From Branchiostoma floridae (Eukaryota > Chordata > Leptocardii > Amphioxiformes > Branchiostomatidae), in NCBI RefSeq assembly GCF_000003815.2, contig NC_049991.1:21323980-21387979 (forward strand): DNA of 64,000 nt, given 5' to 3'. The notes below the pieces were generated by a model. It searched no databases and had not been told where the DNA came from. It saw only the letters and a list, made by a program, of their open reading frames with translations. Position numbers and translations under genes: made by a program. Within the stretch, counting starts at the first letter, position 1; each line of letters opens with the position of its first letter. Shown here one piece after another: positions 1 through 64,000 of the stretch.

Positions 1-120
1 ATTTGTTTGTTTTGTTTTGTTATTTTCCACACCTGGGTAGCCTATTCATGATAATACACTGGTTTTCAATAGGGCCCAGTTTCACATATACATACAAGGA
101 AATAAAAAACAACTTACAGA
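1..120 (-). mobile_element. LINE 3' tail remnant
   Basis: Read on the minus strand this ends in a run of AAC/AAAAC repeats preceded by a GGCTACCCAGGTGTGGAAAA-like segment. A comparable TAGCCAGGGTAGCCCAACTCGG segment next to a TTTTG-rich run occurs at 46508-46575. A-rich simple tails like this are usual for non-LTR retrotransposon 3' ends. No coding part is left. It could also be another A-tailed repeat. Confidence 0.35.
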
Positions 121-351
121 GAGAAAAGTAGACATACTTGTCGGAACATATAAGTACAACTGAAACATGAAAGACACAGATAAATCAAATCAAATAATCC
201 ATACAAAGCAGCTGCAAAATGATAGCAGCAGATACCTGCCCCAAACGTACCTGTTTGAAACTGCAGCACAGTATTTGTATTCTACTCTCCATGGTCATTG
301 TCCTTGCGTAGTGTCATAGTCTGCATAGACTGGCGGACAGTAGTAGTACAG

Positions 352-713
352 TAGTCTCCAAGCAGACCCTGCGGTGCCTTAGAAATAGTATCAAAGCTGC
401 CAAAGGAGTATAGCCGGCCAAAGAAAGATAGCCGGCTTAAGTCACATTTTCAAAGCGGGGCCCGGCCGGGATGTTTTAAGAAATGAAAAATTAAAATGTA
501 TACCTAGAAATATACACAAATCATGGCCACGAATCTTATTCTGACATTTTGTGTCTTTTGATGCATTTTATATCATTCTTTTCGCTCACGAAAGCTGCCC
601 GGCCGGGCCCAGGTTTGGAAATGTGACTTAAGCCTAAGGGAGTCAAACGGACACCGGTGCCTTGCCAGCTTTGATACTATTTCTAAGGCACCGTAGGGTC
701 TGATTGGAGACTA
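352..713. mobile_element. Foldback MITE with 9-bp target duplication (MULE-like)
   Basis: The element starts TAGTCTCCAAGCAGACCCT and ends with the near-perfect inverse. The inverted repeats include a shared CTTAGAAATAGTATCAAAGC block. It is flanked by the 9-bp direct repeat GTAGTACAG (343-351 and 714-722). It has no coding capacity. A 9-bp duplication is typical of Mutator-like elements, so the superfamily is inferred. A shorter relative lies at 62347-62520. The centre (about 434-634) is a second inverted-repeat unit absent from that relative. Confidence 0.85.
434..634. mobile_element. Nested inverted-repeat element (CCCGGCCGGG family)
   Basis: The ends GGCTTAAGTCACATTTTCAA and its inverse, the inner CCCGGCCGGG blocks, and a central TTTTCGCTCACGAAAG-type segment match a family seen at 31717-31910, 34035-34212 and 37071-37262. 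It sits in the middle of the 352-713 MITE, and the relative at 62347-62520 lacks it, so it is read as a later insertion. A clean target duplication is not visible here. Confidence 0.6.
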
Positions 714-722
714 GTAGTACAG

Positions 723-1820
723 TGCGGCAACTCGGATGAATGGGAGTCCGGAGAGAATGCGGATTCTCTCTGCACAATTCACAAGTCTGGTTGGTTTAAA
801 TTTATAGCGGCTGAGCAGGTCCAACGGAGCCAAGGCTTTTCATTTGTCTAAAGATACTTTTGCAGTTCTATCAATTAATCATTAATCAATTAACTCGTCA
901 AAACGGTTCGTCGTGTTACTTAATGAATTCAATTACTTGGACTAGAACACTTTAAATGGGAGTATCTCTGTGCAAAACTATATTTATACAAATTGACACA
1001 GTTTGTCCAAAGAGTCCATATAAACTCCTCGGTTTGTTTGATCAAACTGCCTTTCTTTTTCAGGAAAGAGAAAGGGACGAACTTTGAGTTAGACGTCTAA
1101 CACAAGTTTTAAAACAGCGCTAGTAAGAAGTTGTTCTTGTTTTCAAGCAAACGATTTTCCATCTCAGTACGATTCCTGGGGAAAGTTGGACGATCGCAAA
1201 GTCGAACCTACCTTTAGAGTTTGCGATTCTACAAAGTCAATATAAAACTTGGAACAGACAAAGAAATTGGCTACTTTATCAAAACTCATCTCTGGCTAGA
1301 CAGGAAATCATTTAAGCTATATCTATAACAGAACGGTTCATCCTCCAAGTATGATTGTCCATCCTCTTATCATTAATAGTGACAGTCTTCCGAGATTGAC
1401 AAGTGGAGTTCTTAAAATAATTGGCACAGACGGAGAACCCTGGGTTGTAGTTATGTAATGGCCTGGTATATATATACAGTTGTTAAACGATTAAATGTTG
1501 AAATATGACAAGACACAATATAGTTTGTCAAAACTGCGCGGTTTTTCATTAACTTTAAACGACAGTTGGATCGTGAAGAATTGATTTTGTTTAGATAATA
1601 TTCTCCGTAGTAATGGTATCTTCACGAAGCTGCAATTTGTAAGTTGTAAAACGGACGATTTTCCCTGCAGGGATGCATATAAAGTTATGTGCTGTGTCGT
1701 AACTAGGAAGGATGATAGGCCATGGAATATACATTCCGAAACAGCTCGCTGGTCATTAAGTAAGGGGTACTGTTCCCATTTATTGCTAGCGAAATGCATG
1801 TTGGTAATGTTTGTAAATAG
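723..1820. other. Non-coding stretch, nothing recognised
   Basis: AT-rich sequence with stop codons in every frame and no repeat, exon or RNA gene that I can recognise. Confidence 0.4.
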
Positions 1821-1940
1821 TTTTGGTTGTTTGGTTGTTTGGTTGTTTGGTTGTTTGGCTGTTTGGTTGTTTGGTTGTTTGGTTGTTTGGTTGTTTGGTT
1901 GGTTGGTTGTTTGGTTGTTTGGTTGGTTGGTTGGTTGGTT
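1821..1940. repeat. GGTTGTTT / GGTT simple repeat
   Basis: A run of about 120 bases made of GGTTGTTT and GGTTGGTT units. Open reading frames across it on both strands (V-V-W-L-F-G or Q-P-N-N-Q repeats) are low-complexity artefacts. Confidence 0.95.
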
Positions 1941-2455
1941 TACGGATTACTGATAGATATCTTGTAAAAACAAATGTAAACATAACATTAAATACACAGT
2001 TAACTGACTTGCCTCTGTAGCGAATCTTCCTAATCCACTCTAACGTTATACCGCCATGGTTTACCTTCAATTGCAAATCCATCCTAAGCGCTGCGTGCTG
2101 TAATTAGATGCGGTTGCTTTCCCGTGATTTTGCACGGGTTCTTGCAATGTTGATATCCAGCCAGCTTATGCATGCCGGTAGATTGGGAATCCTAGAGCTT
2201 GATTGAATTATCTACGTTCTCTGCACTTTTCCTAAAGAGATAAACTTAGATTCCTCCTTCCCATGCAAGACAGTGATCACCGAGCGACTTGGGTTTGTGC
2301 TAACCTCGATTTTACTACTGAAGTACATGATGAACGATTAGATAAAAGACAAATTAAAGTACAGCAAGGTACAAAAAGAAAAACAAGGTAAGTTCCTTGC
2401 CATGTATGAAATTCGTACAGTGTCTCAGCTCGTCGGTGACTAAGATATCGTTTAA
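1941..2455. other. Non-coding stretch
   Basis: No gene or repeat family recognised. It lies between the GGTT repeat and the MITE at 2456. Confidence 0.35.
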
Positions 2456-2660
2456 GGTGCACTCTCACCGGACCTGGGGCACGCTTGCGGCATTGCGGGG
2501 TTCGAAAGATACTCAACGAATTTCAGAGATAAAGAACGATTTTTCTTATTTTTTGTCTTCGAAGTCCTACTTTAACGTATTACACAAATCTGTGACACAA
2601 AACAGTGACGCAGTGAACGAACCCCACAATGCCACAAACGTGCACCAGTGAGAGTGCACC
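2456..2660. mobile_element. Short inverted-repeat MITE
   Basis: The terminal inverted repeats read GGTGCACTCTCAC and GTGAGAGTGCACC. Inner sub-repeats are GGCATTGCGGGGTTCG against CGAACCCCACAATGCC. The core TCAACGAATTTCAGAGATAA is shared with 12004-12222 and, in modified form, with the element at 18233-19280. There is no coding capacity and no clear target duplication. Confidence 0.7.
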
Positions 2661-2892
2661 ATCAGAGGTCGTACAGTGGCACTACCGCTATAGGAAAGGG
2701 GTTGTACCTATAAAAGCTGCTATGCTTGTGTAGTTGTAGGCAAGTTTCTGGCAGTTTGTCTTCATAGTTGACCTCTCGATTTATCACCACTTCGGGGGCG
2801 ATATAGCTTAAGCTAACCCCGTAAAAGAATCCCCGGCGTGCACAATTGAACTGGCCGGGCAGGCTAAATTCCTATCACCGCAGAGAAGGCAG

Positions 2893-3559
2893 TGTAACGG
2901 ATAGAAAATAGTGAATTATACTTCATGTTGAAATATAGTGTAACTGTGGTTAGCTGTAGGCAACAGGAAGTGAGTAGAAGACATTATAGTCAGTGGTCAG
3001 TTCTTGGAACAGGCCAGACCTGTTTGCCTGACTAATAGGTAACTTATCTAGGTCAAGTCCCAGCAGGAGAGGGCATCCCCAGTTTTGGGATGTGACGTAG
3101 GACCAGATAGACCATGTCCATATTTGGTACAGAGGAGCCCTTGGTTCCTTTTATGGACATAGAAGAACTAGGAACTCTAAGAAAGTACCTGGTGATAATA
3201 GTCTTAGGAATGTATGAGTAATATTACGTAGGAGGACTTCCTGTCCAGTTACATATAAAAAGACACCAAAGTTCCCTGACTTGGTCAGTCTGTTCGAGTC
3301 GGCCAGTCAGTGTGTTTGTGAGACCAAGAAGTGCAGTCAGTTGTAGAAGGAAGTCTGCCCGTCTGTTTGTGTTCGACTGGTCAAGTAAGTCAGAGCTATT
3401 GTATACACAACGCAATGTCCTAATGTGTTAATTGTTGATAGTGTAACAGTTATAGTGTTGTTTCCGTCTTAACTTGTCTTGGTAATAAACTGCTATACAC
3501 AAGAATACAGAATCCTGTGAACGAACATTATTTCTGGTTGAGAACTGGGTATCGTTACA
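2893..3559 (+). repeat. 5' LTR of the Ty3/gypsy element
   Basis: This 667-bp repeat is bounded by TGTAAC and GTTACA. It carries a TATAAAA box at 3254-3260 and an AATAAA signal at 3484-3489, which gives a plausible U3-R-U5 layout with transcription starting near 3285. I see no difference from the 3' copy. A small open frame inside it on the minus strand is not a gene. Confidence 0.97.
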
Positions 3560-3563
3560 AAAC

Positions 3564-3581
3564 TGGCGCCGTGACCAAGGA
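3564..3581 (+). promoter_or_regulatory. Primer-binding site
   Basis: TGGCGCCGTGACCAAGGA begins four bases after the left LTR. It has the TGG start that pairs with a tRNA 3' CCA. I cannot say which tRNA is used without comparing host tRNA genes. Confidence 0.75.
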
Positions 3582-3866
3582 TTCTGTTTATTGTTGTGTG
3601 TAGTTACTATTTCCGCATTGCCCTTAGTGTTTATGTATTGAACGTGCTGTTAGAAATTGTGTGCCGCGTGTAAAACTGATAGGAATTGTACTACTATTGG
3701 GTACGGGTGGACAGTCCCTGGTCGCTACGTTTGGTCTCAGGAATAGGGACCTTTGGTTTAGCAGTTGTTCTGTCATAAGTGAAGTATAAATCGGTTAGGC
3801 TCAGGATACTTGTTTACGGCCCCGTGGATATAATTTTCTAGTTGTGCAATTGCTGGATAAAGGATA

Positions 3867-4925
3867 ATGGCACCTCCAGTTGTTCCGAATGGAGATGAGC
3901 ATCAAGAAAATGGTGAAGTACCGCCACCACCGCCGCCCCCACCACCGGCAGCGGCGGCAGGGGTACAGTCAGTCAGATCAGTCCCGAAGTTGGGGTGTAA
4001 GTTCTCGGGCACAGGAGAAATGCCCTGGGAAGATTTTGAAGACTTAGTGGAAAACGAAAGGCAATTTGGTGGTTGGGACGATTCTGTGACCTTGGCAGTA
4101 ATTCGAAAACATTTAACTGGAGGGGCACTGCAAACATTACGAACTGCCCCAGCAACTGAGGTAGGCACAGCAACAAAGATGCTAGAGTATTTGAGGAGCA
4201 TCTATGCTCGGCCAGACGACCCCACTCACTACGAGGGGGACTTGGCTACTATACTGCGTAATTCTGGGGAATCTCTACAGGATTTTGAGGTTAGAGTAAG
4301 ACATGTGGTGGCGTATGCTCACCCAGAAACGGATCACAAGACACGTGATCGCATAGCAAGGCAGACATTTATTGATAGGTTAGGAGACCCAGAACTATCC
4401 AGGGAGGTCAAAAAGCAGCGGCCAAAGGACCTCCACGCTGCATGCGTGGAGGCGCAGTTCCTTGAGGTTATCAACAATGACTCTCACCAAAAAGCAAAAC
4501 ACGTCAGACAAGTGGGGAGTGGGCCAGACAAATTGGCTGAAATTATGGCCGACACGCAGAAAACCATGGTAGAAATGCAGAGGGCTCATCAAGAACAAGT
4601 AGCAAGCTTGTGCCAACAGTTTAGCTCGGCTATGGCCAGTTTGAAAACTCCGAACCCTACTCCCCAAGCTAATGTGGTCTACCGCTCACCCCAGAACAGC
4701 CCATGCGATTTGTGTGGACAGTTTGGGCACTGGAAAGGCAAGTGCCCACTAAACAAAAAGAACGCGGTGAAGGGAATGCCTAGATATAACCCTAACTTTA
4801 GACCATCTCCGCAGACCCACCCCTGTAATGTTTGTCATCAGCTTGGGCACTGGCGGAACGAGTGTCCCCAGAACAATCAGTATGGTGGTTATAGCAGACA
4901 GGGAAACGGTCAGGGCAGTGCCTAG
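3867..4925 (+). CDS. gag: Gag nucleocapsid/capsid protein of the Ty3/gypsy element
   Basis: 352 residues. An N-terminal proline/alanine-rich stretch (residues about 19-31) is followed by a retrotransposon Gag capsid-like region (about 48-205). Two CCHC zinc knuckles near the C-terminus have the C-x2-C-x4-H-x4-C pattern: C-D-L-C-G-Q-F-G-H and C-N-V-C-H-Q-L-G-H. The protein would assemble the particle and bind element RNA. The start is the first ATG after a 307-base leader. The stop is TAG at 4923-4925. The pol frame is open from 4895, so gag and pol overlap by about 30 bases, and the slippery heptamer at 4901-4907 lies in that overlap. No frame break is seen. Confidence 0.95.
   Translation: MAPPVVPNGDEHQENGEVPPPPPPPPPAAAAGVQSVRSVPKLGCKFSGTGEMPWEDFEDLVENERQFGGWDDSVTLAVIRKHLTGGALQTLRTAPATEVGTATKMLEYLRSIYARPDDPTHYEGDLATILRNSGESLQDFEVRVRHVVAYAHPETDHKTRDRIARQTFIDRLGDPELSREVKKQRPKDLHAACVEAQFLEVINNDSHQKAKHVRQVGSGPDKLAEIMADTQKTMVEMQRAHQEQVASLCQQFSSAMASLKTPNPTPQANVVYRSPQNSPCDLCGQFGHWKGKCPLNKKNAVKGMPRYNPNFRPSPQTHPCNVCHQLGHWRNECPQNNQYGGYSRQGNGQGSA
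4901..4907 (+). promoter_or_regulatory. Putative -1 ribosomal frameshift slippery site
   Basis: GGGAAAC is phased exactly as X XXY YYZ (G GGA AAC) in the gag frame, 16 bases before the gag stop. Pol is in the -1 frame and has no stop between 4895 and its first ATG at 4952. The same heptamer is a known -1 site in several retroviruses. Downstream, GGGC (4913-4916) could pair with GCCC (4955-4958), but I could not fold the RNA. Reinitiation at 4952 is the alternative. Confidence 0.7.
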
Positions 4926-4951
4926 GGGGTCAGAGGTACAGCCAGCAGAAC

Positions 4952-7900
4952 ATGGCCCACAGTAATGTTGAGCAAAACCAAACAGGGGGTAGCACAATAA
5001 ATAGTCCCAAGGTCAACACGTGGGGATCTAGCGGTAGTTATATTATGAGAGTGTCTGTCAATAACAAGATGGTAGATGTGTTAGTCGATTCGGGAGCTGA
5101 TGTATCGCTGATTTCAAGGATGAAACTAAAGGAAATATGCGGGGGTAGGATGCCAGACCTCATCCCGTATCAGGGGGACCTCATTAAGTCTGTTTCTGGG
5201 GCTGATTTACCTATTGCTGGATTGATAACACTGTCATTAGGGATAGACGGACAGAGGCTACCCACTCAGTTTGTGGTAGGTGAAGACACTAGTACCGCTT
5301 GTATTATTGGATCAGATTTTCTGGCCCATTATGAGGGTGAAATAAGCTATAGAACTAATAAACTAACTCTGCAGACCAGTAAAGGTGAAGTAAAAGTACC
5401 ACTAGTACGGCAAGGCAATCGTTGTATTCGGCGAGTTGTAACGAATCGCCCTATTGTTTTAAATGGCATGACTTCTGCGTTAACTCAGGGGAAAGTAGTG
5501 TCACGTCGTGGCATGCTCTCAGAGGCAGGTGTTGTAGAACCCGTGGGTTCTCTAGAAAGGTTTGGGGTGAAGGGGGAGCTGGTAGTAGACCAGGTAGTTA
5601 ATGGGAAAGCCAGGACCTTGCTTGTCAATGAAAACAAGGAGGCTGTAGTCATCCCCAAGGGAGTAGTGCTTGGTCTTTTTTACCCTCTACCCGATTGTCC
5701 AATGAAGCCTGAAAGGAGTAGGAAAGCCATTTCTGATGTAGTAGCCAGTATCTCTAGTACTAGAACCATGCCCTGCCCTGTAGATGACGGCAACGTGCTG
5801 TCCAGTCACACAGATGTACTAGGGGGAGAGGTTCATTCAATACGTGAGGAGATGGAGACATTATTTGACCTCTCGCACATTGAAGACTCTGAGAGGAAGG
5901 CGAAGTTATTAGACCTTCTTGAGGACTATGAAGATATCGTATCTCGTAGTCCGGAAGACGTTGGCGTCACGAACAAGGCCTATCATGTAATTGAGACTGG
6001 TGATGCGACCCCCATCCGCCAGAGGCCAAGGCGTGAGTCCCCTGAGCGTAATGAGCACATTAAGCATGAGCTGGACAAACTCCTAACACTAGGGTTTATT
6101 GAAGAGTCTGAATCACCTTGGGGAGCACCTGTCGTATTAGTAGGGAAGAAAGACGGTACCAAGAGGTTGTGTATTGACTATAGAGGGTTAAACAGTGTGA
6201 CAAAGAAATCCTCTTGGCCGCTCCCTCGTATTGACGATGTTCTCGATGCTTTGTCTGGCTCCGAGTTGTTTAGCGTATTAGACTTGCGATCAGGTTATTG
6301 GCAGATCCCGATGCATGCTGATTCAATCGAGAAGACGGCTTTTACGACTCAATTTGGGCAATTCCAGTTCAAAGTCCTCGCCTTCGGTTTGACCAATGCG
6401 CCGTCCACGTTTTCCAGGTTAATGGAAACAGTTTTAAAGGGCTTACAACCGGACACCTGTCTTGCTTACCTAGATGACAACATCACCCATTCGGAAGATG
6501 ACACAGATGCGCACCTCAGTAGACTAGAGTCAGTATTTCAACGCTATAGGGAGGCAAACCTCAAACTGAACCCAAAGAAATGCAAACTGTTTGTAACGGA
6601 GGTAGAGTTCCTTGGGCACATTATTTCAGGTGAGGGGATCCGAACTGATCCGGCGAAGATCTCCATAGTCAGAGACTGGCCAGTCCCGCGTAGTGTCAAA
6701 GAAATCCAGAAATTCCTCGGGTTTGCAAATTATTACCGTAAGTTCTGTAAGGACTTTGCAGAGAAAGCAAGACCCATGACACAGCTAACCAGAAAAGGGA
6801 TTAAGTTCACGTGGGACAGCGAATGTGACAGGGCCTTTGAGACAATTAAGAATATGCTTATTACATCCCCCGTCCTTGCTTACCCAGACTACAGTTTGCC
6901 GTTCATTGTGGACTCAGACGCCTCGGATACAGGTATAGGGGGCGTTCTGAGTCAGGTACAGGATGGGAAGGAAAGAGTCGTTTTGTACTATGGTAGATCC
7001 CTAACAAAGGAAGAACAAAACTACTGCACGCATAGGAAGGAAATGCTGGCAGCAGTAGAGATGATCACGCGGCATGAATGCTACTTGTTAGGAGACAAAT
7101 TCACCCTTAGGACTGATCATTCCGCACTACAGTACCTGCGAAAGATGAAGAACCCCACTGGACAGTATGCCCGATGGTTGATTAGGCTAGCACCGTTTGA
7201 TTTTGAAATAATTCATCGGGCGGGAGAAAGACACGGGAATGCAGATGGGCTGAGTAGGCGACCTTGTGGGTTGTGCATAGCAAGTGCTAGGGTGACAGTG
7301 GCCCATTCGTCCCTCCCAGCCCAGGACTCGTGGATAGAAGGTGTCTCGTCTGCCGATATCAGTGAAGCTCAGTTGAGTGACCCTGTCATAGGTCCGGTAC
7401 TAGAAGATAAATTGTCCGGAGTAGACCGACCAGAGAGGTCGGCGTTAGGTAATGCTGGTAGGCATACGCTAGAGTTGTACCGAGACTGGGAGTTACTGGA
7501 GGTGCATGGTGGGGTCTTGTACAGGCGGTGGCACTTGGACTATGGGCTCTCCAAACAACAGCTGTTAGTCCCTAGGGCTTGGGTAGGAAAAGTGTTGGGT
7601 GGTGTCCATGACAACCCAGAAGGTGGTCACCTTGGTGTTGCAAAGACTAAAGAAAAGGTACTTCGCAGTTTCTATTGGCCAGGCCTGACTAAAGATGTTG
7701 TTGTACATGTCACATGCTGTGACACATGTGCCAAGACAAAAGGCGGGAGAAGGAGACCCCGTGCTCCATTACAGTCTAGTGATGTGGGATATCCCAATAA
7801 GAGGATTGCCATAGACATAGTCGGCCCCCTACCGAAAACAACATTGGGAAATAAGTATGTACTTGTCTTGTCCGACTACTTCTCGAAGTGGGTGGAGGTA

Positions 7901-9469
7901 TTCCCCATGCCAGATGAAACAGCTTCCACTGTCGCCCATAAAATATTTGAGGGATGGATCTGTGTACACGGGCCCCCGGAGTGGATTCATACCGACCAAG
8001 GTAGGAACTTTGAGTCTGGGCTCATTGCTGAACTCTGTAAGTTTATGAAAATTGGAAAGACAAGGACAACGCCCTACCATCCTCAATCTGATGGGATGGT
8101 CGAACGGTTTAACAGAACCTTAGGGAATATTCTTAGGGCTTACGTCAGCGACGATCAAAGGGACTGGGACACCCACCTACCCATGGTTAAGTTTGCATTC
8201 AATACAAGTGAGCACTCTACAACAAAGTTTACTCCTTACTTTGTAATGCATGGCCGCGAGGCTCGTCTGCCAGTGGAACTGATGTTTGGCACACCCACCA
8301 CGTCCGCCGCCCCTGTGCAAGAATATGTCCGTGATTTGGTCGACAAGTTCCCAACAATCTTTAAATTGGTAGCAGACAATACTAAAGAGGCGCACAGGCG
8401 GCAAAAAGACTTGTTCGATAGAAGAGTGTATGGAGACCCCTTCCAGGAAGGAGACAAGGTCCTCCTGGCTATAAAGTCCAAGAAGAAGGGTCTGTCCTCG
8501 AAGTTAATGCGGAAATTTGAAGGACCATACACGGTTGTGGAAAGGGTTGGGGGTAATGCCTATCGAATTCGGAAACCTAGGGCCACTACCTCTAAAGTTG
8601 TAACGTTTGAAAACATTGTGCCCTACAAAGAAAGGCAGGAGGACCCTGACTATGTTCCCCCACGACGGGCTGGACGCCACGTCCTAACCCCGGGGACCCG
8701 AGCCAGACGGCAGGCGGTCCGCCGGCGTGGGGGTCTTGTACCCCCTGTTCTTATGTTTTCAGGAGACTCGTCAGATGATGGTGATGATGACGATGGCGAC
8801 AATGAAGTAGCCGATATTGCGGCCCAACCTGGAGAAACTAGTAGTGACGACGATGAGGAAGCCGGCGAGGGAGGAGACGAGACCGCCCAGCCGAACGCTG
8901 AGCAGGCTGAAGATGACGTGCAGCCAGACAACATTGCTACCCAGCCCGACAATGGCGCGGTAGGCGGTGTTGCTCAGCAAGAGGAGGAGACGACGCCGAA
9001 GACAGTAGAAGTATCCGACAACGATGACGACAGTGATGACGGCAGTGAAGATAGCGGCCCTGGACAACGACACTCCACCCGCTCACGCCGACCCCCTGAG
9101 CGTTACGGATTTTACGTGAACAGTTTGACTTTAATGGACTATGGTGATAAATCATGCAAGGACAACCCTGGTGCCAACGGAGGTGGACGTAATGAAGCTG
9201 ATGTGAACAATATGAACTCTGAAGTAAACACTTTGAACTCTAGTTTTAGTAAGATAGAGTTGTCATGTCATGAACACAGCCCAGGCATCCGTGAGAGTCC
9301 CACAATGGCAGGACAGGTAACGCCTCCATTCACTGGGGAGCAGCGGGGTGTATGTAAGGGGTCTAGGACGTCAGACAAGCGCATGGGATCATGGTTTGAC
9401 AGAATATTCAGGTTTGCCCGAACAGCCCAGAACCGAAGAAGGGCTGATGCACATGCAAAATTGAAGTAG
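4952..9469 (+). CDS. pol: Pol polyprotein: protease, reverse transcriptase, RNase H, integrase
   Basis: 1505 residues from the first ATG of a frame that is open back to 4895. The aspartic protease has DSGAD at residues 46-50. The reverse transcriptase has its first catalytic Asp at 444 (V-L-D-L) and YLDD at 506-509. The RNase H domain begins near D654/D656 (V-D-S-D-A-S) and includes the R-T-D-H-S motif. The integrase zinc finger uses H886, H893, C923 and C926. The DD35E triad is D955, D1015 and E1051 (35 residues between the last two). A G-P-Y-x-V motif follows. The C-terminus carries an unusual Asp/Glu-rich tail (about 1270-1370) and then a Ser/Arg/Pro block. No frame break or missing catalytic residue is seen. 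Processing sites are not predictable here. Confidence 0.96.
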   Translation: MAHSNVEQNQTGGSTINSPKVNTWGSSGSYIMRVSVNNKMVDVLVDSGADVSLISRMKLKEICGGRMPDLIPYQGDLIKSVSGADLPIAGLITLSLGIDGQRLPTQFVVGEDTSTACIIGSDFLAHYEGEISYRTNKLTLQTSKGEVKVPLVRQGNRCIRRVVTNRPIVLNGMTSALTQGKVVSRRGMLSEAGVVEPVGSLERFGVKGELVVDQVVNGKARTLLVNENKEAVVIPKGVVLGLFYPLPDCPMKPERSRKAISDVVASISSTRTMPCPVDDGNVLSSHTDVLGGEVHSIREEMETLFDLSHIEDSERKAKLLDLLEDYEDIVSRSPEDVGVTNKAYHVIETGDATPIRQRPRRESPERNEHIKHELDKLLTLGFIEESESPWGAPVVLVGKKDGTKRLCIDYRGLNSVTKKSSWPLPRIDDVLDALSGSELFSVLDLRSGYWQIPMHADSIEKTAFTTQFGQFQFKVLAFGLTNAPSTFSRLMETVLKGLQPDTCLAYLDDNITHSEDDTDAHLSRLESVFQRYREANLKLNPKKCKLFVTEVEFLGHIISGEGIRTDPAKISIVRDWPVPRSVKEIQKFLGFANYYRKFCKDFAEKARPMTQLTRKGIKFTWDSECDRAFETIKNMLITSPVLAYPDYSLPFIVDSDASDTGIGGVLSQVQDGKERVVLYYGRSLTKEEQNYCTHRKEMLAAVEMITRHECYLLGDKFTLRTDHSALQYLRKMKNPTGQYARWLIRLAPFDFEIIHRAGERHGNADGLSRRPCGLCIASARVTVAHSSLPAQDSWIEGVSSADISEAQLSDPVIGPVLEDKLSGVDRPERSALGNAGRHTLELYRDWELLEVHGGVLYRRWHLDYGLSKQQLLVPRAWVGKVLGGVHDNPEGGHLGVAKTKEKVLRSFYWPGLTKDVVVHVTCCDTCAKTKGGRRRPRAPLQSSDVGYPNKRIAIDIVGPLPKTTLGNKYVLVLSDYFSKWVEVFPMPDETASTVAHKIFEGWICVHGPPEWIHTDQGRNFESGLIAELCKFMKIGKTRTTPYHPQSDGMVERFNRTLGNILRAYVSDDQRDWDTHLPMVKFAFNTSEHSTTKFTPYFVMHGREARLPVELMFGTPTTSAAPVQEYVRDLVDKFPTIFKLVADNTKEAHRRQKDLFDRRVYGDPFQEGDKVLLAIKSKKKGLSSKLMRKFEGPYTVVERVGGNAYRIRKPRATTSKVVTFENIVPYKERQEDPDYVPPRRAGRHVLTPGTRARRQAVRRRGGLVPPVLMFSGDSSDDGDDDDGDNEVADIAAQPGETSSDDDEEAGEGGDETAQPNAEQAEDDVQPDNIATQPDNGAVGGVAQQEEETTPKTVEVSDNDDDSDDGSEDSGPGQRHSTRSRRPPERYGFYVNSLTLMDYGDKSCKDNPGANGGGRNEADVNNMNSEVNTLNSSFSKIELSCHEHSPGIRESPTMAGQVTPPFTGEQRGVCKGSRTSDKRMGSWFDRIFRFARTAQNRRRADAHAKLK

Positions 9470-10337
9470 AGCTTTGCAGCCATGGTAAAGTTCATCTCTG
9501 CCCATGAAAAGGGAGAGAGAAGAGTGTGTTGAAATTGAGGTTCGCCCCTGTCCATGTGAAGGAAGGGAGAAAATTGTCTTGAATGTGAAGTTCATCTCTG
9601 TCCATGAGAAAAGGAAGAGAGAACAGTGTATAACGAGTGACCTGCCAGACAGTAGTGTAAGCCCTTCCAGTAGAAAGCAATGACATGTGTTCATTGTGCC
9701 GGCATGGTCAATCGGCCGTGTCGGGGCGGAGTAAGGCCGATCCTAGCAGCGACAAGCTAGCTAGGGAGAGGTAAATGGGCTCAGAGCGCGGCGACGTTAG
9801 ACCCCCCTCTCCTAGAGGTCTCCGCTTTTAATGGGTTGTGGCTGAGGCTGTGAAAAACAGTACTCTGCAGACTGTCTTCACTCATGTGTCAGGCTGCCAT
9901 TGAATGATGTGTGTTGAAACTAGTTAACTTCCGGAAATGTGCAAGTTGTTGTCTCAAAATTGCTGTCTGACCAAACCATCCCGTGACTTGTTCTGTGTCT
10001 GACGCCCAGAGCATGCGCAGCGCTGCCCGTAGTTCTTGGTTGGGTTACACACCTGAAATGCAGGCTGTCCAAACTAAAGCTGTGTGCCTAAGGTGACACT
10101 TCACTTCATGCCTGTGTGATGTAGACATGCAAGGTTTAAGTTAAGTTTATTTTTTGTGGAAGGATAAGTTCTAATTATTATTTTGTTGTTCACTAATTTG
10201 CCATTGTGGTTGTATACAGTTAAGTTTCAATCGTCCTTTTGCGATAGATTGCCTGTTATGCAAACCGCTGTGAACATGAGGCCAATGACTGTGATTGTGT
10301 AAAGTAGATGTGCCGAGTTGCAGGAGCAACTCCGATT
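9470..10337 (+). other. 3' non-coding region of the Ty3/gypsy element
   Basis: There is no open frame of note. At 9477-9625 three imperfect tandem units of about 55-60 bases share A-A-G-T-T-C-A-T-C-T-C-T-G-type cores followed by CCATG and AGGGAGAGA. The rest carries no recognised motif and no envelope-like frame. Confidence 0.7.
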
Positions 10338-10338
10338 T

Positions 10339-10351
10339 GGAGGGGAGGCAG
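10339..10351 (+). promoter_or_regulatory. Polypurine tract
   Basis: GGAGGGGAGGCAG lies directly before the 3' LTR, the expected site of the plus-strand DNA primer. It contains one pyrimidine near its end. Confidence 0.75.
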
Positions 10352-11018
10352 TGTAACGGATAGAAAATAGTGAATTATACTTCATGTTGAAATATAGTGT
10401 AACTGTGGTTAGCTGTAGGCAACAGGAAGTGAGTAGAAGACATTATAGTCAGTGGTCAGTTCTTGGAACAGGCCAGACCTGTTTGCCTGACTAATAGGTA
10501 ACTTATCTAGGTCAAGTCCCAGCAGGAGAGGGCATCCCCAGTTTTGGGATGTGACGTAGGACCAGATAGACCATGTCCATATTTGGTACAGAGGAGCCCT
10601 TGGTTCCTTTTATGGACATAGAAGAACTAGGAACTCTAAGAAAGTACCTGGTGATAATAGTCTTAGGAATGTATGAGTAATATTACGTAGGAGGACTTCC
10701 TGTCCAGTTACATATAAAAAGACACCAAAGTTCCCTGACTTGGTCAGTCTGTTCGAGTCGGCCAGTCAGTGTGTTTGTGAGACCAAGAAGTGCAGTCAGT
10801 TGTAGAAGGAAGTCTGCCCGTCTGTTTGTGTTCGACTGGTCAAGTAAGTCAGAGCTATTGTATACACAACGCAATGTCCTAATGTGTTAATTGTTGATAG
10901 TGTAACAGTTATAGTGTTGTTTCCGTCTTAACTTGTCTTGGTAATAAACTGCTATACACAAGAATACAGAATCCTGTGAACGAACATTATTTCTGGTTGA
11001 GAACTGGGTATCGTTACA
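10352..11018 (+). repeat. 3' LTR of the Ty3/gypsy element
   Basis: 667 bp, apparently identical to 2893-3559. Its AATAAA signal is at 10943-10948. GCAG follows at 11019-11022, matching the four bases before the 5' LTR. Confidence 0.97.
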
Positions 11019-11022
11019 GCAG

Positions 11023-11548
11023 AGAGCACCCGGTTCCCAGGCTAGTAAAGTTACGGAGTGTGTCACGGCAAGCTGTATGTACTGCTGGAAGTCATTCGCT
11101 ACGCCCGGTGGACATTTCGTAAATGATGCGCGGATCATCAAACAGGCGCAGTTTTCTCTTTAATACCTCTTACTGATTGGTTTAACTAGGAGCTCCAATT
11201 TAGATCGCACACTTGGCTTCCGTATCTCTTCAGAACACATGTGCAGAAGAGTTCCATGACGGGAATTTTAACAAGTTATACCAGGATATAAACTCATCCT
11301 TAAACGTAGGCACGTAGGTTTTACGTTTGTTTATTAGTGACCCTTTTAAAACTGCCGGTTTATTACAGATAACCTTGACCTCTTGTGATTTCCTCTACGT
11401 TTTGTTCTGTATCAGCGTTTTACGACGCAATCTGTAGCAAATGTTTCCCGGAATTCGAGTTTAACGTTACAGTCGTAAAGGAGATACAAATAGCCCACAA
11501 AGAGGTTCCCGGAAATTTGTGTTTAAAGATATGTTCGTAAAGAACTCA
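11023..11548. other. Non-coding stretch
   Basis: No gene or repeat recognised between the retrotransposon and the next MITE. Confidence 0.35.
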
Positions 11549-11982
11549 CTAGGGGTGGGCACTGGTACAGGAAATTCAAGTACAGGTACGGTCCAGGTCC
11601 GGACCTGATTATCTGTGAAAACTTGTAAATCGACGATACTCAAAACAAGGGTGCATTTGGCTACAAAGAAATCTATTTGGGAAAAAAAAACGAATTCTAC
11701 TGGAGTTTTAAATCCTGTTTTCATATAAATAACTCCAATGCCACTGTTAAGTTAAACCAAGTTTTACTGTAGAAACTTGGTAAAAATGACTATCAACTCT
11801 CCTCTAGGGTCGCTCTTGTTATTTTCTTGGACGAGTAAGCCCCAAACACGAGAACGCCTGCCGGCATAATCTTCCTAGTTTCTTATCAGTCCAAAATGCT
11901 CTTTTTTCAGGTGCTTTTTTTTCTGGACCGGTCCAACAAGAAAAACGTTTTGTACCAGTACCATACCAGTACCCACCCCTAG
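11549..11982. mobile_element. hAT-like MITE, CTAGGGGTGGGCAC ends
   Basis: The left end CTAGGGGTGGGCACTGGTAC is the inverse of the right end ACCAGTACCCACCCCTAG. GGTCCGGACCTG-type and GGACCGGTCC subterminal blocks recur at 32186-32493 and 45339-45778. There is no coding capacity. The flanking 8-mers are only partly alike, so the hAT assignment rests on the end sequence and is tentative. Confidence 0.65.
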
Positions 11983-12003
11983 AAGACACCTAATCTAGAA
12001 GAC

Positions 12004-12222
12004 TAAAGGCGGACTCTCACTGCACTTGCGGCACCGGTGCGGCACTGCGGGGTTCGTAGATGACTCAACGAATTTCAGAGATAAGGAACGAATTTTCTTC
12101 CGTTTTGTGTATTTTGGTGTCTTCTAATGCTCAAAAATCGCGAAAATAACAAAACAGTGCCGCAGTGAACGAACGCCGCAGTGCCGCACCGGTGCCCCAA
12201 GTGCAATGAGAATCCACCTTTA
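12004..12222. mobile_element. MITE, relative of 2456-2660
   Basis: The ends TAAAGG...ACTCTCACTGCAC and GTGCAATGAGAATCCACCTTTA are imperfect inverses. Inside, GCGGCACTGCGGGGTTCG pairs with the inverted CGAACGCCGCAGTGCCGC. The core TCAACGAATTTCAGAGATAA is shared with 2456-2660. Confidence 0.7.
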
Positions 12223-12630
12223 GGGTGACCCGGTATGCTTGGCTGTAGCAAATTAACCTTTCCCTACTGACACTACTAGCTATTTGAAAAGGTCACCATG
12301 TTTTCCCTGCTGCTGCAAGACTCGTAGCTCGTTACTGTAATGGCTCCGTTGCCCTTAGGTTAGGTTGGAGAGTATTGTATAACGTTGGTTCAAGAGACGC
12401 CGTTTCCTCCTTGATTGCTTCAGGAATAAACTGCAATTATATTCCCCGAGTAGTACTCATAAAAGTCGTCAGAGCAACTTAGCCCGAGGAAGTAGTTACG
12501 TAAGTTTGTTCTATTATTTAGCTGGGTGGAAATAACGGGCAAAGTTGAACAGGCACCAGAGGATAGACAGGGCACTCCAAACACTGAAGAGGAGATTTAA
12601 GTATGCAATAGGGCTGGCTGTAGATGACAA
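12223..12630. other. Non-coding stretch
   Basis: No gene or repeat family recognised. Confidence 0.35.
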
Positions 12631-12631
12631 T

Positions 12632-13022
12632 AGTTTATTTGCAAAATCATGCCCGATGGCTAATTGCACATACAGTCTCAAGAACTAAGAGAAGTAAATA
12701 GAGTGATACATAAAACTAGTGTCTAATCAACTACATGATACTATGGATACTATTGTCGGATTTGCCTTTGCCTTTGAAGGCAGTGGTTAATGAACTGTCC
12801 CACGTTCTGTATGATGGTGGGGTTTTGTGCTTTTAGTAGAAATATAGTCTTTTGGTGATCATTTATAAGGTGGTAAAAGCTTGGTGAAATAGTTACAACT
12901 GTTTGAAATAATGTATTTCTTTCGGTTTCATAGTGGGTACACTGACTGATAAAATGATTTTTATTTTCCGCTGCATTTATTGAGCAATATGTACACAATC
13001 TCTCGTGGACAGGGAGCTGTTT
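12632..13022 (-). mobile_element. 5'-truncated LINE, 3' end
   Basis: On the minus strand an ORF end is followed by a 3' UTR that reads GCAATTAGCC...GGGCATGATTTTGC and then AAATAAA. The same 3' end occurs at 43170-43590 and, diverged, at 52765-53320 and 23090-23205. Everything 5' of the last ~83 codons is missing, the usual result of aborted reverse transcription. Confidence 0.85.
12750..12998 (-). pseudogene. C-terminal end of a LINE reverse-transcriptase ORF
   Basis: 82 residues with a zinc-knuckle-like C-T-Y-C ... H-F-I-S-Q-C-T-H-Y-E-T-E-R pattern and a C-terminal I-N-H-C-L-Q-R motif. It is nearly identical to the plus-strand frame at 43198-43443 and more distantly like 52839-53216. In LINEs this Cys/His segment follows the reverse transcriptase thumb. 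No catalytic domain remains, so it is a dead 3' fragment. The apparent ATG is internal to the original ORF. Confidence 0.8.
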
Positions 13023-13759
13023 ATGGATAGATAAACAGAACGTGCTGGGCGTCTCTCACTGCCTCACGAGTCGCAAGGATTGGTACCCTCTAAGTCTGAG
13101 TCTTTAGATGTCTGAGTGAAAGAATATTGACAGAGAAAAAGGCAAGAGCAAAGTGGTCCTGACTGAAAGCCATTGTCGTCAAGATGCGGTTTCGCTCTCT
13201 GCGCGCTTCGTTAATACTGCATTACGCAATAGCCCTTCGGCTGAAATCTAGCTCTTTACTTGAGATGATAGTCATAAAATGGTAGTCTGGTTCCTTTGGT
13301 TGACGCAGATGTTACAAAAAGGAGGATGAGCCTGTCGTAATTACGCTTGATGCGCGCATGTGTGATTGTCGTCGAGAGCGAAACAGTCATCACCACTCAT
13401 GGCCACGGTCTTTAAAGCTTTCCCACCATCCGCAGTACGATTCTATGGCTTCATCCGATAACTGTTAGCAATTTGTTACGGTACTTAATGGATCTGAAGA
13501 GTTGTCTTTGCCCGGCGTCTGCAGGAATTCGGGCAGCTCCAGACGGTCATGCGGCATATCTCTTGTCGGCTCGTGGTTTTTATCGGGGCTCCTGGAGTAT
13601 CTGTTAAACTCCGTCCAAGTTCATTACCGCGGCTGGAGGTCCGGCAGCCTGGCGCCTGGTCGACTCACCTGGTGGACACTTTGTGTCCGCGCGGTGTAAG
13701 GCTAGTTCACCTTTATCCGCAGGGTAACCTATATTCGTTGCGTTTACACACACGGTATT
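13023..13759. other. Non-coding stretch
   Basis: Overlapping small open frames in several phases at 13500-13790 show no family resemblance. No gene or repeat is recognised. Confidence 0.3.
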
Positions 13760-13852
13760 AAGGGATATCAAGTCGACTGACGGTGGTTTCAAGTTGTAAT
13801 ATGTTCAAACTTTTGTAGTTTGAAACTGTCGTCCGTCGACTTGATATCCCTA
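13760..13852. mobile_element. 93-bp palindromic MITE
   Basis: The arms AGGGATATCAAGTCGACTGAC and the inverse ending GTCGACTTGATATCCCTA flank a short A/T loop, with imperfect inner pairing (GGTTTCAA against TTGAAAC). It is a long hairpin with no coding capacity. No clear target duplication. Confidence 0.7.
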
Positions 13853-15964
13853 AATACTCGTTTTTGATAGCAGCGGATATAAATTTACGTTACCCTGTGT
13901 TACCCACTGTTTTCATCTAGATCGAAATAGTTTGGCTTGCACATTTTGCAGTGTCTGTATTCAATGTGCTTCCTGCACATTTCATGTATACATTAAGACA
14001 TGGGTTGTTTTCACCATATTCCAAGGAATTCCAAGGACGTTATATCCTTGGGAATTCGAACCACGGAAACAGAGGCAGCAACTTCCAGCAGCGATGGATG
14101 ACAAAGAGAGGTGGAGGAAACTAGTTATGCGGAGATTTCGAGCGAGCTCGCCGGAGTTAGTGAGTGAGTGAGTCAAACTAGTTGGTGCAGGTGTGTTTCT
14201 CAAACATTTTCCTATGTATGAAACCCATTTCTTTGGATTTCAAAGCCTCCAAACCTTATTAGGAAGTTGGATCAGGCATAACATTTATCTAGCCCCAGAA
14301 ATAGCGCGGTTCATTTCAAAGCACTGGGTATGAAAAAAGATTGAAGCATAAATACTCAGAGACACTCGGTCCAAAATAGACTGTTTTATTGTAACAGCTG
14401 GTGCGGTACACATGATGTGAGTACAAAACGGTTTGTGCTTGATTAGGCGTTACAGGGGTTGTCACACAACGTTTCAATCAACATAGTGGGCGAAGGGTAC
14501 AAACTCTTCGCGTTTAGATATTCTTGTCTTGTTCTGTACAGACAACAAACACCATGTATGTGGTCAGAACTATGACATCATCTTCATGGAAAAAAGTCTA
14601 CTCCTTCCAACTTTGATGTATCTTCTAACCCGTCAATAGTACAAAATTGTCAATTAGCAATCCTGTTATAAAGATAATATAAATGTGTGCATATTGTATA
14701 TACATATATATATATTCATATCTTCCTTTTACAGTGATTGATTTACACATTTCGTACACTTCTTCACTTGTTTCCAATAGCATGTCTTTACCCGCGAATT
14801 TGTTCGAATACTTGGCTACCGCTACATTGATTCATGTCACAAACAAAACGTTAATTAACTAAGTTACCATGATTTTTTTAAAGTATTTACATATACATTC
14901 ATATTTATACAACCATTTAAAACTTGGCTTTAAGTTCATTTTATTCATTATAGGATCAAATGAAATTGAAACTATATACAGTTGCCCTTTGTCCCATTTA
15001 TTGCTTCTTATTTTATCACGACCAAGAATCTGTGATAACCAGAATCGCCCTTCTTATAACACACGACCAATCTTCAACCAGCCCTTTGTTCGGGGTTTTT
15101 GCATCAGGAAGTTCATTCATTTTTTCCCAGTTCCTACTCTTGATGTGATAAAAATGTACATCGTGTGACTGGATACACATAGCCTTTAGGTGACCGTCTC
15201 CTACTTCTTCGTTTTACCTACTGCTCTCTATGAAAAATTGAGTTATTAGGAGTTACATACGTGTTAGCTGCAAAATTGGAAATGTTCTTCATTTTTCCGA
15301 GCATTTGAGGTCACAAACTTCTGGTATATTTCTGGATGTAAAATTGACCAATTTTTACCAACTCTTTTTGCAGACCGTGTCTTTTCCTGTTCGATGCCTG
15401 TATGGCCGTTCCTATTATCAGCCAGGGGAGTTCTCAACCGAATGTTCAAGTCTCAGTGCATACAAGATTCAGCCAGTCAGTACAACCCTTGGTACTCAAG
15501 TCTTCGTCTAATAGTTCATTACGAGTCTCTAGTTAGTATTAGAGTCAGGGGCCCTCGGTTTTTTCTTGGTGACACCCCATTGAGACTAATTCAGTTACAT
15601 CGTATTCTGAATGAAATGATCATTGACAGGAATCTCTCGCGACCCTTTCAGTAACCACACACTCCCGAATTCCCAGAGAATGGCCTGGGACTGCTGTCAA
15701 ATGGAGCTGTCATCGACTCAGGAACTTCTGTCCTTCAAACTTCTCCTATTATGATACTAACACGTTCTATCTGACGACCTCTGTATATAAACGACAGCAT
15801 ACAGATGCGTCTCTAGATGATTGGCAATTTGTTTCATTGTGATTGTGTCCTTGTTTTCATGTTGCATATGTTATTTACTTGTGATTGTGTTGCATGCTTA
15901 TTGTAGACGATCTTCAACGACATCTATCTTTGTGGTGAAATTTGATAAACAAAACAACAACAAC
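13853..15964. other. AT-rich non-coding stretch downstream of the GPCR gene
   Basis: It contains ATATAT runs (14700-14720). Near 14383-14388 there is a minus-strand AATAAA that could serve a long GPCR 3' UTR; this is speculative. No exon or transposon coding sequence is recognised. Confidence 0.3.
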
Positions 15965-15988
15965 AACAAATAGAGCCCTCAGAAGGCG

Positions 15989-16262
15989 GTGCCCTCAGAA
16001 AATCACTTCGAAAGCGGCGCCTGAGCTGGATAGGCCACGTCATGAGACTTGCACCAGACAGACTGGCCTAACCAGATCATGCGGTTGGAGACGCAGAGGT
16101 CGCCCTACGATGAACTACAGACAGACCATCGAGAGGGACCTCCAATCAGCTAACATCAGCTGGAAGGATGTGAGGAGGATGGCTGCCGACAGAGCCTGCT
16201 GGGCCCACCTGACTGCCTTATGTGTCGGAGAACACCGGAGCCCCTAAGTCTAAGTAAGTAAG
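15989..16262 (+). pseudogene. Frameshifted LINE 3' end in the GPCR 3' flank
   Basis: One frame gives K-R-R-L-S-W-I-G-H-V-M-R-L-A-P-D. A second frame continues with R-R-R-G-R-P-T-M-N-Y-R-Q-T-I-E-R-D-L-Q and a W-K-D-V-R-R-M-A-A-D-R-A-C-W end. This layout is typical of the C-terminal tail of RTE-like endonuclease/reverse-transcriptase proteins. A frame shift lies near 16060. A TAAG-repeat tail follows at 16247-16262. CCTCAGAAGGCG flanks it on both sides (15977-15988 and 16264-16275): either its target duplication or copies of the GPCR stop region. Confidence 0.75.
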
Positions 16263-16300
16263 TCCTCAGAAGGCGTACGAGACGGTATCGACGAGAACCC

Positions 16301-16427
16301 TCAGAAGGCGTAGGAGACGGTAGCGACCGGGACCATCTCTCCGTCGGGGGAGGCCGGGGACACCTCCGCCCGCCGCCGCCCCCGCAGCCCGGTCACGGTC
16401 GTGCGGGACTTCTTCTTCTTCCGCTCT
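16301..16427 (-). CDS. GPCR exon 6: cytoplasmic tail and stop
   Basis: 127 nt encoding residues 311-352. The acceptor is CTATCAG before AGAGCGG, and its phase completes the AG left by exon 5. A run of basic residues (R-E-R-K-K-K-K) directly follows helix 7, then an Arg/Gly-rich segment and the C-terminal V-S-Y-A-F. There is no cysteine for palmitoylation. The stop TGA is rc of 16301-16303. The last eight codons plus stop recur 35 bp further downstream in the gene (stop equivalent at 16266-16268), and part recurs again at 15979. Confidence 0.82.
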
Positions 16428-19400
16428 CTGATAGAGGGAAAAACGGAAGGTCTTGTCGTGAGTGCACGAACACAGTAATGTTGTTTCTTAGGCTCTTTTC
16501 TATTTCCTCTAGCGATTCAGGTTGAACTGAGTACCTAGCTTCGGTTAGGGGAATCTCTCGAACAAACGTAAAGCCAAAGGTCCTGTGTTTGAGGATAGGC
16601 ACACTTTTAGCACGGTAAGGAACCCAACAAAGAGAATGGGTCATTTCCGATGGAGTGGATCAAAACCTATAGTCCGACCTCAAGCAGTTTTCACTTTAAT
16701 ATACTGTATGAAATCAGTACGCACCAGTTTATTGCACTTTGCCGGTTTTACGTATCTAACAAATAGATGCGATAGGTGTGTTAGGAAACTGCTATATTCA
16801 CAACAGATAGAAAAAGAGATGCATAAGTAGCCAATAGATAGCTCACCTGAAGTACTGATACAGGTAAATAACGCATAACTCACCTGACGCACAGGTAGAT
16901 GATGGGGTGCGCGGAGCTGTTGAGGTACGTCAGTCCGACCAGGCAGATCTGCACGTACAGGATGGACCTGTCAGCCGGCAGGGCGGAGTGGTAGTACAGC
17001 AGCTGCAGAACTCCGAACGGCAGCCAGCAGATGTAGAACATTACCGTCACCGCGAGAACCTGTACAGAACGACACAGAACATCACAGTCACTGCAAGGAC
17101 TTGGACAGAACAACACAAAACGTCGCCGTCACCTCCAGAACCTACACAGAACAACATAGAACATCACCGTCACTGCACGGAACAAGATAGGATAACACAG
17201 AACACTACCTGAACCTACACAGAATAACACAGAACATCGCCGTCACCGCGAGAACCTACACAGAACAACATAGAACATCGCCGTCATCGCCAGAAAGACA
17301 TTGAACATCGCCGTCACCACCAGAACCTACACAGAACAACATAGAACATCGTCGTCATCGCCAGAAAGACATTGAACATCGCCGTCACCACCAGAACCTA
17401 CACAGAACAACATAGAACATCACCGTCACCGCGAGAACCTACAGAGAACAACATAGAACATCACCGTCACCGCCAGAACCTAAACAGAACAACACAGAAC
17501 ATTACCGTCACCGCCAGAACCTAGACAGAACGACATAGAACATCACCGTCACCACCAGAACATACACAGAACGACATAGAACATTACCGTCACCGCCAGA
17601 ACCTAAACAGGACAACATAGAACATCAGCGTCACCGCCAGAACCTACACAGAACAACATAGAACATCGCCGTCATCGCCAGAACGACATTGAACATCACC
17701 GTCACCGCGAGAACCTACACAGAACAATATAGAACATCACCGTCACCGCCAGAACCTACACAGAACAACATAGAACATCACCGTCACTGCAAGGACTTGG
17801 ACAGAACAACACAAAACGTCGCCGTTACCTCCAGAACCTACACAGAACAACATAGAACATCACTGTCACCGCCAGAACCTAAACAGAACCACATAGAATA
17901 TCAGCATCGCCGCCAAAACCTATACAGAACGACAAAGAACATCACCGTCACTGCAAAGATTTATACAAAACAACATGGAAAAGCGACAACGCCAGAACCT
18001 AGACAGGCCAACGTTAGAAATTGGAACATTCGCGTCACCGCTGGAGCCTAGACAGAAAAACATAGAACGTTAGTGTCACTGCAAAGATCTAGACAGAAAA
18101 ACATAGAACGTTAGTGTCACTGCCAAGACCTAGACAGAACAACATAGTACGTCTCCGGCAACGCCAGAACCTAAACAGAACAACATAGAACATCACCAGC
18201 TGGACAGAAACTTGGACATCATTCCTTCCTAAGGCCCCCTTTCCACTTGACGGCGCTCTCACGGCGCTCTCGCTGCGATGGAAAATTGGCCAGAGCGCGG
18301 TGAGAGCGCCGCGACGCCAGAAAAACTGCTCAAGTGGAATCTCTCCGGCGACCCCAGCGCGCTCTCACCGCGACGAAAAACTAAAATGTCAGCATCTTTT
18401 TATGAGCTAGCAAAGTTTCGAAAGATAACTCAACGAATTTAAGAGATAAAGAACGAATCTTTTGACGTATAGTGTATTTTGGTATCTTTGAAGTCATCCT
18501 TTTACGTCTTACATAACATTCAAAGTATAAAATCAAGGCTGTGAACGAATCCAATTTTTGTCACTGTACGGTCACTCAGCCTGAAATATACACGTTTGTC
18601 TTGCTGACTTTTCCTTAAATCTGTCATGTAGCTTGTTCAAAATAAATTTCTTTATCATGACACGTTATTAGTGTTAATCATACAACACTGAAACACTTCA
18701 AATTAATTAAAAATAGGACTTCAATAATCTAAATATACAGATGATGAACATAAAAACTTAAAACAAGTTGAAAAATAATAAACCGTTGTTTATTTAAACT
18801 TTGGTTATTCCTTCTCGGTTTGTTTTATTGTAAATCATTGGTACATTTTTAACATTTCTCCGGGTTCTGTCTGTGTCAAATATACTTCTACACGAACCGC
18901 GGTTGAGAGCGCCGAGAGAGCGCGGTGAGAGCGCCGTCTTAGCTAAATTGGTATCATAAACCATTGTTGAGGCCTATTGCGCTCGCCGCGCTCGCTGTGC
19001 GCTCTCTTGGCGCTCACGGCGCTCTCTTGGCGCTCTCTTGGCGCTCTCTCTGCGCTCATCGTTGGATCGCCGACCACGGCGCTCTCACGGCGACTGTTTT
19101 GAGTAGGTTCAAAACAGTCGCGGAGGTGATGGCGACCATGGCGACCTTGGCGCTCCCACCGCGCTCTCTGCGCGCTCCCATGGCGATTTTGGCGATCCCA
19201 CCGAGCTCTCACCGCGCTCTTCCCAATTTGAGGTCGCAGAGAGAGCGCCGCGAGAGCGCCGTCCTAGTGGAAAGGGGGTATAAGCGCACACTGATTCTGT
19301 CTACCATCGACATTATTTGATGTACGTACAAAAATCAGCGTTCTGTTTTCAACAAAGCATTGCATCCTGAATGTGAAATAATATGTACGAGACGACACGG

Positions 19401-22400
19401 CTTACCATTTTGGCCACGCGCCGTTTGTCCTTGTTGCTCTTGGAGCTGTTGGAAGCCGGCGCGACTGCAGTACAGAGTTTGGTCACCATGCGGCCGTAGC
19501 ACACGCTGACCACCAGCAGCGGGATGGGGAACGCCAGCACAAACGTCGCTGTCATGTAGGCCCTGCCGCCGGACAAAAACGGACGAACGGGTCAAGGAAT
19601 GAATGAACAAACGAATGAGTGAGTGAGTGAGTGAGTGACTGAGTGACTGAGTTAGTGAGTGAATGAGTGAGTGTGTGAGTGACTGAGTGAGTGAGTGAGG
19701 GACTGAGGGAGCGAAACGATTCACCAACTAAGGAAGGAAGGAAAGAACAGACGAATGAATGAGAAATTGAACTATCAAATGAATGAATGAATGAATGAAT
19801 GAATGAATGAATATATAATAATGAAATACTATACAGATGGAGCACTTTGTATTTGTGCCATTTGTTATCTCATGTCACTTCAGAAAAATTGAATAATACG
19901 GACAGAGAGATTACAAATCTATTTTCAAATGATACAGCAATTGTGCCCTCCCCACTTAATGACTGTCCTCCTCACCTCTTGCTGTTCTCAGAGGGCCAAT
20001 CCACGATGCAGGTCTCTATGGACGCACCACCGGGTAACTCCACTGTATCCATCCGCGTGAACACGGCGATGGGCAGAGACAGAATCAGGCTGATCAGCCA
20101 CACAAGCACCACGGAGAGTCTGGACATTGGGAACAATCGATCAATTAATAATTAATAACTGTGCAGAGAGAGAACCAGCCACACAAGCACCACGGATAGT
20201 CTGGAAATTGGGAACAATCAATCAATTAATAACTAATCAATAATCAATAACTGTGCAGAGAGAGAACCAGGCTGTTCAGCCACACAAGCACCACGGAGAG
20301 TCTGGACATCGGGAACAATCATTATATTAGTATTTAAACAATAGTCAATAACTGTATCTAGACAGAACCAAGCTGGCCAGTCATACAAACACCAAGGATA
20401 GGACATGGTCTGGACATGGGATCGATCCATCGCTTATCAATCAAAATAATCGATATCTGTACACAGAGAGAGAGATCCAAGCAGACCAGCCACACAAGCA
20501 CCACGGATAATCTGGACATTGATAACAAGCAATTGATAATCAATCAATATATAGATAATCGATAACAGAGAGAGCAGCAAACAGACCAGCCACACGCAGA
20601 CGCACCATGGACTGTTTAAGAGTGTGCTGACCGCGGAGACAGACAACAACAAGGTTCCCCATCACTCACGGCCATCTATTTGCAGCAGAGAGACCCGCAG
20701 AGGACTTAACCCCAATGAAGAGTTTGACCCTAATGAAAACGGCTGAATTGTTTTCCGGGAAGGAAAGACGTATGGGAGCGGCCTGTGCGGAATGGTAAAA
20801 CCGCTTACGACAAACCCAATAAACTTGGTTCTACGGAAGCCATACTCTGGGGGCTGGACATCTAATGCAATGTTGTTCACCTTGTAGTACAAAGTGGTAC
20901 CTTGTCATCAAGATTCTTTGCTGTATCAGTATCAGGGTATATTTTTACTGGAAGGGGTCGCCATCCCTTCTGTCCCAGTCACCTCCTCGAACACGCGACC
21001 CTGATTGAACGTCCATTCCCAAAGATGGGAGCAGCCCCAGCAGAGATGGCCTACCCAGGATTTGAACCTCCCAGTTACCAATTAATTGGAACTAGAAGCT
21101 CAGCTTTAAATGCTGCTTCCAGCTGAGATACAGGGACATCTCTCAAACGTCTAATGCAAGACTGTGGTGAAAGGGCGTGGGCGTGAGCAACCATCTTTTA
21201 TATACTCGTGTGGGCGTAAGCATGCATCTTTAAGAGGCCGTGGGATTCTTAAGATTGAGCAGATGGCCGAGATGGTTTATTCACTTATCAATCATTTATC
21301 AACGACAAAGAGTAAACAGGTATAACAAGATGTCAAAGTGGCGTCGGGCGTGGCGTAACTGGTAGAGCGGTCACCTCGGAATCTAGAAGTCCCGGGTTCG
21401 ATCCCCGCCGCCGACGTTGTGCCATTGGGAGGTAACAGAAAAGACTACCTTTACCTTCTGTCTGTACCGTGTATGTGGCACTGTTGATATGAGTTACAAA
21501 AACTTGAGTGCAGTGCCACATTGTCCTCGTCTGTCCAAAAGAAAAGAAAGAAAAAGATGTCAAACTCACACGTCTTCAGTACGAATAACAGCCTCAGATT
21601 TCAGAAGACTACACTTTTACGGTCTACTTGCTTCTCGTTTTGATGGTATGTTTTTATATTTCAGCCATACATAGTATGGTGAAATATATTGTATTCGTAA
21701 TGTTTCTTTCTTTCTTTCTTTCTTTCTCCTGTCAAATCTTCAAAGTGATTCATCTCCGCCGTTCCTGGACCGAATGACCTGAAATTTGGCACAAGGGTAG
21801 AGTGAGCCAATACCAAAATGTGTTTTTTTTCATTTTTTTCATATCTGCTCCTTAAATGATTTTATTAAGGTTTTATTGCAACTTTTGGACCAAAACTGTA
21901 TAATTTGGCCCCCTGTACCATGGTATTACATCCAAATGACCTGAAATTTGGGACAGAGGTGCCCTAGATACTTATTCAAAGGATCCATGTATAATATTTG
22001 GTATAAATCACTTCAAAATGGCTCCTTAAGGAGGTTTTTGTGGGCGAGTTTTGGATATGTGAGATTGAAGTGCCGAGGTCAACGACCTCTAGGTCATTCT
22101 GGTGTGTCAGGGCCACAGGTGTGCCAGGTAGATCCAATTATCTACCTACCTACCTATTCCATAGACATCCAGGTGGTTGGGGGACAAGGTAAATCCAATT
22201 AATGACCAGCCAATGAGCAAGCTCATTTTGCTGGAAGAGTCCATTGTTGGACAGGGGGTGTTTTTTAAATTTTACTTTTAGACTTTGGTGATAATGCCAA
22301 TGGTTTTTTTTTAGCAGAAGTGTTTTTGCACTGAACCACTTGACATAAGACTACTACTGGGACAGTCCATTTTTGCACATAAAGGGGATTTTAAAAAAAA

Positions 22401-25400
22401 TTCAGTTTTGGACATGGGTGATGATTCCGAATTCCATTTGTTCAATGGAAGTTGACCCCCACCTGAAGACTGCACATGAGGAGGATTCGGCAGCCAATCA
22501 GCAAGCCTGGTGTTATCTGGAAGAGTCCATTCATGCACGGGGGACTTTTTTAAAATTCAGTTTTGGACTGGGTTGCTTATTATACAAAAGGCCATGTACT
22601 GTGAGTATTTCTTGACTATTGTGCAATTTTAAACAGGGTGTGCTGGGAGATTCCATTCTTCGACGAAGGGGGTATTCCTTTAAATTCATTTTGTGGACTT
22701 TGTTGATTATGTCGATGTCCTATTTTAACTGATGTATTTTTGGATCGCTCCAATTTACATAGGGGTATAACAGGAAGAGTCGATTCTTGCACAGAGTTTT
22801 TTTTTTCATATATGGTCTTGGACGGCTGATGATTCAAAATTCCATTACTTAGCGGAAGTGTTTTTGGAGTCGTCTATTTTAACTTTCTACATGGGGTGCA
22901 CTAGAAGAGTCCATTCTTGAAGGAGGTTTTGTAAGATTCATTTTTGCTCATAAGTGTTATTAGTAGTTAGAAGTCATTTTAAGCAGAAGTGTTCCATTTT
23001 TGCACATGTGTGATTTTGGAACAGTCTATTGTTACATGAGGAGGGAGATGGCTGAAATATGCTGTATTTGCTCTCAAGCAAATGTCGGCCTTTCTAGTTT
23101 ATTTATTCATTTGCAAATTCATGCCCGTAGGCTAATTGCAAGGGTACAGACAGTAAAAAGAAACAGTTGTCTATTCTATACAGTTTTTGATTATACATAG
23201 TTTACTTGGAGGTTTTACTTCTTCGATGGCAATGACTTTCCTACTTGCGACATGCGCTAGCGTACCGCGGCTCATCTCCAGAAGAAAGCAAAGAAACTGC
23301 TTTTTATTAGCAAGTAAGCAAAATTAATGCTGATGCGGTTAATTACTATCTACGAAACGAGCCATTTTCTGGCGTTGACTGACGTTGGTCTGCGTGTTTG
23401 AGCGGCCTAGTTTGTGTTATGTAATTTTTCCCATCGACAGAAATAGTCTCATTTCAGCAGAAACACGGTGAAATGAACAAGATGAATGAAGGCTGGGAAA
23501 ACGGGCTATCATCTGCCGCTAACTGATGTTTGAACAGGATAATAGGACTGGCGTGGGCTGAGCTTACGTAAGGCGGACATCAAAACAGCTTGCAGCCGCA
23601 GGGAAATTGGTTGTGTAAGAAAAAACTCTTAGGTCCTATGATCTACCAACCTGATGAAATTATTTTCGGAAGCTTGCAGCCTGTTTGTTGTCACTGCTTT
23701 AATAGATTCCCTAAGAAGATAACGCGTGCAATCTTCCAGCTTGTTCACGATGCTTTTGTAAAGCTCCCTTTCAACTAGCTATAGACGGTGAAGGCTGCGC
23801 GAACGCACATCGGCCAACTTGGGGTTTTTGTTATCCTTATTTTCATAAGATGGTAGAAATAAAAGTACAATTTAAAAGACAGCGAAATATGCAAAAGTAA
23901 AGAAAAGATATATTCTCTCTCTATGACATTGTTAAAGCTAAGGGCACAACCCGCCGTACGCGCAATTTGTCCGTACGTATTTGGGGAGGCCACGTTCAGA
24001 CTTACCACTTACGGATCCCAAAAGATTGCCCACGTTTCGGCAGGCAAACAGCAAGTATTTGCACGTACGGCGGCTTGTGCCCTTAGCTGAAGCAACCTGC
24101 CAAATCTTTAGCTGCCAAGCTGCTGCAGTCTCTAGTGGAAAAGCATCGTGATGGGGAGTGGGCGGAGCAACGTGCTAGACTCGCACGTGTGTAGACTCTT
24201 TACGACGACACTTCAACAATATTGCAGCTCATTAACTATGGTTTTGCATTGATGGTAGCTAAAGATGATCAAGCTTTTGGAAACTGAATCTTTGAGGAGT
24301 AGGTGGAGCAACGTGCTGGACTCATTGTAACGATAGTTCAAGTGAACTTAACAAACTATCTACGAAGACTTGTAACATAACAATAGTTCAAGTGCACGTA
24401 ACAACCTCTTTACGAAGACACTTGTAACATAACGATAGTTCAAGTGAACGTAACAAACTCTCTACGAAGACACTTGTAACAATCTTGCAGCTCATTAACT
24501 ATGGTTTTGCATTGATGGTAGCTATAGCTGATCAAGCTTTTGTAAACTGAATCTTTGAGGAGTAGATGGACCAACGTGCTAGACTCATTATAACTATAGT
24601 TAAAGTGAACGTAACAAACTCTTTAACAATACACTTCTAACATAACGATAGTTCAAGTGAACTTAACAAACTCTCTACCAAGACACTTGTAACATGACGA
24701 TAGTTCAAGTGAACTTAACAAACTCTCTACGAAGACACTTGTAACATAACGATAGTTCAAGTGAACTTAACAAACTCTCTACGAAGACACTTGTAACAAT
24801 CTTGCAGCTCATTAGCTATGGCTTTGCATTGATGGTAATCAATGAAGCAGCTGTCTATTTGTGGACTGAATCTCGATGAAAGTGAAGTTTATCTTAACGA
24901 GATCTCCTTGAAGATGCTAGTTCGAGGTGAAGGTCCAGGTAAAGGCGACACGTTGACTTCAATGTGCAGGTTGAAGATGAGCAGACACAGACGGACTGAA
25001 TGGTTTTCGGGGTTGATTCAGGTCATCTGTACTCTTCAACAGACAGTCTACTGATAACGGCGTTTTCATTTACAACTGAAGAGTTCGCTCGGAATGGGTT
25101 TTGGGGGACGATAATGCTCATCTGTACTCTTCAACAGACAACCTAAAGATAACCGCGTTTCAATTTACAACTGAGGAGTTCGCGAGGCACAGTTGTCGGG
25201 CTGATAAGGACCCTTTAGTTAGAATCATTATCTTTCCTCCATCAGCGTCTGAACAGACGTGCGTACGCGTGAGACACATAAGGTGCTTACTCCCACGCTA
25301 TCCGGTCCGGATGAAAGATGTGATTAACTGTGAAAAATCTCAGTCAATCTCACATTTGTTTCAATGAAAGAAAGAAAGAAAAATTGCTGCAGAAGTATTA

Positions 25401-28400
25401 GAATCACGTCCGAGAAATTGCCAATCCTGCAGTTGCGGAGGCGACTGTACTTGAACTTCGCAGAATGATGGCGGACGGTACCAGTCCCTGCCGACGGTTC
25501 CTCCCTACCAGCTACGCCGTGTAACCGGCTTAAACATAACTCGTAACCGTGCTAAAGACATGTACATGGAAAAAACTTTATTCCTAGATCTCTCAAAATC
25601 ATACAAGAGTAAAATGTTTTAAAGGACTCTTAATATAAGACCTTCAATATTCTGACTTTGAATAATATTTTCTATGTTTCTAGCTCCAAAGCTATAGCTA
25701 TATGTTTTGTGTAACTGTGTCAAGTTTGATAACCAATCTTTGAGAGACATTACGGTTTAATCTCAAGAGTATATACTCTAATGCTGAAAAGATCACTGTA
25801 CGCAATTCAGGCTGTTTAGCGACGTTGTGAGTTATTCAAAGAAACATCCTTGTTAAGCAATCCTGTACGGATACATTTCAACACAGCGATACAGAAGTAC
25901 CCAACGGGAAATGGAAAATGGAATAAACTCGAAGGCAAATAAAGCACTCAATTCGTTACAGCCGGCGCTCGTTTGAAACAATCCGTTTCTTCTGCTTAAA
26001 TTCCCTTTGATGTTGCCGCCGACAGACAGCAGAGTTCCACAGCCTAACATGTAAATGGTCCTGCGAGATCAGGTGAATCCGAGCGAGCGAAACCTGGCGC
26101 AATTTCACGCTTGTCTGGAGCCCCATCAGCGCTATCTGTCTGTCCGACTGATCGGTTCGGGTTTTCAGGCTCAGCGGCTTCGTCACGGCGCGTGGCCGTC
26201 TTGAAAACAGCATGCAGCCGTCGCCATTTCAGACGGTCGTTGCCATTTCAAACGGTCGTCGCCGTTTTAAACGGTCGTCACAATTTTAAACAGTCGTCGC
26301 CATTTCAAATGGTCGTCGCCTTTTCTAACGATCGTCACCATGTTAAATGGTCGTCGCCATTTCAAACGGTTGTCACCATTTTAAACGGTCGTCGCCATTG
26401 AACCGGTCGTCGCCATTTCAAACGGCTGTCACCATTTCAAACGGTCTTTGCCATTTCAAACTGTCTTTGCCATTTCAAACGGTTGTCACCATTTCAAACG
26501 GTCGTCGCCATTTCAAACGGTCGTCGCCATTTCAAACGGTCGTCGCCATTTCAAACGGTCGTCGTCATTTCAAACGGTCGTCGCAAATCCAAACGGTCGT
26601 CTTCATTTTTCTGACTGGATACTATATTATCTGTCTTTCATAAGGTTTTGAGGGGCTTACCAAAAAAAACGTATGTAACGCAACAGTACTAGTTTGATAA
26701 CAGATGGACGACAATATCGTGGTGAATAGTAGAAGGATTATCGTAAAAATAAGAAAGTGCACCAGCGCGGGCTCGAACCCGAGTCAAAAAGCCTGACCCT
26801 GACCCTAACCAACGACGCCTGGAACACCATGGTGGTCACGGAGCGTGCTAATACACAACACGACCTCTATGAAATCCAACTATCTCCGTGTTGTATAATC
26901 TCCACTCAGAGGTTGTATCTGTATTGTGCGGTCTCCAAGAAGAATAGGTGAACGATAGATACAGAATACAATGCGCTGTATTCCGTATCACTTGAGCCTG
27001 GGTGATACGGAAAGTTATCACACGGTCCGGAACACCCGGCCCGTATCGAACGTTTTCGCGTCACAGATATGACATAAATAACGTTATCACCAATGTAGTA
27101 GTAGTAGTAAGCATCCTTCCATCTTTGCAGATGATGGTAGCGCTCTGTATCAGGTCACGGTGGTTGACAGCGTCTACTGTGGCTCTGTAGACCGATCCTG
27201 GCATGGCAGTCGCGGCCACAGTTTGGACATATGAAGGCAGAGGGGTTCCCCTGTTGCGGTTTCTCTTTGCGTTTGCGTCTCCTAGACTCAAGATGCTCTG
27301 TACGTCTTTCCTGGCCCTTTGCAAGACCATCCTTGACCGTGTGGCGCCATCTGTTGCGGTCTGCTGCAATCTGTTCCCAGCTGGCTGGGTCAATGTCAGT
27401 TAGCTTCAGATCACGCTTACAGACATCTCTAAAGCGCAGTGCCGGTCGTCCTACTGGGCGTTTTCCTGTCGCTAATTCACCAAACAGGATGTCCTTCGGG
27501 ATGCGTCCATCCTTCATTCGGGATACGTGTCCCAGCCAGCGTAGACGTCGCTGACAGAGGAGAAGATGGATGCTCAGGGAACACCAATGAAGATCCCAAT
27601 AAAACAAACAAACTCCCATCTTATGCACACTTCAGCGGTGAGTTCGGATCTGCCGCTTGAAGATGCAGATGGCCAGAATAACGAGTTCTCGGTGGCAGTC
27701 TTGACCTCTTCACCTTCTGATTACTAACGGAAATGGACTGCCGGCTTGGCAGGTAATGACGTAAGGCGCGTGAGGTGGAGAATAAGTAGACACGGGAAGG
27801 CCAAGGTCAAATGGACGTGACGGACTCTTGTTGCATAAGTCCTGGCAAGGCCTAATCATGTCACATTGAGAAATTGGAAATAGAGAGAGAGAATGGTTTC
27901 ATGTGCTGAATTATCGTGTTTTTTTTGTTTGTTTTACAGTTAGCATTTCAACCTCTAACTTAACTTTAACATCTGATTGTTTACCATACTGGATTAGTCA
28001 TTATACAAAGAAACATTTACTACTGTACATAGATTACCCGTCTTGGTTCAGGAGCGTTATGTCATTCAATAATTTACAAATATCATATCTATGTCGTTTT
28101 ATATTAAATGGCCCACCCAACAATGTTGAATAGAGAAGTGGGAGGGGGAACCAGACCAATTATCACCCAATTACAGCCTTTCTAGACGCACTTTGGCTCA
28201 TTTCAATGTCATTTCAATATTGTGATGAGTCCTTCATAGAGCCTGACGTTGCCAGGACTTAGAAGAACCGAGGAATAGTAGGTGTTGGTTGACCAACGAA
28301 AAGGCAGGCGGACAGAAAAAGAACAGAGGGGACGGAGGAGAGAGACGGAAGGATATGGAGATAGAAAGAAGGGCATAGATAGAGACGAATGAAAAGAGAG

Positions 28401-31400
28401 GGTAGGTAGAGAGAAATAGAGGGATAGAAATGAGAGAGGGAAAAAAGAAAGGGAGCGAGAGAGAAGGAGAGAGAAAAACGTGTTCAAGTTGATACTGGAC
28501 ACATGCCGTAAAACCTCATGGGCATCTATTTTTGTAAGTCCCGAATGCATGTAATGCTTTCTTAAAAAGAGAGCCGTTAACGTTACTTGGTTCGTAGACG
28601 TGAGGCAAACGTAAATACGAGGTTTATATTTCCCCTTAACACCGGATCTGCCTTTAAGGACTTCCGAGTCAGTGAGTAGAGACCAGCTACACAATTCCGG
28701 AAAGGTCGCGAGGCCGCGCACTAAAGGAAGCCCCGGAAGTAAAGTCTGTGACCCGGAAGCCCCCTATAATACCCGCTAGAAGTAAAGTCAGTGATCTGGA
28801 AGCCCCCTATAATACCCACCAGCTGCCCTGCAATGCACGTATTGATGGAACCCGCTGCAGGGTTCCTGACGCATTCACTACCCAGGTACAGGTGGGCGGG
28901 CGCCATGGACGGAACACATTCAAGGCTACAGATTACGAGGAAATTGAAATCGTTCGTCCAGTGGGCTTAATACCCTCCTCACATTATGCGAAAATCGATC
29001 GGACGACGAGTCTGCGAGCTCTACATTACGAGGAGGCATGACCCTGACGGGAAGGGGGGAACATTTCTTCGTCGGCAGCAGGGTCATGCCTCGTCGTAAT
29101 GTAGAGCTCGCAGACTCGTCGTCCGATCGATTTTCGCCTAATGTGAGGGGGGTATAACAGATCGACTTGATGATTGCCCTGCGTGGCATTTGGTTTGGGT
29201 ACATCACAGGCCACGCGCACTGATCGTATTGATCCACAAGTCCGCACTCACTCACTACCAGCAATAGGGTGGTGGGTGGTCCCCATGGACAGCAGCACAC
29301 CCAAGGTGAAAGGAAATTGAAATCGTTCAGTAGGCTTAACATATAGACCTGATGATTGACCTGGATTGTATTTGGTTTGAGTTACATCACAGGTCAGGAG
29401 CTCGCCAGTCGATATTCACTGGGTTTGGTCAATACCTGAACACAACATGATTTCGATCTGATATTCCCTCCGAAAGCACGGCACTGTTATGCTGGTAGTT
29501 TGTGGGTAAATGTAGGGATAACTAGTGTGTCCGTGAAACTTGAAATGGTATTAAGATATCTTAAAAACATGGTTAATTGCATCGGTTAATATAGCATATA
29601 CATGTCACAGAAGAGACGCCATCAACAGAGACACCAGTTTGGACGCTAAGAATGTGTACGAGTGATCTAATCTTGTCGGATCCTAACTTTCAGCTCATAG
29701 ATCTGGCAGAAACCGACATTTAATAGCTCTATTTTTGAGAGAATCGTGATAAATGTGCCTGCAAATTTTGGTAGCAGATGTTTTTTGCTGTGGAAGTTTG
29801 TAACGTAGGCATTAGATGATGGCTTTCCCGTCTGAAGTATGATGTAATTATCTTGTGTACACAGCGCATCACAGTACCTGACCTACATAACATCTGAATA
29901 AAGCTAGGTTTGAGAACAAGCACATCACATCCAGCTGGTTCGCGCGGATTTCCAGCAGATCAAACAGGTCGTGCAAAAAAAAAAGCTGTTACTCCAGCAA
30001 CAGGGTTTGATTTCTGATAACGGTCAGACGTTTCAGACAGCCATCCGGGGTCTTTCGTCAGTGACACTGAAGTGATCTGGAAGAAACTGGTCTTTTATAC
30101 CCTAAGTATGAAAAAACAATTTTAGATGTCCAATAGGAGACATTGTGAGACTACGTCGAAGACAATTTGGGTTCCAAAAGAAACAAAGGTTACTCCAAGA
30201 TCACTTAAATGTCACTGACGAAAGATAGTAGATACCATCTGAAACGTCTGACCGTTTCCAAAATCATATCCAGTTGCTTGAGAACAGCATTTTGCGTATC
30301 TTATTACCTGGATGTCTAACCTTCATCGACAAACAGGTCGTGATTTCGTGCGCGTATTTCGGGCGCAGTCTGCAAATATGTGCAGAACATCGCAAACATC
30401 GACATAATAGAGAAGCCGCAACAACATCCGCAGGAACCGGATATGACGTCAGGGCTGCCAAGGCCATAGAAATGTCTTTATATAGTATAATTGTATAATT
30501 ATTAAGACTTTATGGCAAAACCAATGATAATTGCAAAGTGCAAAACAATGATATGCAGTCTGTGAATAATTGGCAAAGAAGGTAAATGGCATTTAAAAAG
30601 GTATTCGAAAAAAATGAAATTCAACCACACCCCTAGATAGACACCTCGAATGTAATGGTGGTAATGGAGACATACGGAGCATGGTGTAAATCACTGATAC
30701 TGTATGGGGGTTATTTTTTAGGCTTCGATTGGCTGGCGCTGACTCGTCTCTCTGGAGCTTCAGACGAGGAATTTTGTGAAGACACATAAGCTGCTGCTGG
30801 AGGACACGGGTTTGCAGGACGGCGAGCTCCGTTCAATCATGCTGGACAGGAACATGTGGAGACGATGGTGTAACCTCAACGAGGACGAACTGAACTGAAC
30901 TGAACGATTGACTTAATTAAATTGGAAATGAACAAAATATTCCATATCTAATTATACTTAAGCCAATTAATGAGCTCGACATCTCCCCTGTATGTAGGTG
31001 ATGAATTGCCCATGTTTGGCAGATATACGGATTGGTTGACTTAATCAAAAAGGTAGCTTTATTTGTCGAGCAGTAAAAGATGGATAACGCTGAGTGACGA
31101 ATTGAGTTTATTGTGCTCCCTTCGGGATAATCGTTCAAGACTCGGATCGTGTTTGCGATGATGTAGCGTGGGTGGAACGTAGTTATCAATAACCATGAAG
31201 CCACCACGAAAACAGCGAAGTGATATTGTTTTTCTATGAATACTTCCATCAAAGAGATTACGCCCACCCCCAGTTATCAATCTCTCGTGAGAATAGCAGG
31301 GCTCTAATGCTGAAATTGCCCGATGGCGTTTTCAACTAGTCTCTACCAGACTCCGGATCGCTGGAAAATCGTAGAAATGGAACAAATAGAGAGGAATATA

Positions 31401-33119
31401 ACCGGCCAGGGAACAGCTCGCGTTACTGTTGCCTAGCCGGCTATATTCCTCTGGCCGGCATACTCCTCTATATGTACCATTTCTACGATTTTTTCCAGCG
31501 ACTCGGAGTCTGGTAGAGACTAGTTTCAACTCGGTCGCGCAAATCCACTTATTAAGAAGGAATCGCCCACGGTCAGCTGTTTATAGCAGGGCAATTCTGC
31601 CGCACGTTTCCTGCTTCAGGAAAAAAAACGTGGGGAGCGCCCACGTGGACCTTCGCTTCACACAGCTTGTACGGACAGGCTGGTATTATGCTGTCATGAA
31701 CAGGGTTGGAGTCTAAGGCTTGGGTCCCATTTCCAAACCCGCTGCCCGGCCGGGTAGCTTTCGGAAGCGAAAAACAACGAAAGACACAGAACTTTAAGAA
31801 TATAGTCATAAGCATAATTTGTGTATATTCCTATCCTCGATAAACATTTTTATTTCTTCGTTTCCGGAAACATCCCGGCCGGGGCCCAGTTTGGAAATGA
31901 GACCAAAGCCTAAAATATACGTCTTCCCAGCACCTACCCACATACCAAATATTATCGTAGTCCATCAAGAGGTTCTCAAGTTGATGATGACCACAAATAT
32001 CCGGAAACACAAGCAGGCACACACACACACACATACACGCAGATTGACAGACATGCACGCCAAAAACTATACCTTCATTTTTCTTGGAGGTAATTAGGAC
32101 TGACAGTGTTAGTGATGTATATCATAATTCATATTTTGCGTAATACAATACGTATATCAAAATTCATATTTTGCGTAATACAAAAAACGGTTTTTCTTAT
32201 TGGACCGGTCCAAAACAGATTATTTGATCAGGCATTCACGCGTTTTGGCGCTTGCAGGTGGAAGAAAATAACAAGAGTGAAGTAGAGTAGAGTTATTTCT
32301 ACCAGGTTTTACAGCCAATCGTACCGGTGCAGTTAGCGTTGTAGGATTTAAAATGTCAGTTTGAGTTTAATACTCCACCAAACAGATTTCTTTGTAGTGA
32401 ATTGGATCATTGGTATGAGTCATACCTGGACCTGATCCTCAAGACCTGAACCGGACCTGGACCTAAATTGTCTGTACCGGCACCCACCACTAGAGGTAAT
32501 AATAACTTTCATGGAGGTAATAACTGAAGTGTTCCCACCTTGCGCTGTGGACTGAGCGGCAGCACAGGGTCGTAAAAGGACGTTATAAAAGGTGCTAAAA
32601 TAAGATCTCTTAGCTTGCAAACATCACGTTGTCACTATACTTATGTTTCTAGTCCCACCTTGCGCTGTTGACTGAGCGGCAGCCCAGAGTCTTGATGGGA
32701 TACACCACGGCCAGGAACCGGTCCACACTGGTCACGGTCAGGGTCAGGATGCTGGCCAGCAGCGTCAGGATGTCCAGACTCACGATCAGCCGGCACCCGA
32801 ACTCTCCGTAAATCTGGTGAGATATCAAACATACTGTCAATCAATCAATCAATCAATCCTTCTTGATCAATCAATCAATTAATCAATCAATCCAGCTACC
32901 AGAAGCCTCAGGATGTCCAGACTCACGATCAGGCGGCACCCGAACTCTCCGTATATCTGATGATACATCAATCAATCAATCAATCAACCAATCAATCAAC
33001 CAATCAATCATCAATCAATCAGTCAATCAATCCAGCTATCAGTAGCGTCAGGGTGTCCAGGCTCACGATCAGCCGGGACCCGAACTCTCCGTATATCTGA
33101 TGAGATATCAAACATACTG

Positions 33120-33150
<31 letters not shown>

Positions 33151-33253
33151 GTCCAACTACCAGTAGCGTCAGCAATTAGTCAATCAATCCAACTGCAAGG
33201 AGCGTCAGGATATCCAGACTCACGATCTGCTAGCAACTCTCCCTAAATCTGAT

Positions 33254-33291
<38 letters not shown>

Positions 33292-35657
33292 TATTATTAT
33301 ATAGTTATTAGTGTTGTTTAGATATAAGATTTATACTTTTATATTTACATTCACAATCTTCTGTACGGATTGAAAAATTGTGAAACGGTATTGAGCAATC
33401 CGGACCATACAGGGCTTCAAATTCGGGCAAAGCCATCTTTTTAACTTTGCCCGTCCTTCTGAAGGGAGAGGTTTAGTTGTGTGATTGAGAAGAGCGACAT
33501 GTGAGCGAATGCTGGAACATATTACATACCATACCAAAGTTAAGTGCTTGATCATAGTCTTAGGTAATTAAAGAAGTAAAAGTCAACCTAAAGCCTCAAA
33601 ACTGGCTTTCTGTTGAGCATGCAATCTTCGTTATTAACCCCTACTTCTCCCATTGATTCAGTTAGACCCAATACTCTATAGGAGCAGTAGTCGAGCTGAT
33701 CTCAATCATGATGTTTCTGACTGAGAAGAAATGCAGTTGGTCCCAAGGGAGTCCTGTGTCTAGCAGTCATCTCACGACCTTGCACCGAGTAAACTCGTGA
33801 CACCACCTTTACACCAGGGGCGATTGCCGAGCGACACAAATCCGATTTGTTTGACCCTTGATTTAATAATAACTATTGTAATGACGATTTGAAGGACACA
33901 AGCCATACAAACAAGCAGATAAATAGATATAGATATCAAAAGTATACCTAGAGTGAAATGGTTCGTGTTGACAAGATAATACGTAAAACGTCAAAAAGAC
34001 CCAAAAAAATTTGTATCTATTAAATTCTACGACCAGCTTTCGGGAACGAAAAGTATGATATAAAAGACACCAAACAACACAAGACGTCAAGACCTAAAGA
34101 GAATAGTCGTGGGCATTATTTGTTTAGATCTTTTTACATACAGTATACATTTCTAATTCTCGTTACCACAAACAACCCGGCCAAGCCCCGATTTGTTAAT
34201 GTCACGTTAGCCTTAGTAGTCTCAGCCCCTAATAGAAAACTGTTTTGAAAAACCAAAGACATTTGACTCAGCCGCTTGAGCGGCAAAATTTCTCTAGTGG
34301 AAAATTTCTCACGACATTTCTCTAGTGGAAGTAAGAGTCATGAGAATACTCGGTCTCTACCTACAGTCTGACCTCAGATGGAACGCGCACGTCGACCACA
34401 CATACAGTAAGGCAAGCCAACGTCTGTTCTTTCTGCGCAGACTGAAGCATTTCAACATTTCGAAGGAAGACCTCGTGACTGTCTACACTTCCTACATTCG
34501 CCCAGTTACTGAGTACTCAGCCCCCGTCTGGCACCCAGGGTTAACCACACAGCTGAGCAACAAGATCGAACGTATCCAGCGCAGAGCGGTACGTATCATC
34601 ATGGGACGCGACTACACCAGCTACCGAGATGCGTGTACACAGCTTGGCCTTCCATCACTCCACTCCAGGCGTTCGAATCTGACACTTCGGTTTGCTCAAT
34701 TACTCTTAGTCTCTGATCAATATCGCCACTTCCTACCATCCACAAGACAGAACATTAGTTGCCGACAAACCCGCTCTGCCAACAAACTGGACATTCCCAA
34801 GTGCAGAACTGAACGCTATAGGTCTAGTGCCATTCCGCACATGGTCCGTCTACTCAACTGTAATGCCCCCATGCCTTAATCCTGCCAATATTGTATGCCT
34901 CTAATTTTCGTTTTAGATATTCGCTGGTCGATATCATGTATTATATTCGTACCTAACTGATTTTACACGTACTTTTATCTTAATGATTTGCCTTGTTGGA
35001 CATTAATCAAATGCGTTTGTTTTATTGTGATATTGCAACTGCAATTCAGCCGTCAGGCTGCGAATGTAGCGATATGTTTTTGCTCAATAAACCATTACAA
35101 AAAATTGGATTTGTTTGACACTTGATTTCATAATTGCTATAATGCGTGATAAAAGTACGATTAGAGGGGCAGAAGCCAAGTTGATATAGAGTTCAGAAAT
35201 ATAGTAACGTCGAGTTCAAAGTGTTTGTGTTGTCAACAAAACACGTAAAACGTCAACAATCTATGAAATTCGTTGAAGGTCCTGTAAAATCGTTCGTTGC
35301 CGAGTGGACTCAGTCTCTAATGGAAAAGAAGTGTCAAGAATAAGACATTTGACTCACCCATTTAGGCTGAAGCATGAAGGAGCTGAGGTAGAAGGGCCCG
35401 CCGAGCAGGTAGGCGAGGTCTGCGGCGGAGAGGGACAACACGTAGGTCCGCATGGTGTTCTGGGGCTGCCCGCGGAGCGCGATCCACAGGATGGTGACCA
35501 GGTTGCCGGCCACCCCCACCGCGAACACCGTGCCGAGCACCACGGGAAGCGCCACGCGGAACGACTCGGAGAACCCCGCCGCGGCGCCAGGTAGCGTCTC
35601 CGCCGTCACGTTCAGCCAGGTGAAGTTTTCAGGTGTGCTGAAGTTGTCTTCCTCCAT
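16301..35657 (-). CDS. Six-exon class A GPCR gene, urotensin-II/somatostatin-receptor-like (whole span)
   Basis: Six minus-strand coding exons (35657-35358, 32813-32659, 20119-19976, 19562-19406, 17059-16884, 16427-16301) join in phase to 1059 nt, which is 352 residues plus stop. All introns are GT-AG. The product is a seven-helix plasma-membrane peptide receptor signalling through G proteins. Family marks are N52, D80, C107, D114 (position 3.32, which in this group contacts a basic peptide residue), D131-R132-F133, C189, P214, Y222, C263-W264-L265-P266 and P304-x2-Y307. The helix 3 run S-L-D-I-L-T-L-L-A-S and the helix 6 end resemble urotensin-II receptors. That subfamily call is from memory and not searched. 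The ligand is unknown. Confidence 0.88.
16884..17059 (-). CDS. GPCR exon 5: helices 6 and 7
   Basis: 176 nt encoding residues 253-311 (split codon at the end). The acceptor CTGTACAG precedes GTTCTCGCG and the donor is CAG|GTGAGT. It encodes helix 6 with F260 and C263-W264-L265-P266, and helix 7 with N-S-S-A-H-P-I-I-Y. The usual Asn of NPxxY (position 7.49) is His303 here, an odd substitution. The tandem array 17060-18210, which begins at this acceptor, is built from the acceptor plus the first ~26 coding bases of this exon. Confidence 0.9.
17060..18210. repeat. Intron 4 minisatellite copied from the exon 5 splice boundary
   Basis: About 28 units of roughly 41 bp with plus-strand consensus A-A-C-C-T-A-C-A-C-A-G, AACAACATAG, AACATCACCGTC, ACCGCGAG. 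Read on the minus strand each unit is an acceptor-like TGTGTAG followed by GTTCTGGCGGTGACGGTGATG, matching the true exon 5 start. Units vary by substitution and small indels. The period is not a multiple of three. Confidence 0.92.
18233..19280. mobile_element. 1-kb Harbinger-like MITE with GGCGCTCT sub-repeats
   Basis: The ends GGCCCCCTTTCCACT and AGTGGAAAGGGGGTA are inverted and flanked by a TAA direct repeat (18230-18232, 19281-19283). TWA duplications are typical of PIF/Harbinger elements. The inside is built from many GGCGCTCT/AGAGCGCC repeats on both arms and a core with CAACGAATTTAAGAGATAAA shared with the 2456 family. A shorter copy is at 36270-36621. Open frames inside are repeat artefacts. 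Confidence 0.8.
19406..19562 (-). CDS. GPCR exon 4: helix 5 and third cytoplasmic loop
   Basis: 157 nt encoding residues 200-252. The acceptor GGCGGCAG precedes GGCCTACATG and the donor is ATG|GTAAGC. Helix 5 carries P214 and Y222 (S-V-C-Y-G-R-M). The loop is short and basic (S-K-S-N-K-D-K-R-R-V-A-K-M) and leads into helix 6, consistent with G-protein coupling. The exon is separated from exon 3 by a 413-bp intron rich in GAGT repeats. Unlike exons 2, 3 and 5, no copied boundary is seen upstream of it. Confidence 0.9.
19600..19812. repeat. GAGT/GACT and GAAT microsatellites in intron 3
   Basis: GAGT-rich repeats (about 19616-19700) and a GAAT run (19752-19812), with a short non-repeat spacer between. 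Ser/Leu/Thr/His-rich open frames across them are artefacts. Confidence 0.9.
19976..20119 (-). CDS. GPCR exon 3: helix 4 and second extracellular loop
   Basis: 144 nt encoding residues 152-200. The acceptor AATGTCCAG precedes ACTCTCCG and the donor is AGAG|GTGAGG. Helix 4 has W159 and ends S-L-P-I-A-V-F. The second extracellular loop has C189, the expected disulfide partner of C107. Five degenerate copies of its acceptor plus first ~47 coding bases lie directly upstream in the gene (20160-20660). Confidence 0.9.
20160..20660. repeat. Intron 2 array copied from the exon 3 splice boundary
   Basis: Five units spaced 81-109 bp apart. The core AGCCACACAAGCACCACGGA is at 20177, 20278, 20379 (diverged), 20488 and 20588 (partial), with the real exon copy at 20096. 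Each has the exon 3 start, an acceptor-like TCCAG equivalent and AATCAAT-type A/T spacer. Confidence 0.9.
20925..21130 (-). mobile_element. Probable tRNA-derived SINE remnant
   Basis: On the minus strand GGTTCAAATCC fits a pol III B box and is preceded by a degenerate tRNA-like head. The 3' part has no coding. Boundaries are approximate and family membership is uncertain. Confidence 0.4.
21338..21553 (+). mobile_element. tRNA-derived SINE with 11-bp target duplication
   Basis: It has a pol III A box TGGCGTAACTGG and B box GGTTCGATCCC in a degenerate tRNA-like head, followed by a unique body and an A/G-rich tail. AAGATGTCAAA flanks it (21327-21337, 21554-21564), the mark of LINE-driven insertion. 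The anticodon stem does not pair, so it is not a working tRNA gene. A second copy, interrupted by a MITE, is at 62331-62745. Confidence 0.88.
21703..21727. repeat. TTTC microsatellite
   Basis: Six TTTC units in a row. Confidence 0.9.
22200..22990. repeat. Degenerate tandem array, units about 110-160 bp
   Basis: GGAAGAGTCCATTCTTGCACA-type cores recur near 22235, 22365, 22520, 22645, 22775 and 22900. Each is followed by a T-rich run and TTGGAC...GATGATT. Units are strongly diverged, suggesting an old array. No reading frame is conserved. Confidence 0.7.
23090..23205 (-). mobile_element. LINE 3' UTR fragment
   Basis: The minus strand has TTGCAATTAGCCTACGGGCAT, then TTTGCAAATGAATAAATAAA. This is the same 3' end as at 52765-53320. 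No coding part is left. Confidence 0.65.
23206..23938. other. Non-coding stretch
   Basis: No gene or repeat family recognised. Confidence 0.3.
23939..24085. mobile_element. Internally deleted MITE, TAAGGGCACAAC ends
   Basis: The ends TAAGGGCACAACCCGCCGTAC and GTACGGCGGCTTGTGCCCTTA are inverted. It is a short derivative of the ~330-bp element at 41673-42001. No coding capacity. Confidence 0.75.
24120..24840. repeat. Two-level tandem array
   Basis: Inner units of about 50-55 bp (ACGATAGTTCAAGTGAAC, TTAACAAACTCTCTACGAAG, ACACTTGTAACATA) sit inside a superunit. The superunit starts AATCTTGCAGCTCATTAACTA and includes GCATTGATGGTAGCT; it starts near 24220, 24481 and 24797. The last copy runs into ordinary sequence at 24842. 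Confidence 0.88.
25008..25190. repeat. Tandem duplication of about 93 bp
   Basis: CATCTGTACTCTTCAACAGACA through TTTACAACTGA(A/G)GAGTTCGC occurs twice, at about 25024 and 25117. Copies differ by several substitutions. No retained reading frame is evident. Confidence 0.8.
25191..26217. other. Non-coding stretch in intron 2
   Basis: No exon, RNA gene or transposon coding sequence recognised. Confidence 0.3.
26218..26605. repeat. 19-bp minisatellite
   Basis: About 20 units of CCATTTCAAACGGTCGTCG with small changes. Units contain both AACGGTCG and near-inverse parts. The open frames that cross it (H-F-K-R-S-S-P-F-Q-T-V-V repeats) exist only because the unit lacks stops and are not supported as genes. 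Confidence 0.93.
26757..26870 (-). mobile_element. tRNA-like SINE remnant
   Basis: The minus strand carries GGGTTCGAGCCCG, a good B box, behind GGTTAGGGTCAGGGTCAGG. The tRNA cloverleaf is not intact. Boundaries are uncertain. Confidence 0.35.
27070..27570 (-). mobile_element. RTE-like LINE, 3' end
   Basis: A 5'-truncated LINE with coding sequence to 27155 and a short 3' tail carrying an ACT-repeat on the minus strand. It abuts a plus-strand piece at 27572-27605 that ends GAAGATCCCAATAAAACAAAC and looks like another element's 3' tail. Confidence 0.8.
27155..27550 (-). pseudogene. C-terminal part of a LINE endonuclease/reverse-transcriptase ORF
   Basis: The frame reads R-R-L-R-W-L-G-H-V-S-R-M, then G-K-R-P-V-G-R-P-A-L-R-F-R-D-V and W-E-Q-I-A-A-D-R-N-R-W-R. 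It ends in a C2H2-like finger (C-P-N-C-G-R-D-C-H-A-R-I-G-L-Q-S-H). This order is characteristic of the tail of RTE-type and related LINE proteins. The reverse transcriptase core is gone. The frame is intact as far as it goes, so the copy is fairly young. It lies inside intron 2 of the GPCR gene in the same orientation. Confidence 0.85.
28310..28480. repeat. GA-rich (purine) tract
   Basis: A long run of GAGAGA/GGAAAGA type on the plus strand. The Ser/Leu/Phe-rich minus-strand open frame across it is an artefact. Confidence 0.8.
28890..29410. repeat. Two-copy tandem duplication, one copy interrupted by a MITE
   Basis: Copy 1 (about 28895-28970 plus 29155-29220) and copy 2 (about 29275-29400) share CCATGGAC, GAGG/AAGG-AAATTGAAATCGTTC, GGCTTAACA, GATGATTG and TTACATCACAGG(C/T)CA. 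Copy 2 has no insertion and gives the empty target site. Confidence 0.8.
28971..29154. mobile_element. Palindromic Harbinger-like MITE, TAA duplication
   Basis: 184 bp with long, almost perfect arms. The ends are TACCCTCCTCACATTA and TAATGTGAGGGGGGTA, and inner AAATCGATCGGACGACGAGT pairs with its inverse. TAA flanks both sides (28968-28970, 29155-29157). No coding. The second copy, at 44045-44221, has its loop in the opposite orientation. Confidence 0.9.
29411..30020. other. Non-coding stretch in intron 2
   Basis: No gene or repeat family recognised. Confidence 0.3.
30016..30257. mobile_element. Foldback element, AACGGTCAGACGTTTCAGA ends
   Basis: The left AACGGTCAGACGTTTCAGA, TCTTTCGTCAGTGAC and AGTGATCT segments are mirrored by the right AGATCACTT, GTCACTGACGAAAGA and TCTGAAACGTCTGACCGTT. 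The same end sequence occurs singly at 53925-53985, 56600-56690 and (only CCAAAATCATATCCAGTTG) 60650-60670. Confidence 0.7.
30773..30905 (+). pseudogene. LINE ORF C-terminal scrap
   Basis: The frame gives N-F-V-K-T-H-K-L-L-L-E-D-T-G-L, then M-L-D-R-N-M-W-R-R-W, a stop, and a short CTGAA repeat tail. The D-R-x-x-W end followed by a simple-repeat tail is typical of a LINE 3' terminus. Only about 43 codons remain. Confidence 0.6.
31337..31522. mobile_element. Palindromic MITE, TAGTCTC ends
   Basis: 186 bp with arms TAGTCTCTACCAGACTCCG and CGGAGTCTGGTAGAGACTA; inner GGAAAATCGTAGAAATGG pairs with CCATTTCTACGATTTT. The flanks GTTTTCAAC (left) and GTTTCAAC (right) look like an original ~9-bp duplication that has lost a T. 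The first seven terminal bases match the MITE at 352-713. Confidence 0.8.
31717..31910. mobile_element. Harbinger-like MITE of the CCCGGCCGGG family
   Basis: The left GGCTTGGGTCCCATTTCC and right GGAAATGAGACCAAAGCC are inverted and flanked by TAA (31714-31716, 31911-31913). CCCGGCCGGG sits near each end. No coding. Relatives are at 434-634, 34035-34212 and 37071-37262. Confidence 0.82.
32186..32493. mobile_element. MITE, relative of 11549-11982
   Basis: It has the GGACCGGTCC start, a long middle (GCGTTTTGGCGCTTG, GTGAAGTAGAGTAGAGTT) shared with 45339-45778, and the end CCGGCACCCACCACTAG. It lies in intron 2, close to exon 2 of the GPCR gene. Confidence 0.65.
32533..32571 (-). repeat. Copy of the exon 2 donor end
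   Basis: TCCCACCTTGCGCTGTGGAC and the following AGCGGCAGC match the 3' coding end and GTGGGA donor of GPCR exon 2 (32655-32692), about 122 bp downstream in the gene. It is a decoy donor site. Confidence 0.8.
32659..32813 (-). CDS. GPCR exon 2: helix 3 and second cytoplasmic loop
   Basis: 155 nt encoding residues 101-152 (last codon split). The acceptor CTCACCAG precedes ATTTACGGAG and the donor is AAG|GTGGGA. C107 is the conserved disulfide cysteine, D114 is position 3.32, and D131-R132-F133 replaces the canonical DRY. The run S-L-D-I-L-T-L-L-A-S-I is the part most like urotensin-II receptors. Both edges of this exon have copied fragments nearby (32533-32571 and 32893-33255). Confidence 0.9.
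32814..33293. repeat. Intron 1 array: exon 2 boundary copies separated by CAAT repeats
   Basis: Copies of the exon 2 acceptor plus ~55 coding bases (GATGTCCAGACTCACGATCA, CCGAACTCTCCGTA, ATCTG) occur at 32893-32970, 33033-33120 and, diverged, 33189-33255. A scrap lies at 33152-33175. (CAAT)n or (ATCA)n runs separate them. The genuine exon edge is 32759-32840. Confidence 0.9.
33294..34034. other. Non-coding stretch in intron 1
   Basis: No gene or repeat family recognised. Confidence 0.3.
34035..34212. mobile_element. Left-truncated MITE of the CCCGGCCGGG family
   Basis: AGCTTTCGGGAACGAAAAG, TATAAAAGACACCAAAC, GTCGTGGGCATTAT and the right end GTCACGTTAGCC match 37071-37262. The left terminal repeat is missing. 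Confidence 0.65.
34284..35102 (+). mobile_element. 5'-truncated CR1/L2-type LINE in intron 1
   Basis: An ORF end plus a ~220-bp 3' UTR finishing CTCAATAAACCATTACAAAA. It is opposite in orientation to the host GPCR gene. AGACATTTGACTCA occurs at both 34258 and 35344. This may be a long target duplication or another copy of the exon 1 donor flank. Confidence 0.85.
34325..34879 (+). pseudogene. LINE reverse transcriptase C-terminal third
   Basis: 184 residues. The frame reads R-I-L-G-L-Y-L-Q-S-D-L-R-W-N-A-H-V-D, then F-F-L-R-R-L-K, Y-T-S-Y-I-R-P-V-T-E-Y-S-A-P-V-W and I-Q-R-R-A-V-R-I-I-M-G. This series is the thumb/C-terminal region of CR1/L2/Jockey-like reverse transcriptases. The catalytic FADD box lies upstream and is absent. 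The segment is open without breaks. The apparent ATG is internal to the original protein. Confidence 0.9.
35358..35657 (-). CDS. GPCR exon 1: N-terminus, helices 1 and 2
   Basis: 300 nt encoding residues 1-100. The ATG follows GAGAG; an upstream ATG eight bases earlier is out of frame. The extracellular N-terminus has three N-glycosylation sequons (N5, N11, N16) and no signal peptide, as is usual for class A receptors. Helix 1 (about 35-60) has G-N52; helix 2 (about 71-93) has L-S-A-A-D80. The exon ends at W100, and the donor is TGG|GTGAGT. Exon 2 continues in phase 0 with the first extracellular loop. A 5' UTR or further non-coding exon upstream cannot be fixed. Confidence 0.9.
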
Positions 35658-36266
35658 CTCTCATGCACTCACTCACTCACTTAGCCGCTGGCCTTAGGGA
35701 CAGTCAGACTGTTTACAAGGTCTTTCCGCTTCTGGCGCTCTTCGGCCAGTCTGGTCAGCTGGCCTGACGTCCTGCTATGAGAATGAATAACAGTTGTTGC
35801 TGGACCTTTCTGCACTAAGAAATTAATAACAGTTGCCGTGAGACGATGTCGGCTAAGCAGGCTTCACCGTGAAAACGACTTTTGCCCGAACCAGTTGGTC
35901 ATTTGATGGTGGCCGAATTTTGAAATCGCCAGAGAAACGAGTGACGTGTGCTCGCCTGAAAATCTACCCTTACAAATTGGTTGGGGCGCGGAGACCTAGT
36001 CCAAAGATCGGCCGGTCCCTAAGGTGGCGTGATTGGGTGAACGCCGGGCTGGAAATGTCCCTAAGAGCGCCCGAGAGAGCTCTTGTCCCGCTGTGTGTCG
36101 CCGGATGATGGAGCGCTTCTAACGAGCGCGCTTCTACAAAACTCGTCGGCTTGTTACTTCCAACTGGCGCACGGGAGACCACGCCCGGTGCCGCGCTCTC
36201 AGCCAATAGGCTGCCTCACAACAGTTCTGATGGAGCCTTCGCGCGGTGGAAGCGATGTGCCAAGAG
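35658..36266. other. GPCR upstream region
   Basis: It should hold the 5' UTR and promoter of the minus-strand GPCR gene. I see no clear TATA box at a convincing distance. A short CACT microsatellite lies next to the start codon. Confidence 0.35.
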
Positions 36267-36269
36267 TTA

Positions 36270-36621
36270 GGCCCCCTTTCCTCTAGACGGTGATCGCGCT
36301 GCGCTCTCACTGCGACCTAAATAGGAAATGTGTAACCTTCGCTTTCACACTGGCAATATCATACAAAAACGTAACAGTGTGACAGAGAAGACAACAAAAC
36401 ACAGAAAGTGTAAACATATTTGTTTCTCTTCTGTACAATTCGTTAAGGGATAAGACAAATGTTTAGCCTGGTATCCAGCCGTAGTATAACTCCCGAGTCT
36501 CTTCTCTCCTCTTCGCAATTGCAAGAGACTCGGGAGCTATATTACGGCTGGATACCAGGCTAACAAATGTTAGGTCGCAGAGAGAGCGCGGCGAGAGCGC
36601 CGTCCTAGTGGAAAGGTAGTA
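36270..36621. mobile_element. Harbinger-like MITE with GGCGCTCT repeats, TTA duplication
   Basis: It starts GGCCCCCTTTCC and ends with the inverse GGAAAGGTAGTA. TTA flanks it (36267-36269, 36622-36624). The inner ACGGTGATCGCGCTGCGCTC and CGCGGCGAGAGCGCCGTC arms match the larger element at 18233-19280. It is interrupted by a 99-bp palindrome at 36464-36562. Confidence 0.82.
36464..36562. mobile_element. 99-bp palindromic MITE nested in another MITE
   Basis: The arms TAGCCTGGTATCCAGCCGTA and TACGGCTGGATACCAGGCTA, with inner ACTCCCGAGTCTCTT against AAGAGACTCGGGAG, leave a loop of about 20 bp. The 9-bp repeat ACAAATGTT flanks it exactly (36455-36463, 36563-36571). Confidence 0.9.
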
Positions 36622-36781
36622 TTAACATGCAGCACACGGCAGAGCCGGTCCACGTTACGTGCAGGCAGACTGACGTGCGCCTTTATTGGCGGGAAAGCAG
36701 GCCCCCGAGGCAGGATGCGCTCTGGAAGATTGGATGAGTTACAAGAGATTAGATCTACCGGCGCTGCTTTCATCTGAAATA

Positions 36782-36989
36782 CTGTAAATGCATTTAAGTT
36801 CGCGGAGATTTAATTTCGCGTTACCGGGAAAATGGACTTTTTGCGGTGGTTTTAATTTCGCGGTAGCACCATGCACTGTAGTCTCTTACTTTTATGGAAA
36901 AATGTTCGCGGTGGTTTTAAATTCGCGGTAAAGTGGCCACCGCGAAAACCGCGAACATTAATCCACCGCGAAAGTTTCTGCATTTACAG
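36782..36989. mobile_element. TA-flanked MITE with CGCGGT sub-repeats
   Basis: The ends CTGTAAATGCATTT and its inverse CATTTACAG sit between TA dinucleotides. Several TTCGCGGT and ACCGCGAA blocks form inner inverted pairs. A TA duplication fits Tc1/mariner-type mobilisation, inferred only. Confidence 0.75.
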
Positions 36990-37070
36990 TACACGGTTTG
37001 ATGAAGCACATCGAGACCCGGCCTTTCACCACATCAGCATCTCTATTGGGGTAATGGTAAAATCGTCATA

Positions 37071-37262
37071 GGCTTACGTCACATTTCCAAACAGGGGCGG
37101 CTTTCGAGAACGAAAATTGTTATATAAAAGACATCAAACCACACAAGACGTAAATAGTATAGCCGTGGGCATTCTATGCGTATATTTTTACGTATGAATT
37201 AATTTTCTATTTTTCGTTTCCACAGACAGCTCGGCCGGGGACCGATTTGAAAATGTCGGCAC
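37071..37262. mobile_element. MITE of the CCCGGCCGGG family
   Basis: GGCTTACGTCACATTTCC opens it; AAAATGTCGGCAC closes it. The middle (TATAAAAGACATCAAAC, CCGTGGGCATT) matches 34035-34212. Flanking trinucleotides are ATA and TTA, so the target duplication has mutated or the ends are misjudged. Confidence 0.7.
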
Positions 37263-37293
37263 TTAGACATCAACTTCTCAGGTATGCAAAGGA

Positions 37294-37505
37294 ATCTGTA
37301 TCTGTATCTGTATCTATATAGCCGGTATAACCGCCGTTCGGCGTAACACACCAGCTTCGCAGGCACGCGGCGCGGCAGCAGCTGGTTATATTACACCGAA
37401 CGATCCGTCACACCTGACTTTTGCACATCTCTCTGCAAGCGTTCTTTAAAACTACCAAGAGAAGATGCCCATACTGTGCATAACAAATTCCACTCTTCGA
37501 TAGGA
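37294..37505 (-). mobile_element. CR1-like LINE 3' end with CAGATA tail
   Basis: The minus frame reads E-W-N-L-L, then A-S-S-L-G-S-F-K-E-R-L-Q-R-D-V-Q-K and a stop. This is the E-W-N-x-L ... S-L-x-x-F-K-x-x-L ending common to CR1/Jockey LINE proteins. A short 3' UTR and a (CAGATA)n tail follow. A near-identical copy is at 61806-62120. Confidence 0.85.
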
Positions 37506-37699
37506 AATATGACATGTTGCATTTTCGAAACAACTTGTCATTCATAACAGGCCACATTTCCACTAGGCGGCCAACAATATTGAGCGACACACAAGAACCA
37601 AAAGGTGATATTTTGCAATTCAACCATGATTCAAGTACCAACATGCCGAATAGCTTTTGTGCGCATACACTTCGATTTCAGTATGATTTCTATTGTCAG

Positions 37700-38045
37700 C
37701 TTTCATTTATTTGATACTGCAGATTGCATTATACTATCTTGTTGCAGCTCCCGTAAACATGAGCCATTCACATTTCTCGAGTCCAGTACAGCAGATTTCA
37801 AGAAACTCGATGCTACAGACAGAATTGTATATATCTTTAGACATCTTTAAAGACTGCTTTGCTATGAAACTCATGATTAGCCCAACTCGATTGTAACACC
37901 ATATCAAAGACTTGTGTTAACCCTTCTTGTTATGTTAATTAGGATGTTAAGTCTTATTCTATACACTTATTTTGTACTTTGTGTAATAGTTGTTGCCATA
38001 CATTGTACCATGTACAAATGTCGTGCAGTAAAGTTCTCTCTATAA
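37700..38045 (+). mobile_element. LINE 3' end, GCCATACATTGTACC type
   Basis: A short ORF end (T-A-D-F-K-K-L-D-A-T-D-R-I-V) is followed by a 3' UTR with ATTAGCCCAACTCGATTGTA and TTGTTGCCATACATTGTACC, then GTGCAGTAAAGTTC. The same 3' UTR recurs at 46660-46835. Confidence 0.7.
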
Positions 38046-38429
38046 ATTTGTTTTTTACGTTGATGTTGTGAGCTCCCCTGTAAAACACGTCCTGTTCCCG
38101 ATGCATGCAGTAACGGGGAGGCAGGTGGTCGTTACGATCCGTAAGTTACGAACTGCTCTTAAACAGCTTATAAAAGAGATATGGAAATTCAGGCATGGAT
38201 AAAAGTGGACTTTAGCAGCCATTTTTACCTACATGGGCTGCTGTACTTACGACTTTATTTCTCGCGCACGGGCCATAAAATTCTAGTTGCATCTCCCAGT
38301 GATAAATTTACACGTTACGTCCACACGAACGCTGGGTGAAAACAAGAATTTCCGGGAATCTCAAGGCACTAAAACAATCATGAATCTTGGCATGTCCAGG
38401 TCGTATATAGGAAGTAGGCTGTTATGCAC

Positions 38430-38640
38430 TCTGTCTAGGGCACGGTATTGGAAGCCGGAGCACATCTTTCTCCTTCCACCACCCTTTACTTCCCAACCGG
38501 AGCCAGGTACCGTTTTATTCATGGGAGGGGTGAGGCAAGTCGTGTTAAGTACCTTTTCCAATCTGTTGCATGACAGAATTCGAACCCAGGATCTCTTGGT
38601 TCTGAGCCAAATGCCCTGCTATTACGCCGCACGACCCCAC
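38430..38640 (-). mobile_element. tRNA-derived SINE, second family
   Basis: The minus-strand head has TTTGG-CTCAGAA-CCAAG (a pairable anticodon stem) and GGGTTCGAATTC as a B box. The body ends GGCTTCCAATACCGTGCCCTA. Relatives are at 53360-53600 and, partial, 56480-56545. Confidence 0.65.
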
Positions 38641-38649
38641 ACTACTGAA

Positions 38650-38885
38650 CACAAGTCAAGTCATGTTTGTTGCACAACGATTGCAACTGGTACAATGTAT
38701 GGCAAGTAACATGTATTATTAGCAACCACAAACTATCTACAACCACAGTATACTAAATCTAACATAACAGAGAATATGGCGGATAGTGTATTCACATTGA
38801 TAGAACATTACTTCTGTTTTGCATGGCATTGTTGCCATACTTTGTACAATTGTCGTGCAATAAAGTTCTTCTTTTATACATTGGC
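38650..38885. mobile_element. Two LINE 3' tails in opposite orientation
   Basis: 38650-38780 on the minus strand matches the 3' UTR at 63700-63822 (GTTACTTGCCATACATTGTA, GTTGCAATCGTTGTGCAA). 38800-38880 on the plus strand has GTTGCCATACTTTGTACAA and GTGCAATAAAGTTC. Confidence 0.6.
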
Positions 38886-39959
38886 CTAGGTGCAAAAAAG
38901 ACACGACCCCCCTCCCCCTCCACCTCCTGTCCCAGCGAACTACTACCATGGAGTTATGAGGGTTCAACTCAATTCAGCAGGTACTGACATATCCCAGCAG
39001 CCTGTGTCTTTCTGAGCGCACTCAGGGCCTAGTGAGGGCTGCTGTAAAGGAGATAGCCGTGGGTTTCTCACACGGTATTACCAAGACTTGAAAGAGCGAA
39101 TCATCCAGGTAGAGACGCATCTTAAGAAGACGGCTCCTTCTTAATGCGCCCTAAGTCAGATAAGATTGTCCTGTTCCGACTCTAGTACTTAAAACTTAGT
39201 ATAGATTACACACGGGTTACGCAAGTTTATTTCTGTGTTATGTATAAGAATAAGACTATTAAAAGTTTATGAGTCAGGGATTCTTGCTAACGTCAGTTAG
39301 TAATGAAGATAATATTATAGTACTTTCGTTTTGATAACACTGTTTAACAAAGTTTCCTCGATTTAGATATATGATTTGCACCCAGAAGCATTTTCTTCAT
39401 AATCATGCATTCTACTTATAACAAACCCATCCCAGATTTTATGTTTAACACCAAGAGATAATGATAGGCCAAACTCCTGTACTAGACTAGTTTAAAAGCC
39501 CAGGTTTTACATTAGTATTAAGAAGTCACTATAATCAGGTACAGTATTGCTACCTCTGTATTTGTAAGCCTGTATTTAAACTGGTAGGGTATGTATGAGT
39601 AATAACGGTTTTTTATCATGTATCTATTTCAACACAACCCATCAATTCTTCCCTACTAATTTCATCAGCCGCAAATGTGTTTCTAACCGGGGTCAGTGAA
39701 CTCTGACGTATGTCCATGACGTCACCTCCCTCCTGATGCAGCTATTCTCGGCCTGTCGTTACTGCTGCAATAACAACCTTTCAAGTCTGTGTCTCTGATT
39801 TCAGGCGTATCCTGCTTTGTGTTCAGTTATAAGAGGATTTCTGCGACTCTATTACGGTAAAGAAATGGATGGCCATTGGTTTGTAAAATGAGTTCAGTCA
39901 CTGGTCACGCACATGCAAGGTCAAAAAGATTTCCGTGACTTTACTTATCTCTTTATTTG
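38886..39959. other. Non-coding stretch
   Basis: No gene or repeat recognised. A TGACGTC motif near 39718 resembles a CRE core but has no supporting context. Confidence 0.3.
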
Positions 39960-39964
39960 TGGTC

Positions 39965-41240
39965 TGGCTGTTCAACACGAATGACCAGGGTATAACAATA
40001 CCATAAGTACATACAAAACACTATGGTATATGAAAGATCTACAAATCATTACTGTAGCTTCCTGTGCACTCGCCGCTAAAGTGAATAACCGACGGTAAGA
40101 TGTATTTATTGAGTTCATTCAAAGTGCAATGTTCGGGGGCGTCCACAGGCAAGTAGGCGGCCAGATTTCCGTATCTACATTTCTGGAGGTTGCTTTGATT
40201 TCACCGGGTGTCAATGACTTCGTTACTGCACAAAGTGTATAAATGTTCTTAAGATGATTTCATTCACTTTGCTATGGGGCTTCAACGAGTGCCTGAAGAT
40301 TACTTTGAATTGATCAAATTCCAATGACTTCATTACTGCACAAAGTGTATAAATGTTCTTAAGATGATTTCATTCACTTTGCTATGGGTCTTCAAGGAGC
40401 AAGTGCCTGTGCAAGATTTCTGTGCCTTTATGCCTGAAGGTAATACTTTGAATTGATCAAATTTCAATGACTTCATTACTACACAAAGTGTATAAAGTTC
40501 CTAAATTAAGATGAGTTCATTCATTGAGTTAGCTATAGGTTCGGGGGGTTCACAGGCGAGTGGGCGGTTAGATTTCTACGCCTTTATTTCTGGAAGTTGC
40601 TTTGATTTCGTCAAATTTCAATGACTTCGTTATTGCACAAAGTGTATAAACGTTGAGACTTGAGAATAAATTAGTGACGTATAAACGTTCTTCAGATGAG
40701 TTCATTCCTTGTGCTAGACCCGGGGGGTCCACAAGCAAGTGAGCGGCCAGATTTCTGTACTTTTACTTCTGAAGATTACTTTGATTTTGCCGGTTAAACA
40801 CGAATGACCAGAGGATATATATAGAATATTCTAAGTACATAAAAACACTACTGTATATGAAAGATTTAAAAGGTCTTCTTGTAGTTTCCTGTGCTTTCAC
40901 CGCTAAGGTGAATAACCAACGGTAAGAGTTCATTGCCTGTACAAGCTTAAGTGGGCGGCCAGATTTCTACGCCTTTATTTCTGGAGGCTGCTTTGATTTC
41001 GCCGGGTTTAAATGACTTCATTACTGCACAAAGTGTATAAATGTTATTATAACCAAGTAAGATGAGTTCATTCATTGTGTAAGGCCAGGCAAGTGGGCGG
41101 CCAGCTTTCTGCATCTTTATTTCTGGAGATTGCTTTGATTTCGCCGGTTTTAGATGACTTCATTACTGAACAAAGTGAATAAACGTTCTAAATTGATGAG
41201 TTCGAGATTGCCGTGTAATCACCAGCTGGGGGCGGCCAGG
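39965..41240. repeat. Higher-order tandem array
   Basis: Six copies of TGACTTC(A/G)TTACTGCACAAAGTG, at about 40217, 40327, 40470, 40623, 41013 and 41156, are joined with GGGCGGCCAGATTTCT and TTTCTGGA(G/A)...TTGCTTTGATTTCG blocks. A second block (AACACGAATGACCAG through GAATAACC(G/A)ACGGTAAGA) starts near 39975 and again near 40797. This implies a superunit of about 820 bp. No reading frame. Confidence 0.88.
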
Positions 41241-41269
41241 ACTTCAGACGTCAAGCTCGGGTCGTTTAC

Positions 41270-41615
41270 GTAATCACACATTGGGAGGTCACCGTTCTCA
41301 GTCTCTTTCAAAATTCCGCGCTTTTTTTCATTATCGGAAGGTGTTCATACGCTTTTATGTATTTGCATGCAAAGACATTGGAACGGAACATTGTCGTTGT
41401 CATCATTGTCGTTGCCCACCAAGGTCCGCGTACCAAACACAATCTAAACAATCACAGATTCAAACTGAACCCAGGGCCCAGGACAAAAGTCATGCATAAT
41501 GTTCTGAAAAACCAAAATATCTTCAAGAACATTTGCAATATACTTGGACAAAATTGAGTTAACTTAAATAGTGATTACACATTGGGAGGTCATCGATCCT
41601 TCTCATTCTCTTCTC
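41270..41615. repeat. Direct repeats flanking a 280-bp segment
   Basis: ACACATTGGGAGGTCACCG and ACACATTGGGAGGTCATCG occur at 41276 and 41577. The intervening segment contains small open frames without recognised similarity. It could be a duplication or the remnant of an insertion. Confidence 0.5.
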
Positions 41616-41672
41616 TCACCAGGACTTCCAACAGCCCATCCAGCTCCCCTCCGCGCGTCATGACACATAAGC

Positions 41673-42001
41673 TAAGAGCACAACCCGCCGTACGTGCAAA
41701 TACGTGCTGTCTACGTGCCAAAACGTGGGCAATCTTTTGGAACCCGTAAGTGGTACGTACCACCTCCGTACGAACTCGAAGGGAATCCGAGGGATTTTGG
41801 AGCACGCAGGCACGCCGTAGAACTTTACGTGCAGGCAAAACTTTGTGTGCCATCGGGCTGGGGATTCGCCTCCATACGTGCCAGTACGAGCGACGCACCT
41901 GCCCTGTCCAGCCTGAACGTTTTCAGAAATACGTGTCAGACGTGGCCTCCAAAAACAAAACCTACGGACATATTGCACGCACGGCGCGGTTTGTGCCTTT
42001 A
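41673..42001. mobile_element. MITE, TAAGRGCACAACCCGCCGTACGTG ends
   Basis: 329 bp. The ends TAAGAGCACAACCCGCCGTAC and GCACGGCGCGGTTTGTGCC are imperfect inverses. ACGTGC/GTACGT words occur throughout. A copy in the opposite orientation is at 59480-59780 and a deleted one at 23939-24085. Overlapping open frames within are not conserved as proteins. Confidence 0.78.
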
Positions 42002-42204
42002 AGGGTGTGACCGCTCTTCCTCATTCCCTTTGAGGTTAATAGACAGGATTGTCGTCTCCATCTGCGCCCGTTCCTCCGAGATAACCTGGGGTTACTGGAG
42101 TTCATCTTTATGGGGTCATAAACACAAACACACGGAGGGCAGGAGCCTCTGTAAGTGCCTTTACTGCCCGGCAGGGGGTTAACCAGGTTCGGTCCACCGT
42201 GCGT

Positions 42205-42975
42205 AAAACTACCGGAAAGTGCTCTACTATGAACCTGTGCACTCACTGAATACGTGATGGTGTGGGTTTGTGGTTTATGGTATTACTTATACTTGGCTAT
42301 GTCAGATCGTACGTGTTAAAGTCTAGTTACAAGTTCTAGTTCAAGTCCTAGTTACAAGTTAATTGCAAGGACAGGTAAAAGGCGGGAAGTGCTCTACTAT
42401 GAACCTGTGCACTCACTGGCTACTTGATGGTGTGGGTTTGTTGGTTCATGGTCTTACTTATACTTGACTGTGTTAAAGTCTGGCTACAAGTTTATGCGCT
42501 CTGGGTACGTAAGTGCTAGGGCATCATAGAAACCGACAAGCACTCTACTATGAACACTCTCTGAATACATGATGGTGTGGGTTTGTGTATTCATGGTCTT
42601 ACTATAAGTTGGCTATGTTATAAAGTTTAGTTACAAGTTAATGCGCAATGGGAAAATAGTTGCACGGACATGGTAGAAATCGAGGAGCAGTCTACTATGA
42701 ACCTGTGCACTCACTGAATACGCGATGGTGTGGGTTTGTGGGTTCATGATCTTACTTATACTTGACTGCGTTAAAGTCTAGTTACAAGTTAATGCGCTAT
42801 GGGAAATAGTTGCAAGGATATGGTAGAAATCGAGGAGCAGTCTACTATGAACCTGTGCACTCATTGAATACGTGATAATGGAGGTTTGTATCTTTAGGAC
42901 AGTTCATGATCTTACTTATACTTAAATGTATGAAAGTCTATCAATTTTACAAGTTCATGGGTTATGGGTACGCAA
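42205..42975. repeat. Five-unit tandem array, about 150-170 bp per unit
   Basis: CTACTATGAACCTGTGCACTC starts units near 42223, 42394, 42543 (shortened), 42691 and 42842. TGATGGTGTGGGTTTGT, TCTTACTTATACTTG and TAGTTACAAGTTAATGCGC follow in order. Non-coding. Confidence 0.9.
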
Positions 42976-43169
42976 TTGCATGGTAGATACGTAGGGAAAT
43001 ACGTAGGGGACATACAGGTGACAGCTATAGTAAACTTGTTGCAACAAAAGTCTAAACGATTACTGGTGTTGGTTATATCTAGACAAGTTGGGTTTGGAAG
43101 CAGAGGAAGACGAACATTTAGTCTTTTTTTATTATCGTCGGGTTCTACATACATGTATTAACGGGGCCA

Positions 43170-43590
43170 CTATAAACAGCTCCCTGTCCACGAGAGATTG
43201 TGTATATATTGCCCAATGAATGCAGTGGAAAATGAAACACATTTTATCAGTCAGTGTACCCACTATGAAACCGAAAGAAACACATTATTTCAATCAGTTG
43301 TCACTATTTCACCAAGCTTTTACCACCTAAGTGATCCCCAAAAGACTATATTTCTACTAAAAGCACAAAACCCCACCATCATACAGAACGTGGGACAGTT
43401 CATTAACCACTGCCTTCAAAGAAGAAGTCAAACCCGACAATAGTATCCATAGTATCATGTAGTTGATTAGACACTAGTTTTATGTATTATTCTATTTACT
43501 TCTCTTAGTTCCTGAGACTGTATATGCAATTAGCTAAGTTCTTGAGGCTGTATATGCAATTAGCCCTCGGGCATGATTTTGCAAATAAAA
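43170..43590 (+). mobile_element. 5'-truncated LINE, 3' end
   Basis: Same family as 12632-13022. The 3' UTR has an internal 30-bp duplication (GGCTGTATATGCAATTAG twice, at about 43512 and 43542) that the 12.6-kb copy lacks. It ends GATTTTGCAAATAAAAC. Confidence 0.85.
43198..43443 (+). pseudogene. C-terminal end of a LINE reverse-transcriptase ORF
   Basis: 81 residues with C-I-Y-C ... H-F-I-S-Q-C-T-H-Y-E-T-E-R and F-I-N-H-C-L-Q-R-R. It is very close to the minus-strand frame 12750-12998, with one residue missing near S-D-P-Q-K. It is a terminal fragment with no catalytic region. The start codon is internal to the lost parent ORF. Confidence 0.8.
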
Positions 43591-44044
43591 CACATTAACC
43601 TACGACTATCAAAGACACTCTTTTCTTTTATAAACTTGCATGCAGTTTTACTCACACGCTTTGTGCATTTTCATGTAATACTATGTATCTTGCCATCTTC
43701 AGGAGCCATACTGTGCCGTTGACCATCTAGGTCTTAGCACAAAAATCTGAACAGTCACAGATTCTAACTGCACTCCCAACTATTTCAAAAAAGAAATTTA
43801 AAGAAGTAACGATTTCGATTCAACCACTAGACACTGACGGAAACGTGATACGATCTCGTAACCATAAATCTTCATGACATGTGCTATTTTTCAGAATTAT
43901 CTGGATGCACAACTGAAAAATCCGAATACATCGGAAGGCGCGTAGATGAAACGTAAAAACTGCGGGCTTTAATAAAAAATAAAAGTTATTTGCTCGTCTC
44001 AGAAGGTTCTTAACCAGCTAGAAATGCAGTCAGACCTGTCCTTA

Positions 44045-44221
44045 TACCCCCCTCACATTAGGCAAAAATCGATCGGACGATGAGTCTGCGAGCTCTACAT
44101 TACGAGGAGGCATGACCCTGCTGCCGACGAAGAAATGCCCCCCGTCAGGGTCATGCCTCCTCGTAATGTAGAGCTTGCAGACTCGTCATCCGATCGATTT
44201 TCGCCTAATGTGAGGGGGGTA
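44045..44221. mobile_element. Palindromic Harbinger-like MITE, TTA duplication
   Basis: 177 bp. TACCCCCCTCACATTAGGC opens it and its inverse closes it. TTA flanks it (44042-44044, 44222-44224). It is the sister copy of 28971-29154 with the loop inverted. Confidence 0.9.
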
Positions 44222-44224
44222 TTA

Positions 44225-45338
44225 GCAACCACTCAAGGGACTGAGCAAACATGGGGTTGAGGACAGGTGGTTGCTCCCGACAAGGTGGTCGTCGGCGTGA
44301 TATGGCGATCCTGGTTGGGAGGAGAGGAAAGAACACTAGCCAGCAGAAACAGGGGCTTTATAAAATATTTTCACTTAGGGCACTTTTTTTAACATTATCA
44401 AGACATAACAAGTCCAAACATAATACGCCCTGGTATGGTATCTGTACCACCATAAAGCTCATTTAAAATGGCGGCTAGCTGCTGTCAATCAGTTTTGGTT
44501 GTTGAGTGGAAGGTAAATGCCCTTGCCCAAGAAGAAAACCTTTTCAGTGTGTCTTCTGACGACTATAATACAACGGTGACTGAGAATATGTATTAGTCTC
44601 GTATTCATATTCATACCTACTCAGTCACAGGTGAAAAACAGAGCATTGTATCCTGCAGCTCTGACACTTTAGAGCATTTATTCAGTTGTTTCTAGATTTA
44701 TTTGGAATAAACCAATGAACGCTACGTCGAATCGCGCGTCCGAGGTTTTCAGGATGGGGGCGACAGCCGCCGAGACAGGTGTGTTTATGTGATTACATTT
44801 GATGTGGCAAATTGGATCCGACAGTTACAATTGGTTGAAAGCCGTGCTGACGTCATGGTCTCCATGGAGAAGAGAAGAAAATTGATTCCGAGAGGTTAAC
44901 GCCCGGACGTCAGCAGCAGATGTTAATTGAATGAATGAATGAAAGAAGACATTACCGTCACACTGGGCTAAGTACAGGTCACAACAAGACAGGCTGAAGA
45001 AATACATTAAACAAATACAAGATAAAACTTACGTTAGATAAATTCAAAATTCTCCTCGCTTTTCAGTAATGGTTAAAAGAAACAGATATGTTTTATGATC
45101 GGTGGTTTGTCTAGTTTCATTCGGAATGTGAATTTCTGTCCAGAAATAGGAGAATAGATTTTGTACAAGCCTATACATGCCATTTATCTCTTCTCCATAC
45201 CAACTACATTCTATACAAAATGACATTCGTTCTCTATTCTATCTAACTAACTATAATACAGGAGAGAGTCACGACGGCGCCTTCCGTCTCATGAATGTCG
45301 CCATTGGAAATGACCGGTCATATCGCTGACGGTCTGTA
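44225..45338. other. Non-coding stretch
   Basis: A short GAAT repeat (44932-44944) follows a possible LINE-like C-terminus on the plus strand (D-V-M-V-S-M-E-K-R-R-K-L-I-P-R-G), too weak to call. Nothing else is recognised. Confidence 0.3.
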
Positions 45339-45778
45339 CTAGGGCCGAGTACTGTTACAAAACTTTTTCTCATTGGACCGGTCCAGAAAACCCGGACCTG
45401 AAAAAAGGAGGTGGGCCGGATGTTTGACCAACTAGAAAATTAAGAGATTATTTTATCAGGCATTCATACGTTTTGGCGCTTGAAGGTGGAAGAAAATAAC
45501 AAGAGTGAAGTAGAGTAGAGTTTGTAGTAATTTCTACCAAGTTTTACAGCTAATCGTACAGGTGCAGTTGCGTTGTAGGATTTTAAAACGCCAGTGGGAG
45601 TCGAATACTACACAAAACAGATGTATTTGTTGCGAAATGGACCATAGTTTTGAGTATCGTCCATTCACAAGTTTCCACATAATGAATCAGGTCCAGGTTC
45701 AGGTCCGGACCTGGACCTGGTTTTCTGGACCTGAAGCGGACCTGGACCTTAATTTTCTGTACCGGTACCCGCCCCCAG
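45339..45778. mobile_element. hAT-like MITE, fullest relative of 32186-32493
   Basis: It runs CTAGGGCCGAGTACTG ... CCGGTACCCGCCCCCAG. Subterminal GGACCGGTCC and GGTCCGGACC blocks are present, as is the middle AGTGAAGTAGAGTAGAGTTT. No coding capacity. Confidence 0.65.
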
Positions 45779-46500
45779 TCTGTACCATACCTAAACATGT
45801 GTTGGGTGGCTGACAACAAGGGAGAACATAACAACAACAACAATTATCATATCAGAAATGTACGATATTTTCTGGGTTTAGGCATTGTTCATTGAATATT
45901 ATTATAAGTTATGGATGACATCGCGAGCATCAATTTTCGGTCGACTTCCAGAAGAAGTAAATCTGTACATACTGCATTTAAATACTGTCAATCACACTAA
46001 ATCACTATGTATGTATGTATGTAAATCACACTAAGCCGCTGTATTATATGCCTTAAATTGAACAGAATACCGGTAATCTATCTTACTATTAACTAATGCT
46101 AAATGTAAAATTAATACTTGACTTTATGTAATAGAATGCATAAGTCAATCCCAACATCAAAGATGATTATGTGAATGAGCAAAAATAAAGACAATACTCT
46201 GTGCCTTTGATCCTTTGTTCAACCTTACGGACCACTTAGAGCTCCTAATGAAGGCAACTTTTTGCCAAAGCTTTAACATGGCCTTCGATAAAGTCTGCGA
46301 AGAAGTTTTCTTTTCCTTTGACCCACCATTCTGTGGCCTGTTCATCGAACCGAAAGAATCGATTTCTCGGAACGGAGCCTTACATAACCGTAGCGTTAGG
46401 CGTTGACATCAAATAACCGGGATTCCCGGCCAGAAGGTTCTGGAATGGATTAATCTTGAATCAAGTACAACAGATTAAGACACTCGATAATACAGACAGA
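45779..46500. other. Non-coding stretch
   Basis: Includes a short TATG repeat near 46008-46021. Nothing else is recognised. Confidence 0.3.
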
Positions 46501-46507
46501 TTGACGG

Positions 46508-46835
46508 ACAGATGTTGTTTTGTTTTGTTTTTAATTCTGTTTTCTTTAGCCAGGGTAGCCCAACTCGGTGTAACCACACTGCTTTAAATGCCACAACTCC
46601 CTTAATGCAAAGATATGGAAATATATCAAAGACTGCTTTGTTATTAGAAAGAATACCAAAACTCATGATTAGCCCAACTCGATTGTAACACTATATCAAA
46701 GACTTGCACTACCCCTTATTGTTATGTTGATTAGGATGTAAAGTCTTATTCTAAACATCTATTTTGTACTTTGTGCAATAGTTGTTGCCATACATTGTAC
46801 CATGTACAATTGTCGTGCAATACAGTTATTGATAT
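46508..46835 (+). mobile_element. LINE 3' end with a second LINE tail inside
   Basis: 46660-46835 matches the 3' UTR of 37700-38045 (GATTAGCCCAACTCGATTG ... GTGCAATACAG). At 46508-46600 a minus-oriented tail (GGGCTACCCTGGCTAAAG then AAAACAAAAC) interrupts it. The 37.8-kb copy lacks this insert. Confidence 0.55.
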
Positions 46836-47482
46836 ATCAAAAGATTCGAGTAATGATATCCACACAGTAACGTGCTTATTGACCCATGGATTAATGAGGG
46901 TGAGGTCGGCCTGGTTTATCAGGTTGTTTTCATCATCGGACGGGTTAGAGTTCAACTCGCCGCATTAAGCCGGGTAATGGGGCCCCGAGGGAGTCTCGGG
47001 GTACGAGAAAAGATCAGTAGGGTCTGGGTCTGGGTCAGGAAATGAAGTGCGCAATTAATATTTCGGAGCTTTATCATAAAGTATAAAGCCTTTCATGAAA
47101 CTGTCGTCATAGTTTGAGGAAGTCATTCTACGCAGCTCTGATTTGGTTTCCTCGCCACGTACCTACTGATTTTCGAAAAGACATCGACTGGGAAGTCGCC
47201 ACTCAAATAATGGGTTTGGAAAAATTGGCTTCCTGTACATCAGAAAGGGAACACAAAAGGTTTCTTGGAGAGTTTCTGAACTTGACAGTCATGACGTCTT
47301 CAGATGACAGTCGACTCGGCGGGGTGTACAGATTTTCTGACGCTCAAGGCGTCTTGACAATGTCATCCGTGTCATTTTTAGCCTCCTTCGCGACGCCTGT
47401 GATGAGTAACAGGTTAATCAGATTGTCCCGATATATCGTCTACCTTCCCCGCTATTGGGCGAGCCACATAAAATAACGACTC
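46836..47482. other. Unresolved stretch before the gap
   Basis: A 120-codon plus-strand open frame (47114-47476) ends just before the assembly gap. It has ordinary amino-acid composition, but I recognise no domain and no splice context. I do not call it a gene. Confidence 0.3.
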
Positions 47483-47582
47483 NNNNNNNNNNNNNNNNNN
47501 NNNNNNNNNNNNNNNNNNNNNNNNNNNNNNNNNNNNNNNNNNNNNNNNNNNNNNNNNNNNNNNNNNNNNNNNNNNNNNNNNN
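47483..47582. other. Assembly gap, 100 N
   Basis: Exactly 100 N, the customary size for a gap of unknown length. True distances across it are not known. Confidence 1.
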
Positions 47583-47812
47583 ACAGGGAAGACAACAGGC
47601 GGATCCGGTTGCTCAAGGAGGCGTTCTGGATAAGAAATTCAACCCCAGTGATGAACCGAGACGCGGGGTGGGGGGGGGGGGGGGGGGTACAAACTTAGCC
47701 ATGTTTGGGATTGTTTTCTCAAAAGCGCCACCTACATCGGCTACATATAGCGGCGAGAAGCAGAACTCCAGTTAGAAGCTATGAGGAAGGTGTGACGGCT
47801 TTGATAGACACT
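47583..47812 (+). pseudogene. Penelope-like element C-terminus
   Basis: Directly after the gap one frame reads R-E-D-N-R-R-I-R-L-L-K-E-A-F-W-I-R, then P-V-M-N-R-D-A-G. After a poly-G run, Y-K-L-S-H-V-W-D follows. The I/V-K-E-A-x-W-I-R ... M-N-R-D ... Y-x-L-S-H-x-W-D series is the far C-terminus of Penelope-like elements with a GIY-YIG-type endonuclease. A 16-base G run (47670-47686) falls between the two parts and may shift the frame. The rest of the element would lie in or before the gap. Confidence 0.75.
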
Positions 47813-48550
47813 GAAAAGTCAGCAAAAGGTGAGTACAAATTAGTTGTGTAAAAGAATTCTACTTTATCCTATATAAATCATTCATCTATTCAACCCCCCG
47901 ACCATGAACAGTGGTATCCGCACGCAGCCGTGACGTTATTTTCATGACCGGATTTTCCCGCCAAATCCCGGCGGATTCTGTGAGAGCACGTCCCGGTCTA
48001 ACGAAGCCGCGCATCGTCATGCTTCGTGCGCTTCTGACGTAAACTGTCGACTAATTAGGACTGGGATGGTGTGCCGTGCGCAACCTGCCGTTAATCATGT
48101 CTCTTGTACAGGTCGGATCGATAGCATTTACTAATCCTCTTTCCCACTGACTTGCGATTGCTGACAGTTACGTCTATGAAAGTTAGACATCTAGGTAAAC
48201 AATATTCGGATATAATTCGATCTCTACAACAGGATAAAACAAGAAATCTTTTAAGAAAAGCTGTGCATTGCCGCGTATTTTATGACTGAACTGCTGAGAG
48301 CGACACCTAGCTTCTTCAGTAGGAAATGCAGCAAAAGGGGATATTGGAAATTTACCTCATTATCATAATTTATGTCACATGAATTATTGGCACATTAAAC
48401 AGGTTTTGTAAAACTTTTTGACCCACAATGAATATGCATTATTTTTCATTACAAAATAAGTTCCTTCTGATGCAATTTGTGATATATCTTTATATAAACA
48501 TGGTGAGTTAAAGCGTAGATTTATTACGCTGGACCACATACAGTAACATG
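47813..48550. other. Non-coding stretch
   Basis: No gene or repeat family recognised. Confidence 0.3.
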
Positions 48551-49193
48551 CGTCTAGAAGAGCCTTTTAATACTCGCCTGGAATGTACCATTGTCTAACT
48601 AAGCCATGAAACTCGGCAAGGAAAGAAGGGCCTTTGGAAGGGGCTTTGGAAGGGCTGGGTTAAAAGGTCCGTCCATTGATCCAACCATGGAAGAAAGCTG
48701 GCATAAGGCATTGCCGCTGGCGCGGCAATGCAAAAACGGATATGGACGTTTCGAGTGACATCCATCACTCTTTTTCAGCGTCACTAGTGAACTAGCAGAA
48801 CAAACTAGCAGATTACTGACACTGTACTGACTGTACCTAGACCAAAAGTTGATTTGTACAAGCCATGATTTCGTCTAGAAGAGCCTTTTAATACTCGCCT
48901 GGAATGTACCATTGTCTAACTAAGCCATGAAACTCGGCAAGGAAAGAAGGGCCTTTGGAAGGGGCTTTGGAAGGGCTGGGTTAAAAGGTCCGTCCATTGA
49001 TCCAACCATGGAAGAAAGCTGGCATAAGGCATTGCCGCTGGCGCGGCAATGCAAAAACGGATATGGACGTTTCGAGTGACATCCATCACTCTTTTTCAGC
49101 GTCACTAGTGAACTAGCAGAACAAACTAGCAGATTACTGACACTGTACTGACTGTACCTAGACCAAAAGTTGATTTGTACAAGCCATGATTTC
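48551..49193. repeat. 321-bp tandem duplication, apparently identical copies
   Basis: 48551-48871 and 48872-49192 both start CGTCTAGAAGAGCC and run through GCCGCTGGCGCGGCAATGC to CAAGCCATGATTT. I see no differences. It is either a very recent event or an assembly duplication, as the gap is only 1 kb away. Confidence 0.92.
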
Positions 49194-49299
49194 ATAGTAG
49201 GATTGTTTTGCATGATGTAGCGCTAGCATGATTTGACAAAAGATTAAACTGTGTTCATAAAAATCGTTGAGGTTTCTCTGAAGTCTTTAGATGCAGTGC

Positions 49300-49425
49300 A
49301 GTCGCAATGAGGTCGCAGTACAGCCGCAGTGCGGAAGCAGTACGGTCGCAGTACATTCGCAGTACGGAAGCAGCTCCGTCGCAGTACAATCGCAGCATGG
49401 TTGCAGTACAGTCGCAGTCTTGCGG
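49300..49425. repeat. GTCGCAGTACA minisatellite
   Basis: About ten 11-13-bp units of GTCGCAGTACAG type with variants (GGAAGCAGTACG, ATCGCAGCATG). Confidence 0.9.
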
Positions 49426-49645
49426 AAAGGGCGTATTTTATAGAGGCGAGGCTCCCTAACTTGCCTTCGTCAATACTGGTGAGAGTACAGGAAACTTAGT
49501 AAAACCGCGTAAGAGGACACTGACTTTTAATACATACTTAGAATAAAGGTAATAAGATTAGCCCAATTGGGCTAAAAGGTTTCGTAATGAATGAACTGAA
49601 ATGAAAAGATTAAGGTATATATATAAAGACTGTCAGACGTGTATG

Positions 49646-50190
49646 TGTAAGAAGTGGTGGGGCCGATGTTGTGGGCCCCAGGTTCTTTTAGAATGCTGCA
49701 CAAGGGACTATTAGACTGCTACAGGACTAAGGAACACACACAAGACACAGGGCATTGCCATTGACACGCACGGGAGCTGTTGGTCGGGACCCTCTCTCTC
49801 TGTTCTCGCTCCAACTGTCCTCCCAACTTCCAGCTCTCGGCTTTTTATTTCAAAATCCCAGACACATATCCAGACACTGTCTGCATGGCACTAATTATGG
49901 TAGGTACATGTCACTGCTTTGTAGTTTGTTTGATGCTCATTACTTCAAAGGATATAACAAAAGGTAACACCTCGTTGGCACTAATCGCACAATAAAAGCA
50001 GACGGTTACACATCTGGCCAGGAGACGCTCTCCTCAGACGAATTACATTATAGCCTTGTTATGAAGTACGGCAGGGCACCTTGCGATAATTCGAGTGTAG
50101 GTACAACAAACTAGGGAGATGCAAAAGAATTACAAATTATGCATCACGATTCTACAAAGTACATAATATCTGTTTTCCCCCATCCCTACA
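49646..50190 (-). repeat. LTR (3' LTR of the minus-strand element)
   Basis: Matches 52219-52760 with a few indels (for example an extra CTG near 49717) and substitutions. The open frames in it have counterparts in the other LTR and are not genes. Confidence 0.9.
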
Positions 50191-50203
50191 CTCCCCCATA
50201 GCT
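50191..50203 (-). promoter_or_regulatory. Polypurine tract of the non-autonomous element
   Basis: On the minus strand AGCTATGGGGGAG sits directly before the LTR start TGTAGGG. Confidence 0.7.
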
Positions 50204-52198
50204 TAACCTTGAGCCGTCCCGGCGAAACATAAAAAAATACAATATATGTAGAAACAACACCTACACATATATAACAACCGCTAAACAGTTACAGGCTACT
50301 GCAATCAGAGTTTGGACGTGCTGACAACATACGGTGAACATACAAGTGCAACTAGGAACAGTTCAGTAGACAGGCGACAAATTGAAATCAGTTCAAATCA
50401 GTGAATCGTCAGTTCAGCTCCCAGTCTGGCTGTTGTTCTCCCACGTCAGCCGCTCCGCTGCTGTTCCGTGTCATGCGGCTCCCCCTCCGCCCCGTCGCTG
50501 CACGATCACCGACGTCCTCTCCCGCTCCTCCCGGTGATGCGGCTGGACCCACCGGCTTCCTGGGGAAGATCTCCGGCGGCGTCTCTCGCTGCTGTAGGAG
50601 TCCCTGTGTAGGGTATGGCGGGATCGCGCCCCGTCTTGTTAGGCATGGTTAACGCATGGCATGAACATGAACTCGCCAACACTCTTGTGCCCGTTGTGAC
50701 CTGTGCTAGGTATAGAGAGAGAACACACACACACAACCTGACCGACCTCTCCGATCAGAATCCTTAACATCTACCCTATCCACCAGCCACTCACCCCCGC
50801 ACTGACCCGGGAATGCGCCAGACGGCCAGTCGGTGGCAGCCCTGGTATTTCAACTCAACTCAACTAAACTTCAACTCAACTCAACTTAACTTAACTTATT
50901 CCCCTAACAGCTCGGCATCTTCGCCGAAAAAAAACAGCTAGCCTCGGATCTCCACTGACAAGACACATCAAAACTACTTTCAATACATCTAAGATGAACT
51001 AACGTTAACCTGTGCAAGCCATTCCTGTCCACTAATAATCCCTAACTGTCACGCTTCCATTACATAATTAACAGTTCGTCACACCACATAGGCCGAACAC
51101 AAGGGCAAAGCGTTTCCTGCTTCGAACTTCAGAACAAAATACCACTGCAAGTTCAACCGGGAAAATACCAGAAACCTACAAAAACAACATACATGTACAA
51201 GGAACAATGTCAAAACATTTGAAGAAAGATGCTATCTACCCCAGGCAATGTAAACCCCTGAATGACCTTGGTCAAACCCCCGAAGTCTGGGTTTCCCCGG
51301 AGATTACATCACCTACCTGCAATCTAGCGTAGCCTACATAACTCTAGCCGGCCTAACATCCTAAAAAAAATCATAACACTTAACCGAACCTAACCGAACT
51401 CCACCAGTCCCCTACCTTTCACAGAGAAACAACAACAAAACAGAGGCCATTACTTTTTGATAGTCTCCTTCTCAAATACTCTCCACCCCCTCCAAAACAA
51501 CTCTAGTCCTGTTTTCTCTCCTCTCTGTGGTTTCGGAACACAAGCAGTTCATCACAACTGGTCAGACATACTTTCAAAACAACTTCCACGGAACCTCCGA
51601 CTAAAATATCACCATTTAAATCAAAACAATTCAATTGATCAACCTCTAAACACTTTTGTACCAGCGACAACTTCCAAAAACAACACAGGGAAGCCATATC
51701 CTCACTAATCACAACAACTTTAAATGACAATATCAACCTAGAAACATCCTACTCCTTGCTACTAATCTAACATAATAAAACTGAACTAAACTCCAACAAA
51801 AAGGTCAGGTAGCGTGTGCAAGGTATTCTCTCTCTGTTAACACATGGACACACTCACGTTCGACAGTTCCACCCGGGTCTTCTTGTCCTGCCGTCCGCCC
51901 TTTCGCACGTGCATATCCAGCCGCGGCTCCATGCTGTCGACTCTCCTGGCTCTCTCGTCCCTCGCCCCGCTCTGGTCCATGCCGCTCTCCCGTCCGTGCC
52001 GAGTCGAGGTCCCAGCTCCTCCAGCAACGGTCCTGTGGCCTCCTCAAGTCTCGTGATCCGCTTGCCATGCTCTGCCGGGCGCTGCTCCAGATCGTCTTGC
52101 CCTTCCGTGCGCGTCTCCCCTCTCCTCTCTCCTGGCATGACCCCTGGTCTTGGCGTGTCCTCGTCCTGCAGCGTCCCTCTAGATGGTGGTTGAACAGC
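50204..52198 (-). other. Interior of the non-autonomous LTR element
   Basis: Contains a CAACT/TTAACT simple run (50850-50897). Next to the 5' LTR are two overlapping minus-strand open frames (51805-52275, 51854-52273) rich in Arg, Glu and Gly. They could be a decayed gag start, since one frame has E-Q-R-P-A-E-H-G-K-R-I-T-R-L-E-E, but no zinc knuckle or pol motif is present. Confidence 0.6.
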
Positions 52199-52216
52199 AT
52201 CCCGTCCTCGTCGCCA
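52199..52216 (-). promoter_or_regulatory. Primer-binding site of the non-autonomous element
   Basis: TGGCGACGAGGACGGGAT on the minus strand, two bases inside the 5' LTR. It has the TGG start expected for tRNA priming. It differs from the primer site of the 2.9-kb element. Confidence 0.8.
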
Positions 52217-52218
52217 TA

Positions 52219-52760
52219 TGTAAGAAGTGGTGGGGCCGATGTTGTGGGCCCCAGGTTCTTTAGAATGCTGCACAAGGGACTATTAAACTACAGGACTAAG
52301 AAACACACGCGAGACACAGGGCATGCCTTTGACACGCACGGGAGCTGTTGGTCGGGACCCTCTCTCTCTCTGTTCTCGCTCCAACTGTCCTCCCAACTTC
52401 CAGCTCTCGGCTTTTTATTTCAAAATCCCAGACACATATCCAGACACTGTCTGCATGGCACTAATTATGGTAGGTACATGTCACTGCTTTGTAGTTTGTT
52501 TGATGCTCATTACTTCAAAGGATATAACAAAAGGTAACACCTCGTTGGCACTAATCGCACAATAAAAGCAGACGGTTACACATCTGGCCAGGAGACGCTC
52601 TCCTCAGACGAATTACATTATAGCCTTGTTATGAAGTACGGCAGGGCACCTTGCGATAATTCGAGTGTAGGTACAACAAACTAGGGAGATGCAAAAGAAT
52701 TACCAATTATGCATCACGATTCTACAAAGTACCATAATATCTGTTTCCCCCATCCCTACA
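52219..52760 (-). repeat. LTR (5' LTR of the minus-strand element)
   Basis: Mate of 49646-50190. TATG follows at 52761-52764. Confidence 0.9.
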
Positions 52761-52764
52761 TATG

Positions 52765-53330
52765 TCCAAACCTTTTCCAGCAATTGTCTAAGATAACGGC
52801 AAACTAAGATTTTACAACATATCAAAACCGAATATGCCATGGAAACCTATCTATACCAGAACGACGCTGACAAGAGATCCAATGTATGTAAGATAAGAAT
52901 CAGTGCCTTCTCACTAGAGACAGAAAAGGGTCGTTATAAGAAAGTGCCAGTTCAAGATAGATTGTGTAAATACTGTGCGACGGATGCAGTGGAAGATGAA
53001 ATACATTTTATATGTAACTGCCCCCATTATGAGGACGAAAGAAACAACCTTTTTGACACAATCAAAACAATATTTCCAACTTTTCACCAGTTAGTAGACC
53101 TCAAAAAAACTACATTCCTGTTAAAATCACAGAACTCACTAATCATTAAAGAAGTGGGATTTTTCATCAGCCACTGCCTCCAAAGAAGAAGTCAAACCTC
53201 CCAGTACAGAATGTAGAACCATGTACATAGATTGCTGTATAGAATAGACACTTGTTACTTTTACTGTATGTATCATTGCAATTAGCCTACGGGCATGGAT
53301 TTGCAAATAAAAAATAAAAATAAAAAAAAA
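52765..53330 (+). mobile_element. 5'-truncated LINE, 3' end
   Basis: ORF end plus a 3' UTR with GCAATTAGCCTACGGGCATG and then GCAAATAAAAAATAAAAA. Same superfamily as 12632-13022 and 43170-43590 but a different subfamily. Its left edge touches the target site of the LTR element. Confidence 0.85.
52839..53216 (+). pseudogene. LINE reverse-transcriptase C-terminus
   Basis: 125 residues. N-V-C-K-I-R-I-S-A-F-S-L-E-T-E-K-G-R-Y is followed by C-K-Y-C ... H-F-I-C-N-C-P-H-Y-E-D-E-R, the terminal Cys/His motif of several LINE clades. It ends I-S-H-C-L-Q-R-R-S. This is the longest of the three related fragments in the window. The upstream catalytic part is absent. Confidence 0.83.
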
Positions 53331-53359
53331 TAAAAAAAATATAAGGCCTTAGGAGCAAT

Positions 53360-53600
53360 GGTTCACTGTGTCTATAGGATACGGTATTGGAAGGCAGAAC
53401 CAAACCCTCTCCTTCTACTGTCTTTACCTTCCCAACCGAAGTCAGGTACTCATTGTTACACCTGGTTGGAGTGAGGAAAGTCGTCCTAAGTGAATTTCCC
53501 GGTGGCACAACACCACTGGCATGTCAGGGGATTCCAACCAGCCACCCCTTGATTGTGGGCCAAGCTGCCTAACCTCTACGCCATTGGACTCCACATGGAT
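53360..53600 (-). mobile_element. tRNA-derived SINE, second family
   Basis: The minus-strand head has GGCGTAGAGGTTAGG (A-box-like) and GGTTGGAATCC (B-box-like). The body ends CTTCCAATACCGTATCCTATAG, as at 38430-38640. Confidence 0.65.
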
Positions 53601-54032
53601 CTGCGATGCCACCATATTTGGGCATGCAGCAGTTCATATGTTCTGATACCCATTCAGATGGCCTGTCCTGCCGTGAAGCGTTTAGATGGATGACGTTTCA
53701 CACTCTATAAATACGACCATCCATTCTCCGCAAGCCGGGCGCTGACAAGATTTAGTCCGGGGCGAGCGTATCGCGGAAATTGGCGGAGAAATGAAGTTAA
53801 TTTGAAGGAAGTTATGTTGATGGAGCGGCGAGGAAATCCACGGTGACGCGCGGGGCGTGATCGGCATTCGGATGGACCGGGCTTCGGAATATCTTTATTT
53901 CAACCGTTTTGACATCATACGCCCAAAAGCAACTGGATATGATTTTGGAAACGGTCAGACGTTTCAGACAACCATCCGGTCAACTATCTCCAACAAGATT
54001 ATATCCAACAACACCTGAGGAACGGCCAATAA

Positions 54033-54899
54033 TGCCTAGGTTACACTTAGCCAAATTTAGCTCCCGAACACCAGCCGACCCTTAGCCGACTCAGGTCGGC
54101 TGGTGTTCGGGAGCAGTCTGACCACGCCTATCTTTTAGCGCCGGACATGTCCCGAACATGTCCCAACCATCTCCCGACCAGTAAATGACTTACTCCCGAC
54201 TGTGTCTCGAATGCTAACTAACCTATTACCAACCATCCCGACCTCTAGCCGCAGACTGCCGAATCACTCCAGACTGATTTCCAACCGATAGCTAACCCTC
54301 TTACGACTTGAAATGGACATAATCAGCCATTTAAAAAAAATAGCTATTTTCAAGTTAATCAAAATAATCTTCAAGTTAATCAAAATGATCAAATTTGGAT
54401 CACAGATAGCTCTAATACGGTATTTATGGTTCTTTTTGTTTTTGGCTGGATGTCGGTCGTGTGAAGTTCGGGGGTGATTCGCCTACGCCCTGGTAATATT
54501 CATTTTGCTTGGGAATGAGTTAGCAGAGATTTGTCTACGGGTTTGGGGTGCATTGTTGGTAGGTTGGAAACAAGCCGGGAGTATTTAGCAGTGTTTATGG
54601 CTTGGTTAAGCAGTTCAAATTTGACTGCTGAGTTACTCCCGAACACCAGCCGAACACTAGCCGACCATGCCGACACCAGCCGACCACCAACCGACCCATT
54701 CCAGACCCGCCGTTCAGAGCCGAATGTTTTGAACATTTCAAAACATTCGGATGGAGCAGCCGAACACCAGCCGACTCAGCCGAACACTAGCCAACTTAGC
54801 CGAAAGCCAGCCGACTACAGTCGACTAACTCCCGAATCACTCCTAAACCATAGTCGGGAGAGAGTCGGGAGCCAAATTCGGCTATGTGTAACCTAGGCA
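54033..54899. mobile_element. 867-bp Harbinger-like foldback element
   Basis: The ends TGCCTAGGTTACACTTAGCC and GGCTATGTGTAACCTAGGCA are inverted. TAA flanks it (54030-54032, 54900-54902). Both arms hold runs of CGAACACCAGCCGAC-type short repeats on the plus strand, especially 54640-54800. No transposase frame; a C-P-A-D-H-like open frame is repeat-derived. Confidence 0.85.
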
Positions 54900-55354
54900 T
54901 AAAACAATAGTACTGCGCCCTGGGTGGATTGCCCCAACACTAAGGGGTGTTAACCAGTATTAAAACAAGAACAAGAACAGCCGTCTGGTCCAGGTCATTG
55001 ACCTTGTTTGTTTTGAACGGAAGAAGAAGAAGAAGGGGAAGAAATGGAGCAAAACAATTTGCTTCTTCTAAGGAAAAATAATGAGATACTATTAAGGAAA
55101 ATCCTTTCAGCACCATTGTGAATAACACGTTTAAGTAATGCCGCCCTGCGCGTGCCCTGCATGGAGATGGGTCTGACCCAGCGGAATCTGACGACAGTTT
55201 CAGAAACGTTATTAATCTTCCCCAAAGTCCCCTGAACACCTCCATGACTCGCAGATTTCTGTAGTGACGCAATGCTCGTGACTCGCATCGGGATTAAGCC
55301 GAGCTTTGAAGCCCTTTTCATCTCCGCAAAGTTCCGTTAACGCCTCTATCAGCT

Positions 55355-55451
55355 CGCCATAGCACGCACAGGGGACTCGGGGAAAGACAGCTGTCAGTCA
55401 GCCTCCATAACACGAACAGGGGACTCGGGGAAAGACAGCTGTCAGTCAGCC
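55355..55451. repeat. 48-bp tandem duplication
   Basis: ACAGGGGACTCGGGGAAAGA and CAGCTGTCAGTCAGCCT occur twice in a row with two or three differences. Confidence 0.9.
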
Positions 55452-55559
55452 TGTTTTAGTTTGACCTCTGATCTCTTACGTTCACTTTAAGTTACCTCAG
55501 TTAATTTTGTTACTTTTCGTTTTACCAATTGTATAAGTTTTGTACATGTTGATTATGTT

Positions 55560-55650
55560 CGTTTTTATTGTATATAGAGTTTTGGGCTCCAGGAAGAATA
55601 GCGGTACCACTTCGGTGGTATCGCTAACGGAGATCCTAATGAAACAAACA
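55560..55650 (+). mobile_element. LINE 3' UTR with terminal hairpin
   Basis: GGCTCCAGGAAGAATAGCGG leads into a GGTACCACTTCGGTGGTATC hairpin and CGGAGATCCTAATGAAAC. This GCTCC...hairpin...GGAGATCCTAATAAA layout is common at LINE 3' ends. Confidence 0.6.
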
Positions 55651-56480
55651 AAAACAAAGCCTCCAGATCAGGCTCGCTGGGGGGATTTTTCGTCTTTTTT
55701 TGTGCTCATAATACTCTTTTGTGTGGTCAATTCTTTCATTACTGAGTCGCTTGTTCCGTCAGTCCGTACGCGTCGCCGGCACAAGCGACCCATTACAAAA
55801 ATAAATGGCCAACAAAACTTCAAAAGTGTGCAATACGACAAACCTTTACTTATAAAGCATATCTGTTCTAACATTTTCAATATCACAAAGAAAGGAGAAG
55901 AAGACGAATGTACGCAGTAGAATAAGATTCTTGAGTAGTGTAGATTCATTGTATCATCATTTGTTGTGACCTGTACTGAACCCAATGGGTATGTATGTAC
56001 AATAAAAGTTTTCATTCATTCAATACGTAATAAGCCAAAAAGCTAAGACGAGGCCCAGAGAGCCTGCTATGGAGGCTAGCTGTCGGTACATCTACCAAGT
56101 CTGCATCAGTTCCGTGTTGCCATTTTCTGGGTTTAACAGGGAAAGTTTGCAGACTTTTTGGCAAACAGGTTATTGAAGAAAATAACGAGTTCTTTGGGGA
56201 AACAATGTCAAGTGAGTGTGACAGAACCCCAACACAGTTATATACAACATCATTATCAGTCACTGCATTCTGCAGCTATAGTCTTTGGAAAGTCCTATAC
56301 AGTCATATACAGATGCATCTTATGTAAGACTAACTCAACTTTACCTAAGACAAGTGCCGTGTTGTCTACTTATGTCATGTCCCAATACAATCTTTGTAGA
56401 TCAAGGCCAATAACTTCACAAAAGGTAAGTACTCCCATAGACGTTTTTGAGGTCGTAGGGGTAGTGGATTATTATCTTAT
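55651..56480. other. Mostly non-coding stretch
   Basis: A GTACAATAAAAG with a TTCATTCATTCA tail (55990-56022) looks like another retroelement 3' end. No gene is recognised in the rest. Confidence 0.35.
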
Positions 56481-57004
56481 GTATCTAGGGCACGGTATTG
56501 GAATGGGAAAGAGGTCAGCCCTCTCCTCCCACCACCTTTTATTGCATTGGAATCATTCAAGGAAGTAGTTTCCACTATACTCGAGATACTGCATTAACTG
56601 TTACTCAACTGTTATTAACAACTGGATATGAGCTGGTGAAGGGTAGTGGATGCTATCAGAAACGTCTGACCGTTCCCAAAATCTGTGCAATTTTTATTGG
56701 CTGCATCTGTTACCGTGCGTTCCGCTGCCTTTATTTCTGAACCTGGTTATCATAAAGACGATGCTGGGTTGCTGAAACTGCAAATGTGACATTTACGGAG
56801 ACGCCAGCAATAGTAGGTTAAAGCTTACAGGTAACGTCTGTGACATTTGGCCACGTGTAATTTGATCACTGGAACCGTTGGACTGCCAGCTGGGATTATG
56901 AGCTGCCAGGTTGGTCACGTGATCTGCCAGGCTGGTCACGTGGGTTGCCAGGCTGGTCACATGATCTGCCAGGTGTATGTGCGTGAATATGTGCGTGAAT
57001 ATGT

Positions 57005-57006
57005 GC

Positions 57007-57038
<32 letters not shown>

Positions 57039-57039
57039 A

Positions 57040-57111
<72 letters not shown>

Positions 57112-57159
57112 GGCGCGCGCGCGTGTCTGTGTGTTTGTGTGTGTGTGCGCGTGTGTGTG

Positions 57160-57201
<42 letters not shown>

Positions 57202-57233
57202 TGTGTATGTGTGTGTATGTGTGCGCGTGTGTG

Positions 57234-57266
<33 letters not shown>

Positions 57267-57275
57267 CTGTGTGTG
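57005..57275. repeat. TG/GC dinucleotide repeat
   Basis: About 270 bp of TG with a GCGCGC patch near 57104-57123. Long Cys/Val or Thr/His frames are artefacts. Confidence 0.97.
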
Positions 57276-57510
57276 TGTATGCCAACATTTCCTCATCAGT
57301 TAGTCAAGTAACTGGATAAATTTTCTTTTGCGTTGAGAGTTTAGCTTTTCCGTCACTTTCAATCATATCAATCCATTTTTCTGCAGACTGTACTCTTGTT
57401 ATGATGCTTAAGTTAAGAGAGGGGAAGTATACATCTACTCTGACACACTTTGGGTCCACATCTGTTTCCAGGGCAAACGCCACCCTGAACATTATATCTC
57501 CTGTCATGAG
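57276..57510 (-). mobile_element. Repeat with a coding-like end and CA tail
   Basis: A minus-strand frame (57304-57507) ends T-R-V-Q-S-A-E-K-W-I-D-M-I-E-S-D-G-K-A. It is followed by ACTGATGAGGAAATGTTGGC and a CA repeat. A diverged copy of 57276-57410 is at 59908-60046, where the frame is broken. I do not recognise the family; a retroelement 3' end with a CA tail is the likeliest reading. Confidence 0.45.
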
Positions 57511-57689
57511 AGCTCTGAATGTGCCATGAGGGGTATGTTAAATGTCCTAGGGGTTCACCTTTCCTGTCACATCATACAGACAGCAGTATCTTACAGTTAA
57601 CCCAGACATATACTATACATACCGAACCACTTTGCAACCAACTAGTAACCAAAATTATTGTAAATAACTGTGAATTGTTTACTTTGATA

Positions 57690-57815
57690 TTGTCTTTTTA
57701 TTTGTTCTTGTCAGTTGTTATCTTTTTTTGAGAGGTGATGTGAATATTAGCGTACTGCTAGAGTGTATTACCTCTCTGTACTGTACATTGTACTTTGTTG
57801 ATGAATAAACTAAAA
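57690..57815 (+). mobile_element. LINE-like 3' tail
   Basis: TGTACTGTACATTGTACTTTG and GATGAATAAACTAAAAAAAA resemble the other LINE 3' ends in the window. No coding. Confidence 0.4.
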
Positions 57816-57887
57816 AAAATGTCCGAGAGATGAGGACGAGGAAAAGGCAAAACGTCACAAGGTAGAATTACAATCCTTCGTGTTTAA

Positions 57888-58832
57888 CCCTATTCAGACC
57901 GGGGGGGGGGGGGGGCTTTTGAGGCCTGCGCCAACTTCGACGCCCTATAACGCCAGAACGGCTTACGCTAGAGCCACCAAATTTGGTGAGTTTTCCTAAA
58001 ATATTGTTGGCAACAATTTTATGAAGTTTGAAAATTTTTCTATTTTTTCGTGTTGCCATGGCAACCGTTTGCTGACAGGCAGTTTTGCCAAAAATCACTA
58101 TTTTTGGTTCTAACAATGTATTTTTCACATTTATTTGCTATATTACTGCTATTTTGTTACATAAATAAAATCTTATATTATTTAGCATATCTTTCATAAT
58201 TATATATGCATAAATTATGCTAATTTGATGACGTCATCAGCCCAAAATCCAAGATGGCGGACCGTATGGCCAGATCAAGAATAACAAGCTAATTATCCCT
58301 CAAAATGTGTAACTACCTGGTATATTTTCATCAAAAACCATCTAAATGAATGAAATTAGTCTATTTCCATTGCCCTTTGTGATTATTTGTTGCAAAAAAA
58401 GTAGTTTTAAAAATTCAAGGTGGTGGATATAATATGGCGGAGCCCAACTCGTATCTTAGATGTGCATGACGTCATTTTATGACGCCATTATGACGTCATC
58501 GATGTTGCTATTGGCAATACAAGTCTTAATAAACATAATTATTCTGTTATCTGCACTTGTTGTTACATTTTTGTAGTATAAGTTTTCTGAGAATACCCTT
58601 TTTTCATGGGTCCGGCCAATATAATCAAATTGATGACGTCATAATTACGTCATCGTACGTCAACGTAACGTCAAACGTCAAATACTTGTCAGATATTATG
58701 TCGATATCATGTCCTAAAAATTTGGTGGCCCTACGGCACGTCGTTTAAGAGTTAGAGGACTTAGAAGTGGAGGGCCTCAAAAGCCCCCCTCCCCGGTCCA
58801 GGGATGACCAAAAAAGCCCGGTCTGAATAGGG
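57888..58832. mobile_element. TTAA-flanked MITE (Kolobok/piggyBac-like)
   Basis: 945 bp. CCCTATTCAGACCGGG opens it and the inverse CCCGGTCTGAATAGGG closes it. TTAA flanks both ends (57884-57887, 58833-58836). Next to the ends, GGGGGCTTTTGAGGCC pairs with GGCCTCAAAAGCCCCCC. The interior has several TGACGTCAT palindromes and AAGATGGCGG. No transposase. TTAA targets suit both Kolobok and piggyBac, and I cannot tell them apart. Confidence 0.88.
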
Positions 58833-58836
58833 TTAA

Positions 58837-59475
58837 CTCATTCAAATATCAAAAACACTGCTTTCAATGTTGTTTCTCCACAAAATGACCATACTGACCT
58901 CAGAGTTACCTATGAACTGACCAACTGTATACTAGTAGATAGACAAGATCATAAAGATTGTCTATCGCTACTTTGTACTGTTATATTAACGCAAAGGCTG
59001 AGAAAGGTTTAGATATGTGACAAAATAACGCATCCACGCTACATTCAAGATGAGGATGTCGTTCTCTGATGTTTACATTACCTAAGAATAAAACTACGGT
59101 GCTGAAAATTGACATGCATCACCTGGACTTCATTAACTACCGTAACGGTTATTGAATTTCAACAAATCCATCCAAATGACCATATGTTACAGCTGCAAAC
59201 ACAAAGCCCAGACAAAAACAGTACCTCCATAGGAGGTGACTACCTTCAAGTAGTGCTGTTTGACGCGTGCCCTCCTCATGGACGCCGAGACAGTGGATTT
59301 AAGCGGACATTTATGTCTCCGGCCTGGCGGGAACGGTGGTGAAACCTTCCAGTCCGCCCTGCCAGGGTGTCGTTTCACGCTAGTTTCCTTTCAAACATGT
59401 CTGTCAGGTCCCGCCGTGTCACGAACAGCCACACGTGGCAGGCACATGCCTACAGAGTCCTCGGCTGTAAAACTA
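58837..59475. other. Non-coding stretch
   Basis: No supported gene. A small frame at 59109-59342 has no recognised similarity. Confidence 0.3.
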
Positions 59476-59479
59476 AAGC

Positions 59480-59785
59480 TAGGGGCACAACCCGCCGTAC
59501 GTGCAATTTGTCCGTACGTTTTTTTTTTTTTTTTTGGAGGCCACGTCCGCCACGTATTTCTGAAAACGTTATTCAGGCTGTACAGGGCAGGCGCGTCGCC
59601 CGTACTGGCACGTACGGGGACGAATCCGCAGCCCGATGGCGCACAAAGTTTTGCCTGCACGTAAAGTTCTACGGCATGTCTGCGTGCTCCAAAATCCCTA
59701 CGACTTCGTACGGAGGCGGTACTTACCACTTAGGGATTGCCCACGTTTCGGCACGTAGGCAGCACGTATTTACCTTAGCTTCAGG
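59480..59785. mobile_element. MITE, inverse-oriented copy of 41673-42001
   Basis: TAGGGGCACAACCCGCCGTAC starts it. The interior CAAAGTTTTGCCTGCACGTAA and GCGTGCTCCAAAATCCC are the reverse complement of the 41.7-kb copy. A T17 run (59520-59536) is an expansion. The right end is blurred. Confidence 0.72.
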
Positions 59786-59907
59786 GCACAAGGAATGAAT
59801 GGAAAGAGCAGGGAGGTTGCACGTCTCAACGCACATCACTCGCACGGTTGCGCAAGGTGACCGTGCCGTGAGCGGTTCGTGCATCGTTGGTTGCGCAACT
59901 GATAGTG

Positions 59908-60046
59908 AGTGTGTATGCCAACATTTCCTCATCAGTTACTCAAGCAACTGGCTAGATTTTCTTTTGCGTTGAGAGTTTAGCTTTTCCGTACCTTTCAGTC
60001 ATTTCAATCCATTTTTCCTGTCGACTGTACTCTTGTTATGATGCTT
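59908..60046 (-). mobile_element. Second copy of the 57276 repeat
   Basis: It shares GCCAACATTTCCTCATCAGTTA and TTTCTTTTGCGTTGAGAGTTTAG in sequence with 57276-57410. It ends at a G-run (60047-60061). Confidence 0.6.
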
Positions 60047-60061
60047 GGGGGGGGGGGGGGG

Positions 60062-61145
60062 GATAACCTTTTTTTGTATGACCTAACATACGCTGGGCCC
60101 CAACTGTATACATTCACCCCGTGCAGTAAGAAAAATGACTTTTAAGATTGAAGATGACGATGCCGCCAACAGTCCTGTAGGATAAGATAAGCCTCAGTTA
60201 TTGTACATCTCAGTGACACAGGCTATACGAAGCAATTCAAGTATGCTGCATATCATAACCCGACCAATAAACCCAAATCTAATTGTAAATACAAGGAACT
60301 TAATACAGAAATGGTAGAAACCAGTTCCAACAAGCGTCAGGTAATCATGCCATCCAGGAAGTTTCTTGTACCGCCATGGAATATCTCCGGAATAAGCGCA
60401 ATAGATTGAGTAAAAGTTCTATTGTGAAAAGGAAGGAACTCACGGTACAACGAGTGGGTACATTCTTTCTCAAGGAATAAGGCAAAAGCAACAAATTTAG
60501 ATTTAACCGAAAATATGAAAGGAAAAACTTAAAATAATGGGGACTTTGCTAAAATTAGGTTGATTATTTCTATATTTGAACTTTAGACATAAGATGCGAC
60601 AGTAGCAGTTACTCTGTATAGAGCTGGACATAATTTTGGATGTATAATTTTCCAAAATCATATCCAGTTGTTTGCGTAACTGCTATTTGGTGTACATGCC
60701 TATTTGTTTGTAGTTCACCGTATAACACTTGCAGGTCACTAACCCTTTGGTTCTGATAGCTACACAGCTGGTACTGCCGTCCTTGTCACTGTTGGCCGAT
60801 GATCAAATTGAATCTTGAAGGAAGATTTGAAGTTAATCTCTAAAGAAAACAAGAAAGCACTGCTGAAAGGCAGACGCTTCTCTTCTGATTAGCTTTTATG
60901 TCTCCCAAGGCTGTGCGTAGGCGTGTGTCGTTACTCGCTTCCTTTCACCAAGGACAATCATTAGATTTTAAATGCACCATGAAGGGAGATTTGATCTCGC
61001 TACCTCGCTAATTAAGCAATAGGCCAGCCACTGAAGGACATTAGTGTTTGTTCCTGATAGCTTCATAGCTACTAGAGTACCTGTAGACGCGTCTCAATAA
61101 CTCTCAAGGACAATAATCAATGATGTACGTTTCGTACAGAATCAT
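60062..61145. other. Non-coding stretch
   Basis: CCAAAATCATATCCAGTTG at 60652 is a scrap of the 30016 repeat family. Nothing else is recognised. Confidence 0.3.
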
Positions 61146-61178
61146 ACACATACACACACGCACACACGCACACGCACG

Positions 61179-61236
<58 letters not shown>

Positions 61237-61270
61237 CAGACACACAGACACACACGCACACACACACGCG

Positions 61271-61317
<47 letters not shown>

Positions 61318-61350
61318 GCACACACACACATTCACACACACACACAAAGC
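61146..61350. repeat. CA dinucleotide repeat
   Basis: About 200 bp of CA with GCGCGC patches and CAGACA variants. Confidence 0.97.
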
Positions 61351-61805
61351 TACAGACACGCACAGACAGACCCAAAGTAACACCTGAGTCTATTTTTCAC
61401 GTAGGTAAAGACAAAAAGAACAATTCACCTGGTAAGGTAGGAGCAGCTCTACAATACATAATCATTTATATGATGATCACCTTTTGTGACATTTGTATGA
61501 TAATCGCGGCATGATCTGTTATCCACGAGAAGCTTAGCGATGCCATTAACTATCGCTGACGGTAAGTTTTATATCCGTGGGAAAACGTCGCCCTGAATCA
61601 TTCTAACTCAAGCAGGGATCAAGGAGGGCTTAGGAGGAATGAAAAATGAAAGTAAAGCTATTTTGAAGTAAAACTTTGACACTCAGCAATGTTTAAGTGG
61701 GGTATGGTAAGTCAGCTGAGGACATCATCATCAGATGTCTGCTCGGAAATTCTGCTGGATCCTCCTTCTCTACTCTTCCAACAAAAGAGCTCTGGAGGTA
61801 TACAT
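61351..61805. other. Non-coding stretch
   Basis: No gene or repeat recognised. Confidence 0.3.
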
Positions 61806-62120
61806 AGTAGTATCTGTATCTGTATCTATATAGCCGGTATAACCGCCGTTCGGCGTAACACACCAGCTTCGCAGGCACGCGGCGCGGCAGCAGCTGGTTA
61901 TATTACACCGAACGACTCATTACACCTAGCTTTTGCACATCAATCTGCAAGCGTTCTTTAAAACTATCCAGAGAAGATGCCCCTACTGTACTTGGTGATA
62001 ACAAATTCCACTCTACGATAGTTCTGGGAAACTACGAATTTTTGAACACATCAATTCTAGGTTGGTAACTCTGGTATTTGAAGGTATGCCTGTCCTGTAC
62101 TGTGCAACGTTGATGAATAA
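61806..62120 (-). mobile_element. CR1-like LINE 3' end with CAGATA tail
   Basis: The minus strand reads K-Y-Q-S-Y-Q-P-R-I-D-V-F-K-N-S, a frame break, then F-P-R-T-I-V-E-W-N-L-L-S-P-S-T-V and S-S-L-D-S-F-K-E-R-L-Q, and a stop. This is the standard CR1/Jockey C-terminus. The 3' UTR and CAGATA tail match 37294-37505 closely. The frame break near 62030 marks it as dead. Confidence 0.87.
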
Positions 62121-62330
62121 AAAAAAAACAGACGTAAGAACCCCGCAGGTCTCCACGTCCCTCATTATTTCCTCCCGACTCGCTGCCTCGTACATCGGTC
62201 CGACGGATCACCTGCGGCACCGCGATGTTTTTCTCTGGAATCAAGATCTCTGAGTGATGACCTCTGACCTGTCGGCCTTTTCTGATGTCTGTGAATAGCA
62301 TTGCCCTTAGCAAGGTTTCGCGTGGAGTCG

Positions 62331-62745
62331 CGTGTGGCGTAACTGGTAATCTCCAAGCAGATCCTACGGTAGCATAAGATAGTATCAAAAGCTGGCAGAG
62401 GAGTGAAGCCGGCCTAGGAGTGTGTTTCGCTACCGGGGCAAATGGACACCTCTTGGCTGACTACACTCCTTGGCCAGTTTGGTACTATTTTATGCCATTG
62501 TAGGATCTGCTTGGAGATTACGTAACTGGTAGAGCGTTCGATACCCACCGTGCCCCCGACGCTGTGCCACTTTACACGACCTTCCTCACTTCACCCAGGT
62601 GTAAAAATGGGACTGTGGCCGGGGAAGTCAAAGAAAAGACTACCTTTACCTTCTGTCTGTACTGTGTATGTGGCACTGTTAATATAAGTTACTAAATTGA
62701 GTGAAGTGCCACATTGTCCTCGTCTGTACAAAAGCAAATAGACAA
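62331..62745 (+). mobile_element. tRNA-derived SINE split by a MITE
   Basis: The head CGTGTGGCGTAACTGG is cut after the A box and resumes at 62530 with TAGAGCG. The body (AAGACTACCTTTACCTTCTG, TGTATGTGGCACTGTTAATA, GTGCCACATTGTCCTCGTCT) matches 21338-21553. The head has lost part of the anticodon region. Confidence 0.88.
62347..62520. mobile_element. MULE-like MITE inserted in a SINE A box
   Basis: 174 bp. TAATCTCCAAGCAGATCCTA opens it and its inverse closes it. A 9-bp duplication CGTAACTGG flanks it exactly (62338-62346, 62521-62529). Subterminal ATAGTATCAAAAGCTGGC is shared with 352-713. Confidence 0.93.
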
Positions 62746-62747
62746 AA

Positions 62748-62915
62748 CAAGTGCTTTTAAAAAAAGCTGCCGTTTCGTCTACGTTTATGAGTGTGAACTG
62801 TCTTTTTCTTAAAGTAAAATCTGTTAGAAAAAGTCACTCAAGGGCTGTTGCGTCTATAAGAAAAATTGTTATTTTGGAAAGGAGTACTGTTTAATATCTG
62901 GTCTTGGCTTACAAC
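62748..62915. other. Sequence 3' of a minus-strand gene
   Basis: Between the SINE and the polyadenylation signal of the gene ending at 63098. Nothing else is seen. Confidence 0.3.
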
Positions 62916-62921
62916 TTTATT
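62916..62921 (-). terminator. Polyadenylation signal AATAAA
   Basis: The minus strand reads AATAAA about 177 bases downstream of the TAA at 63098-63100, a normal 3' UTR length. Confidence 0.6.
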
Positions 62922-63097
62922 TTAAAATGTACAATAAGTTCATTATAAAATCTATCAATATACTCAGGTACTTATGTACACTTGAAAAAGCACCATCAGC
63001 ACTGTGACAAGATTCTATCTAAATTTACTACCAAATGTCAAACAAATATCCAAACCAATTAATAGCTACCTCATCTCTATTATACTGGTTTCCGCAT

Positions 63098-63301
63098 TTA
63101 CAACATTTCTTCCTTGTTTTCCTGGATAATTTTGCTAATATTCATGAAAATTTCCATACTTTTGTGTCGAGCGGTGTGACTATCCACGTCCGTGTTGTCT
63201 GAAAACTTTTGAATGAAGTCGATACTGAACAATGGAGCATTTGCTACTGTAAGAAAGGATCGCTGTTTTTGATGGAGTTTCATGCAAACAACATCAAGAG
63301 C
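63098..63301 (-). CDS. Terminal coding exon of an unrecognised gene
   Basis: 204 nt ending in TAA. The exon probably starts at GCTCTTGAT after AAACAGAG. It encodes 67 residues of balanced composition: A-L-D-V-V-C-M-K-L-H-Q-K-Q-R-S, then F-I-Q-K-F-S-D-N-T-D-V-D-S-H-T and a helical, acidic end (S-K-I-I-Q-E-N-K-E-E-M-L). A 3' UTR with AATAAA follows at the right spacing. The next exon upstream (63360-63459) joins in phase 0. I do not recognise the family; there is no membrane segment. An acceptor further in (CTTACAG at 63264-63270) would remove the first part and break the frame with the upstream exon. Confidence 0.45.
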   Translation of the reverse strand, partial: ALDVVCMKLHQKQRSFLTVANAPLFSIDFIQKFSDNTDVDSHTARHKSMEIFMNISKIIQENKEEML

Positions 63302-63359
63302 CTCTGTTTACATCATGAATAGTAGTTTAGTGGCGAGTGTTTTGCGAGAATCATCTTAC

Positions 63360-63459
63360 CGCGCATAGGAGCCGCTGCACGGTATTTTCCATTACCATGA
63401 ACAGAAAAATTCGAATGCCGGGTTTGGAATCTATGAAGTCCTGTTCATAAGACAAAGGC
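63360..63459 (-). CDS. Penultimate coding exon of the same unrecognised gene
   Basis: The exon ends at a strong donor, GCG|GTAAGA. The frame reads P-L-S-Y-E-Q-D-F-I-D-S-K-P-G-I-R, then F-M-V-M-E-N-T-V-Q-R-L-L-C-A, and runs in phase 0 into A-L-D-V-V-C of the next exon. The intron between them is only 58 bases. The acceptor is either ATGCAAG before 63459 or GAACAG before 63440; both keep the frame. The gene would continue beyond 64000. Function unknown. Confidence 0.4.
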
Positions 63460-63559
63460 CTTGCATATATGAAATGAATACTAAAAAAAAATGATATATA
63501 AAAATATAATATCAATAAATAAATAGAATATTTATATATTATCTTCAATATCTAAAAAA

Positions 63560-63640
63560 AATCCACTCTCGGTTTCGAACCAGGGACTTTCGGATCCGAA
63601 GGCCTATGACTTTACCGATTGAGCTAAGTTGTTGCGTTGT
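63560..63640 (-). mobile_element. tRNA-like sequence (SINE head or tRNA pseudogene)
   Basis: The minus strand has TTAGCTCAATCGGTAAAG (A-box-like) and CTGGTTCGAAACC (a perfect B-box core) at tRNA spacing. The acceptor ends and anticodon stem do not pair properly, so I do not call a functional tRNA gene. Confidence 0.5.
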
Positions 63641-63699
63641 GTTCAGAGAAGTAGTGTTCTAACAATGTGAAATACACTATGTAACCATATTTTCTGTTA

Positions 63700-63822
63700 T
63701 GTTAGATTAGTATACTGTTGTATACTGTTGAAGATAGTTTTAGTTGTTAATAATACATGTTACTTGCCATACATTGTACCAGTTGCAATCGTTGTGCAAT
63801 AAACTTGACTTGACTTGTAGCA
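63700..63822 (+). mobile_element. LINE 3' end with TTGACT tail
   Basis: GTTACTTGCCATACATTGTACC, GTTGCAATCGTTGTGCAATAA and a short TTGACT repeat. Same 3' end as the minus-strand copy at 38650-38780. Confidence 0.65.
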
Positions 63823-64000
63823 ACAGACCTTCACCGCCAGGCAGACGGTCCTTAACCCTGACCGATTTCTGATATCTCTGCTTCCCAGCCTCAGCATATC
63901 ACTGGTGGGACTTCCCGTTCATCGATCTACCCCGCATCTGTCTTCCCTCGTCTTTCTTATCTCATCATCTCGTAGACAACTGACACTTAAGTTTTTCAGG
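63823..64000. other. Window edge, nothing recognised
   Basis: One plus-strand frame is open to the edge but has no recognised similarity. Confidence 0.3.

Follow-up and report, generated by a model that had tools for sequence, protein, structure and literature searches.

The introns of a six-exon GPCR gene of the amphioxus Branchiostoma floridae contain tandem copies of the gene's own exon edges, each uniting an acceptor with the first coding bases of the exon that follows it. The best explanation, to which we assign a probability of about 0.8, is that these arrays are amphioxus mirages, that is, ordinary tandem duplications tolerated at exon edges. Mirages, which are minisatellites overlapping intron-exon boundaries, are described for amphioxus Adh3, troponin C (TnC), the globins BflGb6 and BflGb9, and PGBD5 in two papers (PMC3087553; PMC3902484), the two globins being among fifteen (PMC3087553). 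This kind of repeat is already known in amphioxus; the present analysis finds it, splice sites included, at several edges of one gene, in a neighbouring paralogue and once in a P450 gene.

Structure and identity of the receptor gene

The gene lies on the minus strand of the window, by which we mean the whole 64,000-nucleotide stretch analysed (NC_049991.1, positions 21,323,980 to 21,387,979), and its joined coding sequence of 1059 bases translates into 352 amino acids followed by a stop. Exon 1, coding from the ATG (35358..35657), was placed by translation and Pfam 7tm_1, exons 2 (32659..32813) and 3 (19976..20119) by translation and their GT-AG edges, and exons 5 (16884..17059) and 6 (16301..16427, including the stop) from the joined coding sequence; exon 4 occupies 19406..19562. 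The Pfam 7tm_1 profile matches residues 51-307 over positions 1-260 of 260 (E = 9e-55), so that the domain extends across the whole receptor and marks it as a rhodopsin-type GPCR. In this domain, and in having galanin receptor 1 as its closest solved structure, the gene resembles the galanin/somatostatin/MCH-type peptide GPCRs, while related Branchiostoma records carry galanin-receptor-, MCHR1- and opioid-receptor-like names. The protein is 94% identical to its B. floridae x B. japonicum entry, 90% to that of B. lanceolatum, and 86% to that of B. belcheri. The gene is interrupted by five introns, whereas at least 20 of the 115 amphioxus matches listed are intronless across the same span.

Above its threshold, an ab initio gene search of the window listed the exons of the GPCR, frames resembling retroelements and a number of unidentified segments, and no second gene usable as a control. 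Reverse-transcriptase-like frames at 6302-6922 and 34337-34633, recognised by eye, are retroelement remains. A 321-bp tandem duplication at 48551-49193, identical at 321 of 321 bases, either arose very recently or is an assembly artefact; about 1 kb away, near 47.48 kb, a run of N begins.

Copies of exon edges

Each exon, with flanks of 60 bases, was compared with the window by blastn, self matches being set aside. The acceptor of exon 2 has three local copies (94, 84 and 79% identical over 102-119 bp), which include 57-59 coding bases and, together with the true exon head and the TTGA microsatellite between them, make up a mirage at 32756..33291 on the minus strand, the strand of all the copies given here (TRF, blastn). 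Four copies of the exon 3 acceptor, 71-87% identical and including 25-50 coding bases, follow a period of about 101 bp at 20143..20544 (TRF, blastn). At exon 5, 20 copies cross the edge with 15 bp or more on each side and reach up to 29 coding bases; they belong to a 41-bp array of 1164 bp, about 28 unit lengths, in which an acceptor is joined to about 26 coding bases (17034..18197; TRF, blastn). Unit lengths within this one gene are thus about 41, 101 and 140 bp. The best sets of copies score E 1e-9 to 1e-41 and so lie beyond what chance can give, as a sequence-only reading of this DNA had supposed when it described tandem units built from the acceptors and first coding bases of exons 2, 3 and 5.

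The same reading listed copies of the exon 2 donor end and of the exon 6 stop end. Both are present, but each is single and weak: the former spans 39 bp (32533..32571; 92% identical by blastn, with 33 coding and 6 intron bases), and the latter, a tandem copy found by eye at 16327..16299 and 16292..16264 with 27 of 29 bases alike, scored below the E 1e-3 limit in blastn. Its count of four affected exons in six is consequently reached only with the weak stop-end copy, and the pattern is strong in three of six. For exons 1 and 4, blastn against the window found no copy reaching into coding sequence. Of the gene's 10 splice edges, 3 have a copy that extends 15 bp or more in both directions, every one an acceptor.

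The units are best read, from their similarity, as local copies of the gene's exons. In a genome-wide search that scores only the best candidates and passes over very common words, a 217-base segment of the exon 5 array gave six listed matches, all of them at this locus (C13:21341013-21342176); compared with phage sequences, the exon 5 array had no match. A dispersed satellite or transposon was rejected as the origin, since the arrays match their own exons and the exon 5 array, among the matches listed, recurs only at this locus.

In composition, the arrays are like the known amphioxus mirages, which likewise occur in Branchiostoma, unite an intron edge with an exon edge at acceptor or donor, and keep AG or GT in many copies. 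Here the units span the boundary at the acceptors of exons 2, 3 and 5, AG is kept in 25 copies, and the host is a cephalochordate. The resemblance to minisatellites of the amphioxus Adh locus, raised in the sequence-only reading, is confirmed by the Adh repeats reported in PMC3087553. The present case differs from the known ones in affecting three acceptors of a single gene, with two weaker edge copies besides and more in the paralogue next to it. No genome-wide survey of mirages was found in the literature searched, a search that mostly did not extend to subscription papers.

Decoy acceptors and a candidate cassette exon

The decoy splice sites predicted for the arrays do exist: counting each AG followed by a match to at least 8 of the first 12 exon bases gives 25 AG-bearing decoy acceptors (3, 3 and 19 for exons 2, 3 and 5), which were scored with an acceptor matrix trained on 38 P450 acceptors. 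None of the 19 decoys in the exon 5 array reaches the true site (11.0), the best scoring 10.9; all of them have TAG, and the true site has CAG. By this small P450-trained matrix, one of three decoys outscores the true acceptor at exon 2, and all three do so at exon 3. Since decoys rival or beat the true sites, accurate splicing is not explained by site strength alone, and probably depends on the attachment of the true site to a whole exon; exon definition is itself established knowledge. For the Adh and troponin C mirages, PMC3902484 reports that no aberrant mRNAs are produced.

One copy could itself be spliced as an exon. The exon 2 copy nearest the exon contains 57 bases (32900..32956), or 19 codons, preceded by AG and followed by GT, open and in phase 0-0, and is therefore a potential cassette exon, although its donor is weak (0.5 vs a training minimum of 4.7). 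The other two exon 2 copies are unfit for this role, one having AT for GT and the other being degenerate with a stop. A B. floridae x B. japonicum database protein (P0001) carries a 19-residue duplicate of exactly this stretch ahead of TM3, which P0002 and P0003 lack. Its residues differ from those of the window copies, which points to an origin from another unit or allele, and the record would represent either a mirage copy that is spliced in or a prediction error. Set against the one assembly analysed, the doubled exon 2 head of this related protein is also suggestive of instability in mirage length between alleles or within individuals.

A paralogue on the same contig

A paralogous GPCR (L019-L020), not selected for the pattern, lies about 30 kb from the window gene and bears mirages at L020:6928-9310. 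Over the longer tblastn matches, identity between its exon pieces and the window protein is 34-46%; intron 1 is shared, and introns 2 and 4 of the window gene are, by eye, absent. Three further units of about 50 bp precede its exon 2 acceptor, the donor end of the same exon is repeated about 140 bp downstream, and the donor end of the TM6 exon, which counts as copied once the limit of the matched test below is widened, recurs in a duplicated unit of 162 bp that passes into a 13-bp minisatellite. Because these units resemble the paralogue's own exons, the copies in the two genes may have arisen apart, or may have evolved in concert with their exons.

Frequency of copied edges

In a matched test, a point was counted as copied when a local copy within 2 kb covered at least 15 bases on both sides of it and ended within 75 bases on the exon side. 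The window gene has 3 of 10 edges copied (p = 0.03, not corrected for the gene having been picked for the pattern) and the paralogue alone 2 of 9 (p = 0.14), against 103 and 108 of 1500 random intronic points in the two GPCRs, a background that hardly shifts when the mirage arrays are removed (108 and 103 of 1500 become 98 and 105). Pooled, 5 of 19 edges stand against 211 of 3000 points, an approximately fourfold excess (Fisher p = 0.009, with the window gene preselected). Extending the limit to 130 bases gives 6/19 vs 346/3000 for the pair (p = 0.017) and 3/9 vs 171/1500 for the paralogue (p = 0.07), while a plain spanning test gives 3/10 edges vs 441/2000 intronic points for the window gene (p = 0.47) and 3/8 vs 190/1500 for the paralogue (p = 0.07).

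The P450 genes show no such excess, with 2 of 175 edges copied against 37 of 2160 random noncoding points (matched test, p = 0.77), and they differ from the GPCR pair directly (5/19 vs 2/175 edges, p = 1e-4). This set comprises 102 exons from 36 of 40 fetched stretches on many contigs; low splice scores excluded 25 edges, and of the 179 entered in the test 4 lay too close to the end of a stretch. First P450 runs had found 1/42 and 0/40 edges copied vs 91/1260 and 55/1260 random points, the second after 5 of 26 rows had been dropped for stops. One P450 match, in gene orientation near 2600 of L029, is a true acceptor-edge copy (82 bp, 88%, 92 bp upstream), and another, near 150 of the same stretch, is mostly microsatellite. 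An edge match in L025 was rejected as a mirage, being a tandem duplication inside a P450 exon whose acceptor had been wrongly placed. Ten other GPCR stretches gave 0/13 edges vs 34/1200 points; 5 of these 13 edges have splice-site scores no higher than about 1, and 4 donors among the 13 score about zero or lower. The control edges of the P450 and GPCR stretches were positioned from a simple consensus rather than from RNA.

Exon interiors were sampled as well. None of 504 points in P450 exons is spanned by a local copy, compared with 126 of 2160 noncoding points, the interior points being taken at least 45 bp from match ends, so that the in-exon duplication near 1700 of L025 fell outside the sample; in the two GPCRs, local copies span 9 of 188 points inside exons, every one of them within the paralogue's duplicated TM6 exon. 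By one rule, random noncoding points are spanned at 280/1500 for the window gene, 190/1500 for the paralogue and 146/2520 near P450 exons. A third GPCR region on C13 (L022-L023) is very rich in local repeats, with 590 of 1500 random points spanned. Along the window, the proportion is 10/1500 in the first 15 kb and 196/1500 in the last 27 kb.

The duplication process aimed at exon boundaries that the sequence-only reading had suggested finds no support as a general phenomenon, given the P450 result. Locally, the pooled GPCR pair exceeds its background, whereas the paralogue alone gives p = 0.14 and the plain test of the window gene no excess (p = 0.47); there may be a local edge effect in this pair.

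Origin of the copies

On the explanation we favour, a short tandem duplication would happen across an intron-exon edge, after which the copy still joined to the rest of the exon would keep its function and the other would turn intronic, drift freely, and be expanded into a minisatellite through slippage or unequal exchange. Duplications at edges and in introns would survive, while those within exons would be purged, since only there is the protein changed. AG (and some GT) signals would persist in the copies, the site used being the one on the whole exon. We infer this order of events, the action of selection, and the disregard of decoys by splicing. Conservation of the exon sequence in B. lanceolatum and B. 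belcheri proteins indicates that the exon was the source of the array, and two near-identical 41-bp variants, one adjoining exon 5 and the other about 700 bp off, are as unequal exchange would leave them. The lack of local copies at the sampled points of P450 exon interiors (0/504 vs 126/2160) lends further support. Counting against it are the edge excess of the GPCR pair (5/19 vs 7%, p = 0.009), which chance and selection do not predict and which P450 genes lack, the existence of in-exon duplications (the P450 exon in L025 and the paralogue TM6 exon), and the true exon 3 acceptor scoring below all three of its decoys. Conversion of array variants into coding sequence, which the earlier reading had also proposed, gains no support: no sign of it was seen, and the one difference looked at runs opposite to array-to-exon conversion, exon 3 having Ile at a position where Val occurs in three Branchiostoma proteins and, by eye, in two or more array copies.

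The edge excess invites the reading that splice junctions themselves provoke tandem duplication, for example through transcription- or RNA-linked breaks or a change of composition at the edge, and acceptors and donors are alike affected. We regard this as unlikely, since the rate of copying at P450 edges is not above that at random points, none of the 13 other GPCR edges is copied (34/1200 at random, although five of these edges score poorly as splice sites), the window gene was picked for showing the pattern, and copies anchored on conserved exon sequence would remain detectable longer. A refinement of the favoured explanation, for which the odds seem evenly balanced, is that the repeat-rich introns of this GPCR cluster simply catch edges more often, as the density of spanned points in all three GPCR regions relative to P450 surroundings would suggest; yet edges exceed even the local background in the pooled matched test, and the window is repeat-poor in its first 15 kb and not in its last 27 kb.

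The copies could also be scars of intron birth, in which coding sequence was duplicated in tandem. Among 115 tblastn rows, at least 20 belong to relatives whose reading frame continues without a break through at least 270 residues of the span, introns 2 and 4, both mirage-bearing, are absent from the paralogue by eye, and a potato gene is reported to have gained a new intron via duplication across an intron-exon boundary (PMC4974935). Yet predicted B. belcheri gene pieces (P0004, P0005) break where introns 1 and 2 sit, so that those introns look older than the arrays, whose copies are 71-94% alike; the units include tails of existing introns; and intron 1, common to the paralogue, bears mirages too. 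We therefore consider intron birth quite improbable. The Rogers model, as cited in PMC3087553, shares with our case a duplication across an intron-exon boundary and splice signals inherited from the parent site, but the window gene has no demonstrated new intron and offers at most a candidate cassette exon, whose protein counterpart stands in a related record. Repeat arrays are prone to mis-assembly, and one globin mirage was wrong in the draft genome according to PMC3087553, yet the copies differ from one another and from the exon, and a separate Branchiostoma record has the exon 2 head twice. Assembly artefact was rejected on these grounds as the main account, and we hold it to be highly improbable.

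Implications

With tolerated tandem duplication as the preferred explanation, the receptor gene, its paralogue and the P450 gene join a short published list of amphioxus mirages, and the P450 edges yield a small estimate of their rate (2/175, one a clear case). The locus lets one ask how splicing gets past as many as 19 decoy acceptors, of which the strongest almost matches the true site, and it offers a concrete place for asking whether edge copies turn into exons. Some copies may become exons, and a tentative, somewhat doubtful extension is that mirages act as an exon nursery, in which a copied edge that brings its own acceptor and meets a donor by chance would become a real cassette exon. 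The globin paper proposes as hypothetical that a copied edge becomes an exon, and the nursery, if true, would be a natural case of that model (PMC3087553).
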